Source: an archaeon
Lineage (GTDB): Archaea > Aenigmatarchaeota > Aenigmatarchaeia > GW2011-AR5
Direction: 5' to 3'
NCBI GenBank assembly: GCA_028279825.1
Contig: JANQNA010000003.1
Coordinates: 94,518-158,517 of the forward strand
Length of the DNA: 64,000 nt
Of this stretch, positions 1-64,000 are shown piece by piece. Numbering within the stretch: the stretch's first letter is position 1; each line of letters starts with the position of its first letter. The translations under genes were made by a program, and so were the position numbers. The notes under the pieces were generated by a model that made no database searches, was not told the DNA's origin, and saw only the letters and a program-made list of their open reading frames with translations.

Positions 1-474
1 GAAGAGAACATAATCATTCCTGTAAAAGGTTCAAAGGAGTCTGCTTTACACAGACTAGCGAAGCGCCAGATAATGGCGGAGCTTCGCAGGTTTGACAGAT
101 CTGCAGAAGTGGAGATTACAGGCGATTCAAGTGCAACTGTCAGGGTAGAGAATGAAATGGTCGCAAGACTCATAGGAAAGGGTGGTGAAACAATAAAGGC
201 CCTGGAAGAGAAACTCGGTCTTAAGATAGACGTTTCTCCGAAAGTTGCCACTTTAGGTAAAGAGGTTGAATTCGACGACGAAGAAAAGGGAGCCTATATA
301 ACGTTCACTTTTGAACTACCACCGGGCAATATTGCCAATTTCTACGTAGAGGACGAATATCTGTTTTCGGCCACAATAGGCAAATCCAGCCAGGTACGCG
401 TTGCAAAGAACAGTACTGTAGGAAAAGACGTCTTGAGAGGACTTCTGCATCACAAACTCAAGGTTTTCGTTTAG
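1..474 (+). CDS. PIN/PilT-type ATPase, C-terminal part with KH domain (5' truncated)
   Basis: The reading frame is open from base 1 and enters the window already in frame, so only the last 157 residues are present. The visible part holds a KH RNA-binding domain with the signature LIGKGGETIKALEE, followed by a beta-rich tail. This arrangement is the usual C-terminus of archaeal PilT/PINc-type ATPases, which have a PIN domain, a RecA-like ATPase and a KH domain. The N-terminal domains lie upstream and cannot be seen. The last 17 bases overlap the end of the convergent membrane gene. Confidence 0.8.
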   Translation, partial: EENIIIPVKGSKESALHRLAKRQIMAELRRFDRSAEVEITGDSSATVRVENEMVARLIGKGGETIKALEEKLGLKIDVSPKVATLGKEVEFDDEEKGAYITFTFELPPGNIANFYVEDEYLFSATIGKSSQVRVAKNSTVGKDVLRGLLHHKLKVFV

Positions 475-715
475 ATTTTCTGGAAAGTAAATCGATCTCT
501 ATAAGTGTTATCAAAAAGATCGTCGCACTGATGATCATGAACGGGTATGATTGTATCATATAGGAATAAGCAAACAGGAATACCTGACCGACCAGATAAA
601 TCATGACGAATCTTATGTTGACCTTTTCGCCTGCTTTGTATGTTTCATAAGTTTCGTATATCCAGGCCGCTAAAAGGAAGAACGCGCCAATCAGGCCAAC
701 AATATCAACTAACAT
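458..715 (-). CDS. Small three-helix membrane protein, SemiSWEET/PQ-loop-like
   Basis: The 85-residue protein has three hydrophobic helices separated by short basic loops, and a KSKRKP tail. The size and the pattern of one short loop carrying a YETYKAGE-type segment resemble the small SemiSWEET or lipid-A N-terminal-like membrane proteins, but this is pattern recognition only. Its 3' end overlaps the convergent KH gene by 17 bp. Function is unassigned. Confidence 0.6.
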   Translation of the reverse strand: MLVDIVGLIGAFFLLAAWIYETYETYKAGEKVNIRFVMIYLVGQVFLFAYSYMIQSYPFMIISATIFLITLIEIDLLSRKSKRKP

Positions 716-768
716 AATTTTGTTTGTTTTGCCTTCCTTTTAATGGTTTCTGTGCGTTTTTTATTTAG

Positions 769-912
769 GCTCCTGTAGCTCAGTTTGGATAGAGCACTTG
801 CCTCCTACCGACACGGAGGTGAACAGAGAAATAAACCATTCGTGGTTTGTTTTGATGACGACTTGTGTTGGTTGATAGCAAGGGGTCGCGCGTTCGAATC
901 GCGTCAGGAGCG
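769..912 (+). tRNA. tRNA-Arg(CCU) with canonical-position intron
   Basis: The acceptor GCTCCTG pairs with CAGGAGC, and the T-arm loop is TTCGAAT. The anticodon loop CTCCTA gives anticodon CCU. About 69 nt (808-876) interrupt the gene after position 37, and exon 2 resumes with the matching anticodon-stem strand GCAAG. The discriminator is G and a T-run follows. The intron contains a TGATGA sequence reminiscent of box C, but no convincing box D, so I do not call a guide RNA. Confidence 0.93.
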
Positions 913-971
913 CTTTTTTCTGAATAAATCTTTATATTTCTCCAATCGAATGATAATTATAGAGTGGTTTG

Positions 972-2252
972 ATGAGAATACTGTTAGTTTCAGTTATGTT
1001 TCTGTTTATGCTAGGTACGGCATTTGCAGCGGGCGATATAACCATTAAGACTGAAGACGTGGCACCGACGTATCTGAACACAAAGACCCTTACAAACATG
1101 CTTAACGTGACATTGAACACAACATCCGGCCAGGGCAATATAACAGCTGTGAATGTCACATTGGTGGGAAATCTGGGCTTTGTTAATGTTTCTTCTGTGG
1201 CAATAGTTAACTCAACTGGTTCTGTCGTAGCTTCCAACAACACAAATCTTACAGAAACAACATATAGGATATTGATACCTGCAGGCTTCAACGCAACAAC
1301 AATCAGTGCAAACACGTCATTTGTGATTGCAATCAATGCCTCAAATTCAGCGGCCTTTGGTGACAACGTATCTGTAAGTATAGACAGTCTGGATTCTTTT
1401 GGAATAGATTCAGGAACACTGTCATTTGGTGTAACCGCTAATTCCACAGGATCATTGGTGCACGATCTTCATGCAAACGTCACAATATATCCCAACTTTG
1501 TGGATACAAATGTGATGAACCAGACACTGATATACAAGTTAACACCTACAGGAACATCCGGAATCAAAAACGTCACAATAATTATACCTTCAACATACAC
1601 ATTTGTCAACGTTTCAACAGTAACGATAGGTACAGCCAACGATTCAGGATTATGGTCTTATTCAACGGCATCTAATTATGTAAACCTTTCTGTAAACACA
1701 CCGACAACAAGCCCGATAATGATCTACTTCAATGTTAACACAAGCAGGACAAGAATCAACAGTACAAGATTCTCAGCCTTCATAGACGGCGGAAATCTTA
1801 CAAATGTAACAACTGATATCATAAGTCCTGGGGTCAATGTTACAACCCAGCAGCTTATGTTCGTAACACAGGTCAAGACGGCAAAAGCAGTCGCACTGGC
1901 AAACGGCACTGACTACTGGGAATTCAACTTCACATTCAACTTTACAGCTAACGTTACCGGGTTAATTCAATTCAAGATGTCAAACTGGACTGACGCTTCA
2001 AGCCCTCCAAATTCAATCCTGCTGAACACAACAAATATTTCATACGCTTCAATGAGAAACAACTCAAACTTTTCAAATACAGACGGTCAGGTTAATATCA
2101 CAGAAAATTACAGGAGACACTTTGGAAATAAACTTTCAGTGGGAGACACAGGTTTGACTACTTTGATCCTGAGAATGGTCGTACCTTCAGGCACAGCCAT
2201 GTCAAGGACATGGGCAGCCACTTACGGAGTATTGTTTAGGGCATACTATTGA
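972..2252 (+). CDS. Secreted, heavily N-glycosylated surface protein
   Basis: The 426-residue protein has a signal peptide ending near AFAA and is otherwise beta-rich and Thr/Asn-rich. It has dozens of N-x-S/T sequons, pointing to an N-glycosylated exported protein. I choose the ATG at 972 over the TTG one codon upstream because the signal peptide then starts normally. No enzyme motif is seen. It is followed without a gap by a membrane-anchored protein and a polytopic membrane protein, so the three probably form an operon of envelope components. Confidence 0.75.
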   Translation: MRILLVSVMFLFMLGTAFAAGDITIKTEDVAPTYLNTKTLTNMLNVTLNTTSGQGNITAVNVTLVGNLGFVNVSSVAIVNSTGSVVASNNTNLTETTYRILIPAGFNATTISANTSFVIAINASNSAAFGDNVSVSIDSLDSFGIDSGTLSFGVTANSTGSLVHDLHANVTIYPNFVDTNVMNQTLIYKLTPTGTSGIKNVTIIIPSTYTFVNVSTVTIGTANDSGLWSYSTASNYVNLSVNTPTTSPIMIYFNVNTSRTRINSTRFSAFIDGGNLTNVTTDIISPGVNVTTQQLMFVTQVKTAKAVALANGTDYWEFNFTFNFTANVTGLIQFKMSNWTDASSPPNSILLNTTNISYASMRNNSNFSNTDGQVNITENYRRHFGNKLSVGDTGLTTLILRMVVPSGTAMSRTWAATYGVLFRAYY

Positions 2253-2266
2253 TTATAGTGATTTTG

Positions 2267-3466
2267 ATGAAAGTCATACTTCCTCTTTTGCTACTACTGT
2301 TTGCTATTCCAATCTATGCAGAATCAACCGGAAACATAACACTTGATATGGGAAACGTAACGGTATCAACAGGAATAACAGGTTATACGGTCAATGTCTG
2401 TAATGCAACGTCAGACTGTCTTGGAATAACGTGCTTCCTGGACTATGATAATTTCTCCCTGCCGTCAAGCAAGGGATGGTGCAACTTTACAGCCTTGACA
2501 TATTGCCAGCACAATGGAAGCGCCTATTCAACGGGAAATTCAATCTGTACGTCCAATGAATCCTACAGGACCTGTACAAACGGTGTATGGTCCATTAACA
2601 CAGCCTGTCCCAGCGGCCAGACATGTAATGAACAGATTGACGTGATTGGCAGTTGTGAATCACCCGGTTCTTCCAGTTCAAGCAGCAGCGGCACAACAGT
2701 AACGTCATCAACCACAAGAACACCTGCAATTATTTTCACAACATTCCCGGCAGATTTCAATATTACACAGGGAACATCTGTCAGCAAAACAGTTTCTTAC
2801 AAAAACAGCGGGAACCAGACCCTTTACAATCTGACAATTACGATTCCCGGCATCGATTGGTATTCCGTCTCACCAACAATCGTGTCAAGGAGTTACCAGA
2901 GAAATACAGGATCTTTCACACTGGCATTTTCACCAACAGATACAACAGAAATAAAAACATACACCCTGACCGTGAATCTTGACACGCACAATGCTTCCAC
3001 GTCCGATGTATTAAAGGTGACAGTAAATCCTAGCGAGGAAACCGTCCAGGAAGAAATAATTCCTAATTTTGCGGAATATAGTTCACTGTTAGCTACAATG
3101 AAGTCAAACCTGACTTCTCTGGAAGCCCAGGGTTATGACGTTGAGGAAATAAAGGGAATATTGATAAACATAGAGAGAAAGATAAACGAGACGAACTCGT
3201 CCTTAGAAGCAAAGGATTACGTGACCGCAACACAGCTTCTTGCTGATGCGAAAGGTCTGATTGATGCAGCATCGGAGAAAATGAGGCTTTTAACAAAAGA
3301 ACCGTTTGAAATAAAATTCGATGCAATAACCCTTGCAATAATTGGGATAATTGTGGCAGTTGTCGTATTTGTTGTATACACGCTGCTGCCTGCCCATAAA
3401 AAAGAAAGAATAAACTTCAGACCCACGAAATCCCCCAAGATTCTCGAGAAACTGAAGAAAAAATGA
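2267..3466 (+). CDS. Membrane-anchored surface protein with Cys-rich and Ig-like segments
   Basis: The protein has, in order: an N-terminal signal peptide ending around IYA, a cysteine-rich segment with about ten Cys, a serine-rich linker, an Ig-like or CARDB-like beta domain, a helical coiled-coil stretch, one transmembrane helix about 40 residues from the end, and a short basic cytosolic tail. The ATG at 2267 places the signal peptide correctly, and upstream TTG codons are ignored. It starts 14 bp after the previous stop and overlaps the next gene by ATGA, so translation is coupled. Confidence 0.7.
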   Translation: MKVILPLLLLLFAIPIYAESTGNITLDMGNVTVSTGITGYTVNVCNATSDCLGITCFLDYDNFSLPSSKGWCNFTALTYCQHNGSAYSTGNSICTSNESYRTCTNGVWSINTACPSGQTCNEQIDVIGSCESPGSSSSSSSGTTVTSSTTRTPAIIFTTFPADFNITQGTSVSKTVSYKNSGNQTLYNLTITIPGIDWYSVSPTIVSRSYQRNTGSFTLAFSPTDTTEIKTYTLTVNLDTHNASTSDVLKVTVNPSEETVQEEIIPNFAEYSSLLATMKSNLTSLEAQGYDVEEIKGILINIERKINETNSSLEAKDYVTATQLLADAKGLIDAASEKMRLLTKEPFEIKFDAITLAIIGIIVAVVVFVVYTLLPAHKKERINFRPTKSPKILEKLKKK

Positions 3467-4272
3467 TATATATGGAAAAACTGAACATGAAAGAGATGAC
3501 AGTAACAATAAGCTCTTTAGCCGTTTTTATTACATCTTTCCTGATTCTGAAGATCAGCGAATTTTCCGTTCTGTCCCTGGTAAATCTGCAAAATTACTTT
3601 ATTCAGTCAATGATAATCAACACAGCGGGCATGGGAACTCTTGAGGCACTTCGTTTCACTATCCAGCCGTTTCTGTTAGTGCTTCTGTCAATGATTCTTT
3701 TTGTAGCAGGATTGTCTATAATAGCAGCTCATGGTTTCAGGAAAGACTTTTCCGGCTGGATTATTGGTTTAGTAAGTGCAATTATTGTTATTGTTCTCTT
3801 CCAGTCAATAGCAGGCGGTTTTTTTGCATTGGCAGTTTTCCTGGCAATCGTTATGACCCCAAAAATTTCCGCTGTTTACGGGAAAGAGCTTAAACGTTGG
3901 GTATTTCTCCGCGTAGGTACAACAACAATCGGTAGAATACTGAAGATAGCAAACATAGTTATAGCCGTTGGTATACTTCTGTCCGTCTTATCAGCCCAGG
4001 CTTTCTACGAAAATTCTTTCAGGACAGAACTAACCGATTCAATGAAAACAATAGCGCTTTCTATACCTGGAGCAGAGCTGCTGCCAGAAGATTTGCTTAT
4101 GGAGCAGATAGAATCCGTTGTGGATGACTCGCCTTTGTTCTCTGCATACAGCCGCTGGTTGCCTGTTTCAACTGCAGCAGGCGCGTGGATAATACTGGAA
4201 TTTCTGAGAAGTCTTTTGCTGGCAAACATCGGCGGATTATTTACTTACGTTTTTCTAAAGGCGCGCGATTGA
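3463..4272 (+). CDS. Polytopic membrane protein of unknown function
   Basis: The 269-residue protein has about six predicted transmembrane helices, a short basic cytosolic loop (residues around 130-150), and a long loop near residues 185-235. No known motif is recognised. The start overlaps the stop of the preceding surface-protein gene by ATGA. A second ATG at 3472 is also possible. Its position makes a role in handling the two upstream surface proteins plausible, but nothing in the sequence proves it. Confidence 0.65.
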   Translation: MIYMEKLNMKEMTVTISSLAVFITSFLILKISEFSVLSLVNLQNYFIQSMIINTAGMGTLEALRFTIQPFLLVLLSMILFVAGLSIIAAHGFRKDFSGWIIGLVSAIIVIVLFQSIAGGFFALAVFLAIVMTPKISAVYGKELKRWVFLRVGTTTIGRILKIANIVIAVGILLSVLSAQAFYENSFRTELTDSMKTIALSIPGAELLPEDLLMEQIESVVDDSPLFSAYSRWLPVSTAAGAWIILEFLRSLLLANIGGLFTYVFLKARD

Positions 4273-4305
4273 CGGATATTTAAAGACTGTTAAATAAGGA
4301 AATTT

Positions 4306-4653
4306 ATGAAAATTACCTGTGAGATAATCGTACATGAAATTCTACCTACACTTAGAGCGGCAATTGCAAAAGAACTTATAACAACTCACAGCCTTAACCA
4401 GGGTGAAGTTGCCAGGCTTCTTGACGTGAGCCAGCCTGCCGTGTCTCAATACTTGAGACAGATACGCGGTAAGGGCGGGATAATACACGATAGTGCAGTA
4501 AACGAGGCGATAAAAGAACTTTCCGGCAAATTAAACTCTAACCAGATAAACGCTGAAGATCTGGGCACAAGGATGTGCGTTATTTCAAAGATGATGCTTG
4601 ATAAAGGACTGATACATGCAGAAAATCCTGACCAGTGCAACATGTGCAAATGA
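4306..4653 (+). CDS. HTH transcriptional regulator with conserved-looking cysteines (COG2522-like)
   Basis: The 115-residue protein has a helix-turn-helix at residues 25-52 with the recognition-helix sequence LLDVSQPAVSQYLRQ. The architecture matches the archaeal COG2522 regulators. Cysteines occur near the N-terminus, in MCVIS, and in the terminal QCNMCK, which would suit a metal or Fe-S site. That is inference. A TATA-like element lies just upstream, so it has its own promoter. Confidence 0.75.
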   Translation: MKITCEIIVHEILPTLRAAIAKELITTHSLNQGEVARLLDVSQPAVSQYLRQIRGKGGIIHDSAVNEAIKELSGKLNSNQINAEDLGTRMCVISKMMLDKGLIHAENPDQCNMCK

Positions 4654-4655
4654 GA

Positions 4656-5252
4656 CTAAATCTTAATTAACTCTAGTTTTCCAAAAGGAGATTTCTTTAA
4701 AGAAACTAAATCATGTTCCTGGAGTATTTTGCCCCATTCTTCCACCTGAATTTCATGCACGCCAAGTTTACGGGCAGCCGCATCCGTTCTTATTCTTCCC
4801 GCGTCACTCACAACATCAAACAACTTGTCTATGGATTTTCCGTTGCTGACTTTCTGGCCTGTAAGTATGTGTTCTTTTAGCTCTTTGGCAGGATTCTTTC
4901 TCTTTTTCACAGGTTTTGGTTCTTTTATCTCCAGAAACCCTTCCTTGGCAACCAGTCCTATAAAGTCAACATTCTCTTTTATCTTATCTTTTGCGGGTGT
5001 CACAAGTTTGTTGCTAACCTCAGAAGCCAGATCAGGTACTGGAACCCTCTTTAACATTTTCTTATGACGCTGAACCAGGAAGTCCTTCTCACTTCTGAGT
5101 TTTCTGTTATCAGTCTGGAGGTGCAAAATTATTTCATTCAAAGTACCTATAGAATCGTTCATCCTATTCAGGTTTGTTTCCATTTTCTTCTCAAGATCGC
5201 TTATTTTCTTCTCCAGTTTTACGATCTTCTCATCCTTTGATTCAAAAATCAT
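4656..5252 (-). CDS. Coiled-coil plus winged-helix protein
   Basis: The first 70 residues are a charged heptad-type coiled coil. A basic proline/lysine linker follows, and the C-terminal 60 residues look like a winged helix (DAAARKLGVHEIQVEEWGKIL). The protein could be a DNA-associated scaffold or regulator, but no family is confidently assigned. It is convergent with the COG2522-like gene, with 2 bp between them. Confidence 0.6.
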   Translation of the reverse strand: MIFESKDEKIVKLEKKISDLEKKMETNLNRMNDSIGTLNEIILHLQTDNRKLRSEKDFLVQRHKKMLKRVPVPDLASEVSNKLVTPAKDKIKENVDFIGLVAKEGFLEIKEPKPVKKRKNPAKELKEHILTGQKVSNGKSIDKLFDVVSDAGRIRTDAAARKLGVHEIQVEEWGKILQEHDLVSLKKSPFGKLELIKI

Positions 5253-5325
5253 TACTATAAGGATAATGGAAGTCTATAAAAAACAACCTCTCAGGTTTAT
5301 ATTTTACCGGATTCCATAGATATAT

Positions 5326-6069
5326 ATGGATTTTGTCCAACAAGTCAGATCTTTGAAGATCCAGAGCGCAAATACGATTGCAGTAAGGTCTCTTAAACAC
5401 CTGAAAGGTTTCAAAGGTAGGAAATTCGACAAAGAAGTTAGGAGACTTCTGAAAGCAAGACCCACGGCCGTTGTGCTTTACAATGCAATACAAAGAGCAA
5501 AGAAAATAGGGATAGACGAGACGCTAAAGGAACTGAAAGAATCGAAAACGGGAGCAATAAAACAGTCAAAAAATATCTTCCGCAAAAGATCAGTGGTATT
5601 GACGCATTGTCACTCAAGTCTTGTAGTCGGTTCAATTATTCACAACAAGAAAAAAGTAAAGAAGGTAATAGTCACGGAAACAAGACCAAAGTTTCAGGGC
5701 CTGAAAACAGCCAAAGAACTTTTAGCAGCCAAGATACCCGTTACGTACATCGTGGACAGTGCAGTCAGCAATTTCATGAAAGAGTCTGACATTGTTCTAC
5801 TGGGTGCGGATGCATTGAGAAAGGAAGGCCTTGTGAACAAAGTAGGCTCAAACCCTATTGCACTGGTAGCCAAAGAAAAAAGAAAACCTGTTTACGTGAT
5901 TGCAACCAGTTTTACTATTGACAGAAGAAAAAAACTCATCATGGAAGAGCGGCCGGATTCAGAAGTTGTTAATCTCAAAGGCGCAGACATACGCAACCCA
6001 GCCTTTGACGTAACACCATGGAAATACATCAAAGCAGTTATAACCGAAAAGGGTGTGAAGAAAAAATGA
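5326..6069 (+). CDS. Ribose-1,5-bisphosphate isomerase (eIF2B-alpha-like family)
   Basis: This enzyme converts ribose 1,5-bisphosphate to ribulose 1,5-bisphosphate in the archaeal AMP pathway. The eIF2B-type core is clear. LTHCHSS carries Cys95, in the position of the catalytic cysteine of R15P isomerase; ETRP..QG follows; and LLGADAL carries Asp162. At 247 residues it is shorter than typical 300+ residue archaeal isomerases, mainly at the N-terminus. The assignment leans on the translationally coupled AMP phosphorylase immediately downstream. A general eIF2B-related protein is the alternative. Confidence 0.82.
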   Translation: MDFVQQVRSLKIQSANTIAVRSLKHLKGFKGRKFDKEVRRLLKARPTAVVLYNAIQRAKKIGIDETLKELKESKTGAIKQSKNIFRKRSVVLTHCHSSLVVGSIIHNKKKVKKVIVTETRPKFQGLKTAKELLAAKIPVTYIVDSAVSNFMKESDIVLLGADALRKEGLVNKVGSNPIALVAKEKRKPVYVIATSFTIDRRKKLIMEERPDSEVVNLKGADIRNPAFDVTPWKYIKAVITEKGVKKK

Positions 6070-7526
6070 AGATGAAGATTAAGAAGTTAGGTCTTGATGC
6101 AGGAGGAAAAACAATCTGTATACTTAATGAGAAAGATGCCAAAGACATGGGACTGCATCCCCTGGAGCGAGTAGTAGTCACCAAAGGCAAAAAGAAGGTA
6201 ACACTTCTCGTAGATACGGCAGAAAGTTTTGTTAAGAGAGGGACCATTGTTGTTTACAAGGAAGCCACAAGATTGATAAATTTCAGGAACGGAGACGTCG
6301 TAAGAGTAGAACCGAGAAAAACTTTGATAAGCAAAAAATCCATAGACAAGAAAATAAGAGGGGAACAGCTTGACTACAAGGATTTCCGTGCAATAGTCGA
6401 CGACGTAATAGACAGAGATCTGAATGATCTGGAACTGGCTTCTTTCATCACGGCTTTACATATTCATGGACTTACCGTAAGAGAAAGCATAAACATGTCC
6501 AGAGCCATGATCGACACTGGCAATAAGTTAAAGTTTTCAGGAACCGTTGTAGATAAACATTCTATAGGAGGCGTACCTGGTGATAAGACTTCAATGATGG
6601 TTGTTCCTATAGTTGCTGCAGCAGGCTTAACAATACCAAAAACGTCTTCACGTTCCATTACCTCACCGGCCGGAACAGCCGACAGGGTTGAGGCCATCGC
6701 GCCCGTCACACTTTCAAGCAGAGAAATAAAGAAAGTAGTGAAGAAGACAAAGGGATGTCTTGTCTGGGGAGGATCAGTTGATCTCGCTCCTGCAGATGAT
6801 TTGTTCATTCGTATTGAACACCCATTAAATCTTGATCCCTTGCTGCTGCCTTCTGTGATGAGCAAGAAAAAATCCGTTGGATGCAAATATTTGGTGATAG
6901 ACATACCAACCGGACGCGGAGCAAAAATGAAAACAAGAAGGGAAGCAAACAAGCTTGCAAAGAATTTCAAAGCACTTGGCAGGGAATTGGGCATCAAGGT
7001 TCAGTGTGCAGTAACACCGGGTCATCAGCCAATCGGCCGTGCAATGGGTCCGGCTCTTGAAGCAAGAGAACTGCTCACTTGCATGCGTAACATGGAAGAA
7101 AAAGATCTTATTGACAAGGCAACAACGATTGCCGGAATGCTGTTCAAAATGACAGGCAAAGGCGACAAAAAAACGGCTTTTGAGATTATCAAAAGCGGCA
7201 AAGCTGAGAAAAAATTCCGTGAGATAGTCAAGGCACAGGGCGGTTCTGACCCAAAACCAGGCAGGATAAAAGTTGGCAAGTTCATTTACTGTATTCGCGC
7301 AAAGCGCGCCGGAAAGGTAAAGGGTATACATAACAGGGATCTTGTTGAGATATGCATGGCAGCCGGCACGCCCAACGATAAAGGCGCTGGTATACTTCTG
7401 AATAAGAAGATAGGCGAAAGGGTCAAAAAAGGTGAGACGTTGTTCACTATTTTTGCCGAGAAGAAGCATAAATTAAACTCGGGAATAAAGATAGCCAAAT
7501 CAAAACATATTTTCGTGGTACTATGA
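6066..7526 (+). CDS. deoA: AMP phosphorylase
   Basis: This enzyme phosphorolyses AMP (and other NMPs) to ribose 1,5-bisphosphate plus base, feeding the isomerase encoded just upstream. The 487-residue length and the N-terminal extra domain are typical of archaeal AMP phosphorylase rather than bacterial thymidine phosphorylase. The phosphate-binding signature KHSIGGVPGDKTS starts near residue 164, and SRSITSPAGTADRVE follows. I take the ATG at 6066, which overlaps the isomerase stop by ATGA. No RuBisCO gene is in the window, so the fate of the product is open. Confidence 0.92.
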   Translation: MKMKIKKLGLDAGGKTICILNEKDAKDMGLHPLERVVVTKGKKKVTLLVDTAESFVKRGTIVVYKEATRLINFRNGDVVRVEPRKTLISKKSIDKKIRGEQLDYKDFRAIVDDVIDRDLNDLELASFITALHIHGLTVRESINMSRAMIDTGNKLKFSGTVVDKHSIGGVPGDKTSMMVVPIVAAAGLTIPKTSSRSITSPAGTADRVEAIAPVTLSSREIKKVVKKTKGCLVWGGSVDLAPADDLFIRIEHPLNLDPLLLPSVMSKKKSVGCKYLVIDIPTGRGAKMKTRREANKLAKNFKALGRELGIKVQCAVTPGHQPIGRAMGPALEARELLTCMRNMEEKDLIDKATTIAGMLFKMTGKGDKKTAFEIIKSGKAEKKFREIVKAQGGSDPKPGRIKVGKFIYCIRAKRAGKVKGIHNRDLVEICMAAGTPNDKGAGILLNKKIGERVKKGETLFTIFAEKKHKLNSGIKIAKSKHIFVVL

Positions 7527-8677
7527 GAAAAGTTTTGCTTGTAATTATAGACGGTGGTGCTGATAAGGGCAGAAGTGCTTATGCAAAAGCAGACACGCCA
7601 AACTTGGGTGTTTTAGCGGCAAACAGTGATTGTGGTATATGGACAGGGCCGCATGCAAAAGGTTTCAATAAAAGAAGTTTATCGAGCCTGGGGACAATGG
7701 AAATTTTAGGTTATTCTGAGAAGGACGAGCCTGGTAGGGGTTATTTGGAGGCTGTGGGTATAAACCTCAAACCAAAGAAAACCGATGTATGTTTGCGTGC
7801 TAATTTTGCAACCGTCAGTAAAAAATGGAAGTTCAAAGACAGGAGAGCGGGCCGTGATGAGAAAGGATTGAATCAGTTAACAAAAATGCTTAACCAAAAG
7901 ATCAGAACAATAGAAGGCGTGAAGATAAAATTCCATCGAATGATTGGACACAGGCTTGTTGTTGTTTTGTCAGGAAAAGGTATATCCAAACATGTTACAG
8001 ACAGTGATATCGGTGATCATGTCTCAAAGATAAGCCCAAAAAATCCAAAAGGCAGGAAAACCGCCAGGATACTCAATGAATTAACAAAAAGAACAAACGA
8101 ACTGCTGTCTAAGCATCCCGTAAACAAGAAAAGGAAGTTCCCTGCAAATATTGTGGTGCTGCGCGCCGCAGGATCTAAACAAAAAGTTACCAGTTTCCAG
8201 AAAAAATACAGGATGAAAGGGGCGGTAATAAGCGGGGTGAATATTCTTCTGGGCATATCCAGGTATGTTGGCATAGATATTCTACCATCACCACCAACAC
8301 AATTGGAAACAGACCTGCCTTTTAGGGTGAAAAAGGCTGTAAACGCTCTAGAACGCTATGATTTTGTTATTCTTCACATAAACGGCGCGGATACCAATGC
8401 ACATAACAAGAATTTTCCGGGAAAGGTCAAATTTTTGGAAAAGGTGGATCGTGAAGTCTTCTCCCAGATTGTCAAGTTAAGTCACATAAATATAGCCGTT
8501 ATTAGCGACCATGAAACAGACTCCCGTACGGGGGAGCATTCCTTCGGACCGGTTCCCTTTCTGATTTATGACTGTGATGATGAAAGCGGTGAATTCAACC
8601 ACAAATTTGATGAATTCCACTGCAAAAAAGGATTCATTGCAGATAATCCCATGAAGAAGATAATGAGCGTGATTTAA
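7523..8677 (+). CDS. apgM: 2,3-bisphosphoglycerate-independent phosphoglycerate mutase, archaeal type
   Basis: The enzyme interconverts 3- and 2-phosphoglycerate in glycolysis/gluconeogenesis. It belongs to the alkaline-phosphatase superfamily: the metal-site motif IIDGGAD is near the N-terminus, and HINGADTNAHN and VISDHETDS occur near the C-terminus. The 384-residue length fits the archaeal type. The start overlaps the AMP phosphorylase stop by ATGA, so the two are co-translated. In the AMP pathway 3-phosphoglycerate would be the entry point, which fits this order. Confidence 0.9.
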   Translation: MRKVLLVIIDGGADKGRSAYAKADTPNLGVLAANSDCGIWTGPHAKGFNKRSLSSLGTMEILGYSEKDEPGRGYLEAVGINLKPKKTDVCLRANFATVSKKWKFKDRRAGRDEKGLNQLTKMLNQKIRTIEGVKIKFHRMIGHRLVVVLSGKGISKHVTDSDIGDHVSKISPKNPKGRKTARILNELTKRTNELLSKHPVNKKRKFPANIVVLRAAGSKQKVTSFQKKYRMKGAVISGVNILLGISRYVGIDILPSPPTQLETDLPFRVKKAVNALERYDFVILHINGADTNAHNKNFPGKVKFLEKVDREVFSQIVKLSHINIAVISDHETDSRTGEHSFGPVPFLIYDCDDESGEFNHKFDEFHCKKGFIADNPMKKIMSVI

Positions 8678-9465
8678 TGTACGTAATAAAAGCCGATGGT
8701 TCAAAAGAACCCTTTGATGAACAGAAAATAATAGCCACATGCGTGAGGTCGGGCGTGACCCAGAGTGAAGCGCGGGGAATAGCCAAAAAAGTAAGGACAA
8801 TGGTGAAAAACGGTGAAACAACCCACAAAATCTACACATTGATCCTCGAACAGCTAGATAAACAGGGTGATGGCTCGCTTTTCATGCTCCGTGAGGCCGT
8901 ATCAAACCTGGATCCTGTCAGTTTTGAATTGTATGTAAAGAAGATTTTGGAAGCCCACGGCTACAGATGCGGCTGGGATAAGTCTATTTTAGGTAGATAC
9001 GTGGAACACCAGGTAGACGTAACAGCCTCTAAGGAGAAAAACTTCCTTATAGAGTGCAAAAGACACTTCAACCCTCATAGATTTACTGGATTAGGCATAT
9101 GTTTACAGGTCCATGGCCGTCTTGACGACATTATGGAAGGGGCTAAAGTCGGAAATAACAAATACAAGTTCAATGCCGCATGGATTGTCACAAATACCAA
9201 GTTTTCTGACCACGCAAAACAGTATGCAAGAGGTATTGGTATAAGACTTACAGGCTGGCGATACGAGGATAAGTTCTCTTTAGAGCACTTGATACAGTCA
9301 AAGAAGGTACTTCCTGTGACCGTGCTGAAAGCCGACGTATCCGTGCATAGATATCTTCTGCGCAGAAAGATAATAACACTTGACGACTTCATAGTAGAAA
9401 AACCAAGGGTAGCCAATATTAACAACCTGATTCGCCAATCCAAGGACCTCTTAAGCAAACTTTAA
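8677..9465 (+). CDS. ATP-cone domain fused to a restriction-endonuclease-like domain
   Basis: Residues 1-90 form an ATP-cone (VIKADGSKEPFDEQKI), the nucleotide-sensing domain best known from ribonucleotide reductase and NrdR. Residues 90-210 look like a PD-(D/E)xK nuclease of the Mrr type: HQVDVTA and then FLIECKRH give the D...ExK pattern. Such fusions are known in archaea, but the physiological role is unclear. Nuclease activity gated by ATP/dATP is an inference. The ATG overlaps the apgM stop by one base (TAATG). Confidence 0.8.
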   Translation: MYVIKADGSKEPFDEQKIIATCVRSGVTQSEARGIAKKVRTMVKNGETTHKIYTLILEQLDKQGDGSLFMLREAVSNLDPVSFELYVKKILEAHGYRCGWDKSILGRYVEHQVDVTASKEKNFLIECKRHFNPHRFTGLGICLQVHGRLDDIMEGAKVGNNKYKFNAAWIVTNTKFSDHAKQYARGIGIRLTGWRYEDKFSLEHLIQSKKVLPVTVLKADVSVHRYLLRRKIITLDDFIVEKPRVANINNLIRQSKDLLSKL

Positions 9466-9492
9466 ATATAAACCGAAGGGTTATAGATAATT

Positions 9493-9582
9493 GTTCTGGT
9501 CGAGGAGAATCTCAAGCTTAAGACCACGTCTTAAGTTGGTGTCCTTTGTGATACCTCTCATGAGCTCTGATTCAACCAGAGC
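9493..9582 (+). ncRNA. Unassigned structured small RNA
   Basis: An 8-bp closing helix joins 9493-9500 (GTTCTGGT) to 9575-9582 (ACCAGAGC). Inside is a perfect 8-bp hairpin CTTAAGAC-CAC-GTCTTAAG. A TATA-like box TTTAAATATA lies about 27 bp upstream of the helix and a T-run follows it, as expected for an archaeal small-RNA gene. The 3' edge overlaps the end of the opposite-strand NcsA-like gene. It does not fold as a tRNA and I could not fit box C/D or H/ACA rules. A terminator-like region is the alternative. Confidence 0.45.
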
Positions 9583-10474
9583 GCAATTTTTCTAATAATT
9601 CACATGCCTTACATATTTTACTAGAACAAGGGTCTCCACACGTCTCACAATAGGAGAATTCACCATTCTTTTCGACAATTTTTGGCTTAATTTTGTCGTA
9701 AAACTTGACTATTTGGCTGCGAGTACCGGGATATTTCCTCTCCATACCCATTAACAGTGCCTGAACGTCTCTTCTCGTGTTATCTCCAGATCTAGGACAG
9801 CTACCCTCAAAGATTGGTAACTCATTCACGATAGAATATACAGCCAACTCCTTCTTCAGCACGTTCCTTAGAGGCTTTATCCTCGGCACAAAGCCTTCGT
9901 CCTCCAAAACACCAGGTTTTGGGCCCAAACGCTGTATCCTGGCTACGTCCCCGCGCAGCACATTCATCAAAACACTCTGTGCCTCATCGTCTAGATTATG
10001 TCCTATGGCCAGTTTCGTTGCTCCAATCTTCTTAGCCTTTTGGTTCAAGAGCTTTCTTCTGAAAACCCCACAGTATGTGCAGAATTTCTTCACATCTAAA
10101 TCCTCTATGTTAAAGCCGAAGGCCTCCTTATAGCTCTGTGTGTGGTGTTCGACACCAAGCGAAACGCAGAATTTCTTCACATTCTCAATACATTTGTCTC
10201 TATAGCCCGGTGTTCCCTCGTCTATGGACACAGCCACAATATTCACATTGGTTTTCTTTGAAAATTTGCTCAAAAGATGCAGCAAAGACATCGAATCCAT
10301 GCCTCCGCTGACGCCTATAGCGACCAGATCACCCTTTTCTATGAGGTTATTCTGGCTAATTGTCCTGACGAACATCTTCTCAATTTGCCTGCTTAGGCAC
10401 AACCCACAATAGTGAGTCCCTTCTTGTTTACGAAGGTAGACCGAAGGTCTACCGCATTTACATTCCCTAGCCAC
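9572..10474 (-). CDS. ncsA: tRNA 2-thiolation protein, NcsA/Ctu1/TtuA family
   Basis: This ATP-dependent enzyme adds sulfur to tRNA uridine (position 34 or 54 depending on subgroup). The PP-loop is SGGMDS at residues 56-61. N-terminal zinc cysteines are C5, C7, C23 and C26. The central KKFCTYCGVFRR carries the CxxC cluster or catalytic pair, and a second zinc ribbon (CETCG, CSSKICKAC) closes the protein. It starts at GTG 10474, overlapping the stop of the sulfur-carrier gene by 8 bp. Ctu1 versus TtuA specificity cannot be decided here. Confidence 0.9.
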   Translation of the reverse strand: MARECKCGRPSVYLRKQEGTHYCGLCLSRQIEKMFVRTISQNNLIEKGDLVAIGVSGGMDSMSLLHLLSKFSKKTNVNIVAVSIDEGTPGYRDKCIENVKKFCVSLGVEHHTQSYKEAFGFNIEDLDVKKFCTYCGVFRRKLLNQKAKKIGATKLAIGHNLDDEAQSVLMNVLRGDVARIQRLGPKPGVLEDEGFVPRIKPLRNVLKKELAVYSIVNELPIFEGSCPRSGDNTRRDVQALLMGMERKYPGTRSQIVKFYDKIKPKIVEKNGEFSYCETCGDPCSSKICKACELLEKLRSG

Positions 10475-10652
10475 TGGATATCACCACTATAGATACGAGA
10501 CTGTCTCCTTCTGAGACAATCTCATCATGAGGAATAAGCACACCCGATCTCTTAACTAAAACCGTCTCCGGATTGATTCCTATTTCCTCTAAAACAGCCT
10601 CTACAGTCTTAGCCTCTACTTCTAATCCTTTTCCATCCAGGATTATCTTCAT
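10467..10652 (-). CDS. MoaD/ThiS-like sulfur carrier protein ending in Ser-Gly
   Basis: The 61-residue beta-grasp protein has the family pattern EVEAKTVEAVLEEIGI and HDEIVSEGDSLVSIV. I take the ATG at 10652; the longer upstream extension runs into the tRNA-Ser promoter and lacks family character. It overlaps the thiolation enzyme gene, so it is the likely sulfur donor. The C-terminus is VISSG, not the usual Gly-Gly tail needed for adenylation and thiocarboxylation, which is unusual. Confidence 0.82.
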   Translation of the reverse strand: MKIILDGKGLEVEAKTVEAVLEEIGINPETVLVKRSGVLIPHDEIVSEGDSLVSIVVISSG

Positions 10653-10688
10653 TTTAAAACCTAACACAGTAAACCTAATAAACAGACT

Positions 10689-10707
10689 GACGTACCTCTG
10701 GTACGTC
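10689..10707. promoter_or_regulatory. Inverted repeat 10 nt before tRNA-Ser(CGA)
   Basis: A perfect 8-bp inverted repeat, GACGTACC-TCT-GGTACGTC, ends exactly 10 nt before the first base of the tRNA. The same core (ACGTAC...GTACGT) at the same distance precedes tRNA-Ser(UGA). It could be a DNA operator near the transcription start or a leader hairpin in the pre-tRNA. Confidence 0.6.
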
Positions 10708-10717
10708 TTACAGTTTA

Positions 10718-10820
10718 GCCGGCGTCGCATAACTTGGCATTGCGCCAGATCACGTATGTGAGGCGAATCTCGAAAACTGGTTTCCGCAAGGATATACAGG
10801 TTCAAATCCTGTCGCCGGCG
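10718..10820 (+). tRNA. tRNA-Ser(CGA) with intron in the anticodon stem
   Basis: The acceptor GCCGGCG pairs with CGCCGGC, the T-arm is ACAGG-TTCAAAT-CCTGT, and the discriminator is G. A variable arm TCC-GCAA-GGA marks a class II tRNA. The anticodon loop CTCGAAA gives CGA once about 19 nt (10749-10767) are removed after CCAG, which places the intron between positions 30 and 32 rather than at 37/38. Reading the loop without this removal gives CAC, but that conflicts with the long variable arm. Exact splice points are uncertain. Confidence 0.85.
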
Positions 10821-10852
10821 CTTTTTAATATTTTAATGATATCGGATATCCA

Positions 10853-11260
10853 ATGAGATCCAATATGCTACGTGAAATCTGGGCAGGGGCTATGTTTTAT
10901 GATTGTAAAACAGTCTCAAGTCTTAAAGAAAATCTGGGACGATACGGTCTGCGTTTAATAAGCGATGCTCCGGATCCGGAAGATGGATCATTAGGCAATC
11001 GCGGTATTGTTAGAATCTCGGATTCTAAAAGACGGAGAAGCCCAAGATATCATGTTAGAGTTTCAGTGCCGGATATGGATGGTTGTGTTATTGTTGGTAA
11101 ACAAGTCGGTGAATGGAAAGGTTATGGAACACCGGCGGATCCTATCTTAGACATGGGTGAGATTGCCGCATACTTTGAGGAACATAGCCAAGAACTTGAA
11201 AGAGTCAAAGAAGATATATATGATGCAAAGCTGGTGGCACTTCCCATTATTCACCTGTAA
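10853..11260 (+). CDS. Hypothetical protein
   Basis: The 135-residue soluble protein is of unknown family. It has two cysteines, a basic stretch SDSKRRRSPRYH, and an acidic helical C-terminal third. No motif is recognised. It lies alone between two tRNA-Ser genes, with its ATG 33 bp after the first tRNA. Confidence 0.5.
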   Translation: MRSNMLREIWAGAMFYDCKTVSSLKENLGRYGLRLISDAPDPEDGSLGNRGIVRISDSKRRRSPRYHVRVSVPDMDGCVIVGKQVGEWKGYGTPADPILDMGEIAAYFEEHSQELERVKEDIYDAKLVALPIIHL

Positions 11261-11308
11261 ATAGCTATTTTTAAACCTTGGTGGACATTTCTTTAAAGCA
11301 TAGAAAAT

Positions 11309-11326
11309 AACGTACGACGGTACGTT
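11309..11326. promoter_or_regulatory. Inverted repeat 10 nt before tRNA-Ser(UGA)
   Basis: The inverted repeat AACGTAC-GACG-GTACGTT has 7-bp arms and ends 10 nt before the tRNA. It shares its half-site and spacing with the repeat before tRNA-Ser(CGA). A TTTAAA box at about 11292 would put the transcription start inside or next to the repeat. Confidence 0.6.
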
Positions 11327-11336
11327 TGTACATTTT

Positions 11337-11473
11337 GCCGAGATGGCGGAGCTTGGTTAAACGCGCCAGCCTTGAGCCTTAGGGAACTTGACCATTTCTT
11401 GGTTAAGCTTCTTTCCTAAAGAAGGTTAGCTGGAGTCCGCAAGGGCGCGCAGGTTCGAATCCTGCTCTCGGCG
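11337..11473 (+). tRNA. tRNA-Ser(UGA) with canonical intron
   Basis: The acceptor GCCGAGA pairs with TCTCGGC, and the anticodon stem CCAGC pairs with GCTGG around loop CTTGAG, giving anticodon UGA. The variable arm contains GTCC-GCAA-GGGC, the T-loop is TTCGAAT, and the discriminator is G. The intron is about 51 nt (11377-11427), after position 37, and can form its own hairpins. Unlike other tRNAs here it has no long T-run after it; the next reading frame starts 4 nt downstream. Confidence 0.92.
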
Positions 11474-11477
11474 CTTT

Positions 11478-11681
11478 ATGAAGTTAGGTAAATATAGGCA
11501 TTATAAAGGAAAAGAATACCAAGTTATTGGAATAGCTAAGCACAGCGAAACTCTTGAAGATCTGGTTGTATACATCGCTCTCTATGGCGAAAAGCAGATT
11601 TGGGTAAGACCGTTAAAAATGTTCCAGGAAAACGTTGTTGTTGGCGACAAACAAATACCAAGGTTCGAATTTATTGGATAG
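11478..11681 (+). CDS. DUF1653 family protein
   Basis: The 67-residue protein matches the DUF1653 pattern: GKYRHYKGKEYQVIGIAKHS near the start, then VVYIALYG, WVRPLKMF and PRFEFI. The function of the family is not established. The ATG lies only 4 nt after the tRNA-Ser(UGA) 3' end, with no room for a separate promoter or Shine-Dalgarno site, so it is probably co-transcribed with the tRNA and freed by tRNA 3' processing. Confidence 0.85.
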   Translation: MKLGKYRHYKGKEYQVIGIAKHSETLEDLVVYIALYGEKQIWVRPLKMFQENVVVGDKQIPRFEFIG

Positions 11682-11815
11682 TTATCCTACAACAAGAAAA
11701 AATCTGTAAAATTTCTCATTTTCCCCAAAATGTAGTGTAATTGAGACGTAATTTTTTCGCTGTTCGGTTAACGCAATCTTTATTAACAGATCCCGGGCAA
11801 CTTATACGCACGAAA

Positions 11816-11833
11816 TACGTCATATTTGACGTA
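11816..11833. promoter_or_regulatory. Inverted repeat before the MscS-like gene
   Basis: TACGTCA-TATT-TGACGTA is a perfect 7-bp inverted repeat between a TATA-like TTTATTAA (about 11779) and the Shine-Dalgarno sequence GAGGAGG (11842-11850) of the next gene. It shares the GACGTA core with the repeats before the two tRNA-Ser genes. It may be an operator or leader hairpin. Confidence 0.5.
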
Positions 11834-11857
11834 CTGCCTTAGAGGAGGAGAAAATAA

Positions 11858-12487
11858 ATGGCCTTGATAGACATTTTGGGCGATCTAACAATGAATACAG
11901 TAGCTTTTCTACCTAACCTCGTGGCCGCAATAATACTTCTTGTTATCGGCCTTGTAGTTGGAAAAGTTATAGGCAGAGTCGTCCTGGAAGTTCTCACACG
12001 AGTAAAACTGGACTACTACATAACTGAAACACACAAACCAGCTATAAGTGCTTCAAACCTGTTTTCCGTCATTGCAAAATGGTGGGTATACCTAGGTTTC
12101 ATAACCGCAGCACTCTCTAGAGAAGTTCTAGGCGTAACCGCACTTTCATTGTGGGTAGCTGAAATAAACACCTTTATACCAAGGATCATAGGAGCCGCAA
12201 TAATAATGGTTGTTGGTTATGTGCTTGCAGAGTACATAAAGAGCCACCTAAAGAAGACAAACAACCTGTATGGTATCCTAGTAGGCAAGACATTGTTCTT
12301 CTTTGTCTTGTATGTCTCCATCGCATTGGCGCTACCTGTGCTAGGCGTATCAGCAACACTAGTAAACAACATAATGCTGGTAATAATAGCATCTGTAGGT
12401 CTTGGCGTTGCAATAGCAATGGGCTTGGGAATGAAGGATGCAGTTTCTGACGTCTCGAAGAGATATGCCAGAAAGATGAAAGTTTAG
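11858..12487 (+). CDS. Membrane protein with mechanosensitive-channel-type TM helices
   Basis: The 209-residue protein has four hydrophobic segments. The N-terminal segment LPNLVAAIILLVIGLVVGKV and the internal repeat IPRIIGAAIIMVVGYVLAEY follow the conserved TM-helix repeat seen in MscS-related proteins (PF05552-like). The C-terminus GLGMKDAVSDVSKRYARK is short, and the full MscS cytosolic domain is absent. A strong Shine-Dalgarno lies 8 nt before the ATG. Confidence 0.78.
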   Translation: MALIDILGDLTMNTVAFLPNLVAAIILLVIGLVVGKVIGRVVLEVLTRVKLDYYITETHKPAISASNLFSVIAKWWVYLGFITAALSREVLGVTALSLWVAEINTFIPRIIGAAIIMVVGYVLAEYIKSHLKKTNNLYGILVGKTLFFFVLYVSIALALPVLGVSATLVNNIMLVIIASVGLGVAIAMGLGMKDAVSDVSKRYARKMKV

Positions 12488-12517
12488 GGAATTTTTTATT
12501 TTACCCTTTAATTTTCC

Positions 12518-12841
12518 TTATTTTTGAGAATACGTCTCAAACTCTTCTTCCTTAAGAGATTCGACACGTTGCAGATATTCATCAATCTCTATGCGAGTGT
12601 TTTCGTCTCTGGATAATCTTTTCCATAGATTAGCTGTGACATAATGATGAGTGCCTATGAACATGTCTGTTACACTATCCACGAACAAATAAAGTACCAA
12701 GGGAGAGGAAATACTTGAAGCTATAAGTTCTCCCATACCAGGTTCTGACTTGGACATAGTGTAATAAATACCAGCACCTAAGATACCTGCCAAAGTAACT
12801 CCAATAGCACCGCCTATCCTGCCTGCAGTCTTCCCTTTCAT
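12518..12841 (-). CDS. Small membrane protein, hypothetical
   Basis: The 107-residue protein has a glycine-rich hydrophobic N-terminal helix, a second hydrophobic stretch near residues 40-55, and a charged helical C-terminus. No family is recognised. It is convergent with the MscS-like gene, with 30 bp between them. Confidence 0.5.
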   Translation of the reverse strand: MKGKTAGRIGGAIGVTLAGILGAGIYYTMSKSEPGMGELIASSISSPLVLYLFVDSVTDMFIGTHHYVTANLWKRLSRDENTRIEIDEYLQRVESLKEEEFETYSQK

Positions 12842-12904
12842 GTTATGGCTCTTTATTAAATGTTTTTAAGTCCATTTGCCTAATCATAAAGAGAATAGTA
12901 AGAC

Positions 12905-12996
12905 GCGATGGTAGTCTAGTCTGGTTAGGACACGACCTTGCCAAGGTTGAGAGGACTAAGTCCCAACATACTCGGGTTCAAATCCCGGCCGTCGCA
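12905..12996 (+). tRNA. tRNA-Gly(GCC) with an insertion in the variable loop
   Basis: The acceptor GCGATGG pairs with CCGTCGC, the anticodon stem is CGACC/GGTTG, and loop TTGCCAA gives anticodon GCC. The T-arm is TCGGG-TTCAAAT-CCCGG and the discriminator is A. Between the anticodon stem and T stem there are 22 nt (12950-12971) instead of 4-5, including GGAC-TAA-GTCC. Glycine tRNAs are class I, so about 17-18 nt is most simply a noncanonical intron in the variable loop. Confidence 0.87.
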
Positions 12997-13010
12997 CTTG
13001 AGTTTAAACC

Positions 13011-13120
13011 CTCGGGTTCACGCTCGAATAACCAAAGGTTATTCGGCGGCTCGGAGACAAACAATATGACGACTTTGGTCGTCTTTCCGTTTTGTCTCCG
13101 CAGCAATCCCGGCCGTCGCA
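13011..13120 (+). pseudogene. Second tRNA-Gly 3' end interrupted in the T loop
   Basis: Fourteen bases after tRNA-Gly(GCC) its T-arm/acceptor end appears again, split exactly into 13011-13020 (CTCGGGTTCA) and 13105-13120 (AATCCCGGCCGTCGCA). The 84-nt insert (13021-13104) falls between T-loop positions 57 and 58. It folds into two hairpins: CGAATAACC-AAA-GGTTATTCG, and GGAGACAAA...TTTGTCTCC enclosing GACGAC-TTTG-GTCGTC. No 5' half accompanies it. It could be a displaced tRNA end left by a past integration, a duplicate with a T-loop intron, or a trans-spliced half. Confidence 0.7.
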
Positions 13121-13150
13121 TTTATAAGTGAAGGAAGACAATGTGATAGT

Positions 13151-13741
13151 ATGTTCTTCATGCGAAAAGACAAAGACAAGCATTTGGATGACATAAAAGA
13201 CGCTGTCGAAAAAGACGAACCTAAACAACATCCAAACATACCTCATATGCCTGATGTGGATTCCTTGTTTCACAAAGATCGTAAACATATGCCTAAAAAA
13301 CCAGTGGCACGGCCAATACAGCCTCCAATGGATAACACATTTGAACTTCCGGAAGAGCCTACATCAACTCCTGTTGTGCCCAAAGCCCCGGCAAGGGAGG
13401 TTTCCACAGACCCAGGGGCACCGCTTTTTGTAAAGGTTGACAAGTACAAGGACATAATAACAACAATTCATGAGTTAAAATTATTCTTATCCGGCACAAA
13501 ACAGCTGTTTACTTTGCTGCATGAGATAGATGCTGTTCGTTCTGACGCAATAAGCATACTTAGAGCAACCATCCAAAGATTAGAACGTAGTTTGGTTGAT
13601 ATGGATGCCGAACTCCTTAGACCTCGCGGTGTTGACATGGTCCAGCAGGAGCGCGGAGAAGCCTCACACATAGAATCTTCACTAAACGACCTCCACAAAC
13701 AGCTGTTGGAGCTTAAGCGAGAACTCAACCATCTGAAGTAG
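13151..13741 (+). CDS. Coiled-coil protein with proline-rich N-terminus
   Basis: The first 90 residues are charged, proline-rich and probably disordered. They lead to PLFVKVDKYKDI and a C-terminal coiled coil of about 100 residues with regular Leu spacing. The domain starting with the PLFVKVDKY element suggests a small conserved archaeal family, but I cannot name a function. It starts 30 bp after the tRNA fragment. Confidence 0.6.
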   Translation: MFFMRKDKDKHLDDIKDAVEKDEPKQHPNIPHMPDVDSLFHKDRKHMPKKPVARPIQPPMDNTFELPEEPTSTPVVPKAPAREVSTDPGAPLFVKVDKYKDIITTIHELKLFLSGTKQLFTLLHEIDAVRSDAISILRATIQRLERSLVDMDAELLRPRGVDMVQQERGEASHIESSLNDLHKQLLELKRELNHLK

Positions 13742-13769
13742 TTAAATACTTTTCCTACAGCCATTTCTA

Positions 13770-14279
13770 ATGAAACCAATCAGACCTGGAATTTACCAAT
13801 CCACGGAAGGTATCATAGAATCAGGAAGATTGTTAGTTGCCGTCACACCTAAATATCACGGGGACAGATGGCATCCTCTTTACAAAGAAGCAGAACTGCC
13901 GGAAGAGGTAAGAAAGGCGGGTTATAGAAAAAATTTAGAAACTCGTCTAAGACGTCAGAAATCAGGTGTGTTAGTTTTTGAATATCCACAGGTTCAGCCA
14001 ATAACAAAAGAAACGCTGGGACCTTTCATTTCTACAGATACTTATTTTGTAATTGTTTCACCAAAAGGTGTGGCTGGCGGTTTATTCGACACAACATGGG
14101 ACGAAGTAGCGGAATTTGTCAAAGAACACAACGATGAAGTTGATCTGGTAGGCGGAAATATAGACGAAACTGATGGTGTTTTTACCAGCTGCTTGGGCAC
14201 GACATATAATGAGCTGAAAGCACGTGGAATCAAACCTCACTTAGAGTTGGGTTGTTGCTTCGAGAACACAGATTATTGA
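13770..14279 (+). CDS. Hypothetical protein
   Basis: The 169-residue soluble protein has a Cys-Cys pair near the end (LELGCCFENTDY) and a central mixed alpha/beta segment. No membrane helix, signal peptide or known motif is evident. It begins 28 bp after the coiled-coil gene, so they may be co-transcribed. Confidence 0.5.
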   Translation: MKPIRPGIYQSTEGIIESGRLLVAVTPKYHGDRWHPLYKEAELPEEVRKAGYRKNLETRLRRQKSGVLVFEYPQVQPITKETLGPFISTDTYFVIVSPKGVAGGLFDTTWDEVAEFVKEHNDEVDLVGGNIDETDGVFTSCLGTTYNELKARGIKPHLELGCCFENTDY

Positions 14280-14328
14280 TTTTAAAACCTGTTTTTATAA
14301 TCATACAATATAGTAACACTCTAGCTTA

Positions 14329-14483
14329 GCGAGGGTAGCCAAGTCTGGTCAAAGGCGCAGGACTCAAGACAACTTTTGATAAAAGTTGTATCAAAAGTAG
14401 AAGGATATCCTGTCGGTTAGTCCGTTCGGCGGTTCGAAGCAGACTGACGGCATTCGTCGTCTGAGAAATTCCGCCCCCTCGCA
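14329..14483 (+). tRNA. tRNA-Leu(CAA) with two introns, one in the T loop
   Basis: The acceptor GCGAGGG pairs with CCCTCGC, and the discriminator A fits leucine. The anticodon stem CAGGA/TCCTG encloses loop CTCAAG, giving anticodon CAA. The first intron, 38 nt (14369-14406), is at 37/38. The T stem GGCGG (14428-14432) pairs with CCGCC (14471-14475), but 38 nt rather than 7 lie between them, so about 31 nt interrupt the T loop after TTCGA. This insert folds as CAGAC-T-GACG...CGTC-GTCTG. Confidence 0.88.
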
Positions 14484-14540
14484 CTTCTCCACCGAAAGGT
14501 TTAAAAAGGTTCCGGTGTTAGTTACTAACTAGTGGTGAAT

Positions 14541-15629
14541 ATGGCAGACGAATTTACATATTTCCTGATTGGCGGATTGGCAATTTTAGGTATACTGTTC
14601 GTAATCTTCGGGTTCGGTCTCGGAGCATTTGGAAGTATAACCGGTAATTCTATCAATTATTTGGATTATTACGTAGGTAGTCCTGTATTCGTAGGAACTG
14701 CTGAATTTGACACAGTAGAGACTCTATATGCAAATTTTGATGCTAATAATTTCATTCAAACAGACGCATACAATCTTGGTGCAAGAAGGACAACCAGCGG
14801 GTTGCTTTTCGCTACATCTCCGATTATATTTGATGCTGTACGGTCAGAGCACACTTTGGTCAGTTTTGACGTCGTAGATACAAACAGGTACGGCGATCTT
14901 GTGATAAAACTTGACGGTAATGTTGTGGTTAAAGAACTGATGGAAATAGGCCATTATGAGTTCGCTCTGGGACCTGGTCATGTTATAGAGATAGTGGCAG
15001 AAAACTCAGACTGGAAGATCTGGGCACCTGCAGTGTATGATTTAGAGAACGTAATGATTGTATCAAACAATTATCCAAGAGAATTCAGTACTTACACTTT
15101 TGACATAGAAGATCACGAGGATGTGAGGAATGTTCGTGTTGAGATGAACCTGGACAGGAATGCCGGTTCATTTTTGATAACATTCAACGGCGATCTCGCT
15201 TATGACGGTGCCATGAACACGCGCCAGAACATATATTTAGACCCTTCAGAATTGAGGGAATACAACATACTTACATTCGATGCCCGTGAAGATTCAGCCT
15301 TCAACGGAATGGCAACAATAGCCCTTACAAGAGTGGCCGAAGAGAAAAAGGATCTTGTTGCAGACATAACACTTACTGATGATGAATATGGAAGGTTCTC
15401 TACAGGAACAATATCTTTTGATGTTGTTGATGTATTGACACCTGGCGGCTACACAGTAAAAATAGTTAGCGGAAATGAGATCCTGAAAGAAGAGTTCGTT
15501 AAACTAGAACAAGGCTACTTCCTGATGAACGTAGACAGAGAAGATTTGAGACCTGGTGTAAACACGCTTATTGTGACACCTATAGAAGATGCCGCATTCA
15601 CTGCCCAGGGCCTGACAGTGAGGCTGTAA
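14541..15629 (+). CDS. Membrane-anchored extracytoplasmic beta-rich protein
   Basis: The 362-residue protein has one N-terminal transmembrane helix (residues 6-30, FLIGGLAILGILFVIFGFGL) and a large beta-rich exterior part. ATG 14541 is preferred to the upstream GTG codons. No catalytic motif is seen. A similar anchored topology appears in other surface proteins of this window. It is probably an envelope component. Confidence 0.6.
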   Translation: MADEFTYFLIGGLAILGILFVIFGFGLGAFGSITGNSINYLDYYVGSPVFVGTAEFDTVETLYANFDANNFIQTDAYNLGARRTTSGLLFATSPIIFDAVRSEHTLVSFDVVDTNRYGDLVIKLDGNVVVKELMEIGHYEFALGPGHVIEIVAENSDWKIWAPAVYDLENVMIVSNNYPREFSTYTFDIEDHEDVRNVRVEMNLDRNAGSFLITFNGDLAYDGAMNTRQNIYLDPSELREYNILTFDAREDSAFNGMATIALTRVAEEKKDLVADITLTDDEYGRFSTGTISFDVVDVLTPGGYTVKIVSGNEILKEEFVKLEQGYFLMNVDREDLRPGVNTLIVTPIEDAAFTAQGLTVRL

Positions 15630-15631
15630 AC

Positions 15632-16195
15632 ATGGGATATGTTGAAATAGCACCAAAAACTGTAGATGGTGTAGGAGTCATCCCAGCATTTGTTTTAAAC
15701 ACTCATATTGATAATTTTTGTGCAAAGCCTGTAGATGTTTACAGAACAGCTCCAACACTTAGACAACTTCGTCATGCTTATGAAACAAGTCAAGAAATAG
15801 AAAGAAGTGTCCGAGGAAATCTAAAAAAAGGAGAATGGACAGCTACATTCTTGAGAGACGGAAAAGAAGTTGTGGAAAGACCCGAGAAGGTTCACTATGA
15901 TGAAAAAAGCGGTTTATGGATAGCCGAAGGCGGTGATGTTCACAGAGTTGACTTGCCACCGGAAGGCTGGGCTCTTGATTATGAACAAAGAGGTTTCCCA
16001 ACTAGAACAGGTACCAGAGAAGAAGCCGAGAAAGTCTTCGGTGAGGATGCATCATACTTTTGGGCCGGTTCAAACGGCTTACGAGCTGTAGGACGTGGCT
16101 TCTGCGACCTCGACAGCAGCCCGATCGGCGTGAGTGCGTACTGGTATCCTGATGATGGGCTTGACCACATTGGCTCTCGTTTGGTTATAGAATAG
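15632..16195 (+). CDS. Hypothetical protein
   Basis: The 187-residue protein has no signal peptide or membrane helix. It is rich in aromatic residues toward the end (SAYWYPDDGLDHIG). No family is recognised. The start is 2 bp after the preceding stop, which implies an operon. Confidence 0.5.
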   Translation: MGYVEIAPKTVDGVGVIPAFVLNTHIDNFCAKPVDVYRTAPTLRQLRHAYETSQEIERSVRGNLKKGEWTATFLRDGKEVVERPEKVHYDEKSGLWIAEGGDVHRVDLPPEGWALDYEQRGFPTRTGTREEAEKVFGEDASYFWAGSNGLRAVGRGFCDLDSSPIGVSAYWYPDDGLDHIGSRLVIE

Positions 16196-16225
16196 CTTTT
16201 TCTTCTTTCTGTGCAAATATAATAC

Positions 16226-16432
16226 ATGGAAACTTTGCACCAGACCATAAAATCGCTGGAAAGAGATCTTGCCAAGATCAAATTTTTGCATAGCCTAGGT
16301 AAGATAACCAACGATTCAGCCAGAGAACAAGTGAAAATACTGGAACGTCAGTTAATGACACACGTAGATAAACTGCCTCCATACGAACGCGAACAGTACA
16401 TGATCCGAAAGGAATTTGGCAAAGAGTTTTAG
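16226..16432 (+). CDS. Small helical protein
   Basis: The 68-residue, highly charged all-helical protein (LERDLAKIKFLHSL, AREQVKILERQL) looks like a helical hairpin. It sits directly before the 1610-residue membrane protein gene, with 17 bp between them, and may act with it. No known family. Confidence 0.5.
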   Translation: METLHQTIKSLERDLAKIKFLHSLGKITNDSAREQVKILERQLMTHVDKLPPYEREQYMIRKEFGKEF

Positions 16433-16449
16433 TTCTTTAAAAACTTTTT

Positions 16450-19400
16450 ATGGCGGCCACAGCCATAAGTTATTCAGAGAATCTAGGTAATCTAGGCAAA
16501 CTTATATATAGCGGTGTAAAAATGGCCGGAAGTGACATAGAGGAAAAAATAGGTGAACTAAAACGGGAAAAATTCAGACACCTGGTAATTGCAATGGCCG
16601 CCGAGCAGGTGTCAGTACAAGTAAAAATACAAACAACAGCCGCTGATATTGCCGGGACAATAAACACACTCGGTGGCAAACTGGGACCGAGATGGGTTAG
16701 TTTGCTGCTGACTGTCGCAAGTCATGGCGGAGAATACGTAAGTCAAAAGGCAGATGAAATACGTGAAAAAGAACTGAAAGAAGCAGAGAAAATCAACGAA
16801 GAAATCAAAAGATTAAGATCCGGTGAAGGAATGGTAGACGAACCTCAAGGAGAAACTCAAGAAGAGAAGATAGCAAGAGAAGCAAGAGAAGCAAGAGAGA
16901 AAAAAAGATCAGAATTAAAGAGAAGAAGACAGGAAGAAGTTAGACAGGCAATTAGAGATGAATTAGAAAAAGGCGGCGGAGGACGGCCTTTTTTTAGTAT
17001 GCCTGAATTTTCCAGAGCGCGACTAGGGCATCAGATATATTCGGAAGAAGCAGCACCCATGATTATAGTCGAGTCAGATCCGATAAGTGGTGTGTCAGTA
17101 TATGTTTCATCATTGGACTGGTTTCTAAGAGTAATAAAAGACACTGAGAGCATTTTCAATAAATACAAAAAACTAATAGAAAACATTGAAGGAAAGTCGG
17201 ATATAGACGACAAACTGAAGGCAACTAACGAACTAATTCAAGAAATGTCAGAAAAAGAAATGGAAAGGATAAGATTTTCAAACTCAGGATTTACGGAACC
17301 TAAAATAGGATTTGTTATGAGCGGGCTTAAACCCAAAACAATATATTTGGTTTCTGTTAAAATGACGCTAAGAACTACAAAAACAAGTGATAAAGGGAAC
17401 TCAGTGACTGTAGAATACCATTTCCAGAAGTGGTTTGACGGACCTACAAAGAGCGTAAGAGCCTTGATACCGACTCCGTCGACTCCAAGATTAATTGCAC
17501 AGTATAATGAATTTGAAGATCCTGATTACGTGCACACAAGAAGACCCACAGTAAGAAGTCCTTATCAAAGAGGTGCCCGCGGAAGTGGAGTCCTGGCAGG
17601 TACAAGATCAAATATTGTTGGTGCCATGCAGCTCAAACCGATAAGAAAAAGGATAGAAAGAGAAACCGAAGCAAAACAACCCAGAAATGACCCGTATCTC
17701 AATGCAATCATAAACAAGGGAAAAAGAATTCTTAACAAGTACGGACGTATCGAATATGAAGCCCTGTTTGACAGATTCAAAGACAAAAGCGGTCATGAAT
17801 GGCACGAACGAGAAAAGAAAATGGAAGAGAAAAAGAAAAATGTAGAAAAGCTTAAGGAGATCTGGGAGGAAAAATCGAAAAAATCTTCGACCAAACTTAA
17901 AGAAAGGGGAAAAAGTAAGGAAGATACAGAAAAAGCACAGATTCTCAGCAAAGAGGCAGATGATGCCAGAGATGCATATCTTGAGGAATTAAGGTCATTC
18001 GAAAATGTCAAGGAAGGTTTCTATAAGGGCTTTCGTCAGGAACTGGAAAAAGCATCTCTTGATTTAAGAAAAATACTGGTTGATAAATCAAAAGTAATTA
18101 CAACAAGACTTGTAAGAAGATACAAGATGCCTTTTGGCCGTGATACTAACCGTGAAAGAGAACTGACAGAGCGTTTGGTTGAAGAAGAACTCATGAACTA
18201 TGCTGAAACGCTCGCTGAACGTTTTGCTACGCGTGGAAATACTCTTGCATTCAAAATGCAAAGAGGCCTGGAGAACGTTTCACGGGGTGCGGAAACTTTC
18301 GGAAGCACGTGGAACAACTTTATCTATAACATCTTTGCAGTTATATTTGGTCCGTGGACATGGACGTCTCTGTTCGCAATACTACAGTTCTTCTTTATCC
18401 TGACATACATAGGACCTAACACAGTCTATCTGTGGATCTTCCCTATAATCGGCGCGGCATTCACTTTTATATTAAACTTCTCCGATACGTTTAAACCGTT
18501 GGACTGGCTAACGCATATGGCATCCGGTGCAATCATAGGATATAGCTCTCTATTATTATTGATAGCACTTGGTGCTCTGTCGTGGACATTCATGGATCCG
18601 TTCTGGTTCTGGATAATCTGGGGTATAATAGGATTATTAGGAATATTCCAGTTCTACCAGACAGGAGGCTGGAGGGTTGTGTTACAGGGTGGAGTTGTTA
18701 TTCTTCTCTTTGCTTACCTGGCTCTAGGTCCATACAGCGCTTATTACCAGCAGGCACTAGATCAAGTGTCTGCACCGGTAGAGATTGCCTATCGTGCTGT
18801 ATCCACGGCATTAGAGGACGTCTGGTTGTTGGCAACAAATCCTACTGAATGGTATGCAAAACAGCAGCTGGTGAACGTAAGGACGGAAAAAGCCATTGAC
18901 TTCCCCAAGGGAGTAGAGGTTACGCTGCTTGACGCTCTGCCGCCCAGTGTGCCCGCCGGGCAGGAGTTCGCTGTAACGGCTGTCATAAAGAACGAAGGTA
19001 GCCTGGAGGCAGCGGCAACCGGTATTAAGGTATCCGCAGCCTGCAACCAGTGGTGTACAAGACCGCCTGAACCTGAAATTACCCAGCCAACTTATTCGCT
19101 CTGCCGCAATGAAGACATGTTTTCAAGGGACGAGCTTTACTGTGCAGAAAGTTGTGCAGAAGGAGACAGGGCAGAATCAACAAACATGATAGCTGAGAAT
19201 TGCGTTGGTGCATGCAGAAACAGCGCACCGAATACCATAACAAGATCAAGCAACTGTCTGACAAAGGATATTGACGAGTTTCTAAAAATATACGAAGTTG
19301 TGCCTAGATTGGAAAGAGGTGAATCAAAGACAGTTACGCTTAGAGGCTTCAGGGCAAATGGTGAAACTGGACGATTGGGAGAAACAAGAATAGCAACAGT

Positions 19401-21282
19401 TCTGTTTAACCTGAGCTATACATACAAGACAAGTTCATCACTTTTGACTTCTGTAATAGGAAACAATGAAATGGAAAGGAGGATACAGAACAATGAGAAC
19501 ATTTTCAAGAATGTTCTGGCATATACAAAATCAAGCCCTGCAAGATTGTCACTTAACGTCGGGCCTCAGCCACTGGCAGCCGGAAGCGACGGCCTGCTTC
19601 TGGTTTCCATATCTAATTCACGTGATGACGGATCTGTGAAGCTGTCGGCAGGAACGGTCATAATAATAAACATGTCAAAGGTTGTCGGAACCAATCTTCA
19701 CTGTGACGGCGGAGTGACCGTATCAAAACCAACTGACGAGTATGATGTTGTAAGATATACAGTACCGCAGGACGTTATTGTCCTGCCTTATGAATACCAG
19801 TCAATATTTGCGTTCATATGTAACTTCGACATAACCAGAACATCCGGAATAAGAACGGGACTGGTGACGGCTGAAATTCCCGAATACACGTTTGTTTTAG
19901 CAAAGGAAAAGGACATTCCTGTAACACCTCCGATAGGAATAACTTATGATCCTTACGAAAAAGAATGCAATACATGCGGCGACGGTGCCACGACGATAGG
20001 AGAACTGTTCAGTTTGTGTACAAGACAGAAGTGTCATGATTTGTCAACAGACAAGGGTAAATGTTGGTACCAGGAATACGACGGCAGTTTAGGTTTTGGT
20101 GAACTGACTGAATACGCTTCATCCTCATTTAGTGATATATGTCATTCATGCGGCACGAAGCCGTCCTGTGACAAATTTGTGCACCCAACACAATGTGAGG
20201 GAGAAGACGAGGCGTGTGGCTTGAACTGTTACTGGGACTGGGAAGATAGAAGAGCTTCAACACTAGAGGTAGGCGCAAACTTCCAGGGAAGCCACCTTGA
20301 TGCAAGCGACGGTGTATGCAAAGAAAAAGAGGCAGTAAAGCTCGGAGATTGTTCCAATGTCAATACAGACGAATACAACACTTACAGAAGTGCCATAGCA
20401 AGATCTATAGAATTTCATGGATTAAGAACTTATGTTGAAAATCCGGAGGCATTGGTAGCTGCAATAATATCGCAGGAATCAGCTTGGAGAGCAGATGTGA
20501 CAGGTGACGGCGGCAGATCAAAAGGCCTGATGCAGATATACATCAGCAAACATCCTGAATGCGACGCGGAAACAATAATGGACCCTGAGGCAAACATAGA
20601 CTGCGGTGTGAAAATACTTTCAGACATAGCCAGAACAAAAAACATAAACACACCAAGAGTCTACCAGTGTAAAGGTGTTAGTTACAGCGGAACAGATGCT
20701 ATACTGAGATGGTACAACGGCTGGCCTTCAGACTGCTCCGGTACTCCTGACTACGTGCCAGAAGTAAAGCAGCGCTACAGCAACTGGATAGCCTGCTTTG
20801 AAACACAGGAAACATGTACAAGGTGCCAGCAAAAGGAACAATACTGGTGCACAACGGAAACACCAAGTGAAAAAGAAGGTATTTGCCAGGCTGAATTACC
20901 ATGCAGCAACAGCATTTATCTTAACTATGTACTGTCATGCCCGGGCAATGCACAGACACAGCCTACAACATGCTCAGCATGTATTACTTCCAACCAGGTT
21001 TGGTGTTCTACCGAAGTACCTCATGAAACAAACGGCCTTTGCCAGCCATCACAACCATGCGGCTCTGCATATCCTAAGTATGTTGAAATATGTCCGGAAT
21101 CTCATTACACAATTTCATGTACAAGCTGTACCCAAAGAGGCCAGTTCTGGTGTTCATCCGCTCCGCCCAGCGAAACAAGCGGTTCCTGCCAGACTTCAGC
21201 ATCTTGCGAACCTGCAAATCCGCATCCAGTACAGGACTACAGGAACTGTCCGGCTTACACAGACCCAATACCTTTTGCCTAG
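16450..21282 (+). CDS. Giant membrane protein with lytic transglycosylase (SLT) domain and Cys-rich repeats
   Basis: The 1610-residue protein has about 620 residues of charged, partly coiled-coil sequence, then 5-6 transmembrane helices at about 625-765, then an exported part with many cysteines. Residues about 1300-1425 form an SLT goose-lysozyme-like domain: ISQESAW carries the catalytic Glu1343, followed by SKGLMQI. The last 150 residues contain three Cys-rich repeats of the type C-x2-C...WC...C...C. SLT domains cleave murein glycan. The target here is unknown; host or neighbour walls are possible. Confidence 0.82.
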   Translation: MAATAISYSENLGNLGKLIYSGVKMAGSDIEEKIGELKREKFRHLVIAMAAEQVSVQVKIQTTAADIAGTINTLGGKLGPRWVSLLLTVASHGGEYVSQKADEIREKELKEAEKINEEIKRLRSGEGMVDEPQGETQEEKIAREAREAREKKRSELKRRRQEEVRQAIRDELEKGGGGRPFFSMPEFSRARLGHQIYSEEAAPMIIVESDPISGVSVYVSSLDWFLRVIKDTESIFNKYKKLIENIEGKSDIDDKLKATNELIQEMSEKEMERIRFSNSGFTEPKIGFVMSGLKPKTIYLVSVKMTLRTTKTSDKGNSVTVEYHFQKWFDGPTKSVRALIPTPSTPRLIAQYNEFEDPDYVHTRRPTVRSPYQRGARGSGVLAGTRSNIVGAMQLKPIRKRIERETEAKQPRNDPYLNAIINKGKRILNKYGRIEYEALFDRFKDKSGHEWHEREKKMEEKKKNVEKLKEIWEEKSKKSSTKLKERGKSKEDTEKAQILSKEADDARDAYLEELRSFENVKEGFYKGFRQELEKASLDLRKILVDKSKVITTRLVRRYKMPFGRDTNRERELTERLVEEELMNYAETLAERFATRGNTLAFKMQRGLENVSRGAETFGSTWNNFIYNIFAVIFGPWTWTSLFAILQFFFILTYIGPNTVYLWIFPIIGAAFTFILNFSDTFKPLDWLTHMASGAIIGYSSLLLLIALGALSWTFMDPFWFWIIWGIIGLLGIFQFYQTGGWRVVLQGGVVILLFAYLALGPYSAYYQQALDQVSAPVEIAYRAVSTALEDVWLLATNPTEWYAKQQLVNVRTEKAIDFPKGVEVTLLDALPPSVPAGQEFAVTAVIKNEGSLEAAATGIKVSAACNQWCTRPPEPEITQPTYSLCRNEDMFSRDELYCAESCAEGDRAESTNMIAENCVGACRNSAPNTITRSSNCLTKDIDEFLKIYEVVPRLERGESKTVTLRGFRANGETGRLGETRIATVLFNLSYTYKTSSSLLTSVIGNNEMERRIQNNENIFKNVLAYTKSSPARLSLNVGPQPLAAGSDGLLLVSISNSRDDGSVKLSAGTVIIINMSKVVGTNLHCDGGVTVSKPTDEYDVVRYTVPQDVIVLPYEYQSIFAFICNFDITRTSGIRTGLVTAEIPEYTFVLAKEKDIPVTPPIGITYDPYEKECNTCGDGATTIGELFSLCTRQKCHDLSTDKGKCWYQEYDGSLGFGELTEYASSSFSDICHSCGTKPSCDKFVHPTQCEGEDEACGLNCYWDWEDRRASTLEVGANFQGSHLDASDGVCKEKEAVKLGDCSNVNTDEYNTYRSAIARSIEFHGLRTYVENPEALVAAIISQESAWRADVTGDGGRSKGLMQIYISKHPECDAETIMDPEANIDCGVKILSDIARTKNINTPRVYQCKGVSYSGTDAILRWYNGWPSDCSGTPDYVPEVKQRYSNWIACFETQETCTRCQQKEQYWCTTETPSEKEGICQAELPCSNSIYLNYVLSCPGNAQTQPTTCSACITSNQVWCSTEVPHETNGLCQPSQPCGSAYPKYVEICPESHYTISCTSCTQRGQFWCSSAPPSETSGSCQTSASCEPANPHPVQDYRNCPAYTDPIPFA

Positions 21283-22079
21283 ACTCCCATTATAAGTCTC
21301 AAGAAATTACGTAGTCCCGGAGCCAGACCAAGTATAATTATAATGAATTTTATGAACATACGTTCTTCTTTTTTATTTACTTCTTTGTCCAGAACATGTA
21401 ACACTATAGCAATTACTACAAATTTCAGCACAAACATGACAGCCGGACCAAACAAACCTATCAAAAAGGAAGGTAACACATGCTGCTCAAAATACGGGAA
21501 ATAGCTGATCGCAACAAATGTTGTCGTCGCGTCAAACATGTGAACATCAAGGATTGCAGTATTTTCCCACGTGAAGAATTTTTCTAGCTTTTTGATTCTA
21601 TCGGAAAACTTCTTTACGAATATTAGCAGAATTGTCCAGAATATCGTAAGAACAACCATGACCGTTAAGGCCAGCTGATTCACAACAGTCACCTGTGTTA
21701 GGAATATCAGAACTAAAGCAATACCGATTATAAACCATATTTTATGATAAGCTAACTTTACATATCTCTCGGCAAGTTTCGAACCGGCCAATGCTACAAA
21801 CGCCACAGCAAAGACAGCAAAATAGATCAGCGGTGTTTTAAAGAGAAGGCTGCTGAGTATTTGGGCATCCTCCAGCGCCCTTAGCGCGCCGCCAAGAATT
21901 ATGAACGGAAAAACACCAAATACGAATTTGTCATCTATCTTTATCTTCAGGTATCTTAGAAGTTTCAGCGTAGCAAAGGCTGCCAATATGAGTATCAGTG
22001 CATAAGCAACAGTATTGTAAATATTGTATCCCGTACCCTGTACCAACGGATCTATAAAGTATTGTTCTACGAACCCCAC
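21279..22079 (-). CDS. DUF63 family membrane protein
   Basis: The 266-residue protein has about eight transmembrane helices. Family hallmarks are GGALRALEDA near residue 64, the acidic/histidine segment HMFDATTTFVAI, and the start FVEQYFIDP. DUF63 is a widespread archaeal family without established function. It overlaps the giant protein gene by 4 bp at the 3' end (convergent). Confidence 0.9.
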   Translation of the reverse strand: MGFVEQYFIDPLVQGTGYNIYNTVAYALILILAAFATLKLLRYLKIKIDDKFVFGVFPFIILGGALRALEDAQILSSLLFKTPLIYFAVFAVAFVALAGSKLAERYVKLAYHKIWFIIGIALVLIFLTQVTVVNQLALTVMVVLTIFWTILLIFVKKFSDRIKKLEKFFTWENTAILDVHMFDATTTFVAISYFPYFEQHVLPSFLIGLFGPAVMFVLKFVVIAIVLHVLDKEVNKKEERMFIKFIIIILGLAPGLRNFLRLIMGV

Positions 22080-22114
22080 AAATGTTTAATACTAGGGAAG
22101 TTTATAAACTAATT

Positions 22115-23314
22115 ATGAGAGCATTAATACTTGTGTTACTTGTTGTTATGGCCAGCGGCTGTACTTTGCCCGGGTTTCCCAACGTTTTTGGAAGTGATGC
22201 TGTAAATGTGCAGCAAAAAGTTGTGGAAAACGGCGTAAAAGACGTTATTGTTGTCAAGGACATCCAGACAATACCAACTTCACCATTATTGCCAAGTCAA
22301 CAGTTATTACTTTCTTTCATAATTGAAAACCGGGATGCCCTTAAATCAAGCATTGTGAGCGTTGACTTGTTTGACGCACCCACGATGAGGGATGCCACAG
22401 GTGGAAGTCTATGCAATCTTTACACGCAGGATTCAATTGATTACAGCTGTGGTGAAGGCCAGACATGCACAAGACCGGAATCATGCAACGGTATAATTTC
22501 CGGGATAAGGTGCTCCACGGATGCTGGGTATTACTGCTGCTTTTTGGGCCTTGGGCATGCACCTCTGGAAAGTGTAGGTTTGTGCAGGCCTGATCAGTGC
22601 GGCACGGAAGGCTGTATAATCCTGCCGGGTGAAGAAAAACCAGTTACATTTGTTATGAGAACACCTACGGAGAGCGATATAACCGGCATAAGAACAGAGA
22701 CAAAAATTAGTTTCAAGACAAGCTACAAGTTCAACACTTCTTTGAATTATCTTGTTCCTGCCGTCAACATGGACGAAGTTATAAGCAGGCAGAGGAGCGG
22801 TGATAAAACAGATATAGCAATAACAAAGGCCCATGGTTCCGGACCGGTCCAGATAGACATGGAACTTCAGGGGGCACCTTACATCATTTCCGGGTTGGAC
22901 GTATCAGACCCTTACGCTACAGACTACACCCATACTAACCCCGAGTCAGTCTTAATATTCAAGATAAGGAATGTCGGCGCCGGTAATCTTGTGAACTCTG
23001 AGATACAGCCGGGTGGCATGAGAATTGAATTTCCTCAGGAATTCAAGTTAGTAGAAACAAACGGAGTTGTCAATGAAAAATTCACCTGTTATGGCAATAA
23101 CGTTTGCGTAAACACGCGCACTGTCAACGGCCAGGAACTGGGAGCAATTCCTCTTTACAAGGATGAATCAAGATCTTCGATAAGATTTGCTGTTAAGCTA
23201 CAACAACCTCTCTTGCAGCCGTTCCAGACTTATCCGGTGAAAGCAACAGTCAACTATTGGTATGAGCTACGGAATTCAAAAGATGTTACAATAAACCCGT
23301 TCCAGAATGTGTGA
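22115..23314 (+). CDS. Lipoprotein with Cys-rich insert (first of four related)
   Basis: The signal peptide ends in the lipobox VMASGC, so the mature protein should be lipid-anchored. ATG 22115 is chosen over 22082 because the extra 11 residues would precede the signal peptide. It contains a Cys-rich stretch around residues 95-165 and beta-rich CARDB-like flanks with IENRD and IRNVGAG phrases. It heads a tandem of four lipoprotein genes on the plus strand. Confidence 0.75.
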   Translation: MRALILVLLVVMASGCTLPGFPNVFGSDAVNVQQKVVENGVKDVIVVKDIQTIPTSPLLPSQQLLLSFIIENRDALKSSIVSVDLFDAPTMRDATGGSLCNLYTQDSIDYSCGEGQTCTRPESCNGIISGIRCSTDAGYYCCFLGLGHAPLESVGLCRPDQCGTEGCIILPGEEKPVTFVMRTPTESDITGIRTETKISFKTSYKFNTSLNYLVPAVNMDEVISRQRSGDKTDIAITKAHGSGPVQIDMELQGAPYIISGLDVSDPYATDYTHTNPESVLIFKIRNVGAGNLVNSEIQPGGMRIEFPQEFKLVETNGVVNEKFTCYGNNVCVNTRTVNGQELGAIPLYKDESRSSIRFAVKLQQPLLQPFQTYPVKATVNYWYELRNSKDVTINPFQNV

Positions 23315-23318
23315 TCCT

Positions 23319-24140
23319 ATGAAAGCATTACTCCTGGTATCTTTGATAATTCTAGTTAGCGGATGTACGTCCGTGGCTACTGAAGGTTTATCAGTAACTC
23401 TGCAGGCAAACCCGTCAAGAATATTCTCCGAGAGTTTTTCTACATTGCACATAGATCTGGATAATCATGATTCCAAAATGCTCAGTAACGTTGTTGTGAG
23501 TGCATTTGACACAGGCATATTGAAAGCGTACAATGTTGACAATTATGGTAACGTTGTCTATGAAATCTGTTCAGTGGACGTCGGGAATATAGTACCTTAT
23601 GAATTCAGAACAGTTTCCTGCCTGCTGCACGCACCTGCTCTGGAAGAATCAGTGCAGACGGAAGTAAACACGCGCGTCAATTTCAACTCTTTCCTGGAAA
23701 CAAACCAGTTATTCGAGATAATAACGGAAAACGAATATCAGAGAAGAGTGGCTCTGGGAAACTATGAACAGAAATCGAGAAGCTACACACACAGGGACAG
23801 CAATGTAATGGTAGAAATTGACTTCAACGAGCCCCTGCCATTGATAATGACGCCGGGAAAGAAGTACTTTGTGTATTTCCAGATAACAAACGTGGGACCT
23901 GGAATTGTTGGTGATATAGCACCGGGCCAGTTTTTGATACACACGGCCGGTGATATACTGAGATGCCCTACCGAAGTCATTTTGACTCTCAACGGGCGCG
24001 AATTTCCCCGTGTAGCATGCGAGATTGTCCTGGACAGGGATTACCTTCAGGGTAAAGAATTTGTTGTTTCAGACATAGGAACCTCACTTGCATACAATTA
24101 TGAGCTGAGAAATGCGCTCAAAATAGACGTTCTTAAGTAA
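23319..24140 (+). CDS. Lipoprotein, CARDB-like (second of four)
   Basis: The lipobox is LVSGC at the end of a short signal peptide starting at ATG 23319; the upstream ATG at 23307 is inside the previous gene. The mature 255 residues are beta-rich, with the recurring ITNVGPG phrase. It begins 4 bp after the previous stop and is likely co-transcribed. No catalytic features. Confidence 0.75.
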   Translation: MKALLLVSLIILVSGCTSVATEGLSVTLQANPSRIFSESFSTLHIDLDNHDSKMLSNVVVSAFDTGILKAYNVDNYGNVVYEICSVDVGNIVPYEFRTVSCLLHAPALEESVQTEVNTRVNFNSFLETNQLFEIITENEYQRRVALGNYEQKSRSYTHRDSNVMVEIDFNEPLPLIMTPGKKYFVYFQITNVGPGIVGDIAPGQFLIHTAGDILRCPTEVILTLNGREFPRVACEIVLDRDYLQGKEFVVSDIGTSLAYNYELRNALKIDVLK

Positions 24141-24209
24141 TTTTTTAAGTTTGTTCAATTACAAAACTTATTTAAGCCACCAGAGGGTAATAATAAAAAA
24201 GATGGTTAT

Positions 24210-25178
24210 ATGAAAAAGGCAATAATACTTCTACTATTGGTTGTACTCGTTGCGGGTTGTACAAGTATGAGGCCGGTTAACACCAGTACAAGTCGTGGTG
24301 TTACAGTTACAACATTCTTTGCAACACCTATACAGTCAGATACAGGCGACCTTGTTCTTTTTGACGTTGAAGTGGAGAACATTGGGGGCACAACCGCCAG
24401 GAATGTCCAGGTAGATCTTTATGGAGTAGAAGGCCAGTGGAGAGACAGGCTTGGCAATCTGCTTGACTCAACACTTACTCAGTGGGGAACAACAACACTT
24501 AAACCGCCACGCCCTGACAGAAACATCCCGGGCCAGATAAGGGCAACGCAGTGGGAGATAATGACCCCTGACATTCCACAGGGACTTTCAATAAACCACC
24601 CGATAGAGGCAAGAGTATCTTATGATTACAACACAAGCGGTCACTTAATGGTCAAGCTTGTGTCAGAAGATGAATTCAGAAGAAAGCAGGTTCTTGGCGA
24701 GACAATAGACACTCCGTTTGAGATAGTGAACAGCGCAGGACCTCTTCACATGAGTATTCCTGAGAGATACAAAACACCAATAATCATAGACACGCAGAGC
24801 GGTGATTCCGTAGAGACATATCCGTTCAGAATCCAGATTGACAACGTAGGTGATGGTTATCCTATAACGCCTGAAGACGATGGAAGGATAAGAGGAGCCG
24901 GTGGTAGATTACAGGGTACAATAGACCTGTATGGTCCTGGCGTCCAGTTTGATGAATGTCTGGGCATAAGCGGTGGAACGCACATAGATCTGGATGACGC
25001 TAATATTCTTGTAAGACTTCGCGAAATAGGACAGGGAAGCGTCCCGATTGCATGTAACATCAAGATTGACAAGAGCATCTGGGGAACAAGACCTGTTGAT
25101 TCGTTGCAGCTGATCTTCAACATAAGATACAGATACTATGTTGATGAAGTAGCAAACGTACTGGTAATAGGCCAGTAA
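24210..25178 (+). CDS. Lipoprotein, CARDB-like (third of four)
   Basis: The lipobox is LVAGC. The mature part has the phrase EVENIGGTTARNVQVDLYGVE and, near the C-terminus, FNIRYRYYVDE, both closely matched in the fourth gene. A TATA-like TTATTTAAG lies about 35 bp upstream, so this copy has its own promoter. It is a probable structural or binding protein of the outer surface. Confidence 0.8.
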   Translation: MKKAIILLLLVVLVAGCTSMRPVNTSTSRGVTVTTFFATPIQSDTGDLVLFDVEVENIGGTTARNVQVDLYGVEGQWRDRLGNLLDSTLTQWGTTTLKPPRPDRNIPGQIRATQWEIMTPDIPQGLSINHPIEARVSYDYNTSGHLMVKLVSEDEFRRKQVLGETIDTPFEIVNSAGPLHMSIPERYKTPIIIDTQSGDSVETYPFRIQIDNVGDGYPITPEDDGRIRGAGGRLQGTIDLYGPGVQFDECLGISGGTHIDLDDANILVRLREIGQGSVPIACNIKIDKSIWGTRPVDSLQLIFNIRYRYYVDEVANVLVIGQ

Positions 25179-25182
25179 AGTC

Positions 25183-25259
25183 AAGATATAGTGAAACCAT
25201 AGGTTTCACATATAGTTCCCAAGATAGATCCAAATTATTTCCTTGGAGAACTATATCTT
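25183..25259 (+). other. Three-way-junction-like hairpin cluster between lipoprotein genes
   Basis: An outer helix AAGATATA/TATATCTT (25183-25190 with 25252-25259) encloses hairpin GTGAAACC-ATA-GGTTTCAC (25191-25209) and a long hairpin pairing 25215-25223 with 25242-25251. The segment ATATAGTTC (25210-25218) can alternatively pair with GAACTATAT (25248-25256), so two folds compete. It may be a terminator/attenuator, an RNA or a DNA site; the TATA-like TTTAAAATA of the next gene directly follows. Confidence 0.5.
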
Positions 25260-25286
25260 TAAAATAGAGTAAACGTATGTATATTC

Positions 25287-26450
25287 ATGAAATACCTTTT
25301 ACTGTTATCACTTGTTGTACTGTCTAGCGGCTGTGTGTTCTCAGGAGGTTCTGATCTGCCGTCAGCAGATGCTATAGTTGTTAATGATTTTCGCGCAGAT
25401 CCATTGCTGGCAGAAGCTGATGATCTGGTAACATTTTTCCTGGATATAGAAAACGTTGGCGGAACAACTGCCAGGTGTATTACTTCTGAAATATACGGAA
25501 TAGAAACCTGGTATGACGATCTTGGCCAGCCTTTGACTTATGGCGGAACATGGACAACCGGCGGCCTTGGCTTCAGCTACACTGGCAACGGTCTAAGCTT
25601 CAGCTACTTTGATTCCGGTGACGGTTATACAAGCTTTGATTTCAACAGAGGCTTTGGAACCAGTCTGAGCTCTTTTGTGGGCGGGGCATGGGACCAGTTT
25701 TCAATGCAGTTTTGCAATTCAGCAGGCGGCTGGACGCAGTATTCTGACATAAAGTATTATGATTCAATGAAGCCGGCTGTTCCGGCTCAGAACAAACCGG
25801 GTCAATCCTTCACAACCCAGTGGTTTATGAGGCCTCCTATACTTCCTGAAGGTGTTCATGTGTCATACCCGGTAACAGCACGAACGTCTTATTCCTATAC
25901 TTCTAATGCTGTTGTAAATTTACAGGCCTTCAACAAGGCAGAACAGCAGAGAAGAGAAGCGCTTGGCGAGCCTCTTGATTTACCGTTGATAGTCGAGACA
26001 TCCTATGCCTCGCCTATACAGATAGCCCCTATTCGTGGTGTTAATCCTATTGTTGTTAACCAGAGACAGCCTGGTTTCGAACTTGTTAACTATCTGTTTG
26101 AATTCCAGAACGTGGGAAGCGGATGGCCGTTGCCTATTGATAGTGATGCTTACGGACAAAACGGATTCATCTTTGCTACTGTAGAATTAAATGGACCTGG
26201 TGCAACATTCTATGATTGTTTAGGGGCCAACAGCGGTACGGAAATATTTGTTTACGGTAATGCAATACAGAACCTTGTAAAGTTAAGAGCAGACAGGACG
26301 GCACCATTCGGATGTACGATAGCCGTTGATAGAGCCTCATGGACAGACAAACCTATCGGATCTATCTCACTGACCTTCAACTTATGGTACAGATACTACA
26401 CGGACGCGCACACGGTAGTGGATGTCATTGGTCCGCAGGATTTGTATTGA
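25287..26450 (+). CDS. Lipoprotein, CARDB-like (fourth of four)
   Basis: The lipobox is LSSGC. The domain DIENVGGTTARCITSEIYGIE and the end FNLWYRYYTDAH mirror the third lipoprotein, but this copy carries a glycine/serine/aromatic-rich insertion (about residues 85-160). That suggests duplication followed by insertion. The start is about 25 bp after a TATA-like box, so the mRNA may be nearly leaderless. Confidence 0.8.
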   Translation: MKYLLLLSLVVLSSGCVFSGGSDLPSADAIVVNDFRADPLLAEADDLVTFFLDIENVGGTTARCITSEIYGIETWYDDLGQPLTYGGTWTTGGLGFSYTGNGLSFSYFDSGDGYTSFDFNRGFGTSLSSFVGGAWDQFSMQFCNSAGGWTQYSDIKYYDSMKPAVPAQNKPGQSFTTQWFMRPPILPEGVHVSYPVTARTSYSYTSNAVVNLQAFNKAEQQRREALGEPLDLPLIVETSYASPIQIAPIRGVNPIVVNQRQPGFELVNYLFEFQNVGSGWPLPIDSDAYGQNGFIFATVELNGPGATFYDCLGANSGTEIFVYGNAIQNLVKLRADRTAPFGCTIAVDRASWTDKPIGSISLTFNLWYRYYTDAHTVVDVIGPQDLY

Positions 26451-26502
26451 GCTATATTATAGCCCAATTACTATTTTTTAAGCATTCTATTCAATTTTTC
26501 TT

Positions 26503-27063
26503 ATGTTAGACATAATAGAGAGAATCAAGGAAGCAAAGCTGCCTCTGTCTGAAGGCAATCTTGTTTTCGGTAAAGGAAACGAGAAAGCAGACATTATGTT
26601 CATTGGCGAAGCACCCGGCGAGAAAGAAGATCTTCAGGGCGAACCGTTCGTCGGAGCAGCCGGCAAGCAATTAGACAAATTGTTAGGCTCAATAGGATTG
26701 AGCCTAAATGACGTTTACATTGCCAATATCCTGAAATACAGACCGCCCGGAAATCGTGATCCTAACAAAGAAGAAATCACTGCACACACGCCTTTTCTTT
26801 TGGAACAAATCCAGAGGATTTGCCCGAAAGTTCTGATAACTTTAGGCAACTTTTCAACAAAGTTCGTGCTTTCAGGGTTTTCGCCAGAAAACATGGAGAA
26901 GATTGATGGCATAACCAAACTTCACGGAAAGGAAAAGGTAGTGAAACTAGATGGTAAAGAAATTCTTGTATTACCTATGTTCCATCCGGCTGCTATGTTA
27001 TACAACCCAGCAACGCGCGTAGCCGTAGAACAAGACTTCCAGAAGCTCAAGGCCCTGATTTAA
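26503..27063 (+). CDS. Uracil-DNA glycosylase, family 4-like, without Fe-S cysteines
   Basis: The protein removes uracil from DNA in base excision repair. Motif 1 is GEAPGEKED (residues 35-43), the loop KYRPPGNRDPNKEE is typical of family 4, and the C-terminal motif is MFHPAAML. The four cysteines that bind the 4Fe-4S cluster in family 4 enzymes are missing: the N-terminal CxxC region reads AKLPLSEGN, KCRPP is KYRPP, and the later Cys position reads AHTPF. It is likely still a glycosylase with a cluster-free fold. Confidence 0.85.
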   Translation: MLDIIERIKEAKLPLSEGNLVFGKGNEKADIMFIGEAPGEKEDLQGEPFVGAAGKQLDKLLGSIGLSLNDVYIANILKYRPPGNRDPNKEEITAHTPFLLEQIQRICPKVLITLGNFSTKFVLSGFSPENMEKIDGITKLHGKEKVVKLDGKEILVLPMFHPAAMLYNPATRVAVEQDFQKLKALI

Positions 27064-27084
27064 CTAGTCTGGGAAATAAGCTTT

Positions 27085-27255
27085 TTATTCCGGTTTTTTA
27101 ACAGGCACAATTTCATACTTGCCTATACCGTCTCTACCTTCTGTATAGTGTATAACGCTAAGGGGATAAATAATGGGTTCAATTTCCGGTGAACCACTAA
27201 ACACGCCATCAAACAATAATTCCATTTCACGCACAGCTTGTGACGATCTTGTCAT
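27085..27255 (-). CDS. Small protein sharing an N-terminal helix with neighbours
   Basis: The 56-residue frame starts MTRSSQAVREMELLFDG. This N-terminal helix resembles those of two nearby small proteins (SRAVRQMELLLG at 28054-28263, RANRQFERTFG at 28256-28528), which supports it as a real gene. The rest is unlike them. It lies just downstream of tRNA-Gly(CCC) on the same strand. Confidence 0.6.
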   Translation of the reverse strand: MTRSSQAVREMELLFDGVFSGSPEIEPIIYPLSVIHYTEGRDGIGKYEIVPVKKPE

Positions 27256-27282
27256 AACAATAATTGTATATCAAACTATAAA

Positions 27283-27380
27283 TGCACCAGCCGGGATTTG
27301 AACCCGGATCATAAGCTATTGCCAAACTTTCATGAAAGTTTGTGGGAAGCTCACGTCCTGCCAGATTAGACTACTGATGC
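27283..27380 (-). tRNA. tRNA-Gly(CCC) with canonical intron
   Basis: On the minus strand the acceptor GCATCAG pairs with CTGGTGC, the anticodon stem TGAGC pairs with GCTTA, and loop TTCCCA gives anticodon CCC. The T-arm is CCGGG-TTCAAAT-CCCGG, with discriminator A. The intron is about 25 nt (27318-27342), at 37/38, and contains the self-complementary AAACTTTCATGAAAGTTT. Confidence 0.92.
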
Positions 27381-27406
27381 CTGTTAAGAAGAAGCAAAGA
27401 AATTAT

Positions 27407-27997
27407 TTATTGTCTATGTGCAGCACATAATTTCTCTGTTGCCTCAGCGACATAGTGCCAGTCAACAACAACACGTCTGCCGTGTTCTTCCTTTAGAGAC
27501 CTTTCAAGTTTTATATATTTCTCAACTTCAGCTGCTGCTTCGGGCACAACCTCCAGAGATATTGGATGTTCTGCACTTTGTAGTGCCGTAAAGAATTGAT
27601 ATGCTGCGTCGGCTTCAATTTCTTTTTTTAGCTTACCCAAAAATGAAAGTCTATGAACATTAAATAATGAGACAGTAACACCTCTTTCTTGTATTCCACA
27701 AATTTCTGCATCGTAGGAATCCACCAGGCCTTCTCTACTGGAATACGTAGCCAGGCCCAGGGGACATCCAGCATCTTCCCAGCTCTCATGCCTGACAAGA
27801 CTAACCCAGTTATTGAATTGTCTCCTGACTTGATCCTCAGGGACGTCTGTGTAAGAATAAACTTTGAGATCCTGTTCATTTGGATCTGATTCAATATCCA
27901 ATTCAGCTAAATCAGGGAATCGCAAATCAGGGACTATAGCGTAATCAGGACTAAATATATTAACTTGCATCGGACGTCCATACCCAAAAATTGTCAT
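27407..27997 (-). CDS. Hypothetical protein
   Basis: The 196-residue soluble, acidic protein ends in a helical region (AAAEVEKYIKLERSLKEEHG). No signal peptide or known motif. It precedes tRNA-Gly(CCC) by 26 bp on the same strand and belongs to a run of small minus-strand genes without recognisable relatives. Confidence 0.5.
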   Translation of the reverse strand: MTIFGYGRPMQVNIFSPDYAIVPDLRFPDLAELDIESDPNEQDLKVYSYTDVPEDQVRRQFNNWVSLVRHESWEDAGCPLGLATYSSREGLVDSYDAEICGIQERGVTVSLFNVHRLSFLGKLKKEIEADAAYQFFTALQSAEHPISLEVVPEAAAEVEKYIKLERSLKEEHGRRVVVDWHYVAEATEKLCAAHRQ

Positions 27998-28053
27998 ACC
28001 TCAAGTTTCAATAAAGTCTATTAATACAAAGAATCAATTACGTATGAATTACG

Positions 28054-28263
28054 CTAGTCTCTGTAATCTTCACCAACAGAAACTATTTTCACTTCTTCAC
28101 GATCAGACCAGTAGTATATTCTTTTAGCATTTGGTCCCATAGGACCTCTTCGTCTGCGTGAAACGTATCTTCTTCCATGTTCCACTGTCCTAGAACAATC
28201 CCTGCCTAACAACAATTCCATCTGACGTACTGCTCGGCTCATTTCTGACATAACACTAATCAT
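28054..28263 (-). CDS. Small basic protein with shared N-terminal helix
   Basis: The 69-residue frame could start at 28263 or, more in line with its relatives, at ATG 28251 (MSEMSRAVRQMELLLG). The central part is strongly basic (YVSRRRRGPMG). It overlaps the stop of the upstream gene. Function unknown; nucleic-acid binding is possible from charge alone. Confidence 0.55.
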   Translation of the reverse strand: MISVMSEMSRAVRQMELLLGRDCSRTVEHGRRYVSRRRRGPMGPNAKRIYYWSDREEVKIVSVGEDYRD

Positions 28264-28528
28264 CTCCTTCTGGGTTTTCCATTTCGTAACGACAAGCCTC
28301 CATTAAAGAAAATACAGCATCTAAATCACAGCCTTTATCGTAAGGGCAAAATCCACACGGATATCTGTGCTCCCTTCCCGTTTCGAAATTCGTGACCGTA
28401 CGGGCAATTAGTCTGTCCCCTTCAGTACCTTCTGCCGCATATATACGTCTTGGTCTTCTATCACGATCAAAAATACCTAATCCAAATGTTCGCTCAAACT
28501 GTCTGTTAGCACGATAAATGTCTACCAT
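28256..28528 (-). CDS. Small protein with shared N-terminal helix and Cys cluster
   Basis: The 90-residue protein starts MVDIYRANRQFERTFG, similar to its neighbours' N-termini, and contains CGFCPYDKGC, a possible metal site. It overlaps the following gene by 8 bp, so the two are translationally coupled. Family unknown. Confidence 0.55.
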   Translation of the reverse strand: MVDIYRANRQFERTFGLGIFDRDRRPRRIYAAEGTEGDRLIARTVTNFETGREHRYPCGFCPYDKGCDLDAVFSLMEACRYEMENPEGDD

Positions 28529-28536
28529 ACCAATAC

Positions 28537-28719
28537 TTACTCCTGAAATTTCTTAAGTCTTAGACCAGGGAAATGTGCAGGTTTGTCTGTATGTGAACAT
28601 TCCATTTTACAACCCTCACATCTGTAAGTGGTTAATTCATCGCGTTTTAGTTCATAACAACCAACAAGTCCATCCATCTGTGCATAAGAACCAGTAACGG
28701 CTATTGGTTTATCTGACAT
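28537..28719 (-). CDS. Small cysteine-rich protein
   Basis: The 60-residue protein has CEGCKMECSH, suggesting a small zinc-binding motif, plus one earlier Cys. It lies 8 bp upstream of the gene at 28256-28528 and is probably in the same operon. Unknown family. Confidence 0.5.
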   Translation of the reverse strand: MSDKPIAVTGSYAQMDGLVGCYELKRDELTTYRCEGCKMECSHTDKPAHFPGLRLKKFQE

Positions 28720-28761
28720 TGACTATATTTGTCACAAAATAATAAAAAACAATAACAGGAA

Positions 28762-28977
28762 TTATTCTGGAGGTTTCCAGGGTGGTATTATCTTTAAGTT
28801 CTGGATTTTACTGCAGTCATATTGTCTTGCATGCCCACTACCGAATTCAATTGTAATAGAACCGTTTTCTGCACCCTGAACCCATCCTGTAACTTCTCCA
28901 AAAAAAGACGGATACCCAAATCTCACAGGCTGACCAACATCTACCGAATACGTCCTGTCCTTTGTCACAATATCCAT
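28762..28977 (-). CDS. Small beta-rich protein, hypothetical
   Basis: The 71-residue protein has a pattern like a small SH3-type barrel (VRFGYPSFFGEVTGWVQG, SITIEFGSG). No family assignment. Its start codon lies directly next to the 12-bp copy of the tRNA-Val end at 28979-28990, so its promoter may derive from the inserted element. Confidence 0.5.
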   Translation of the reverse strand: MDIVTKDRTYSVDVGQPVRFGYPSFFGEVTGWVQGAENGSITIEFGSGHARQYDCSKIQNLKIIPPWKPPE

Positions 28978-28978
28978 T

Positions 28979-28990
28979 ATGGGTCCAGCA
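28979..28990 (+). repeat. Putative attachment-site copy (left end)
   Basis: ATGGGTCCAGCA is identical to the last 11 bases of the tRNA-Val acceptor end plus one base (40491-40502). It lies in the 38-bp gap between two genes, as a junction would. A chance match of 12 bp to this one site in 64 kb is unlikely but not impossible. Confidence 0.6.
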
Positions 28991-29015
28991 TGTATTAAAC
29001 CGTAGGTTTGGTTCT

Positions 29016-29795
29016 CTACTCCTTTTTAGGAAATTCACCCTTCAGAGCATCCGATGCTATTTTCTTTGCATCAGGTAAAAAATCTTTACTGATCATCCAC
29101 CCAAGAAAACCCGACTCATTTTCGACCAGATAAGATAATGACTTGCCTCTATGTGGACCGAAATTTATTACAACCTCTTCACCTACCCAGACGAATTTAC
29201 CTTCTTCATCAAGCCAGTTCGGGTTTCTTCTTTCATTACAAAAGTCATGTAATTCGCGCATAGTTTTGGGTAAATCAGAGTATTGTTTTAATTGAGATTC
29301 CAGAATTTCAAATGTTGCTCTAACATCAGATTCAGAAGCGTGATGATTCTCCATTTCTTTTCCACAATATTTTTTATATGCTGCAGACAGATCTCGGGGA
29401 TCATATTTATGATAAATTGTCTGAACATCCAAGATGTGACGTCCTTGCCTCGAGAATTCAACACCTGCTCTTCTAAACTCAGACTCAAGGATAGGAATGT
29501 CAAATCTTTTTACATTAAATCCACCAAGATCACACCCTTCTAAAAATTCTATGAGTTTTGGTGCGTATTGTTTAAAAGTTGGCTTATCTTGTATATCCGC
29601 ATCAGTTATTCCATGAATAGCAGTTGCCTCTGGTGGAATAGGAACTCCTGGATTGATTCTTGTACTCAATATCTCCTCACTTTTATCGGGAAAGATTTTC
29701 AGAGCTGTTAGCTCTACAATTTTATCAGAAGGAGGACTAACTCCAGTACTCTCCACATCGATAAAGACAACAGGTCTATTCAATTGAATATCCAT
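29016..29795 (-). CDS. DnaQ-like 3'-5' exonuclease with ExoX-type C-terminus
   Basis: The 259-residue protein starts at ATG 29795; the longer frame adds a non-homologous hydrophobic leader. It is a DEDD exonuclease: FIDVESTG (Asp13, Glu15), AIHGIT, GGFNVKRFDIPIL and HHASESDVRAT carry the metal and general-base residues. The C-terminal 60 residues (FGPHRGKSLSYL...GWMISKDF) resemble the small domain found after ExoX-type exonucleases. On a mobile element it may process element or host DNA ends. Confidence 0.88.
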   Translation of the reverse strand: MDIQLNRPVVFIDVESTGVSPPSDKIVELTALKIFPDKSEEILSTRINPGVPIPPEATAIHGITDADIQDKPTFKQYAPKLIEFLEGCDLGGFNVKRFDIPILESEFRRAGVEFSRQGRHILDVQTIYHKYDPRDLSAAYKKYCGKEMENHHASESDVRATFEILESQLKQYSDLPKTMRELHDFCNERRNPNWLDEEGKFVWVGEEVVINFGPHRGKSLSYLVENESGFLGWMISKDFLPDAKKIASDALKGEFPKKE

Positions 29796-29891
29796 ATCAA
29801 CACCCACTATTAGTAAGGTAGTAAAATACAAAAGGCTAAAGAAATAATCCCAAACAACATATTTTAAATTCAAAGGTATCTATGAAAATTC

Positions 29892-30200
29892 ATGGACGTA
29901 CTATTGGTTATGATTCCAATATTGTCATTTGTATTGGGTTATTTTTTACCACAATCAGAAATCAGAGAATTTGAAAAACAAATTGCTCTCATTGTTGGCG
30001 TTTCTAGTGCCCTTAGTCTCTTGAATTTAATGCCTAGTAGCTTAATAATAGACTCAGAGACAATGTCAACTTTTCTAAAAAATTCTGTAGGGATCATAAT
30101 TGATACAACTTTAGAGACAGTCATGATTGCAATTATAAGCTCTGTTCTTGGTATAGTGGGCGTCGTGATCGGAAAAAACACTGAAATCGGTTGTGTATAA
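29892..30200 (+). CDS. Small membrane protein
   Basis: The 102-residue protein has three hydrophobic stretches (residues 3-19, 31-52, 72-94) separated by short polar loops. It is divergent from the exonuclease gene. Function unknown. Confidence 0.55.
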   Translation: MDVLLVMIPILSFVLGYFLPQSEIREFEKQIALIVGVSSALSLLNLMPSSLIIDSETMSTFLKNSVGIIIDTTLETVMIAIISSVLGIVGVVIGKNTEIGCV

Positions 30201-30315
30201 ACATCATAGCTTATAGTTCTTTACATTCTGTGATAATAGTCACAAGTAATATATGACAAAATCTTTATTAATGAACGGTTTATTATAAGTACAGAATATA
30301 TGGACAGTGTTAGTA

Positions 30316-30744
30316 ATGATTAAGACTTTTGAAGCGGGATTCACTTTACACCCTGCGGTTAATAACGGCAAAAGAAGTCAAAGATTAAGACCAGTTATAG
30401 AATTACCATTTAGATATGCTAGTGGCGAATCCTTGGATATATCATCTCTAATAGACTCTGGGGCAGATAGAAGTGTGTCATTTAAAGAGGTCGGGGAGGG
30501 TCTTGGAATAAAATTTGTCGGAAAACCGTCAGAGCCTGTTACAGGAATAACTGGAGAGGAAAGTGCGTGGCAAAAACCAGTTTATGTTACGATAGGAAAT
30601 GAAACTATCCATATTGATGTACTATGGATGGACAGAAAATTTGATCCTGATTCTGATTTTATGATGTCTCTTGGGCGAGAAAAAATATTCGACGTGTTCG
30701 ATGTTTCCTTCACAAGAGATAAAAAAATAATATTTTCAAAATAA
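30316..30744 (+). CDS. Retropepsin-like aspartic protease family protein
   Basis: The protein has the single-domain aspartyl protease pattern: SLIDSGADRS (catalytic DSG), a flap-like PVTGITGEES, and the later SLGREKIFDVFDVSF in place of the ILG-D element. The start is taken at ATG 30316 rather than the upstream GTG. Retropepsins work as dimers; the substrate here is unknown. It converges with a DUF5678-like gene 2 bp away. Confidence 0.78.
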   Translation: MIKTFEAGFTLHPAVNNGKRSQRLRPVIELPFRYASGESLDISSLIDSGADRSVSFKEVGEGLGIKFVGKPSEPVTGITGEESAWQKPVYVTIGNETIHIDVLWMDRKFDPDSDFMMSLGREKIFDVFDVSFTRDKKIIFSK

Positions 30745-30746
30745 AA

Positions 30747-30962
30747 TTACCAGGCCATTATCTTTTCTTTCTTTGGGTAACTTGTTATACCTATTTTTCT
30801 ATTGGCGTAATTTTTTCGCAAAGCTGTAAGAACTTCTTTTATAGAATCACCAAATAAAACAGCTCTATTATCGACCAGACCAACTATCCGACCCTCATAT
30901 TTTGTGGAGTTCAAATCTCTAACATTTTTCGAATCAGAAGTCCTTAGCATCGTGATAGCCAT
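30747..30962 (-). CDS. DUF5678-like small protein
   Basis: The 71-residue protein (start chosen at 30962) has KYEGRIVGLVDNRAVLFG followed by a helix and KIGITSYPKKE. This matches the short DUF5678 pattern. Such proteins are often found beside retropepsin-like genes in archaea, as here; what the pair does is not known. Confidence 0.65.
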   Translation of the reverse strand: MAITMLRTSDSKNVRDLNSTKYEGRIVGLVDNRAVLFGDSIKEVLTALRKNYANRKIGITSYPKKEKIMAW

Positions 30963-31184
30963 AAATACCGCCTTTATAGGAACCTTTATAAGTAAATAAC
31001 GCACCTAAGTCGTATTTAAACGTTTTTCACACTTTTGGTCATTTCAACGGGTTTTGGTGTTTTTAAGTTTTGGAGCACAAAGGTCAATCATTTTACTATG
31101 ATATATATGTGTGCAAAAAAATTTAACTTATTATGAATCCTTGATATCTCTTGTCAAAAACACAAATAACTTATTTGTAAACTT

Positions 31185-31868
31185 CTAATCATCTTCAGCA
31201 TATTCTTCATCTGATTCTAAACCCTTTTTAGATCTGGTTATTTTTTCGTCAATATGCTCGTATACAACATTTGGTTTAATAGTCTCATCTTCTCCACCCG
31301 TTTCTTCGTGGTCCTTAGTTGTTTGTTCAGGTTTGCTTGTATTGAATAATTCCCATTTGATTTTTTTCGCCTCAATGACCTTTTTTAGTTGACGTTCTTG
31401 TGAATTTAGAGTACTCTTTCCGCTTTTGACCTCTAGGAATATGACTTTTTTGATATCTTTTTTGCCCATGCCATCAAAAATAACAAAATCAATAGGAGCA
31501 CCCATAAATTTCATATCAGAGGGGTTGTATGGAAATTTCGGCAGATACGGGGATACTTGTTCCCACATTTTTCCAATTATCGTTCTACGTGATCTCTTGA
31601 CAGCATCTTCACGTAGATACTTTTCAGATCCTTTTATCATATCTTTTATCTCAGCAAGATCAGAAGCATATTTCATCTTCCAATCTTTGTCGAGTCCTTC
31701 GAATTTCAATTTCCACTCATTATTCTGTTCATTGAGTTCATTCTTCCACTTTTCATCCAATAGTTTCTTTTTGTCTCCCCATTTACCTTTTTCACCCGCA
31801 CGCTTCCCTAAAATGACACCAACTAGTAATGTGAGAGAAACTATGAGGATCAATAATAAATCCATCAT
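31185..31868 (-). CDS. Membrane-tethered nuclease-like protein related to Holliday junction resolvase (COG4741-like)
   Basis: An N-terminal hydrophobic helix (DLLLILIVSLTLLVGVILG) is followed by a charged coiled coil and a nuclease-like core: GAPIDFVIFDG, then KVIFLEVKSGK, giving the D...ExK pattern of PD-(D/E)xK enzymes. The acidic C-terminal tail is unusual. I start at 31868, before the hydrophobic helix. The gap 31005-31184 upstream of its stop holds no gene or clear structure. Confidence 0.75.
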   Translation of the reverse strand: MMDLLLILIVSLTLLVGVILGKRAGEKGKWGDKKKLLDEKWKNELNEQNNEWKLKFEGLDKDWKMKYASDLAEIKDMIKGSEKYLREDAVKRSRRTIIGKMWEQVSPYLPKFPYNPSDMKFMGAPIDFVIFDGMGKKDIKKVIFLEVKSGKSTLNSQERQLKKVIEAKKIKWELFNTSKPEQTTKDHEETGGEDETIKPNVVYEHIDEKITRSKKGLESDEEYAEDD

Positions 31869-31924
31869 CACACCTAATTTTAATAAATTGCCAAAATACA
31901 TAAAGACTAGGGGTGGCAAGTGGT

Positions 31925-32995
31925 ATGAAATATAGTATAAGAGCTGTGGGTATTACAGTTTTGTGTATCTGTATTTTGTCCGCCAGTGCCTACGCCATTC
32001 CAGTTGGATTTATTGATATGAAATTGGACGAAAATCTAGATAAATTACATGTTAAAACAATGATAATGAATCCTGAACCCGTTACAAAGGGATGTCATGA
32101 CGATTTAGGTAATTGTACAAAAGAATTTATGTTTACAACATGGTCTTGGCTTGCTACAGATACACCAGAAGAGGCGGAATTAAGAACACAGAGAATGTAT
32201 ATATTTTCTCATCCAGAAACAAAAGCTTACAAAATCGATAACTGTTCAGATTTAGCTATCGGATATATATTAGAGCCAAATATTTTATTGAGACTTAATC
32301 GAAGTAAGGATCCACCATTTGATATTGATATTCTTCCATCCGAAAACACAACCATTTCACTTGCAATCTTAAATGATTCACACTCTTCCTGTACTTATTT
32401 TGATTTTTTTTATCTGAATCCAAACCTAGTGGATAAAAGAAATCAGTTTTTTTACCCCTTTGATACGTACACTGCCGTAATAGGAATATACATACCAGGC
32501 AAACCTTATGCAAATGTAGAAATGGAAGTTCCAGATGATTTTAAAATTAACAATATAATGAGTTCACCTACCACCAACAAAAAATTCAATACCGAAAATA
32601 TAGCATTTGTTGCATATAACTTATACGAAAACAAAACAACAGTAACAATAACTTTCGCAAGATATAAAGACTTATCAGATTTCATATACCCATTATTTTC
32701 ACTATTAACACTGCCTATTATAATCATGTTTTATGTTTTTTACTTATACAAATCAAAAGATGAAACAACCAATAAAAATATAAAATATTTAGGCTTTGTT
32801 TTTATTACCCTGCCGTTATTTTTTAATTTTGCATCATTTTATACTGATAAACCTAGTGTTTTTACCGTACTCGATATTAGCTTTATTTTAAGCGTCTTAT
32901 TTATGATATTTGGTTTGTATATAATCCAAAAAACAAAAAAAGTAAAGGGTAAGAATAAGCATATAAAACAAGTCATTTGTAATACACAAGGTTAA
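31925..32995 (+). CDS. Exported protein with C-terminal membrane domain
   Basis: The 356-residue protein has a signal peptide ending near SAYA, an exterior beta-rich half with N-glycosylation sequons, and three or four transmembrane helices in the last 130 residues. The exterior segment NQFFYPFDTYTAVIGIYIPG before the membrane part recalls DUF4436-type proteins, a tentative match. It is a possible surface component of the element. Confidence 0.6.
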   Translation: MKYSIRAVGITVLCICILSASAYAIPVGFIDMKLDENLDKLHVKTMIMNPEPVTKGCHDDLGNCTKEFMFTTWSWLATDTPEEAELRTQRMYIFSHPETKAYKIDNCSDLAIGYILEPNILLRLNRSKDPPFDIDILPSENTTISLAILNDSHSSCTYFDFFYLNPNLVDKRNQFFYPFDTYTAVIGIYIPGKPYANVEMEVPDDFKINNIMSSPTTNKKFNTENIAFVAYNLYENKTTVTITFARYKDLSDFIYPLFSLLTLPIIIMFYVFYLYKSKDETTNKNIKYLGFVFITLPLFFNFASFYTDKPSVFTVLDISFILSVLFMIFGLYIIQKTKKVKGKNKHIKQVICNTQG

Positions 32996-33011
32996 GGAGA
33001 TGACCATCAAT

Positions 33012-33152
33012 ATGAAATGCTCAAGATGCAGTAAGAAAGCCGAATTTCTTATTCCCAGTATAAAAAAAGGTCTTTGTGAGGATCATGCAGTTGAACACTT
33101 ATCGGATACAAAAAATCAAGGATTTTTACTAAAGATTGAAAAGAAGACATGA
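33012..33152 (+). CDS. 46-residue zinc-binding-like protein
   Basis: The frame MKCSRCSKKAEFL... has CSRC and, 15 residues later, GLCEDH, giving a CxxC...CxxH set that could hold zinc. It lies 16 bp after the exported-protein gene and ends directly before the next frame. Short but well framed, so probably real. Confidence 0.6.
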   Translation: MKCSRCSKKAEFLIPSIKKGLCEDHAVEHLSDTKNQGFLLKIEKKT

Positions 33153-33167
33153 TTGACGTTTATAATC

Positions 33168-33476
33168 ATGGAATCCAAGAACCTATATCAGTTGATACAT
33201 GAAGGTCTGGAGGGATGGCGTAAAACAGGAGTTCTTCCAAATGGAGAAAAATGGTTCCCATATGACCAAGTACAAACATCGCCACACGTGAGAAGATTCC
33301 AAGTAAGTTCATTTACATCGTTGTTTTGCTCAAAGTTCAACATGAATAGACAAATAGCCATATCAGTTCTTAGATATCTTGAGGATTCTGATATTATCAA
33401 GATTGTCTGGCAAAGTCCAAGAGGTTCTTATTTTAATTTGTTAAAATGCGACCAATTCAAAAAAAAGAAATCATAA
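33168..33476 (+). CDS. Winged-helix-like DNA-binding protein
   Basis: The 102-residue protein (ATG 33168) has a helix-turn-helix pattern in FTSLFCSKFNMNRQIAISVLRYLEDSDII followed by a wing-like strand, as in replication or regulatory winged helices. It overlaps the convergent regulator gene by 20 bp. It is a possible element regulator or replication accessory. Confidence 0.6.
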   Translation: MESKNLYQLIHEGLEGWRKTGVLPNGEKWFPYDQVQTSPHVRRFQVSSFTSLFCSKFNMNRQIAISVLRYLEDSDIIKIVWQSPRGSYFNLLKCDQFKKKKS

Positions 33477-34089
33477 AGAATTGTAAATATAGATCAAAAA
33501 TATCTTTTTCTTTTTTGTTTAATTTGTTATTATTTATGTAAATATGTGGAACAAAACTCATTGCTAAATCCATAAAAGTATATTTTCTCTTTTGCTTTTG
33601 ATAAAAAACTAGTTTATTCGTACCGATGATAATATGTTTTTTACCTGATAACATACACGAACTTACCATATCATCTTTTATTTTTGAAACATATTTTTTA
33701 TTGAAGTAATCATTTCTCCATGTGGGGGAAACGGAGATTTCTTTAATGACGTCTTTAAAGTGTTTTCTTAGGGTTTCAATTATTTCTTCGATCACACCTT
33801 CTTTTATAAACCCTATTTGAGTGTTTGCAGTGATGCCAAGTTTAACAATTGGATCCAGATTATAATCATAAATAACTGTATATCTTTTTCCAGTTTTTGG
33901 TATTTTATATCGCTTAATAAGTTTTGCAGAGGACATCTGTTTAAGGTATTGATTAACTACAGGTTGTTTGAATCCCGTGTCTTCAGAAATGTCATGCTCC
34001 GTTTTCTTTCCACTAGCTACAGACAAAAATACTTGCAACATACTGTTACTTTTCCATATATCCTTGATTTTTTCCATTACAGACACCAT
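33457..34089 (-). CDS. Winged-helix transcriptional regulator, probably autoregulated
   Basis: The N-terminal domain has an ArsR/MarR-like winged helix (KKTEHDISEDTGFKQPVVNQYLKQMSSAKLIKRYKI). The C-terminal 120 residues contain no known motif. ATG 34089 is chosen because the longer frame would run through a palindrome and promoter. That palindrome (34093-34114) lies 3 bp before the start codon, suggesting autorepression. Confidence 0.75.
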   Translation of the reverse strand: MVSVMEKIKDIWKSNSMLQVFLSVASGKKTEHDISEDTGFKQPVVNQYLKQMSSAKLIKRYKIPKTGKRYTVIYDYNLDPIVKLGITANTQIGFIKEGVIEEIIETLRKHFKDVIKEISVSPTWRNDYFNKKYVSKIKDDMVSSCMLSGKKHIIIGTNKLVFYQKQKRKYTFMDLAMSFVPHIYINNNKLNKKEKDIFDLYLQFFMISFF

Positions 34090-34092
34090 TAT

Positions 34093-34114
34093 AGGTAATA
34101 ACCTATTATTACCT
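34093..34114. promoter_or_regulatory. Operator-like palindrome before the winged-helix regulator
   Basis: AGGTAATA-ACCTAT-TATTACCT has perfect 8-bp arms and sits between a TATA-like TATATAGATATATA (34114-34129) and the regulator start. Its position at the transcription start suits repression of the regulator gene and perhaps of the divergent operon starting at 34152. Confidence 0.65.
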
Positions 34115-34151
34115 ATATAGATATATAAGATTATCATTCATATGTTTCATT

Positions 34152-34280
34152 ATGTCAGTAAAAAGAATTTGTTTGTCAGTAGAAAAGGATTTATTAGAAA
34201 AAATAGATTTGACACGTGAAGATGTTTCAAGAAGTAAATTCATTGCACGAATTCTTCGAAATAAAATTGATGCTCTATGA
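34152..34280 (+). CDS. 42-residue ribbon-helix-helix-like protein
   Basis: MSVKRICLSVEKDLLEKID... has the strand-helix-helix pattern of small CopG/Arc-type DNA-binding proteins (basic-strand start, LTREDVSRSKFIARILRNKI). It is first in a chain of five short plus-strand genes, coupled to the next by ATGA. It probably regulates the element. Confidence 0.68.
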   Translation: MSVKRICLSVEKDLLEKIDLTREDVSRSKFIARILRNKIDAL

Positions 34281-34435
34281 AAAATAATTTAACACTTTAT
34301 CAAATTTTGACGTCTCCCCTTGATAATGAAATTGAGAGATATATGAGACGACAAGGCCTAGGCTGGTATATTTCTCGTCGCAAGAAATTTCAGAGGTATT
34401 TGATTAAGCAGCATGAGGGTGATTCTGGTGTATAA
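34277..34435 (+). CDS. 52-residue basic protein
   Basis: The frame is strongly basic in the middle (RYMRRQGLGWYISRRKKF). The ATG overlaps the previous stop (ATGA), and its own end overlaps the next frame by 8 bp. Function unknown; the tight coupling is the best evidence that it is a gene. Confidence 0.55.
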   Translation: MKNNLTLYQILTSPLDNEIERYMRRQGLGWYISRRKKFQRYLIKQHEGDSGV

Positions 34436-34556
34436 GTATGTGTATTTACCATCGACATATCACATTGAATATGGATATACATATAATGTGTACGAAGTTC
34501 CTGTTAAGGGTTCCCATTGTCAATACACATACACAATAGGAGACGCATTGTCATGA
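34428..34556 (+). CDS. 42-residue tyrosine-rich protein
   Basis: The frame starts at GTG 34428, inside the previous gene's end, and ends at TGA 34554-34556, overlapping the next ATG by 4 bp. It is rich in Tyr (YHIEYGYTYNVYEV). Its exact fit between neighbours with overlaps on both sides supports it. No family known. Confidence 0.5.
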   Translation: MYKYVYLPSTYHIEYGYTYNVYEVPVKGSHCQYTYTIGDALS

Positions 34557-34810
34557 AGCATCGAATAAATATATTGGTCGATTATCAAAATTGGAGAGAT
34601 TTTGTAAAACTCAATGGAAAGGGTGGGCTAAGTAGATTCGTTGATGAGAAAATATCTGAATATCTAGAAAAAATGCGTTTGCGATGGTGGATTGTATGTC
34701 CCGAATGTAAGCAAAAGGTCCACATACGAATAGTTCTTAATAATGGTGGTCATTGTGATAAAAACAATTGCAAAGGCGTTATAGCAGAAAAAATCAACGG
34801 GGTGAGTTGA
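34553..34810 (+). CDS. Ribbon-helix-helix-like N-terminus plus zinc ribbon
   Basis: The N-terminal half resembles a CopG-type DNA-binding fold (RINILVDYQNWRDFVKL...SRFVDEKISEYLEKM). The C-terminal half has CPECKQKVHI...CDKNNCKG, a zinc-ribbon-like Cys set. Start at 34553 by ATGA coupling. It is a likely DNA-binding element protein. Confidence 0.65.
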   Translation: MKHRINILVDYQNWRDFVKLNGKGGLSRFVDEKISEYLEKMRLRWWIVCPECKQKVHIRIVLNNGGHCDKNNCKGVIAEKINGVS

Positions 34811-34811
34811 A

Positions 34812-35078
34812 ATGGAAGTATTTGAGGAGAGAACATCATTGCTAAAACTGGATGGTCTTACACCAGCAGAATTAGGCTTTATTTGCTACGCTATTCAAAA
34901 GGCCATGATAGATGCCAAAAAGGAAGATATTCTATACATAGATGCGGATATCAATTGTCCTTTTTATCTATCGTTTGAGGAAGCTAAGGCACTTCTTGAG
35001 AAAATAAAAAAGGTGTGTATACGGGATGAAATGCGTTTTGCTATGGGTGTGGACCCAGAAATAGCAAAGATAGCTTAG
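34812..35078 (+). CDS. Hypothetical element protein
   Basis: The 88-residue, mostly helical, acidic protein begins 1 bp after the previous stop. LTPAELGFICYAIQKAMIDA and LSFEEAKALLEKIKKV suggest two helical hairpins. No family recognised. Confidence 0.5.
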   Translation: MEVFEERTSLLKLDGLTPAELGFICYAIQKAMIDAKKEDILYIDADINCPFYLSFEEAKALLEKIKKVCIRDEMRFAMGVDPEIAKIA

Positions 35079-35145
35079 CTTTGTTCTGGAAAAACCATCG
35101 AAAACATAACAATTCTCCATATTTTTTCGGTAATTTATGATATTC

Positions 35146-35766
35146 ATGGGAAAGTTGACTGTAGAGGACTGTAAAATATTATCAGTCAGGGAAGTTTTGA
35201 AGGGGGTAACAAATCCAGAGACCATTAGAGATAGAGATCTAGTGGAATATGTCACTATCGTGGTGGGAATAAACGGATGGGATGGCAAATTCGACCAGAG
35301 AATAGGATTTGTACAAACACCAACTCAATTTAATGGATTCAGAGTCTGGTTTAAATGTCCGCATTGCACTACAAAGGTAAATAAAATTTATTCGCCTCAG
35401 GGAAGATATCCATTCGCATGCCGTAAATGTTATAGATTAGACTATGAACTGCATCTTAAGGGCAAAACTAAGAGATATTCAGCCATAAAATGTCGGAAAG
35501 CAGAAGAAAAATATTTCAAAACACATGGTAATTCAAAGAAATATGAAAAAAGACGTAATGAATGGCTTTTTTGGCGGAAAAAGAGGGATATTTATCTTAT
35601 AGAAATGTGTATGAAAACAAGTCGGGAATTTGAAAAAATTACCTCACGCCACAATATTGGAGATATAAAAGATGATTGCTATCAGAACTTTAATCCCAAA
35701 AGAAGAGAAAGAAGGCACCATCCAGCTAAGCTAATTGGTATGTGCTCAAAGCTTGGGTGGTGGTGA
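35146..35766 (+). CDS. Zinc-ribbon protein of mobile-element type
   Basis: The 206-residue protein (MGKL start) has a central zinc ribbon (FKCPHC...FACRKCYRLDY) followed by a long basic helical region. Proteins with this ribbon recur in integrated elements, but their function is not known to me. A nucleic-acid-binding role fits the charge. Confidence 0.6.
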   Translation: MGKLTVEDCKILSVREVLKGVTNPETIRDRDLVEYVTIVVGINGWDGKFDQRIGFVQTPTQFNGFRVWFKCPHCTTKVNKIYSPQGRYPFACRKCYRLDYELHLKGKTKRYSAIKCRKAEEKYFKTHGNSKKYEKRRNEWLFWRKKRDIYLIEMCMKTSREFEKITSRHNIGDIKDDCYQNFNPKRRERRHHPAKLIGMCSKLGWW

Positions 35767-35793
35767 GTGCATCCATTTTTGTCATAAAGAGAA

Positions 35794-36117
35794 TTAATTG
35801 TTATCTTTGGGCGATATTTTTTCAAGACTTATTTTCAGTTCTTTTGCCTTGTCAAGAATTTGTTCACGTTTTGTAGCATCGGTCAACCTATAACGTTTCT
35901 CTTTGAAACCACTACCTTTTCCAGATAGACCTTCCTCTACCAATCCCATAACTATCATTTCGCGCAACACTTTCTGTAGACCGCCGTCCGTGAGTCCAGC
36001 AGCCTCTTTAAGATCAGTCCACCTCTTTGGTCCAGACTCAAGTGCCTCTAATACAGAGTAAGTGCTATCGCGCATAAGTATCGCCACAGATTTCCATTCC
36101 TTAGGAGCATAACGCAT
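35794..36117 (-). CDS. Winged-helix regulator, HxlR/ArsR-like
   Basis: The 107-residue protein has a clear winged-helix pattern: LEALESGPKRWTDLKEAAGLTDGGLQKVLREM, then a beta wing around KRYRLTDATKREQ. It faces the divergent lipoprotein gene across a 102-bp spacer with two inverted repeats, so it may control both genes. Confidence 0.75.
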   Translation of the reverse strand: MRYAPKEWKSVAILMRDSTYSVLEALESGPKRWTDLKEAAGLTDGGLQKVLREMIVMGLVEEGLSGKGSGFKEKRYRLTDATKREQILDKAKELKISLEKISPKDNN

Positions 36118-36219
36118 TATAGGTTATTGCAATATCTAACTTATAAGATATATACACTCTATTAGAATATAAAATATCTAATAGATAGTTATATAAAGGT
36201 ACGAGTTAATAAACTATTT
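36118..36219. promoter_or_regulatory. Divergent promoter region with two inverted repeats
   Basis: Between the HxlR-like regulator and the lipoprotein gene lie ATATCT-N8-AGATAT and TCTATTAG-N12-CTAATAGA, both containing the ATCTAA-type sequence in repeated form. TATATAAAGG just before 36200 is a good TATA box for the lipoprotein gene, about 25 bp before its ATG, implying a nearly leaderless mRNA. Confidence 0.55.
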
Positions 36220-36771
36220 ATGAAAAATAGATGGACAGCAACTATCATAGTTGCTATAATCTTAATTGTTGGATGTACTTCAAACGATACAACCTCAGGT
36301 AGTACAGAAATAAATAAAATAGTAGCACAGTCCCAGGCTGAAATAAATTGTCCTTTCTTGAACAAAAACATTGTATTACAAAGCACGCGCATACCCGAAA
36401 AAGATACACTTTGGACATGGCACGATTACGGTAACTATAAGCCTGAGTTTAGTAAATATAGATTTGGCATATCATGTTCAATGGGAAATGAGGCAGGCGA
36501 AAACAAGAATTATTTTTACTGCAAATTTGACACAGGATGTGTAGAAGTTACTGAGAAAGATGTAATAAAAGGCTACCTGAGAACTTACGCTAAAGCTGGT
36601 TATAAAGTCACCGATTCTATGATTGATCACGTGAATGAATACGGATCTGATTCAACTGGTCGAGTGAATTTAACATCGTACAACATAAGTGCTGAAATGA
36701 TGGAATGTGTTTCAAATCAAAAAGAAAATAATGACATTGTAGACTGTCATAAATATGAGCCTCCATTTTAG
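36220..36771 (+). CDS. Lipoprotein, element-encoded
   Basis: Signal peptide with lipobox LIVGC. The mature 165 residues contain six cysteines and glycosylation sequons, typical of an exported disulfide-bonded protein. Unknown family. It may be a surface-exclusion or host-interaction protein of the element. Confidence 0.65.
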   Translation: MKNRWTATIIVAIILIVGCTSNDTTSGSTEINKIVAQSQAEINCPFLNKNIVLQSTRIPEKDTLWTWHDYGNYKPEFSKYRFGISCSMGNEAGENKNYFYCKFDTGCVEVTEKDVIKGYLRTYAKAGYKVTDSMIDHVNEYGSDSTGRVNLTSYNISAEMMECVSNQKENNDIVDCHKYEPPF

Positions 36772-36881
36772 ATATATCACCTTCTGAAAAACTAAGAAAT
36801 TTTATTGACGGAAGAAGCAATGAAAATACTCCCAAAAGATAATAGAATTAATTTAAAAAAATTTGTTATATAAATCTTATA

Positions 36882-37601
36882 ATGTCAAATACATTTTTTA
36901 AAAATATTGTATTAGTTTTATTAATTTTATCTGTTTTTTTTGTTGCTGGGTGTACAAATCCTAAAAATTTGAATACGGATACAGTTAACGAAAACATAAA
37001 GAAAATTAATGACTCTGTGGTTGAAATATGGGGTTGCCAAGTTCCAATAGAGAGAAATCCCATCTGTGAATTAAGTCCAGGATTTTCTTTTAATGATAGA
37101 GGCAATATAATGACCACATATCATACAATAAAAAACAATCCTTATAGGTATATAGTTTTTTCTAATGGCACAAGACAAGCAGTACCTGAAACAAGTTCAT
37201 TGTATGCTTTTAGTGAATACCAAGATTTAGCTTTTTTAATTATTGATACAGATGTTCCAAAGGTGATTTTTGAAAATTTTACAATAAGTGAAAGTGATAT
37301 GCGTAATAATTCAGTAGGCTTCATAGGGTTCCCTAATGGCGTTAAAATAAAGACTTTAGCTGTAGGAAAAATTAGTGACATAGTTAGGGATTCTGAATAT
37401 TTGTTTACTGTTTTTAAGATAGAGGGATCAGTTTATTCGGGTAACAGTGGAAGTCCCGTGTTTTTAATGGATACAGGTAAAGTGATAGGTGTTTTGGTTA
37501 AAGGTGATCATAAAACAAATCTTACAGGTTTTGCTATACCTCTTGACAGAACATACTTGGATGAATTTGATAAATCCTTGAACAGTGTAGATTCCAGGTA
37601 A
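36882..37601 (+). CDS. Trypsin-like serine protease lipoprotein
   Basis: Lipobox VAGC places Cys24 as the lipidated residue. The chymotrypsin-fold triad is visible: His81 (TTYHT), Asp115 (YQDLAFL), and Ser189 in GNSGSP. There is no PDZ domain, and the length (239) suits a single protease domain. TTATATAAA lies about 15 bp before the ATG. It would act outside the cell at the membrane. Confidence 0.85.
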   Translation: MSNTFFKNIVLVLLILSVFFVAGCTNPKNLNTDTVNENIKKINDSVVEIWGCQVPIERNPICELSPGFSFNDRGNIMTTYHTIKNNPYRYIVFSNGTRQAVPETSSLYAFSEYQDLAFLIIDTDVPKVIFENFTISESDMRNNSVGFIGFPNGVKIKTLAVGKISDIVRDSEYLFTVFKIEGSVYSGNSGSPVFLMDTGKVIGVLVKGDHKTNLTGFAIPLDRTYLDEFDKSLNSVDSR

Positions 37602-37656
37602 GCATACAAAAACTAATTATTGAACAAATTTATAAACTTCAAGTCTAATAATCTTT

Positions 37657-37745
37657 AGGGCACATGGTGCCGAGTCGGAGTCTAAGGCCCCGAAAGGGTT
37701 CGGTCGTTTGGCCGCCGAAGGCAAAGAACACTTGGGACGTGCCCT
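37657..37745 (+). ncRNA. Structured RNA directly before the RNase HIII-PIN gene
   Basis: A 7-bp closing helix AGGGCAC/GTGCCCT (37657-37663 with 37739-37745) encloses hairpin CCGAA-AGGG-TTCGG (37690-37703) and hairpin TTTGGCC-GCCGAA-GGCAAA (about 37707-37724). A TTTATAAA box lies about 25 bp upstream, matching an RNA starting at the helix. It resembles a tRNA in having a 7-bp end helix but lacks a T loop. It ends 9 bp before the next ATG, so it could be a separate RNA, a leader element, or both. Confidence 0.6.
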
Positions 37746-37754
37746 ATCTTAATT

Positions 37755-39236
37755 ATGAGTTCAAATATAGTATTCCGCTGTAAAACTTCTGATGATTTCA
37801 AAATATTTAAAAAAGAAGTGTCAGATGAGTTTGATATAGAAGACAAGGAAACCAAGGAAAGTTTTGTTTCTAACAGATTTATTCTTACAGGTTTGAAGAT
37901 AACGATTACATACTATATGAGCGGTAAGGTAATGATACAGGGTAGTCCAGATATTGCTGAAATTGAAAAACTTGTTAATATCGCGAAAAGACGTTTTAAG
38001 TTTGATACACCCAGATTGTTCAAGAAGTCAATAAAAGATATATCAGAAATCAACAAGAAATATTTTATTGGACTTGATGAGTCAGGTGTTGGAGAAACTT
38101 TTGGTTGTATGTACCTTGGTATTGCTATAATAAAAAAAGAAGATCTTCTCGAAGCCCATAAAATATTTCGGCCACAGGATGTAAAACAATTCGATGTAAA
38201 AACTGTAATAGACCTTAATATAAAATCGAATAAATTCTTTGAGAAAAATCTTAAGAGATACAATGCAAGAGATATTGACACTTCGAACAAAATATTACTT
38301 CTTGACAGGGGGTATGAAGAGCTTCTGTTGAAATATAAAAACTTGATACCCGATTCTTGTATTATTCTTGATGACTACGGAATTGGAACAGTTTTTAAAA
38401 ACTTTATAAAGAAATGGGAAAAGGCAGGAGCGATATTCATATTACGTCATAAGGCCGATAGTATTTATTTACCACCGATGGCAGCCTCTATTATTGCCAG
38501 GAAATCAAGAAATACAGAAATTAAGACGCTTACATCAAAATATTCAATTATAGATCCAAAAACAGGGGAAAAGATAGAACTCACAACAGGTAGTCCGTCA
38601 AACCCATTAACAGAAAAATGGCTTATAGCATATCGTAGAGCCAATCCATACTCAGATTTCCCATTTTTCGTAAGAAATAAATGGAAAAATGTACAGGAAA
38701 TAGAAAAAAGGTTTCCGAAAAAAAGCATATCCCATGTCTTTAGCTGTCAAAAATGTGGAAATGGTCTTGGTAAAGTATACATAAGATATGACAAAATTAA
38801 GGACAGCACCGAGATTCAATGTCCGACTTGTGGTGAACAAGTTAATCCAATTTTCTTCAAAAAGAATTTCTCGTACGGAACAATAGTTATGGATACAAGT
38901 TCTCTAATAACAAGGATAGTATCAAAAGACTTACGAACAACAAAAATATTTGAAAACATGAAATTTATTATACCTTCTTGTGTATATGAAGAGATTGACA
39001 CAAAACAACCTGATAAAAAGAAAGGCGCTGAAAATGAAATAAGTTTTCTCAAAGAGTGTCAAACAAAAGGTATTATAGAGTTAGAGGATGTTGATGTAGA
39101 TATATTATCTGGTTTATCAAAAGACAAGAAAATTATAGAAGTTGCGAGACAACATAAAGCATCACTGATAACGTATGATAGAACTCAAAATTTATGGTCA
39201 TCAATAAGATCTTTTGTATTTTATATAGTCAACTAA
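37755..39236 (+). CDS. RNase HIII - zinc ribbon - PIN nuclease fusion
   Basis: Residues 1-85 form a TBP-like substrate domain as in RNase HIII (YYMSGKVMIQG). Residues 100-310 are the RNase H catalytic domain: Asp108-Glu109 (GLDESGVGE), Asp206/207 (ILDDYG) and Asp235 (HKADSIYLPPMAASIIAR) fill the four acidic positions. Next is a zinc ribbon (C331, C334, C356, C359), then a PIN domain (Asp380 in VMDTSS, the YEEID acid, Asp457, Asp475 in TYDRTQ). Both nucleases look intact. I know no described protein with this order. It overlaps the integrase gene end by 4 bp. Confidence 0.8.
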   Translation: MSSNIVFRCKTSDDFKIFKKEVSDEFDIEDKETKESFVSNRFILTGLKITITYYMSGKVMIQGSPDIAEIEKLVNIAKRRFKFDTPRLFKKSIKDISEINKKYFIGLDESGVGETFGCMYLGIAIIKKEDLLEAHKIFRPQDVKQFDVKTVIDLNIKSNKFFEKNLKRYNARDIDTSNKILLLDRGYEELLLKYKNLIPDSCIILDDYGIGTVFKNFIKKWEKAGAIFILRHKADSIYLPPMAASIIARKSRNTEIKTLTSKYSIIDPKTGEKIELTTGSPSNPLTEKWLIAYRRANPYSDFPFFVRNKWKNVQEIEKRFPKKSISHVFSCQKCGNGLGKVYIRYDKIKDSTEIQCPTCGEQVNPIFFKKNFSYGTIVMDTSSLITRIVSKDLRTTKIFENMKFIIPSCVYEEIDTKQPDKKKGAENEISFLKECQTKGIIELEDVDVDILSGLSKDKKIIEVARQHKASLITYDRTQNLWSSIRSFVFYIVN

Positions 39237-40444
39237 TTAGAATCAGTTTTAATATTCTTCTTATACTCCCTTAATATTTCTTTATCGGTCTTTGTAAGTA
39301 ACTCTGGGGCTTTTGCCAAAATGTTCTGAAGGAGAGTGTTGACATTTATTGCAGTTTCCAATGAAAGTATTGAACCACACGAGTTGCAGAACTTGGATCC
39401 AGGACTATTTCTCTGTTTACATGTTCTGCATACTTGTATTGTTGTTTTCACTTGATACTTATTTTCAATATCAATACCGTTCATGCGTTTTATTGCGTCT
39501 TCTGTATCGCGCGCAGACATATGAACATATACACTTGGCATGTCTGATCCACCTGACCATCCATAATAGGTCTTCATCTGCGCCTCTGTTAGGAATTTAG
39601 CAGCTCTTGTGGCGGAGCTGTGCCTGAATAGGTGTGGATGAATACGTTTCTTGATACCAGCTCTCGTGGCAAGTAATTTTAACACCTTATTCGCACCAGC
39701 ATATGTAAGCTGGTCATATCCTCTGTTACCTTCTATCCTGTTGTGTTTTGTAAGGAAAAGGAAACTATCGGGATTGCTCTTTTTAGGATGAATATCCAAA
39801 TACGTTGCCAATATTGGAACACTTGCTATAATCGTAACACGTCTCATGCCTGTTTTACCATTCAGCATAACAAATCCAATGTTATCTTGGAATACTATGT
39901 GCTTTATTTTGGTGTTTAGAATTTCTCCTATACGCGCACCTGATTCGTATAACAATAAGGTAAATGCCTTGTCCCTTGGGTTATCCGCAGCCTCTAACAT
40001 CTTTTCAAGTTCTTCTTCTGTTATTAGATCATCAGGGAGTTTGTTATTAGATTTCTTTTCTGTTGTTTCAATCCAGGAGACAACACCTGGGTAGTGACCC
40101 TTTTCTTCTATATTAAAGAGCCACTTATAGAATTTCTTCAATGCAATGTTGTGATTATTCTTTGTTTTACTTGTCCATTTTTGTGATTCAATCAGACTCT
40201 TTAACTTGACTATATCACTTTTCTGTGCTGCAGTAAATTTCTTCTTTAGATGAGATGCAATAAACCATATAGAATAAAGATCTTTTGTTATTGTAGCTGG
40301 TTTCAACCCACGCGCCTTGCACAATTCAGTAAATTCTGCTATTTTCTTTCTGTTGAATGAAGATATAGTTTTGTCAGTTTGGATTTTCTTTTCTATGTGT
40401 TTCAATCGTTCGTCAAACTTGTGTATATCTCTGGTCTCGTCCAT
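39233..40444 (-). CDS. Tyrosine recombinase / integrase with C-terminal zinc ribbon
   Basis: All catalytic residues are present: Arg171 (ESGARIGEI), Lys197 (NGKTGMRR), His271-x-x-Arg274 (HPHLFRH), and nucleophile Tyr306 (MPSVYVHMS). An N-terminal SAM-like core-binding domain precedes them. A C-terminal zinc ribbon (CRTC...CNSC, residues 339-356) is common in archaeal integrases of this type. It ends the element 48 bp from tRNA-Val, its likely target. Confidence 0.93.
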   Translation of the reverse strand: MDETRDIHKFDERLKHIEKKIQTDKTISSFNRKKIAEFTELCKARGLKPATITKDLYSIWFIASHLKKKFTAAQKSDIVKLKSLIESQKWTSKTKNNHNIALKKFYKWLFNIEEKGHYPGVVSWIETTEKKSNNKLPDDLITEEELEKMLEAADNPRDKAFTLLLYESGARIGEILNTKIKHIVFQDNIGFVMLNGKTGMRRVTIIASVPILATYLDIHPKKSNPDSFLFLTKHNRIEGNRGYDQLTYAGANKVLKLLATRAGIKKRIHPHLFRHSSATRAAKFLTEAQMKTYYGWSGGSDMPSVYVHMSARDTEDAIKRMNGIDIENKYQVKTTIQVCRTCKQRNSPGSKFCNSCGSILSLETAINVNTLLQNILAKAPELLTKTDKEILREYKKNIKTDSN

Positions 40445-40490
40445 ATTTCATATTTATGGGGCGTTATATATAAACTTCACCTGAGGTTAA

Positions 40491-40502
40491 ATGGGTCCAG
40501 CA
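40491..40502 (+). repeat. Putative attachment-site copy (right end, tRNA-Val 3' end)
   Basis: ATGGGTCCAGCA covers the tRNA-Val discriminator, the 3' acceptor strand and adjoining bases (written on the plus strand), and equals 28979-28990. It lies between the integrase and the body of the tRNA. Confidence 0.6.
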
Positions 40503-40603
40503 GGAATCGAACCTGCAGTCTCATCCACGTCAAGGACACGTCATACCATTTTCCCAACCTTCCGCTTTTAAAGTCATGGAAAGGTTGTCTAGACCATGGA
40601 CCC
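40492..40603 (-). tRNA. tRNA-Val(GAC) with D-loop intron; integration target
   Basis: On the minus strand the acceptor GGGTCCA pairs with TGGACCC, and anticodon loop TTGACGT gives GAC. The T-arm is GCAGG-TTCGATT-CCTGC and the discriminator is A. The D loop, which should run AG-GG-TAT, is interrupted by about 41 nt (40548-40588) whose ends pair (CAACCTTTCC with GGAAGGTTG, one bulge). No intron is needed at 37/38. Its 3' end is the proposed attachment site of the neighbouring element. Confidence 0.88.
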
Positions 40604-40613
40604 ACTGGTGTAT

Positions 40614-40632
40614 GAAGTACCGGAGATACTTC
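40614..40632. promoter_or_regulatory. Inverted repeat 10 nt before tRNA-Val(GAC)
   Basis: GAAGTA-N7-TACTTC forms a 6-bp-arm inverted repeat ending 10 nt upstream of the tRNA-Val 5' end (minus strand). This is the same distance as the repeats before both tRNA-Ser genes, though the arms differ in sequence. Confidence 0.45.
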
Positions 40633-40664
40633 TGTCTTATCTTCTGTTTTCTAGAAAAGCTTTT

Positions 40665-40886
40665 TTAAAGCAAACTGTCGAAATAGTCTTCTCCGTCGTC
40701 CGTTATTTTATATAAAACTTTTCCGTCACCGCTGTAGTTCCTGCACCTTCTCACCATATCTTCACGTAATAAAGAATTAAAGGCTCTTCGATAATCACGT
40801 AACAAGCTAAAATCATCCTGACAGATTGCACGCCTAAATCTTAAATTCCCTAATATAACAAACTTGGTCCCTGACAATGCACTCAT
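40665..40886 (-). CDS. Winged-helix-like small protein
   Basis: The 73-residue protein has a helix-turn-wing pattern (YRRAFNSLLREDMVRRC... VLYKITDDGEDYFDSLL) as in small archaeal winged-helix proteins. It ends about 60 bp before tRNA-Val. Function unknown. Confidence 0.6.
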   Translation of the reverse strand: MSALSGTKFVILGNLRFRRAICQDDFSLLRDYRRAFNSLLREDMVRRCRNYSGDGKVLYKITDDGEDYFDSLL

Positions 40887-40906
40887 AGAATGGAAGTATG
40901 AGAAAT

Positions 40907-41227
40907 CTATTTAATTGATATTTTCTCGCCTTTTTTGAAGTCAGCCAGACCTTTTTTTACTTCCAGAGTATACTTTGCCTCTTTGTTTCTGTAGCCTTTC
41001 CAGCTTCTTGGGTGGAGAAAATGTCTGGCCGTCTGTTTCTCGAGAACAACGAAGTTATTATCCAGAAAGTACAGATCAAGCGTTCTGCATAGAAACGTGC
41101 CTATATTGTTCGTATAGACCAATGCGCCGTCCAAAGTTATCAATGGATGTAGAGTCAGGCCAAATATAGACTTAACTCCTTTACAGTCCCTGACGCGAAG
41201 CGTCTTACCCCTGTGCTTCAGTATCAT
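40907..41227 (-). CDS. DUF192 family protein
   Basis: The roughly 106-residue beta-rich protein matches the DUF192 pattern around LDLYFLDNNFVVLEKQTA and AKYTLEVKKGLADF. Members elsewhere are often exported; this one lacks a signal peptide. The start may be 41227 or 41233, overlapping the dUTPase-family gene by about 23 bp, so the two are coupled. Confidence 0.78.
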   Translation of the reverse strand: MILKHRGKTLRVRDCKGVKSIFGLTLHPLITLDGALVYTNNIGTFLCRTLDLYFLDNNFVVLEKQTARHFLHPRSWKGYRNKEAKYTLEVKKGLADFKKGEKISIK

Positions 41228-41738
41228 TTCCACGCCTCGCGAACTTCAAAAGATCTTCCCCTTTATACTGTCCAGCATAGCCGGATGTTTCGTTATCCAG
41301 CCTGAAGAAAACCATCTGACCAAGTTTGGCGTTCCTGTATATCCTGACAGGCCTTGATACTTCAGCATGGAAAAACGATCTTCCTTCGTAGCCAGGATCC
41401 CAGACCGCTGTATGTTCAACAATTCCGCATACCAGCGCAGAAGATCTTGGAAGAATCAAAGCAGCTATGTTTTTTGGAAGGATTATGGTCTCGTTCATAG
41501 AAATATGATACACGCCTGGTTTCAGATTCCAGTGGTCACCCTGAATAGGAATTTCCACATACTTAGGAAGTTTACGTTTTTCGTTAGAAAAATCAAGTAC
41601 TCCTTCCCCTTCCATTGTGAAAACTTTCGCGGCTGTCAGATCTATTCCACATTGTTGTATCTGTTTTTCAGGGTCAATCATGTCTTTTACAAGCAGCCCC
41701 TTTGATACGTAACTTCGTATATCTTTGTCAGTTAACAT
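41205..41738 (-). CDS. dUTP diphosphatase / dCTP deaminase family protein
   Basis: The 177-residue protein has family motifs: QCGIDLTA, LPRSSALVCGI, and the substrate site HTAVWDPGYEGRSFFHAEV. These lower dUTP or deaminate dCTP in nucleotide metabolism. The AVWDPGYEG form is closer to archaeal dUTPase-like members than to bacterial Dcd, but deaminase activity cannot be excluded. Confidence 0.82.
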   Translation of the reverse strand: MLTDKDIRSYVSKGLLVKDMIDPEKQIQQCGIDLTAAKVFTMEGEGVLDFSNEKRKLPKYVEIPIQGDHWNLKPGVYHISMNETIILPKNIAALILPRSSALVCGIVEHTAVWDPGYEGRSFFHAEVSRPVRIYRNAKLGQMVFFRLDNETSGYAGQYKGEDLLKFARRGNDTEAQG

Positions 41739-41754
41739 AGCTAGAGTTGTTATC

Positions 41755-42123
41755 TTATTTTTTAAAAAGCTTCTTTATCCTCTGTTTAAAGAGCTCTTTT
41801 CTGTGAGAAAGAATCTGCCCTGTTGTAATCCTGCCCGTCTTGTAAGAATGCAGATATTTTGATCCGCATCTTATACAAAATTCCGCCTTTTCAGTTATGA
41901 AGTTTTTATGGCAGGAAGAGCACACGTAGGTGTAAAGCACATTTGGTGTTGCTTTGTCACCCCTTTCCACTTCCTTTACAGGGCCTTTACAGAAGATACA
42001 TTCTTCTACAGGCGTGAACGTATCAAACCCGTGTGCACATTTCTGGCATATGTACATATGCTTCAGTCTTTTACGATAGTTATGATAGTCTAAAAGCTCA
42101 CTTGGGGGAAGTCTGTCCAACAT
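41755..42123 (-). CDS. Double zinc-ribbon protein
   Basis: The 122-residue protein carries two zinc ribbons: CQKC...CIFC (residues 26-46) and CSSC...CIRC (68-87), then a basic C-terminal helix. It is probably a nucleic-acid-binding or adaptor protein. It lies 16 bp upstream of the dUTPase-family gene in the same direction. Confidence 0.68.
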   Translation of the reverse strand: MLDRLPPSELLDYHNYRKRLKHMYICQKCAHGFDTFTPVEECIFCKGPVKEVERGDKATPNVLYTYVCSSCHKNFITEKAEFCIRCGSKYLHSYKTGRITTGQILSHRKELFKQRIKKLFKK

Positions 42124-42127
42124 ATAA

Positions 42128-42421
42128 TCACCCTAGAATATTACCAAAACCCTCTATTGCCGAGTTCTCCTGTTCGTCTATTTTCTTAAGCACCTTGTCT
42201 TTGTCTTTGTATACTTCAGCTAGGTCCTTCAAAAGCTCTTTAGCTTTAGGCATCTTCTCTTCAGGAACATCAACTATGATAAAATAACAATCCTCATCTA
42301 TATCCAGCGAAGCTGCACTCTTTACAATTATACTCCCTCTGTTTACTTCTTCATCCCGCTTCAGCACGTCTTCTGCTTTCATCTTTTTTTCATTGTCAAC
42401 TTTGAATACTTCACGCATCAT
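42128..42421 (-). CDS. Hypothetical acidic protein
   Basis: The 97-residue mixed alpha/beta protein (GSIIVKSAASLDIDEDCYFIIVDV, then a charged helix) is of no known family. It lies 4 bp upstream of the double zinc-ribbon gene, so the minus-strand genes from 42421 down to 40907 are probably one operon. Confidence 0.58.
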   Translation of the reverse strand: MMREVFKVDNEKKMKAEDVLKRDEEVNRGSIIVKSAASLDIDEDCYFIIVDVPEEKMPKAKELLKDLAEVYKDKDKVLKKIDEQENSAIEGFGNILG

Positions 42422-42473
42422 TTTATTTCGACAGAAACCTTTTAATCCTCAAAGATTGTAGCAGATATTACAC

Positions 42474-42546
42474 GCCTCGATAGCTCAGCCGGTAGAGCAT
42501 CTGTTTCGTAAACAGAAGGTCGGGAGTTCGATCCTCTCTCGAGGCT
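42474..42546 (+). tRNA. tRNA-Thr(CGU), uninterrupted
   Basis: The acceptor GCCTCGA pairs perfectly with TCGAGGC, and discriminator T suits archaeal tRNA-Thr. The anticodon stem TCTGT/ACAGA encloses loop TTCGTAA, giving anticodon CGU. The T-arm loop is TTCGATC. This is the only tRNA in the window without an insertion. The next ATG follows after 2 nt. Confidence 0.95.
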
Positions 42547-42548
42547 CT

Positions 42549-43178
42549 ATGGATGATAAAGAACTTTTCGAGAAAGTGTATGAGAAGCCGGATGCAGTCT
42601 GGACAGAGCAAGATCCACCAGAAGAGCTAGTCAAATTAGTCGAAAGTGGAAAAATCAAACCATGTAGAGTTCTTGATGTTGGCTGTGGCGAGGGATTTTA
42701 TTCTATTTATCTTGCTTCCAAGGGTTTCGATGTTGTAGGTGTAGATCTTTCAGAAAAGGCTATTGAATACGCGAAGCAAAATGCAAAAAAAGCTGGAGTA
42801 AACATCAAGTTTTTGGCAATGGGCATCCTGGACCTGAAGGAAGAGAAGTTTGATTTTGTTTTTGAATGGTCAATAATGCATCACATGGAACCTTCTAGAA
42901 GATCAAAATATGTGGAAAACATTGCCAGAGTACTAAATAAAGGCGGAAAGTACTTATCTGTTTCTTTTAATGTCAAAAGCCCTGAATTCGGCAAACCTGG
43001 TGCTGGAGTCAGGGAAGTCCCTCCGGGATCAAGGGCCTTGGTCGGGGCAAAACTTTACTTTTCGTCTCTCGAAGAACTAAGAGAGTTGTTCAAATCTTTC
43101 AGGATACTTGAATCAAAGATAATTCACTTTAACGTAAAAAAGCCACATATAGGAAACTATTTTCTTTTAGAAGCTTAA
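42549..43178 (+). CDS. Class I SAM-dependent methyltransferase
   Basis: The 209-residue protein has motif I VLDVGCGEGFYSIYLA, the acidic end of strand 2 in VVGVDLSEKAIEYA, and motif IV-like FDFVFEWSIMHHM. The substrate cannot be inferred. The start codon is 2 nt after tRNA-Thr, so its mRNA probably arises as a leaderless message through tRNA 3' processing. Confidence 0.87.
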   Translation: MDDKELFEKVYEKPDAVWTEQDPPEELVKLVESGKIKPCRVLDVGCGEGFYSIYLASKGFDVVGVDLSEKAIEYAKQNAKKAGVNIKFLAMGILDLKEEKFDFVFEWSIMHHMEPSRRSKYVENIARVLNKGGKYLSVSFNVKSPEFGKPGAGVREVPPGSRALVGAKLYFSSLEELRELFKSFRILESKIIHFNVKKPHIGNYFLLEA

Positions 43179-43417
43179 TCTCTTCTTGCGTACTTGTCGT
43201 CTTCCTTTTTCATCGACCAGAACGGCACTTCCGCTTTTTTGCGCTCTTTCTTGTCGTAAAGAATGAGCACGGAGATTATTATGGCTGCGGAAAGGGGCCC
43301 GAATATGCCGTATATCAGAACTATTGGCACTTGCTGCTGGAAGAACCCGTTTAGATAAACAGTCAGGAAAACAGCAACGAAGAAACCAACACCAATACCG
43401 TTCAGAATAATACCCAT
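43175..43417 (-). CDS. Small two-helix membrane protein
   Basis: The 80-residue protein has two transmembrane helices (residues 2-23, 30-52) and a charged cytosolic tail ending KEDDKYARRD. It is convergent with the methyltransferase gene, overlapping by 4 bp. Unknown function. Confidence 0.55.
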   Translation of the reverse strand: MGIILNGIGVGFFVAVFLTVYLNGFFQQQVPIVLIYGIFGPLSAAIIISVLILYDKKERKKAEVPFWSMKKEDDKYARRD

Positions 43418-43451
43418 ATGAAATTATTAGAACAAACCCTATATATTATTT

Positions 43452-43730
43452 TTATTTGCCCTTTAACATCTTTAATCCTGTTTTTATGCATATTGCAGAA
43501 GCAAGAATAACGGCAATTATCCATATCCATGCCATTGTCAGAATTGTTCCAACAGATTTTGCAGATTCCTGCAATCCGGACAAATCAGTCCCTGCCGGTA
43601 ACTCAGCTGCTGCAGGCGCAGATAGAAATTCAAGAGCTGCCCCTATAGAAATATTAACATAAGCACCAACCAGCGCGCCGATTAACGCAACCACGCCAAC
43701 AATTATGTACAGGATTCCAAACTGGTTCAT
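43452..43730 (-). CDS. Small two-helix membrane protein
   Basis: The 92-residue protein has an N-terminal helix (GILYIIVGVVALIGALVGAYV) and a second near residues 65-88. It lies 2 bp downstream of the Yip1-like gene, so the two are co-transcribed. Unknown function. Confidence 0.55.
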   Translation of the reverse strand: MNQFGILYIIVGVVALIGALVGAYVNISIGAALEFLSAPAAAELPAGTDLSGLQESAKSVGTILTMAWIWIIAVILASAICIKTGLKMLKGK

Positions 43731-43732
43731 AT

Positions 43733-44314
43733 TTACACCGGAGCTATTGTTGCTATGTTTGTTAACATTGACAATCCCACAGATGCATAAGTTGCAAGCA
43801 GCAATGTAAGGATTGTAACGGAAACTGCAACAAATGAAGTTATCATATCTGTCTTATACAACTCTTTTATCCCTCTATACAGCATGCTCAAACCAAGAGC
43901 AAAACCAAGTGCGAGTATAATCAGCTGAATTCCGCCTGTGAAAGGAGCCAGAGACGCTATTGCTGATACAAACACGGCCAGTCCTATCGGTAGCATTGAA
44001 TAGCTGACAACAGTCAGACCTTCAAAGAACTTACCTTTCCCGCCAAGTGTTGTAACAACAACGTTTACTATTACTGATAAAAGCAGAAGGCCGATAAATA
44101 GTGCCGCAAATACGGAAGCTATTGAGCCCAAAAGAAACACCTCTGAAAGACCTGAACCTGCAACAACAATTCCGCTTGCCAGAGCAAACAGTACAGATGT
44201 TTCTATAAGCGTAAGAACTGATTTTCTGAGATTCTTGACCCTTTTGGCATCACTCAGGCTTTTTACAGGGTTCTTTATTATATCAAGACACAAAAGGCTA
44301 CACCCTGCAAACAA
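43733..44314 (-). CDS. Yip1-domain-like membrane protein
   Basis: The 193-residue protein begins with DIIKNPVKSL, the usual start of Yip1-like archaeal membrane proteins, followed by about five hydrophobic helices. A similar protein is encoded at 51337-51861. Role unknown; it pairs with the small membrane protein downstream. Confidence 0.65.
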   Translation of the reverse strand: MFAGCSLLCLDIIKNPVKSLSDAKRVKNLRKSVLTLIETSVLFALASGIVVAGSGLSEVFLLGSIASVFAALFIGLLLLSVIVNVVVTTLGGKGKFFEGLTVVSYSMLPIGLAVFVSAIASLAPFTGGIQLIILALGFALGLSMLYRGIKELYKTDMITSFVAVSVTILTLLLATYASVGLSMLTNIATIAPV

Positions 44315-44358
44315 TTGATTTTCTGTGTTTTTAAAGGTTCTGTGTTAATGGGTTTCCT

Positions 44359-44796
44359 ATGGAAACCAAGAAAGAAGAGATAGACAAGAAGCGAAAAGAA
44401 AAGTGGTTTGAGCTGATGTTCACCATAGAGGCATTAGCCGTCAAAAAGGAAATAGTTGAAAAATCACTAAAGACGCATATAGAGAAACTTGGCAATATTA
44501 AAGACGTTTTCGTATATGAGACTGAATATATGGACACTGTAAAGGTGGAGAAGCCTCTGAAAAACGTGGAAGAGGCCTATTCTGCCGTCGTAAAACTAAA
44601 ACTGTTCATACGTAATTTACCCACACTGATACAGATTGTAATGGTCTATGGTCCATCTTCTATAGAAGTTTTCGGGCCGGAAAGAACAGAATTGAGCCTT
44701 TCGGAAACACAGGATATAACAAACCTATTGGCCGGAATTGTACACCAATTTGCGGCAGCAGGTGCAGGCGGCATAGTCATAACTCCTGCGAAATAG
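44359..44796 (+). CDS. Conserved-looking hypothetical protein
   Basis: The 145-residue soluble protein has a helical start, then an alternating alpha/beta region containing MVYGPSSIEVFGPERTEL and a Gly/Ala-rich end (HQFAAAGAGGIVI). I recall similar proteins in small-genome archaea, but I cannot name a function. Confidence 0.55.
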   Translation: METKKEEIDKKRKEKWFELMFTIEALAVKKEIVEKSLKTHIEKLGNIKDVFVYETEYMDTVKVEKPLKNVEEAYSAVVKLKLFIRNLPTLIQIVMVYGPSSIEVFGPERTELSLSETQDITNLLAGIVHQFAAAGAGGIVITPAK

Positions 44797-44798
44797 AC

Positions 44799-44856
44799 TA
44801 TACAGAATATCCTCCTGTATAACACAATACACGACCCGTATCATGAGTATTGTGTT
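44799..44856 (+). other. Tandem hairpins between two plus-strand genes
   Basis: TATACAG-N9-CTGTATA (44799-44821) is followed directly by AACACAATAC-N16-GTATTGTGTT (44821-44830 with 44847-44856). These could terminate the upstream gene or form an operator before the membrane-anchored regulator at 44885, whose TATA-like TTTTAACTATAA lies at about 44868. Confidence 0.45.
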
Positions 44857-44884
44857 TATATGCGTATTTTAACTATAATAGAAT

Positions 44885-45811
44885 ATGAGATTCTATTTTC
44901 TAGTAGCCGTACTCTTCCTGTTATCGCTGACCCCGTCATATGCAGCGTTGGAAGAGTGGGATGTAGATGTATCCGTGAATACTGACGGATCCAATGACTG
45001 GATCATTAAATTAACCTACAACGAGTCTGTGGCAAAGAGTGACTATTTTGTGCTTTCTAGAATATTCCGTGTAGAAGTGTTAGCCAATAATCAGACCATC
45101 CTATGTGACGTAACTGAAGATATTGGAACATCTATTGTCTGTGACGATATTCACGCGTCTGAAGTTATCTATAAATTCCACACAAAAGATTTCGTAGATA
45201 ACATACGAGACCTGAAAATGTTCCGGTATCCTTTCTCAGTCACACAGGTTGTCGGCAAAATGAATATAGCCCTGGAATTGCCGTTAGGTACGGCTCTTGT
45301 GGAAGAATCGCAATTAACAGGTACCGGACTAAAACCGTTTGATCCTAACTTCGGAAGACAGGGCAGCGACGGACGCAGGATATTCATAGAATGGGAATTC
45401 GATAAACCTACCCTAGGGCAGACAATCAACATATCTGCAATATATGAGATATTAGGGGGTTTTGACCCGTTTACGCTGTTTTTCGTGATCCTGGCACTTA
45501 TTGTAATAGCATTCCTGACCATTCTATGGTATTATTCCAAGAGACACAATGTGAAAAATATCCTGCCTGTTCTAACCGAGGGCGAACGCAAGGTAATGGA
45601 GATACTGCTTCGTGAAAAAGGCACTGTTGACCAAAGAGTTATTGTAAAAGAAACTGACTTCTCCAAAGCAAAAGTAACAAGAGTTATTAACGATCTGGAA
45701 AAGAGAGGTATTGTTGAGAAGGTATCTAAAGGGCGTAAGAACCTCATAAAGCTGAAGAAAGAGGTAAAACAGCTAAAACAGCAAAATGAAAAACAGGAAA
45801 AGGATAAATAA
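44885..45811 (+). CDS. Membrane-anchored winged-helix regulator
   Basis: The 308-residue protein has, in order: a signal peptide (ending PSYA), an exterior beta-rich domain of about 175 residues, one transmembrane helix (about 195-218), and a cytosolic MarR-like winged helix (LTEGERKVMEILLREKGTVDQ, FSKAKVTRVINDLEKRG) with a charged tail. This topology would let an outside or membrane signal reach DNA. It lies directly before the S-layer gene, a plausible target. Confidence 0.78.
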   Translation: MRFYFLVAVLFLLSLTPSYAALEEWDVDVSVNTDGSNDWIIKLTYNESVAKSDYFVLSRIFRVEVLANNQTILCDVTEDIGTSIVCDDIHASEVIYKFHTKDFVDNIRDLKMFRYPFSVTQVVGKMNIALELPLGTALVEESQLTGTGLKPFDPNFGRQGSDGRRIFIEWEFDKPTLGQTINISAIYEILGGFDPFTLFFVILALIVIAFLTILWYYSKRHNVKNILPVLTEGERKVMEILLREKGTVDQRVIVKETDFSKAKVTRVINDLEKRGIVEKVSKGRKNLIKLKKEVKQLKQQNEKQEKDK

Positions 45812-46121
45812 GATTTAACAAGCTAAAACGCCTAAATATTAGCTTTGGAACATTTTCTAAAGATATATAAGTTTTGTAAACTTTTAAAATAGTACAGTTC
45901 TAGTATACAAATAGAGCGTGAAACTGTTTCGCGTCACTATTATATATATAGGCGGTTCATATAATGTGTATGAAATTTGGCCGACATATGACTATGTTTG
46001 CCTGTTTCATATAGGATATTCAAACCATACATCTCCCGGATGTACATGGTTTGATCCGGAACAAACCAGAACTGTCCAATATAACAATATTGGACTTGTA
46101 AAAACATATACAGGAGGTTGC
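45812..46121 (+). promoter_or_regulatory. S-layer gene promoter and long structured leader
   Basis: The 310-bp region holds no separate gene. TATA-like boxes occur at about 45860 (GATATATAAG) and 45940-45950 (TATTATATATATA). Downstream are hairpins AAACCAT-ACAT...ATGT-AC-ATGGTTT (46022-46052) and GTCCAATAT-AACA-ATATTGGAC (46074-46095), then a strong Shine-Dalgarno AGGAGGT at 46112-46118. A long stable leader suits a very highly expressed mRNA. Confidence 0.65.
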
Positions 46122-48815
46122 ATGGAAATGCAATTCAAAAAATTGGTAGCAGCAGGTACACTAGGTGTCCTAATGGCAGGATCCTCAGTGGCATTTGCAG
46201 CTCTAAGTGACTTCCCAGAACCTTTCGTGACTAGCAGTGGTGTGCAGTCATTTGTGGTTGTGGGAGCAGCAGCCGCTCCATCTGACGTTGTAGGTGCAGT
46301 AGACCTAGCAGCTCGTTTGGGTGGCGAAGTAACAACGGACGTCACAATCTCCGGAGCATCTGTCGGCTTTAATATCGACGGAGAGGGCCGTGAAGTGGCA
46401 ACAACAAACACAAAACTATACCTTGACGACAGTCTTGGTAAAAGTGGTGTAAGAACAACCATGACACGAGAAGACCTTCCGACGCTATTGGCAACAGAAG
46501 CACTAGAAGATACAGACGCCAGTACAACACACAACTATCAGCAATTCATATACCTAACACCAAGTGCAACTGGTTCGGCACTATACACACTACAATTCGA
46601 CAAACCAGGTAGTACCTCTTCAGTCGATCCAGACTACAATATCGGTAGATGGCCAACATCTCTTACAGACGCATGGATGTACAGAACATACATTACGTTC
46701 GACAAGGACGTTAACACATCCACAGCTGCTGGAGAGAGAATGACCCTATTCGGTAGAGTATATACAGTACACACCGATACAACAGCAAACCCAGGTGCTC
46801 TAGACTCAACAGACAAGCTAGTATTGTCTGGTGGTGCATCTGAGTCAGCTATCCTATCTGGTGGTGAGACAGTAGAGGTTTCACACGGTGGAACCACATA
46901 TGAGGTAACATACGTTGCTTCATCTGACTCAACAACCGGTATCGTAAAGGTAGGAAGCGACCAGAATACCATTACACAGGGACAGTCCAGAAAAGTCGGC
47001 GGTCTTGACATCTTCATGGAAAGAGTGTTCGACATATCAAGTACTGACCCAACTCTAGACTCCGCAAAAATGCAGTTTGGTGCCTCAAAAATCGTGCTAA
47101 CGCACACAAACAAGGTAAAAACTGGAGACTCAGAGGACTCTGTTGACGGTACCTACGTTAACTTGACGCTATCCGGCGGTAAGCTGGCAGCATTCCAGGT
47201 AGCAGTAGGCGGTAAAAGCTCAACTGAAGATTTCGTAAAAGCAGGCGGCGGTACATACACTGACCCTGTTTGGAAGTCATTCGGCTTGAACTTCGCTTCA
47301 GTAACACCTGGTCTGATGGACGCATCAAGAAGCGTAATAAAGGTAAACCCATCAGGGGACAACAACCTGGAAGTAACATACAATGACGACAGAGGCAACG
47401 AGAAGACAATAAACTGGGGTTACAAAGCACTAAGTACAGACACGACCTTTACCCTTGCTGACAGCAGCGGTAACGAAATCGTAGTCGTAGAAAATGTACC
47501 AGTAGCAAGAGACGCTTATTTCACAACAACGGCAGGTGACTTTAGCCACTTGTTCAGAGTTTCTGGATTGAGCGCAGACGCTACATCGTCTTCAAACGCA
47601 GACATCCTGGACATCTTTTCAGGAAACACACTGCGATTGAACCTGGGTACTGACGACTATGAAGCAAAGGTAATCGACGGTCAGACATTCCACCTGAGCG
47701 CTAACTCAACCCACCTAAACACAACAACATGGGGTACTGGCGCAGCTCTTAACGACGTTGGTTCATTCCTAACAGTGTTCCCAACAGTCAAGGGTAAGAA
47801 TGGTGAGAAACTGGCCTTTTTCGAGCCTGTAACCATAAACGTAACTACATTCCCAACATGGGATCTTCCAACTGGTGCTGTGACATTCGCTTACTCGACC
47901 AACGGTCCAGATAAGAGATTTAACATTACAGCAGCAAGCAAGGAAGACACGACATCATCTGCTCTAGCAGCAGCCGTAACCAACGTGAACGCATCTGATA
48001 CACCATCGACACTATTCACTCTTGGTAGAACAGCAACCGGCGGATTAATCTACAACATAACATTCGCTGACGATGTTGCAACCTTGAGAGTTGTTGGTAG
48101 TACAGGCGGAGTCGGCCTAACACAACCAGGTATGATCTTGGTTGAAGAGAAAGATGATGCAAGTAACCAGTACAGTGTTGTCGTATCCGGTAACACAGAG
48201 ACTTCAGGTAGTAACTATCTGGCAGTTCCATCTGCACCAGACTTTACTGCAACAGAAGACTCTTCGTCACTAGGAAGCGATTCAACATTGACAGACTACG
48301 TTGACCTATACGGTACCTATGTGAGAAGAACAACCACAAGTCAGGACACATTGACGATCTACTACCCAGATGAACAGGTAACAGCAAACCTATTCGTTTT
48401 GGATAAAGACGCAACTGTGACCCAGACAGCGGGCGGTACTTCATCAACAGTCAAGAGCGCAACACCAGTAAAGACAGCTCTTGGTAAGTTGGACACAGAG
48501 GTAACATCTGCAGACAAGAACAACAAGAACCTGATCTTAGTCGGCGGTCCAGCTGTAAACACTCTGGTAGCAGAGTTGGCAACAGCAGAAAAGACCAAGG
48601 CAAGACAGTGGTACGTTGATCAGGGAGCTGGTACATCATTGCTAAACCTAGTTGAGGATGCATTCACAACTGGTAAATCAGCATTGGTCGTAGCAGGTCA
48701 CTCAGCTGCAGACACCCGAGCGGCAACGAGCATGATGCAAAACTATGACGCACAGACATTCAGTTCTGACGAAGTAGTTTTGAAGAACGGTGTCATCTCA
48801 ACAGCAACTGCGTAA
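46122..48815 (+). CDS. S-layer protein, methanococcal (MJ) type
   Basis: The roughly 897-residue surface-layer protein forms the cell's outer lattice. The signal peptide KKLVAAGTLGVLMAGSSVAFA is followed by FPEPF, then long Thr/Ser/Asp-rich beta domains and the family C-terminus (NLILVGGPAVNTLVAEL, then ALVVAGHSAADTRAA). The start is ATG 46122 or 46128; the second is better spaced (9 nt) from the Shine-Dalgarno. The frame stays open to 45918, but that extension lacks S-layer character and covers the leader hairpins. Confidence 0.92.
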   Translation: MEMQFKKLVAAGTLGVLMAGSSVAFAALSDFPEPFVTSSGVQSFVVVGAAAAPSDVVGAVDLAARLGGEVTTDVTISGASVGFNIDGEGREVATTNTKLYLDDSLGKSGVRTTMTREDLPTLLATEALEDTDASTTHNYQQFIYLTPSATGSALYTLQFDKPGSTSSVDPDYNIGRWPTSLTDAWMYRTYITFDKDVNTSTAAGERMTLFGRVYTVHTDTTANPGALDSTDKLVLSGGASESAILSGGETVEVSHGGTTYEVTYVASSDSTTGIVKVGSDQNTITQGQSRKVGGLDIFMERVFDISSTDPTLDSAKMQFGASKIVLTHTNKVKTGDSEDSVDGTYVNLTLSGGKLAAFQVAVGGKSSTEDFVKAGGGTYTDPVWKSFGLNFASVTPGLMDASRSVIKVNPSGDNNLEVTYNDDRGNEKTINWGYKALSTDTTFTLADSSGNEIVVVENVPVARDAYFTTTAGDFSHLFRVSGLSADATSSSNADILDIFSGNTLRLNLGTDDYEAKVIDGQTFHLSANSTHLNTTTWGTGAALNDVGSFLTVFPTVKGKNGEKLAFFEPVTINVTTFPTWDLPTGAVTFAYSTNGPDKRFNITAASKEDTTSSALAAAVTNVNASDTPSTLFTLGRTATGGLIYNITFADDVATLRVVGSTGGVGLTQPGMILVEEKDDASNQYSVVVSGNTETSGSNYLAVPSAPDFTATEDSSSLGSDSTLTDYVDLYGTYVRRTTTSQDTLTIYYPDEQVTANLFVLDKDATVTQTAGGTSSTVKSATPVKTALGKLDTEVTSADKNNKNLILVGGPAVNTLVAELATAEKTKARQWYVDQGAGTSLLNLVEDAFTTGKSALVVAGHSAADTRAATSMMQNYDAQTFSSDEVVLKNGVISTATA

Positions 48816-48879
48816 GATAGAAAAACTTTTTTATTTTTTCTTTCTCCCTTATTTTTTTATTATCAATCTAGTGGTTGGA

Positions 48880-49782
48880 ATGTATTATACAAAATCACCC
48901 GGTACAGGCGGTAAGACAGAAACGGAAGATGATTTCATAGTTGAAGAAATACAAAACTTTCCAAAGTTCCTCAGAACCAGGCAGGGAATCAAACCTATGA
49001 GCGGGCCTTACACACTTTTCTTACTTACTAAACGCAATATGACCACGGAAGAAGCTGTGAAATTTTTAGAGAAGAAATTCGGCCCTGTCGGTTATGCAGG
49101 CCTGAAAGATAAATTTGCCGTTACTTCCCAATACGTCACAATAAAAGGCGGACGGAACATAAAAACAAAAAACCTGCAGCTAAAGAAAATAGGCAGCCTA
49201 AACAGGCCTATACAGGTCGGGGAACTTATCGGCAACAAATTCAGAATAACCCTTAAAAACTGTAAGCACCCTGAAAATATGGAAAAACTGGCCAAAGAAC
49301 TAAAGATCATGCCAAATTATTTCGGCCCGCAGCGCTTCTCAAGAAGCAACATTGAGACAGGCAAGAAAATCCTGAAGAGAAAGGTTAGAATTGACAAGAA
49401 AAGGGCAAAATTCCTGATAAATGCTTATCAATCCCGCATATTCAATAGTGTGTTATCTGAGTACGTGCGTAAGCACGGAAGACCTACATTCGGGAAATTC
49501 CCAATACCGGGTTTTGGCACAAAGCTGCGAAGCAGCTTTGCTGATAAAGAGACAAAAAAACTCCTGAAAGCCGAGGGTATAAAGCTCAAAGACTTCCAGA
49601 TAAGCGAATCCAGGCTTTGTTGTGATGGTTCAGAGCGCCATGCATTTGTCAAGGTTAAGAGCCTTACATACAAGATAAATGGCAATATTATAGTCATGGA
49701 GTTTGAATTACCAAAGGGATCTTATGCAACAGTGCTTATAAAAGAGGTGACAAAAAACCAAAAAATAACGCAGGGTTTTTAA
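48880..49782 (+). CDS. truD: tRNA pseudouridine synthase TruD
   Basis: The enzyme makes pseudouridine 13 in tRNA. The catalytic-Asp motif is GYAGLKDKFAVTSQYVTI. Other family segments are NYFGPQRFSR, LINAYQSRIFN and RHAFVKV. About 300 residues is short for archaeal TruD, so the TRUD insertion domain seems reduced. ATG 48880 removes a hydrophobic N-terminal extension that runs back into the S-layer gene end. Confidence 0.9.
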   Translation: MYYTKSPGTGGKTETEDDFIVEEIQNFPKFLRTRQGIKPMSGPYTLFLLTKRNMTTEEAVKFLEKKFGPVGYAGLKDKFAVTSQYVTIKGGRNIKTKNLQLKKIGSLNRPIQVGELIGNKFRITLKNCKHPENMEKLAKELKIMPNYFGPQRFSRSNIETGKKILKRKVRIDKKRAKFLINAYQSRIFNSVLSEYVRKHGRPTFGKFPIPGFGTKLRSSFADKETKKLLKAEGIKLKDFQISESRLCCDGSERHAFVKVKSLTYKINGNIIVMEFELPKGSYATVLIKEVTKNQKITQGF

Positions 49783-49829
49783 ACTTTTAAACCCTCCAAA
49801 TCTAAGGTATATGAAAGAGAGGTCAAATT

Positions 49830-51311
49830 ATGAAATTTAGTAGCGTGGTCTTGTTTATTCTGATGTCTCTATATTTTGCATATTTCGCTTACGCCGTGGT
49901 ATTCCTGTTTCCATTGCTTACAACAACAGGTTCTGTTATACTGAACGTTTTGCTTGTAAGTGCGGAAATGCTGGCAGGATTATTCTCCATATATCTGTAC
50001 CATTCAGTGTTTTCCACATTGGAATGGAAGCATCCCGAATTCAGAAAAATGAAAAAGTGGCCTTCCGTCACAATACAGGTTCCTATATTCAACGAATCAA
50101 TAGGAATTGTACGGAAGACTTTGCTTAATGCCCTCAACCAGGACTATTTGGGTAAGTATGAAATAATCGTTGCTGATGATTCCACTGACACGGCAAAGGC
50201 AAGAGCCGTCAGGAATTTCTGTAAGGAACATAAAATAAAATACGTATACCGCAAGCACCGCAGCGGCTTCAAGGCAGGCGCGCTTAACAACATACTTTCA
50301 ATGTCCAAAGGCGATGTTATAGCTCTTTTGGACGCAGACGACATGCCTGAGAAGACATTTCTTTCACACGCTGTTAGTACGTTATATTCTGATAAAAAGT
50401 ACGCATTCGTCCAGACAAGAAACGAGGAGAGAAATCATGGGGTCAACACCGTGACAGGCATAGGAAGGCTTGTAAGGGATCTTTTCTTCGGGGCTATTCT
50501 GAAATCCAAGGACAACAGGGATCTTGCAATATTCTGCGGAAGTGCAGGCGCGATAAAGAAAAAGATATTGAAGGAACTGGGCGGCTGGCCTGAAAAGACA
50601 GTTACGGAAGATATTGATCTGTCAACAATGGCATTCGCCAAGGGTTATACTTCCCGTTTTATTAATCCGGCTCAGTGCAGAGGTCTGCTCCCTCCGACAT
50701 TCACGGGTTTGTGCGGACAGACATTCAGATGGTCTTTTGGAACAACAAAGACGCTTATACTTCGCTGGAAACTGATCCTGAAAATACCCGGATTCTGGCG
50801 AAAGATCGAGCACTTTCTGTCATGTATGACCTATGTTCTTGGTCCGGCAATTGTGGCTATAGACCTGATAATGATTACACACCTTTTCCTTGGAACACCA
50901 ATATTCCATATGTATGAATCAAAAACAGTATGGATATTCGGGGCAATGCTCACGTTGAGTTCATTTCTCGCTTTAATGTTTGTCCAGTTGCGTGACGGAA
51001 GGGTGTCAATAAAACGTACGCTGGACTATATCTTTGTAATATTCGGTTTGTCAGTCAATTTCACAAAAGCTGTGGCCGGTGCAATACTTGGCAGAAAATT
51101 CTCTTTTTTCAGGACACCAAGATCTGCAACTACCGGCAAGAACTATAATCTTCTTAGGCGATTCTGGCTGGAACTGGCGATAGGTGTTTTGTCGCTGATA
51201 GCAGGAGTTGTCCGCATAACCGATCCTATATACACGGCCCAGTCCACGTGGGTCCTGTTTTTCGGGATCGGCTTCCTTACAGCACCATATTTTGCCGTAA
51301 AATACGGTTAA
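49830..51311 (+). CDS. Family 2 glycosyltransferase, processive membrane type
   Basis: The 493-residue protein has two N-terminal helices, a GT-A domain with VADDSTD, LLDADDMP, VTEDIDLS and the QTFRW element typical of cellulose-synthase-like processive enzymes, then several C-terminal transmembrane helices. It would extrude a surface glycan. It heads a region rich in glycan genes. Confidence 0.87.
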   Translation: MKFSSVVLFILMSLYFAYFAYAVVFLFPLLTTTGSVILNVLLVSAEMLAGLFSIYLYHSVFSTLEWKHPEFRKMKKWPSVTIQVPIFNESIGIVRKTLLNALNQDYLGKYEIIVADDSTDTAKARAVRNFCKEHKIKYVYRKHRSGFKAGALNNILSMSKGDVIALLDADDMPEKTFLSHAVSTLYSDKKYAFVQTRNEERNHGVNTVTGIGRLVRDLFFGAILKSKDNRDLAIFCGSAGAIKKKILKELGGWPEKTVTEDIDLSTMAFAKGYTSRFINPAQCRGLLPPTFTGLCGQTFRWSFGTTKTLILRWKLILKIPGFWRKIEHFLSCMTYVLGPAIVAIDLIMITHLFLGTPIFHMYESKTVWIFGAMLTLSSFLALMFVQLRDGRVSIKRTLDYIFVIFGLSVNFTKAVAGAILGRKFSFFRTPRSATTGKNYNLLRRFWLELAIGVLSLIAGVVRITDPIYTAQSTWVLFFGIGFLTAPYFAVKYG

Positions 51312-51336
51312 AAGACTGGGTATACAATAATATTGA

Positions 51337-51861
51337 ATGGGAGTTCTGAAAGACCTGTTCAATGATCCTGTTTATTTTTTTAAGGGTAAGCGGAGTTTTA
51401 AGGAAGGCTTCGCGTGGATGCTTGTAGCCCTGTTTGTTTTTGTTTCCCTGAACCAGCTAATGATTGAGATGGGTTTTGTTGTGTTTGAAAGAGATGTAAC
51501 TCCGTTGAACGCGATACTGATAAACTTTGTTACCCTTGTTGCAGGCTTTTTTGTGCTTACGGCAGTATCCTCTATACCATTCAGGCTCATAGGGGGAAAG
51601 GACACAGGAAAACTTTTCATGGTTGTGGCATACTCAATGGTACCTGTGATCTTTCTGTGGATCCCGCATATAATTGCACAGTCAATAATCATATTCCTTT
51701 CCATGATAATCATGACAAAAGGGGTTTCCAGATACTCCAAAGCAGAAACAAGGAAGTCGTTAATAGTTACCATAACATTCCTGGCTCTTGTTATTTTGTC
51801 TTCAACGGTAGTGCAAAACTCCCTTCTTTTGTTCGGTAACTTTAATATTTTGCCTTCGTAA
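51337..51861 (+). CDS. Yip1-domain-like membrane protein
   Basis: The 174-residue protein begins LKDLFNDPVYFFKG, the Yip1-type start, and has about five hydrophobic helices. It is sandwiched between two membrane glycosyltransferase genes, with 25 and 8 bp gaps, so it probably belongs to the same operon. Role unknown. Confidence 0.65.
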   Translation: MGVLKDLFNDPVYFFKGKRSFKEGFAWMLVALFVFVSLNQLMIEMGFVVFERDVTPLNAILINFVTLVAGFFVLTAVSSIPFRLIGGKDTGKLFMVVAYSMVPVIFLWIPHIIAQSIIIFLSMIIMTKGVSRYSKAETRKSLIVTITFLALVILSSTVVQNSLLLFGNFNILPS

Positions 51862-51869
51862 GTCTTTCT

Positions 51870-53111
51870 ATGTTGGAATCAGTTTTGCTTGTTATTTTCA
51901 TTGCGATTACCGTTCTTTACATAGTATGGATAAGCGCGATAATGATCCCAAGAAGAAAATACCGGACAGATTACACCCCGCCTGTTTCTATTATAGTGCC
52001 TGCACATAACGAGGAAAGATACATAGAAGGCACGATAAAGAGTTTGTTGGGCGAAGCTTATCCGAAAAAGGAAATAATCATTATTGATGATGGTTCCACA
52101 GACAAAACGGCTGATATCGCGAAGAGATTCCCCGTTCGTCTGCTTCACACAAACCATGAAGGCAAGTCAGCCGCCCTGAACAAAGGTCTTCGTCATGCAA
52201 AGTACGATGTAATTCTCATGCTTGATGCTGATTCTGCGCTGGAAAAAAACAGCCTGAGGGAGATAGTCCGTCCCCTTAAAGACAAAAAAGTAGGCGGGGC
52301 AACCGGTGTTATCAGAGCTCGTGTAACAAAAAACCCCCTGACGTGGTTTCAGGATTATGAGTATATAATGTCCTCCGGCTGGCGTTACACGTGTACAAAG
52401 ATGAAGGGCAATTCAATTCTGCCGGGCTTTGCAGCCTTCAAAAAAAGCGTAATAAAAAAGATTGGCGGGTTTTCCAGGGATACGTTAACGGAAGATTTTG
52501 ATATTGTTGTATCCTTAAGAAAAATCGGATATGAAACCGTTACAGTCAGCACGGCCCAGATGAGAACAAACGTACCTCTCACAATAAAGGCCTTTATCAA
52601 GCAAAGATTGAGATGGGGCCGCGGAACGCTGCAGGTTATGCGCAAACACTCAAGGTTTATTTTCTCCAGGAAGAGCGGACCCCTGGGTTATTTTGCTATA
52701 CCATCCCAGTTTTACTGGTACGTACATGCGTTTGTATACGTTCCAATAATACTCTACATGATGCTTGTGTTCTGGTCAACCACTGTCGTCAATGTGTCAG
52801 GTTACTTTTCTTTGGAATTTATCCAATACATATTCACAATGTTCTCCGTATACGGTATTTACACGTTAATTGTGAAAGTAATCACGCTGGAATACGCAAT
52901 GACAGAAATGATACTCTTCAGTCTGACAATGTTTTTCTTGTCGGTTATCTACACACTGATAGTTTTTGCAAAGGTATCAAGACCAAGTATACATATCATA
53001 CCTGTATACATCTTCTTCTTCCCGTTCAGCATATTCAACATGCTTATTCTGGCAGCTTCCGCCTTGCTGGCAGTGGCAAGGCCAAACCGCCGGAACAGGT
53101 GGAACCTATAA
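51870..53111 (+). CDS. Family 2 glycosyltransferase, processive membrane type
   Basis: The 413-residue protein has an N-terminal helix, then SIIVPAHNEERYIEGTI, IIDDGSTD, MLDADSALE, TEDFDIV and KQRLRWGRGT (QxxRW motif), then four transmembrane helices. It resembles poly-N-acetylglucosamine or hyaluronan-type synthases. The product cannot be inferred. Confidence 0.87.
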   Translation: MLESVLLVIFIAITVLYIVWISAIMIPRRKYRTDYTPPVSIIVPAHNEERYIEGTIKSLLGEAYPKKEIIIIDDGSTDKTADIAKRFPVRLLHTNHEGKSAALNKGLRHAKYDVILMLDADSALEKNSLREIVRPLKDKKVGGATGVIRARVTKNPLTWFQDYEYIMSSGWRYTCTKMKGNSILPGFAAFKKSVIKKIGGFSRDTLTEDFDIVVSLRKIGYETVTVSTAQMRTNVPLTIKAFIKQRLRWGRGTLQVMRKHSRFIFSRKSGPLGYFAIPSQFYWYVHAFVYVPIILYMMLVFWSTTVVNVSGYFSLEFIQYIFTMFSVYGIYTLIVKVITLEYAMTEMILFSLTMFFLSVIYTLIVFAKVSRPSIHIIPVYIFFFPFSIFNMLILAASALLAVARPNRRNRWNL

Positions 53112-53135
53112 AAAGATTAAATAAAATGTCTAGAA

Positions 53136-53681
53136 ATGAAGAAAATTCTTCTGATGTTGGTTATAATGATAGCCGGCTGTACAACCACTCCAGGTCAGGC
53201 ACCCATTACAGAGATATCTATACCCGGCCACGCTAATCAGATTTACACGTTTGCAAATGACATAAGAGAATCTTTAGAAGTATCAACAAACGATCCTGAA
53301 GGAATAAAGGCCATAGGAAACAACTTCACAAAAATGAATATCGTCTTTGACGGTTCCAATGATGTAGACAACGGCTATTTCCGCGTTACACTCGTGAACT
53401 TCCTTGCAAAGATTCCGATATACTATTCTTACGAAGGAAGACTGGTCAAATTCGACAGTTTCTACTTTATTGACGATGTATGGTATAACTCTTCGGCAGA
53501 AGTGATCAACGAACCTGTTTTTGAGGACCCTGTGCTCTGGTTGGTTGGTCCGTCAAACGCAGAAGATACATCAGTAAATCTTGTAGATAATACAATATAC
53601 CTGTCAGGAACCAGCTATAAAAATCTCACTTTAGCAGGAGATAAACTAACATTAATTCTTTTTGGAATTGACAAGATATAA
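53136..53681 (+). CDS. Lipoprotein, hypothetical
   Basis: Signal peptide with lipobox MIAGC. The mature 165 residues are beta-rich, without a known motif. It follows the glycosyltransferase gene by 24 bp and may be an accessory of the same glycan system. Confidence 0.65.
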   Translation: MKKILLMLVIMIAGCTTTPGQAPITEISIPGHANQIYTFANDIRESLEVSTNDPEGIKAIGNNFTKMNIVFDGSNDVDNGYFRVTLVNFLAKIPIYYSYEGRLVKFDSFYFIDDVWYNSSAEVINEPVFEDPVLWLVGPSNAEDTSVNLVDNTIYLSGTSYKNLTLAGDKLTLILFGIDKI

Positions 53682-53685
53682 CCAA

Positions 53686-54027
53686 CTAGGCAAGGAGTGG
53701 CAGTGATCCTGTAACTTTATTCACTTTTTCTTCCTTATCCGGCCCTATTGCCAGGGCCGTGGCAGTACCGGGCTTCAATTCTGTCAATCCTGCGTCACAC
53801 ACAAGATAATGGTTTATTTTCAGCTTCCTGCACTTGTCCTGCAGGGACAAAAGTTCTTTTTCTGTTTTAACTTTAACAGCAACCTTCTTTTGCCCTCCAC
53901 GTGTCCACGAAGAAATAATTTTCTTGTCTGCTTTCTGTGCAGCAGCAACAGCCGCGTGCGAGGCTTGCACGGCTAGTTTGCCTTTGGACATTTTCAGATC
54001 AGTTCTTACAATAATCATCTGTTTCAT
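53686..54027 (-). CDS. pth2: Peptidyl-tRNA hydrolase 2
   Basis: The 113-residue enzyme releases tRNA from stalled peptidyl-tRNA. Family motifs are IIVRTDLKMSKGKLAVQ, HAAVAA, and the C-terminal TALAIGPDKEEKVNKVTGSL. ATG 54027 is chosen; the upstream extension is not family-like. It overlaps the upstream glycosyltransferase gene by ATGA. Confidence 0.93.
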   Translation of the reverse strand: MKQMIIVRTDLKMSKGKLAVQASHAAVAAAQKADKKIISSWTRGGQKKVAVKVKTEKELLSLQDKCRKLKINHYLVCDAGLTELKPGTATALAIGPDKEEKVNKVTGSLPLLA

Positions 54028-54665
54028 TTTCTCACAACTGATTCTAATATATAGCCCCCAACCTTTATACTTTCCCATATAGGCATTGAAGAACCAATAC
54101 CGTATTTTACTGTTACGGGCATTTCCTTTATTTTCAGCCTATTCCTGACGGCTTTTACGAGCATCTCTACCTCAAACTCGTATCTCTTATTCTTCAGTTT
54201 CAATTCAGAAAAATCCTCCTTGTTTATTGCCCTGAAACCGCACATAACGTCGTTGAATTTTCTCCCGACAGATTTGGATATGACTCTTTTTGCAAAAGAA
54301 TTTGACAGCCTTCTCTGTAAAGGTATATTTTTCAGGTCCCTCTTTCCTATAACAAGATCATTTTTCTTCAATTCTGTCAAAAACCTTGGTATTTCCAGAG
54401 CGTTTAATTGGTTATCTGCGTCTATAAAGACCAGGTTGTTTGTCGTAGCTATCTTTGCACCTATCGTACATGCATGACCCTTTCCCATATTCTTGTTCAA
54501 TCTCACACATACACAATCTTCTTTTTTCGCGATATTTATCGTGTTATCCGTGGATCCGTCATCAACGACTATTATTTCGTAATTCCCGGCCTTGTTTATC
54601 TTTCGTATAACTTTGGCTATATTTCTCCCTTCATTATGGGCGGGTAAAATAACTGAAGCTTTCAT
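54024..54665 (-). CDS. Family 2 glycosyltransferase, dolichyl-phosphate-mannose-synthase-like
   Basis: The 213-residue protein has no transmembrane anchor. It has SVILPAHNEGRNIAKVI, VVDDGSTDNT, FIDADNQ, and the CGFRAINKEDF segment common in polyprenyl-phosphate sugar synthases. It likely makes a lipid-linked sugar for glycosylation. It sits beside CDP-archaeol synthase in one minus-strand operon. Confidence 0.83.
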   Translation of the reverse strand: MKASVILPAHNEGRNIAKVIRKINKAGNYEIIVVDDGSTDNTINIAKKEDCVCVRLNKNMGKGHACTIGAKIATTNNLVFIDADNQLNALEIPRFLTELKKNDLVIGKRDLKNIPLQRRLSNSFAKRVISKSVGRKFNDVMCGFRAINKEDFSELKLKNKRYEFEVEMLVKAVRNRLKIKEMPVTVKYGIGSSMPIWESIKVGGYILESVVRK

Positions 54666-54666
54666 G

Positions 54667-55182
54667 CTACCACGGATTCCTCTTCACCTTAACAACATAT
54701 CCAAGAATATTGGCAAGCCAGTGAATTACTGGTGTCAGCACAACAAGTATAATGAATGTGTTGAGACCAGGAAGATACACAGGTGATACAAACACAAAGG
54801 CTATCAGCAAAAATCCAAGCTGATCCAGCATCAATGCTTTTTCACCGCGTTTTATGCCTGTCCTTCTTTTTATGAAAGATCCTATGAGATCCCCGGCCAT
54901 TGCACCTACTGCAAGCAGAAACACTATAGGAAACGTCATTTCAGCCAGTCCATATTCCGGAGGAATGTACGACTGACCGTATATCTGTAAAGAACCTATA
55001 AAAACACCAAATATGATTCCGCCCAGAAGACCCTCCCAGGTCTTTCCATCGCCAAAGAATCTTGCACCACCAAACATTTTGCCGCCGTCTATGGGTCTTT
55101 GCCCTCTCATCAAAGGTGGAAAGGCATTGGATGCGTATGCAGCCGCTATGAACCAGAATGCCTGTAAAAGAAGTAGCCACAT
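54667..55182 (-). CDS. carS: CDP-archaeol synthase
   Basis: This membrane enzyme activates unsaturated archaetidic acid with CTP in archaeal lipid synthesis. The 171-residue protein has the conserved FGDGKTWEG motif, the RPIDGGK start, GAMAGDLIGSFIKRR, and five hydrophobic segments. It is 1 bp from the next gene in the operon. It also confirms the archaeal origin. Confidence 0.92.
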   Translation of the reverse strand: MWLLLLQAFWFIAAAYASNAFPPLMRGQRPIDGGKMFGGARFFGDGKTWEGLLGGIIFGVFIGSLQIYGQSYIPPEYGLAEMTFPIVFLLAVGAMAGDLIGSFIKRRTGIKRGEKALMLDQLGFLLIAFVFVSPVYLPGLNTFIILVVLTPVIHWLANILGYVVKVKRNPW

Positions 55183-55187
55183 GAAAA

Positions 55188-55904
55188 CTACCTTATCACT
55201 TCATATTGTATCTTCTTTACTTCTCTTTCGAATTTGCCTTTGTTAATGAAATATTTCAGATATATTTTGGTATATTTCTTTATCAAACCGGACCCGCCCC
55301 ATTTATTCATACGACGTGTTGAAGTATAAACACACGTAGCCTTGGAAAACATGAATTTCCCTAATTCGCCAACTCTCATGGCAAAGTCATGGTCCTCCAT
55401 AACTTTTAACTTCTCGTTAAATCCGTCAACTTTCTTGAATGCACTTCTGCGGCAGGCTATTACTATGCCGGGTGCATGAGGCTTTTTTGCATATGTTGTC
55501 AAAAAGTCCACAAGATTGTTGCTCAGATTGTAAATAACCTGATCCTTCCATTTTGGCGTGAAGGCGTAGATACTGCACGTCCATCCCTGGACGCGTTTTT
55601 TCTTGAAGTCTTTCTTTATGACCTCCATTATATTCGGATAAACAATCGTATCAGCGTCAATAAACAGTATTATGTCGCCCTTTGCAGCTTTGCCTCCGGC
55701 GTTGCGTCCATAGGAAGCTGCACCGCGTTTGCAGTATACAACCTTTGCACCGTATTTCCTTGATACCTTTGCCGTGTCATCTTCAGAATGAGAATCGGCA
55801 ACGATTATCTCGTAAGGCTTCAGCTGTTTCAGATGGAAAAGCGTAGTTCCGATGTATTTACCCTCATTGAGTGCGGGTATAACAACCGATATTCTGTCTC
55901 CCAT
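55188..55904 (-). CDS. Family 2 glycosyltransferase
   Basis: The 238-residue soluble protein (start at MGDRIS, 55904) has SVVIPALNEGKYIGTTL, VADSHSEDDT, LFIDADT and MEDHDFAMRVGELG. This set fits a nonprocessive GT-A enzyme acting on a lipid or surface glycan. It is first in the minus-strand operon that runs to pth2. Confidence 0.83.
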   Translation of the reverse strand: MGDRISVVIPALNEGKYIGTTLFHLKQLKPYEIIVADSHSEDDTAKVSRKYGAKVVYCKRGAASYGRNAGGKAAKGDIILFIDADTIVYPNIMEVIKKDFKKKRVQGWTCSIYAFTPKWKDQVIYNLSNNLVDFLTTYAKKPHAPGIVIACRRSAFKKVDGFNEKLKVMEDHDFAMRVGELGKFMFSKATCVYTSTRRMNKWGGSGLIKKYTKIYLKYFINKGKFEREVKKIQYEVIR

Positions 55905-55944
55905 TATCAATTTATTGGCCCTGCTCTTTTATAAAGTTCTCTGA

Positions 55945-56044
55945 TGCTCCCATGGGGATTTGAACCCCAGTCACCAGGTCCGCAACCTGGCGTTCTCTCC
56001 GGAAGAAAAGTTATCCTTCTTTATCCAAGCTAAACTATAGGAGC
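55945..56044 (-). tRNA. tRNA-Arg(GCG) with D-arm intron
   Basis: On the minus strand the acceptor GCTCCTA pairs with TGGGAGC, anticodon stem CCAGG/CCTGG encloses loop TTGCGGA (anticodon GCG), and the T-arm is TGGGG-TTCAAAT-CCCCA. The D arm is too long: after GGATA about 24 nt (55998-56021) must be removed to restore TAGTTTAGCTTGGATA-GAGAACG. The removed part contains AAGAAGGATAACTTTTCTTCC, a hairpin. Exact borders are uncertain. Confidence 0.87.
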
Positions 56045-56103
56045 CTAGAGATACATCGTTACTCCATTTAAAAAGTTAATGATTGAAATTATAACTGATA
56101 ACA

Positions 56104-56262
56104 ATGAAATGCTCATCATGTAACGATAACCTTATGTCAGAGGACAACTTCACTAAATTCCAGTGTCCTTCCTGCCTGAAGGCTGAAGTCGTAAGATGCA
56201 GCAAATGCAGGCTGAAAAGCACTGTTTATTTATGCCCTGTTTGTGGCTTCAAAGGACCGTGA
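56104..56262 (+). CDS. Small archaeal zinc-ribbon protein (HVO_2753-like)
   Basis: The 52-residue protein has four CxxC pairs: CSSC, CPSC, CSKC and CPVC, giving two zinc sites. This pattern and the position 4 bp before EF-1beta match the conserved archaeal small zinc-ribbon family that neighbours that gene. A role in translation or RNA binding is inferred from context. Confidence 0.85.
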   Translation: MKCSSCNDNLMSEDNFTKFQCPSCLKAEVVRCSKCRLKSTVYLCPVCGFKGP

Positions 56263-56266
56263 TTAA

Positions 56267-56518
56267 ATGGGTCAGGTAGCATTAACAATGAGAGTAACTC
56301 CGGAGAGTCCTGAAGTAGATCTAAAGGTCTTGAAAGAAAAGATCATGGAGATCGAAGGAGTTAAGCAGATAAACGATAAGCCTATAGGGTTTGGTTTAGT
56401 AGCTTTAGAGGTTTTCATGGTTTTTGACGATAAAGAAGGCGCACCTGATTTTGAGGAAAAAATTAAGTCCATAGAAGGCGTTGGTTCTGTTGAATCAGGC
56501 GATATCACGCTGATTTAA
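56267..56518 (+). CDS. ef1b: Elongation factor 1-beta (aEF1B)
   Basis: The 83-residue guanine-nucleotide exchange factor reloads EF-1alpha with GTP. Archaeal family features: VALTMRVTPESPEVDL near the start, KPIGFGLVALEV in the middle, and the VGSVESGDITLI end. It is coupled to the zinc-ribbon gene. Confidence 0.92.
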   Translation: MGQVALTMRVTPESPEVDLKVLKEKIMEIEGVKQINDKPIGFGLVALEVFMVFDDKEGAPDFEEKIKSIEGVGSVESGDITLI

Positions 56519-56541
56519 ACCACTCAAACCCAAATAATTTA

Positions 56542-57588
56542 ATGTTATGGGAAATTGTTATAGCGGTTGTGGCAATAATTGACATAGCATACGTAATCAT
56601 GATTTTTTCCATAAACTCGAAACACAAAAACCCAGTTATAAAAAAACTGCCAAAAATATCCGTTATTATTGCGGCAAGGGACGAACCGCTTCTGGAGAGA
56701 ACTCTGAAAAATCTGAAGAAAATAAAGCGTCCGAAACTGGAGATAATTGTCGTAGGCTCCAAAAAAGACGTGTCTGTAGCAAAGAAATACGCAAAGACAA
56801 TCGTGGACAAGGGAATAGGAAAGGGACCCGCCCTTAATTCAGCCATTCGTAAAGCCACTTCAAGTATTGTGTATTTTCTGGATGCAGATTCGATGGTAGA
56901 GAAGGACACAATAGCCAAAGTATGTTCCGGTTTAGAGAACCATGATGCTGCAGTCGGTGTAAATATACCGGAAAACAATGAAAATATGACAACCAGGATA
57001 GCCCGGTTATATTTGACATTCCTGCCAAAAATACAGCTTGGCATGTATAACATGGTTGGAACAACCATTGTGTCGGGAAGAAACTTTGCCGTAAAGAAAA
57101 GCACGCTGAAGAACATAAAATTCAGGAACAAACTGACAGAGGATCTGGATATTTCTCTTAGCCTTTTCGTAAAACACAAAAAAGTCAATTTTGTGAACGC
57201 TATATCAAGGGAGCGGGTACCAAATAAGCTGGCTCATTACTTTAAACAGCAGCAAAGATGGAACAGGGGAGCAGGTAACGTGTTATTGGAATGGGACAAA
57301 AGAGTTCATCACCATGACATAATCATAATGGCCTTTCTCCTGATGATAGCATTCATGCCGGTACTTTCTCTATTCTCTATTCTGTTAACACTACTGACAG
57401 GCAGCTATATTTTCATGTCAGTTCTGCTTGTAGGATTCTTGTTGGCAGTCTCAGGTGCATCTATGCTGGACAGGGACGACCTTCATTATCTTCCCTTAAC
57501 ATTTTTGGCTTTCATTTTCATCCAGACGCTTACAATAATCTACTCAATAAAAGGAACAAACGTATGGTACAGGACGCCAAAAAGTTAG
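56542..57588 (+). CDS. Family 2 glycosyltransferase, membrane type
   Basis: The 348-residue protein has one N-terminal helix, then SVIIAARDEPLLERTL, FLDADSMVE, TEDLDIS and FKQQQRWNRGAGN (QxxRW), then two or three C-terminal helices. It resembles processive synthases but is shorter. The substrate is unknown. It lies 23 bp after EF-1beta. Confidence 0.83.
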   Translation: MLWEIVIAVVAIIDIAYVIMIFSINSKHKNPVIKKLPKISVIIAARDEPLLERTLKNLKKIKRPKLEIIVVGSKKDVSVAKKYAKTIVDKGIGKGPALNSAIRKATSSIVYFLDADSMVEKDTIAKVCSGLENHDAAVGVNIPENNENMTTRIARLYLTFLPKIQLGMYNMVGTTIVSGRNFAVKKSTLKNIKFRNKLTEDLDISLSLFVKHKKVNFVNAISRERVPNKLAHYFKQQQRWNRGAGNVLLEWDKRVHHHDIIIMAFLLMIAFMPVLSLFSILLTLLTGSYIFMSVLLVGFLLAVSGASMLDRDDLHYLPLTFLAFIFIQTLTIIYSIKGTNVWYRTPKS

Positions 57589-57618
57589 GGTTATAAGCAT
57601 TTTTGTCAACTTATACAC

Positions 57619-58053
57619 ATGGATCCTGAAGATAAGATACATTCTACGTTTGCAGCCGTGGCTACAAGCCTTGGCTACAGCGAGGTGCACGGACGCATAA
57701 TTTCAGCACTTATGGTGGCTGATAAACCTTTGTCAATGGATGAGCTCAAGCAGAAAACGGGCTATTCACCGGCTTCTTTATCACTTTCCCTGGATCTTTT
57801 AGAGGTCATAGGCATAATCCGCAAAAGCAAGGGTAATGATCGCAAGCTTTACGCGCGGTTGGAAGGGGATCTTATAGAAGGATTGAGAGACGCAATGATG
57901 ATCAAGATACAGAAAGAGATTAACTCAACACTATTAGAGCTGCAGGAACTGAAGGGACCAAAAACAAAAAAGTCCGTTGCAATTGTTGAAAAAGAGGTCC
58001 ACAGATTAAAAGAATATGTAAACCGGCTGTCAAAGGTTGACGTGCCAAAATAG
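57619..58053 (+). CDS. Winged-helix regulator, GbsR/MarR-like
   Basis: The 144-residue protein has a winged helix (VHGRIISALMVADKPLSMDE, ASLSLSLDLLEVIGIIRK) followed by a long dimerising helix, the layout of GbsR-type regulators. The target is unknown. It is next to a glycosyltransferase and FEN-1. Confidence 0.82.
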   Translation: MDPEDKIHSTFAAVATSLGYSEVHGRIISALMVADKPLSMDELKQKTGYSPASLSLSLDLLEVIGIIRKSKGNDRKLYARLEGDLIEGLRDAMMIKIQKEINSTLLELQELKGPKTKKSVAIVEKEVHRLKEYVNRLSKVDVPK

Positions 58054-58096
58054 GTTTATATATTTTCTAGTAAATAGATGTTACAGGATATGAATT

Positions 58097-59104
58097 ATGG
58101 GAATACAACTCACCCAACTGGTTGAAGGTGACTTTGTAGATACACAAAGCCTCTTTGATCGTGTTGTGGCAATAGATGCCTTTAATTGGATATATCAATT
58201 CTTGAGCACGATCCGCCAGCCTGACGGAACGCCCCTCAAAGATTCGAAGGACCGGGTTACTTCTCACCTGTCTGGTCTATATTATAGGACAATCAAGTTA
58301 ATCGAGGCAGGTATACGTCCTGTTTACGTCTTTGACGGCAAGCCTCCTGAATTCAAGCAGGTAATCGCGCAGAGAAGAGACGTAAGAGCTGAAGCCCTTC
58401 GTGAGTGGCAAAAAGCCCTGGAAGAAAAAGATTACGTTGCTGCAAGCAAGTTTGCTAAACGTTCAACACAAATAACCCAGGATCATATTGAATCCAGCAA
58501 AACACTTCTCGAGACTATGGGTGTACCGTTTATCCAGGCCCCTTCCGAAGGTGAAGCCATGTGTGCAACTCTTGTGCAGAATAAAGACGCATACTGCGCA
58601 GCTTCGCAGGATTATGATACACTTTTGTTCGGGGCAACAAGACTAATAAGAAATCTGTCAATTTCTGGAAAAAAGAAACGCGGTTCTGACTATATCTATG
58701 TGAACCCGGAGATGCTGGTATTGGAAAATCTAACGGAGAAATTAGGGATAAACCGCGACCAACTGATATTGGTAGGCATGTTAATTGGTACAGACTTCAA
58801 TCCGGGCGGTATTCCCGGTTACGGGCCAAAAAAAGCGCTGGATCTGGTAAAAGAAAAGAAAACCATGTCCAGGGTATTGGAAGGCCTTCCATGGGAGTTT
58901 TCTGTCAGTCCGGAACAGATTTTTGAATTCTTCAAGAATCCGCCAACCGTTGATTACGACATAAAATTCGACGAGCCGGATGAAGACAAGGTAAAAGCAT
59001 TCATGTGCGATGAACATGATTTCTCAGAAGAGCGCATAGGTAATGCACTAAAGAGAATAAAAGAAAAAAGTAATCAGAAGTCACTCAGTCGCTGGGCCAA
59101 ATAG
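58097..59104 (+). CDS. fen: Flap endonuclease 1
   Basis: The 335-residue structure-specific nuclease removes 5' flaps in replication and repair. Acidic metal-site motifs are VVAIDAFNWIYQF (N-terminal), YVFDGKPPEFK, QAPSEGEAMCA, CAASQDYDTLLFG and LIGTDFNPGGIPGYGPKKAL (H3TH region). The C-terminal PCNA-binding tail QKSLSRWA is present as in archaeal FEN-1. Confidence 0.95.
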   Translation: MGIQLTQLVEGDFVDTQSLFDRVVAIDAFNWIYQFLSTIRQPDGTPLKDSKDRVTSHLSGLYYRTIKLIEAGIRPVYVFDGKPPEFKQVIAQRRDVRAEALREWQKALEEKDYVAASKFAKRSTQITQDHIESSKTLLETMGVPFIQAPSEGEAMCATLVQNKDAYCAASQDYDTLLFGATRLIRNLSISGKKKRGSDYIYVNPEMLVLENLTEKLGINRDQLILVGMLIGTDFNPGGIPGYGPKKALDLVKEKKTMSRVLEGLPWEFSVSPEQIFEFFKNPPTVDYDIKFDEPDEDKVKAFMCDEHDFSEERIGNALKRIKEKSNQKSLSRWAK

Positions 59105-59105
59105 G

Positions 59106-59411
59106 CTATACTTGACAGCCACACGCTCTCTTACATTGTTCGGTGTCATAACCCTTTGCACGGCAAAGCTGGTCAAAGGTTGCGTCTACTGACTCACCAG
59201 GCAGCTTGAAGCCGATAACGGTGAAGCCTGTGCTGGCACAGTTCTCTATTGTCCTTAATGTATTACAACCCTGGCTAAAAGCACCTTCAAGTTCTATACT
59301 TGCGGTCCCGGATCCAAGTCTTCCAGCAAAAAATGCTGCGACAACAACGAGAACAAGTACAGCGATAGCGATAACGACTATCATGTTTATGGGCATTTCC
59401 ATTCCTTTCAT
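59106..59411 (-). CDS. Pilin-like protein with MKGM N-terminus
   Basis: The 101-residue protein starts MKGMEMPINM and then has a continuous hydrophobic helix of about 25 residues, the layout of class III (prepilin-like) signal peptides. A small exterior domain with four or five Cys follows (CNTLRTIENC, CRAKGYDTEQCKRACGC). It shares the MKG start with the genes at 59873 and 62102. Confidence 0.65.
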   Translation of the reverse strand: MKGMEMPINMIVVIAIAVLVLVVVAAFFAGRLGSGTASIELEGAFSQGCNTLRTIENCASTGFTVIGFKLPGESVDATFDQLCRAKGYDTEQCKRACGCQV

Positions 59412-59463
59412 AAAACCTACTATGGGTTATGAGATATAAATACTTTTTTGGACTTTTATTAGT

Positions 59464-59568
59464 ATGTCAATATTTCCAAGCCTGCTGGTGATTCTGTTTA
59501 TTATTATACCGGTTATTATCCTGCTTTATTTTCTGGCTGAGAACAATACGGAAGAAACAGCAAGGTAG
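59464..59568 (+). CDS. 34-residue single-helix membrane microprotein
   Basis: The frame MSIFPSLLVILFII... is almost entirely one hydrophobic helix followed by a short acidic tail (LAENNTEETAR). A TATA-like AGATATAAATA lies about 30 bp upstream of the ATG. It is convergent with the Alba gene, ending 1 bp before it. Small, so moderate confidence. Confidence 0.5.
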   Translation: MSIFPSLLVILFIIIPVIILLYFLAENNTEETAR

Positions 59569-59841
59569 CTATTTTTTCAGTTGTATGTGAATTTTTGACA
59601 CGTTAATATCCTTGTTATCCAGTTTTATCGAATCAGTCCCTATGTTTATCTGTTCTACTTTAACATCCTGTACAAACCTGTTTCTCACGATTTCAACAAC
59701 GTCAACAGCCTTAGAAATTGACTGGCCTCTGGCCTTAACTATGACGTTTGTTTGTCCGCTGCCCAGCTGGGTCACAACAGCCAGTACATAAGACATCGAA
59801 GGCTTTTTCCCCACAAAAACCACATTATCGGCAGGTTTCAT
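59569..59841 (-). CDS. albA: Alba family chromatin/RNA-binding protein
   Basis: The 90-residue protein coats DNA or RNA as a dimer. The pattern VFVGKKPSMSYVLAVVTQL, then VIVKARGQSISKAVDVVEI and RNRF, is typical of Alba, including the basic GQSISKAV loop region. It is a minus-strand gene 32 bp downstream of the pilin-like gene ending at 59873. Confidence 0.92.
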   Translation of the reverse strand: MKPADNVVFVGKKPSMSYVLAVVTQLGSGQTNVIVKARGQSISKAVDVVEIVRNRFVQDVKVEQINIGTDSIKLDNKDINVSKIHIQLKK

Positions 59842-59872
59842 AAGAATAACTGTCGGAAAACTTTAAGTTTTG

Positions 59873-60217
59873 TTATGGACAGGTCATGCAGCACTCTTTT
59901 ATACATTCAAGACTTGCAGACCCTGAACATGAAGGATAATGCCCGAATGACCTTCTGTGAAGCTCACCGCATGCAGATCCTATACCTTCCAGCACATCGT
60001 TATCCTTGCCTACCGGCAAAGGATTAACTCCGTCGCCCTTGCATTGAAAATCATTAGTTGTATAGATACCGCAGAACCTGTTGCGGTTGGCCTCCAGGGT
60101 AAACTGATCCTGCGCGGGATTTGCCTGCGACATGAAAAAGAACAATGCAACCGAAAGCACGGTCACTGCAAGTATCAGGTAAACAATTGTTTCCATCGCT
60201 ATGGATATTCCCTTCAT
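59873..60217 (-). CDS. Pilin-like protein with MKG N-terminus
   Basis: The 114-residue protein starts MKGISIAMETIVYLILAV and continues as one hydrophobic helix. The exterior domain has about seven cysteines (CGIYTTND, CKGDG, CGELHRRS, CSGSASLECIKECCMTCP). It is probably a disulfide-rich minor pilin or related envelope protein, co-transcribed with the M23 gene upstream (31 bp). Confidence 0.65.
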   Translation of the reverse strand: MKGISIAMETIVYLILAVTVLSVALFFFMSQANPAQDQFTLEANRNRFCGIYTTNDFQCKGDGVNPLPVGKDNDVLEGIGSACGELHRRSFGHYPSCSGSASLECIKECCMTCP

Positions 60218-60248
60218 AACAATACCTTTACCTTTATCTAATTAAAAG

Positions 60249-62105
60249 TTACGTAAACCCGATACTAAAGCCGCTGTTCGTACATCTCAGATCCTGGCCG
60301 TACAGTGTATTCAGGCATGCCTGCAGCCTGTTGTTCGGCTGGCCGTAGCCTCCGGTAGTAAGCTGTTGGCCAGGGTTTAGACCGTCTATGTTTACGTTAC
60401 AGCTGAACAGATAACCTCCGCAACACAGTACGTCGTTGGTTCCTTCCCAGTTAAAGAATACCGGCAGTATCGGAAGACTCGCATTCGCGAATTCATTCAC
60501 CCATAATGTACAGTCTAAAGCCGGCATATAATCCTGCACGTTGAATTCAAGGTTCATCGGCCTTTTCTTAAACTCAAGATCCACCTCATCGTGATAATAA
60601 TAAATTCCGCTTGCCCCGCTTGATTTACATTTTTTTAGTTTCGACTCACTACAGTCAATAAAGTTACATGGGTCAACACGCGTTGTTTCATCAGTCCTTA
60701 TTTCAAAATGAAGGTGTGTGCCTGTGGACGCACCGGTGCTTCCCATTATTCCTATTGACTGCCCCTCTGAAACCCTTTCACCTTTTTTCACGCTGACAGG
60801 ACCCATATGAGCGTAAAAAGAATAAAAGCCCTCGTGCTCTATAAGAACATAATTGCCGTATCCTGTATAACACGGTTCAAACGTGCATATATTTCGTGCA
60901 TCTACAACAGTACCGTCTGCCACAGCATTTATATGATTTTCCCCGCTGCCCAGCTGACCTATATCTATTCCCTGATGGAATCTACCATCCCCGTGTATAG
61001 GATGCAATCTCCAGCCATAACAGCTTGTCATGAGCCTGCTTTCCACAGGCCATGGCAACACTCCTTCTATTCCAAGTTCAAAAGGCTCAAAATACTTGAC
61101 TTTTGCATCATACATCACTACTAAACCAGATCCTTCCGGCACCAGGGTGGCTGTCGAATAGTTCGAGCCAAAAACGTGAACTTCTTCAACAATGACCGTT
61201 AGGTTTATGTCATCGTACGGTTTGGTTATTGTAATGAAGTTGGTCACGAATGCCCTTATCTGAGCCTTGTAATTCAAAACGCTTTGGGTGGGCAATGTTG
61301 AAAAATAATTTGGTTGATAGTGGACGCCCCAGTTAAACGTCTCGGATCTTTTGAAAAATGAATCACCAAGAATAAGCAGTGATTCCACGGCTACCCTCCC
61401 GGACTCAACCATTCTTTTCAGCGAAGTAACTATAAGACTTGTGCTTGCAGTTTCTGTTTTTATATCACCTCTTCCGTATTCCGCCTCGATTTTTTGTGAA
61501 AAGTTAGACGTTATGTTCCTTTCTCTTAGCTGGAATTCTTTGAGCATTTTATTCAGGTCAACGGTTATCTGGACACCGTCTGCGTCAATATCAGTAGGTA
61601 TATCCGTATACTTTCCAATCTCAAACTTGTCTCTCAGGTATTGCACTACATGCTCGTCTCTCGGGTAACAGATCCTGGGACTTATTCCCGGACTGTTATG
61701 TTTGTTTGCAGAAGGTATCCTTTCGTATTCTTCACCATCATGATTGACATCACCGGGTAGAACCCTTGCTCTGTCCATTTTACCTTGGTACCAGTAACGT
61801 TCATCCATTTCCGACTGGAAATAGCCGCATCCTATGCTTTCATCAATGGTTGCAAAAATAGTTTGCACCGTCGATATAAACCAGGTTACACCCAGGGACG
61901 AATTAAACGTGTAGAAAGTTGATTTGAGTTTCAGGATTTCTAAAGAATCTAAATTAAGCTGTATGTTGCTTTGCAGCTGGTTCTCAGCCATGTACATATA
62001 GATTCCAAAAAATGTCAGAAGTATAACCATGACAATTAGTGTCTGTGCTGTTGTTGCCACGCCCTTAGATGTATGAGAACTTTTGTTATCTTTTGGGTTA
62101 TTCAT
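60249..62105 (-). CDS. M23-family endopeptidase with N-terminal pilin-like helix
   Basis: The 618-residue protein starts with a basic segment and a single transmembrane helix (TAQTLIVMVILLTFFGIYMYM), preceded by SKG as in class III signals. An exterior helical part follows, then an M23 (LytM/lysostaphin) domain: His377 and Asp381 (FHQGIDIG) and His464-x-His466 (HLHFEIR) bind zinc. A Cys-rich beta region ends the protein. M23 enzymes cleave peptide cross-links of bacterial walls; the target here is unknown. Confidence 0.85.
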   Translation of the reverse strand: MNNPKDNKSSHTSKGVATTAQTLIVMVILLTFFGIYMYMAENQLQSNIQLNLDSLEILKLKSTFYTFNSSLGVTWFISTVQTIFATIDESIGCGYFQSEMDERYWYQGKMDRARVLPGDVNHDGEEYERIPSANKHNSPGISPRICYPRDEHVVQYLRDKFEIGKYTDIPTDIDADGVQITVDLNKMLKEFQLRERNITSNFSQKIEAEYGRGDIKTETASTSLIVTSLKRMVESGRVAVESLLILGDSFFKRSETFNWGVHYQPNYFSTLPTQSVLNYKAQIRAFVTNFITITKPYDDINLTVIVEEVHVFGSNYSTATLVPEGSGLVVMYDAKVKYFEPFELGIEGVLPWPVESRLMTSCYGWRLHPIHGDGRFHQGIDIGQLGSGENHINAVADGTVVDARNICTFEPCYTGYGNYVLIEHEGFYSFYAHMGPVSVKKGERVSEGQSIGIMGSTGASTGTHLHFEIRTDETTRVDPCNFIDCSESKLKKCKSSGASGIYYYHDEVDLEFKKRPMNLEFNVQDYMPALDCTLWVNEFANASLPILPVFFNWEGTNDVLCCGGYLFSCNVNIDGLNPGQQLTTGGYGQPNNRLQACLNTLYGQDLRCTNSGFSIGFT

Positions 62106-62932
62106 TTAGCAGTCACCTCAAAATATCCAAGAATTTTCTGCTTGTACAATAGTGGCACGGTTGCCTTTGTAGCAATACCCGAAGTTACTTCAAGATCGCC
62201 TGTTCTCTCACCACAGCAGACTATTGTTTTTCCCTCGTTTATGTCCTTGCATTCAGGTTTGTAACCCAGACCTATCTGGCCTTCCGAACAGAACGGCCCT
62301 AGCCGCCATGGAATTGAAACGGGCGGCACACCAATGTAAATGGTTTCTTTTTCACCTTCCGAACAATATCCTTTCTCTTCGTCACAACTTTGCATATCAT
62401 AGCCGGTATATTCTGAAGGCGAAGCTTTGCAGCATATTTCATTAAAACTGCATTCCTCCTCAATATCATCCGTTTTTACTCTTCCCACATCACATCCGGT
62501 AAACTGGTTTACACACCAGCCTTTACTGTCCAGTCCGCATGTCTGCTCCCCTGTTTGTATATGCAGAAGTTCTTCTTCACCCTTTTTTACTTTAACCCGG
62601 TAAAATTTCATGTCGTACGCTTTCATGAACGATTCTATCTTGGGTGCCAGTGAATCCGCATTCGCTCTTTCGGGCGAAGTAACAATCATCTGTATGGCCT
62701 GTTCCAGTACAGGTCTGTCATCAAGTTTTGTGTGCGCAAGCACCTGTGAAATCAGGAAAGGTTTGTTGGCTATCTCGACGAATTCTATCGAATATATTTC
62801 AACAGGTCCCGTGGAGCTTAAGCTAAACATTAGCCTCGCGTAAAACATGAATGCAATCACAAGAAGAGCTACAACTATTACAGCCAGTATAGGCGTCCAT
62901 ACCGCACTTTCCGGGAATTCCATTCCTTTCAT
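62102..62932 (-). CDS. Pilin-like protein with large Cys-rich exterior domain
   Basis: The 276-residue protein starts MKGMEFPESAVW and then has a helix (TPILAVIVVALLVIAFMFYA). The exterior contains about twelve cysteines, for example GCDVGRVKTDDIEEEC and CEGQIGLGYKPEC-like spacings. The start is 2 bp after the upstream stop, and its end overlaps the M23 gene by ATGA, so they are co-translated. Confidence 0.68.
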   Translation of the reverse strand: MKGMEFPESAVWTPILAVIVVALLVIAFMFYARLMFSLSSTGPVEIYSIEFVEIANKPFLISQVLAHTKLDDRPVLEQAIQMIVTSPERANADSLAPKIESFMKAYDMKFYRVKVKKGEEELLHIQTGEQTCGLDSKGWCVNQFTGCDVGRVKTDDIEEECSFNEICCKASPSEYTGYDMQSCDEEKGYCSEGEKETIYIGVPPVSIPWRLGPFCSEGQIGLGYKPECKDINEGKTIVCCGERTGDLEVTSGIATKATVPLLYKQKILGYFEVTAK

Positions 62933-62934
62933 GA

Positions 62935-63951
62935 TTACTCAACACACAATACAACATTTGATACGGTGGTATCAAATTCCAGCGGCTCATAATTTTCTTT
63001 CAGCTGATCACACTCAGCGTATGATGTAACAGGATAGGCTGTTATGAATTCATTTTCACCCAGCGAGCCGTCAAAGTATAATTCGAGGGGTTCAAATTGC
63101 AGATCAGGCATGTATCTGCAGTCATGGGGAAGATATCCCAGGGAAGGGCCATCCCTGTAGTAAATGCATACATGAGTTCCGTCCGTGTCTGTACGTTTGA
63201 AAATAATAGAAGGGCTTACACCGACGTAGCCGCTGTATAGCCTGCCCATTTGCGTTGAAAATTTGGTTTTTGTTTCATAAGCTTTCTGTGTTATACAAGC
63301 CAGTCTTGTAAGCATTGAATCATGGGATGTTAATGTAAGTTTGGCAGGTAACGTTGTTTCGTGAACACCCGAGGTAGATGATATGCCTACAGGAAAAGAA
63401 GCCTTGACGCTCGATACAGAAACACTCCTGTCGGCAGGAGTATAACCGTACTTCCAGTGATAACCGCTTTGCCATTCATCATCCTTCTTGCATTCACAGA
63501 AATTACCGCCAAATACTTCTATGTTACATCCGCAGTTACCCGTTAATGTGCCTGCGGCAGACATTTGTATCTCGCTGTCATCAAGTCCGCAAACGGTCTT
63601 GCAGAACTCTCTGCATTTGCCGCTGTCCTCTTCACAAATAGTCTTTCCTCCTATAGCCTCAAGTTCCAGGGTATAACCAAAATCACAGCTTCTTGCATAC
63701 AGTTCTATGTTCCTGTTTGGATCCTTTTTTTCAGCTTCAAAAAGCTGTACAGGGTCGAAAACCGCTTTATGCATTGCCAGCGGCGAAGCCGCAAGCGCAT
63801 CTGACAGCTCTAGATTAAACCGCTCCATTTCCTCACCAATGACAGCAACCCTGAATGAGAAAAACATCAGGAGTATAAACAGTATGAAAAGTATCGGGGG
63901 AAATATACGAAGTATAAACATGATGATAGCCATTGGATCCATTTTTGCCAT
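62935..63951 (-). CDS. Membrane-anchored Cys-rich exterior protein
   Basis: The 338-residue protein has an N-terminal helix (AIIMFILRIFPPILFILFILLMFF) and a long exterior part with many cysteines (CDFGYTLE, CEEDSGKCREFCKTVCG, CGCNIEVFGGNFCECK). It lacks the MKG start but belongs to the same operon by spacing. Function unknown. Confidence 0.65.
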   Translation of the reverse strand: MAKMDPMAIIMFILRIFPPILFILFILLMFFSFRVAVIGEEMERFNLELSDALAASPLAMHKAVFDPVQLFEAEKKDPNRNIELYARSCDFGYTLELEAIGGKTICEEDSGKCREFCKTVCGLDDSEIQMSAAGTLTGNCGCNIEVFGGNFCECKKDDEWQSGYHWKYGYTPADRSVSVSSVKASFPVGISSTSGVHETTLPAKLTLTSHDSMLTRLACITQKAYETKTKFSTQMGRLYSGYVGVSPSIIFKRTDTDGTHVCIYYRDGPSLGYLPHDCRYMPDLQFEPLELYFDGSLGENEFITAYPVTSYAECDQLKENYEPLEFDTTVSNVVLCVE

Positions 63952-64000
63952 TTACACACCTTCTATTCTCAGGGTACCCTTGTCCTTTGTTAATCTCAAT
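63952..64000 (-). CDS. C-terminal end of an upstream gene (truncated by the window)
   Basis: Fifteen codons ending LRLTKDKGTLRIEGV and a TAA directly abut the ATG at 63951. Only the end is visible, so no function can be given. The abutting stop/start shows that the pilin-like operon continues beyond the window. Confidence 0.5.
   Translation of the reverse strand, partial: LRLTKDKGTLRIEGV

Follow-up and report, generated by a model that had tools for sequence, protein, structure and literature searches.

Within the window, a stretch of 64,000 nucleotides from an archaeon of the Aenigmatarchaeota, a gene was identified whose protein joins an RNase HIII-like part, a zinc ribbon and a PIN domain. 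It is preceded by a probably structured RNA and converges with an integrase gene next to a tRNA gene. The features of the locus are given below with their positions in the window, strand and basis.

27381-40490, no strand: segment of about 13 kb, to which the syntenic stretches of three congeners have no counterpart
28979-28990, plus strand: tentative far end of the element, a 12-bp copy (ATGGGTCCAGCA) of the tRNA 3' end at 40491-40502
37629-37636, plus strand: TATA box TTTATAAA, from the sequence; its first base lies 27 nt ahead of the RNA block
37656-37746, plus strand: structured RNA block, probable 5' leader, from the extremes of GC content and minimum free energy (MFE), a z-score of -2.43 and a unique closing helix
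37689-37698, plus strand: hairpin of the RNA block with a GAAA loop, from the predicted fold
37702-37713, plus strand: second hairpin of the RNA block, from the predicted fold
37755-39236, plus strand: fusion of RNase HIII-like part, zinc ribbon and PIN domain, 493 amino acids
37755-38000, plus strand: TBP-like N-domain, residues 1-82, from the RNase HIII alignment, the DUF3378 and rnhC profiles and the model
38052-38735, plus strand: type-2 RNase H core, residues 100-327, with the acids D108, E109, D206 and D235
38745-38831, plus strand: CxxC/CxxC zinc ribbon with C331, C334, C356 and C359, from Pfam and the sequence
38883-39233, plus strand: PIN domain, residues 377-493, with the acids D380, E413, D457 and D475, from alignment, model and Foldseek
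39233-40444, minus strand: tyrosine integrase with a C-terminal zinc ribbon, convergent with the fusion gene and overlapping it by 4 nt
40492-40612, minus strand: tRNA-Val(GAC) with an intron in the D-loop, presumed integration site, from the sequence and a partial Rfam tRNA match

For the genes scanned from 27.4 to 40.9 kb, the syntenic regions of the three congeners contain no counterpart. The integrase adjoins the 3' end of the tRNA-Val gene, and the tRNA is kept in the congeners. Thus, the location of the fusion gene in an integrated element, as put forward in a preliminary description of this DNA, was confirmed. The far end of the element is tentatively marked by ATGGGTCCAGCA at 28979, a 12-mer match that alone is near chance. 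Relatives of the integrase are widespread in the phylum, being present in 43 of 156 genomes (E<=1e-25). The relative in genome G055 shows 70% identity; its contig ends 110 bp past the integrase, and the PIN sequence was not found there. Anticodon and intron of the tRNA-Val were assigned by eye. The intron comprises about 44 nt inside the D-loop; the gene was missed by ARAGORN and matched in part by Rfam. Unusual length also marks several further tRNAs of the window, e.g. at 769-912 and 11337-11473. In the congener G058 another tRNA lies within about 10 bp after tRNA-Val. The tRNA introns, together with the small genome and the gene content, are suggestive of a DPANN lineage.

The fusion gene is flanked by the integrase and by the gene of a trypsin-like lipoprotein. 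Pfam and PADLOC revealed neither an antitoxin-like gene nor any convincing defence gene next to it. At 31185-31919 (minus strand) a Holliday-junction-resolvase-like endonuclease with a hydrophobic N-terminus is encoded (PF10107, 5.6e-39), for which a 73% DNA match was detected in genome G063. The inserted segment also encodes a DEDDh exonuclease. An aspartyl-protease-like gene at 30307-31004 is convergent with a DUF5678-like small gene.

For the fusion protein, the ATG at 37755 is backed as start by alignment with relatives. The N-terminus could be aligned with the RNases HIII of Bst and Aquifex (2d0a, 3vn5). The match to the TBP-like DUF3378 (1.5e-4, 22.3 bits) lies under the cut-off of 27, and the modelled N-domain has the topology b-a-b-b-b-b-a with a pLDDT of 76 to 93 per ten-residue block. 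The following part matches the RNase HII/HIII family of Pfam with 9.2e-12 (PF01351, 45.7 bits vs. a cut-off of 25.8). Its AlphaFold model is confident, and the top PDB structures found with Foldseek were RNases H2/H3 (5.9e-15). Judged by the catalytic acids and the predicted fold, this core belongs to the type-2 RNase H superfamily.

The PIN domain was aligned alone, apart from the full-length rows, and its four acids line up with those of eight PIN-ATPase relatives. The match to PIN_4 of Pfam (2.6e-4, 21.7 bits) is 0.2 under the cut-off of 21.9; the region also matches phrog_2765 with 2.7e-7. In the model of this region a PIN fold is predicted with a mean pLDDT of 80, and the top structural matches were small PIN domains. 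In the full-length AlphaFold model the ribbon, the PIN domain and the arrangement of the domains are poorly modelled. Four acidic residues and the predicted fold assign the C-terminal domain to the PIN domains, and both nuclease domains look intact from their residues. The CxxC/CxxC ribbon and the intact-looking PIN domain had been named in the preliminary description and were found again. Of the RNase HIII with four acids that it proposed, the acids hold; the assignment to canonical RNase HIII had to be given up in favour of a separate archaeal branch.

Relatives of the RNase HIII-like part are rare. The first one was found in a Nitrosopumilus by a scan of named genomes for the HIII motif and shows, among the matches listed, 33% identity over residues 49-330 (E 6e-39). 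Profile searches added genes in the genomes G434, G439, G526 (truncated) and G717, giving at least five genomes, all of them Nitrososphaerota. The complete relatives comprise 325-329 amino acids and end at their C-terminus where the ribbon of the fusion starts; ribbon and PIN domain are missing in every relative found. Searches of the phylum of the host yielded, beyond the protein of the window, ordinary RNase HII only, and the host genome has an RNase HII of its own elsewhere. In a tree of 44 cores, the fusion and four relatives form one branch (support 100/99), within which the fusion pairs with the gene of G439 (98/86). The branch stands nearest to the bacterial RNases HIII (n=19) and apart from RNase HII (92/87, unrooted tree), and no grouping inside the bacterial RNases HIII was observed.

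With the curated rnhC model TIGR00716 (cut-off 161.2 bits) the fusion reached 61.8 bits, the relatives 58.6, 78.4 and 68.5 bits and a Bacillus control 346 bits. The curated RNase HII model TIGR00729 gave 64 bits for the fusion at a cut-off of 123.3 bits. The branch resembles RNase HIII in its N-domain and RNase HII in its C-terminal half (HKAD, FPxFVRxxW). The tyrosine of the GYPSD motif, by which RNase HII recognises single ribonucleotides and which is lacking in RNase HIII (PMC9719913), is not present; S280 stands in its place in the fusion, while three relatives have N or A there. By sequence comparison, residues 1-327 are assigned to a rare archaeal RNase HIII-like clade separate from canonical RNase HIII. 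Kochiwa et al. (2007) reported RNase HIII for one of 27 archaea, Methanosphaera (PMC1950709), and no description of such a clade was found in the literature searched.

The distribution of the relatives is patchy. One Nitrosopumilus genome carries an intact and a broken copy of the gene; the second, decayed one is located at 9981-11070 of its contig (G156:C61, locus L186). In G526 the gene (8365-8949, locus L185) is cut at about 195 amino acids and lies in a nuclease/helicase/transposase-like island. A 329-amino-acid protein without Pfam match, which by eye may be a nuclease, is encoded divergently beside the Nitrosopumilus gene (locus L069, 462-1451, minus strand). A Bacillus-like RNase HIII was matched in a record titled Chryseobacterium sp. 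ISL-80 (L114), which is possibly mislabelled.

The same domain order, for which the preliminary description had advised a search among homologs, was not found in any collection searched. No such fusion was detected in phages, plasmids, viral contigs and 156 genomes of the phylum, nor in two overlapping samples of about 400 genomes drawn around that Nitrosopumilus. Hence, the fusion is a singleton among all collections searched. No PIN gene was seen beside the RNase HIII-like relatives, and the best matches to ribbon and PIN domain in their genomes are frames of about 600 amino acids elsewhere. The nearest PIN relatives found in the phylum are likewise archaeal PIN-ATPase frames of about 600 amino acids with 29-38% identity, and not known toxins. 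The RNA is missing from the RNase HIII-like relatives as well, and many of them show no obvious mobile context, features which the preliminary description had named as speaking against its reading. Since the relatives lack the PIN domain too, this says nothing decisive about the fusion.

The region ahead of the gene is conspicuous in composition and predicted folding. With 61.8% GC (mean 33.6%), positions 37657-37745 are the richest 89 nt of 28979-40490, and no other 95-nt segment of the plus strand in the 16 kb scanned (26000-42000) reaches as low an MFE as the one at 37651. For the block an MFE of -38.7 kcal/mol was calculated; three of 200 dinucleotide shuffles were equally stable, and the z-score of -2.43 is moderate. 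The block is closed by a perfect helix of 8 bp (37656-37663/37739-37746), which is the sole GC-rich one with that span in 13.1 kb (0.13 in composition shuffles). Inside this helix an inner stem is predicted, followed by a three-way junction bearing two hairpins. The RNA had been described with two hairpins and a 7-bp closing helix; the hairpins recur in the predicted fold, and the helix is one base pair longer. The promoter-like TATA box noted before is TTTATAAA, separated from the block by a gap of about 20 nt and one of 3 copies in the 13.1 kb. The distance of nine bases from the end of the closing helix to the ATG likewise proved correct.

An out-of-frame ORF of 39 codons starting at 37664 overlaps the block. 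Its GC3 of 68% over the 28 codons of the block is unlike the 21-35% of five measured genes of the element, and the block was thus treated as RNA. A tRNA or tRNA-like gene was also considered; a D-arm-like GCC..GGC is suggestive, but a T-arm is missing and no tRNA was matched up to E 10. The covariance models of Rfam 15 gave zero matches up to E 10. There is no second copy in the host genome, and no relatives were detected by pattern scans of viral contigs or by blastn of plasmids and phages. In the phylum eight non-self DNA matches were obtained, six of which fall on one 30-nt stretch. The four inspected look like chance matches and are apparently coding; none corresponds to an Rfam RNA. No such block was seen ahead of four related RNase HIII-like genes either, and it contains no tandem repeats.

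Between the block and the ATG neither a consensus promoter nor a terminator was found, and there is no room for a promoter. As the TATA box lies before the RNA, a 5' leader is the simplest reading, and the block is most likely the structured 5' leader of the fusion gene mRNA. Leader control, antitoxin-like partner and guide had all been suggested for this RNA. The first agrees with the anatomy of the locus; for a guide or antitoxin role, tandem repeats, an Rfam match and conserved copies are missing, and these roles are unsupported.

Taken together, we tentatively favour the reading, drawn from the encoded domains, that the fusion is cargo of the element and a two-headed ribonuclease aimed at RNA-DNA hybrids, with control by the leader. 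The TBP-like domain and the RNase H core would bind hybrids and cleave the RNA strand in them; these hybrids would be longer than single ribonucleotides, given that the single-ribonucleotide tyrosine is lost. The tethered PIN domain could then cut the freed or flanking single-stranded RNA. In this way the RNA at R-loops of foreign or rival replicons, be it a nascent transcript or a primer, would be destroyed and not merely nicked. The leader might hold expression low or autoregulated, perhaps with the protein binding or cutting it. The gene is cargo of an element and the host already has its own RNase HII, which would fit defence or exclusion between elements better than housekeeping. Sparse and patchy relatives, one decayed and one truncated, are as expected of conflict or mobile genes. 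A more specific version, which would be unlike the defence systems described so far, is doubtful; in it the TBP-like or the PIN domain would bind the structured RNA of the element, and this RNA would control whether R-loops or nascent transcripts of rival replicons are destroyed. The interpretation given in the preliminary description is partly supported, namely in the intact look of both nuclease domains, the structured RNA and the setting in an integrated element.

A serious rival, though on balance unlikely, is a replication enzyme of the element whose two parts remove RNA primers or process replication R-loops upon excision. RNase HIII is important for Okazaki maturation in B. subtilis, where a discrete FEN cuts RNA-DNA hybrids (PMC9719913, PMC10191290), and the Holliday-junction-resolvase-like gene and the DEDDh exonuclease of the segment would fit such a role. 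The PIN domain, however, has small PIN domains as its best structural matches and does not fall into the FEN/T4 RNase H type. Furthermore, no replication initiator or polymerase was recognised among the element genes scanned, and no replication genes were seen near those relatives whose surroundings were listed.

Two further explanations give the RNA a role of its own. A structured RNA with sharp boundaries immediately 5' of a nuclease gene could be processed separately and act as antitoxin or inhibitor that binds the PIN or TBP-like domain. The RNA has no relatives, a terminator and a second promoter are absent, and neither type III-like tandem repeats nor a ToxN domain (Pfam, PADLOC) were detected; such an RNA-gated toxin is improbable. 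Similarly improbable is an undescribed riboswitch-like leader which senses a metabolite or an ion before a repair nuclease and is unrelated to the action of the protein. It would agree with the compact junctional fold predicted, the GNRA-type tetraloop and the position at the mRNA 5' end, but not with the missing Rfam match up to E 10, the single copy in the genome and its absence before four related genes. Finally, the fusion may be a recent chance event. Since it is a singleton, selection for it is not demonstrable, and related genes are decaying in other genomes. Nevertheless, 493 codons are open, the start is kept, and the catalytic and zinc residues are retained in both enzymes, which makes idle cargo with an open frame and no selected function the least probable of these explanations.

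The observation is well supported and reveals a new archaeal branch of RNase H, one member of which is fused to a PIN domain; the mechanism is unproven. The branch carries a TBP-like domain and is missed by the curated models for both HII and HIII, so that its members are easily annotated as plain RNase HII. The existence of fused and free-standing forms makes the contribution of the PIN domain to a hybrid nuclease directly testable. It has been proposed that RNase toxins are coupled to RNase H modules in order to attack RNA in hybrids; to this idea the fusion would add a version with PIN.

With type III toxin-antitoxin systems (ToxIN) the locus shares a structured RNA ahead of an RNase gene; in contrast to them, tandem repeats of the RNA, a ToxN domain and a terminator separating RNA and gene are missing. 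The PIN fold and the four acids are common to the PIN-KH ATPase (PRK13764) and to VapC-type PIN proteins. Unlike the former, the fusion has no ATPase or KH domain and a ribbon precedes its PIN domain; a small VapB-like antitoxin gene adjoining it, as in VapBC, was not found. Among solved structures, the RNase HII of P. horikoshii was the top-scoring relative and has identical catalytic acids. Compared with archaeal RNase HII, the fusion adds the TBP-like domain and a longer insert before GSPSN and lacks the GYPSD tyrosine. The TBP-like N-domain with a type-2 RNase H core, the start motif DExGxG and the loss of the single-ribonucleotide tyrosine are shared with RNase HIII of Bacillus, Aquifex and Thermovibrio. 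In contrast, the C-terminal half is HII-like, with HKAD instead of the KAE of bacterial HIII, the ribbon and the PIN domain are added, and the archaeal clade stands apart from the 19 bacterial sequences.

The absence of a described system of this layout, as stated in the preliminary description, holds for the exact layout, yet a close functional precedent exists. HEPN RNases of the RnlA type occur in fusion with RNase H or with the TBP-like domain known from RNase HIII; DNA-RNA duplexes were proposed as their targets, and other 'two-headed RNases' are described in the same work (PMC3710099). RnlA is stimulated by RNase HI (PMC5308261). As in RNase LS (RnlA), a ribonuclease toxin domain is linked with a module that is either RNase H or TBP-like. 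The fusion differs by a PIN domain in place of HEPN and by an RNase H of type 2, and no matches to HEPN, RnlA or RnlB were obtained for it and the scanned neighbours (Pfam, PADLOC). By this comparison the fusion is not a member of RNase LS; it would act along similar lines, and RNase LS is its nearest functional precedent.
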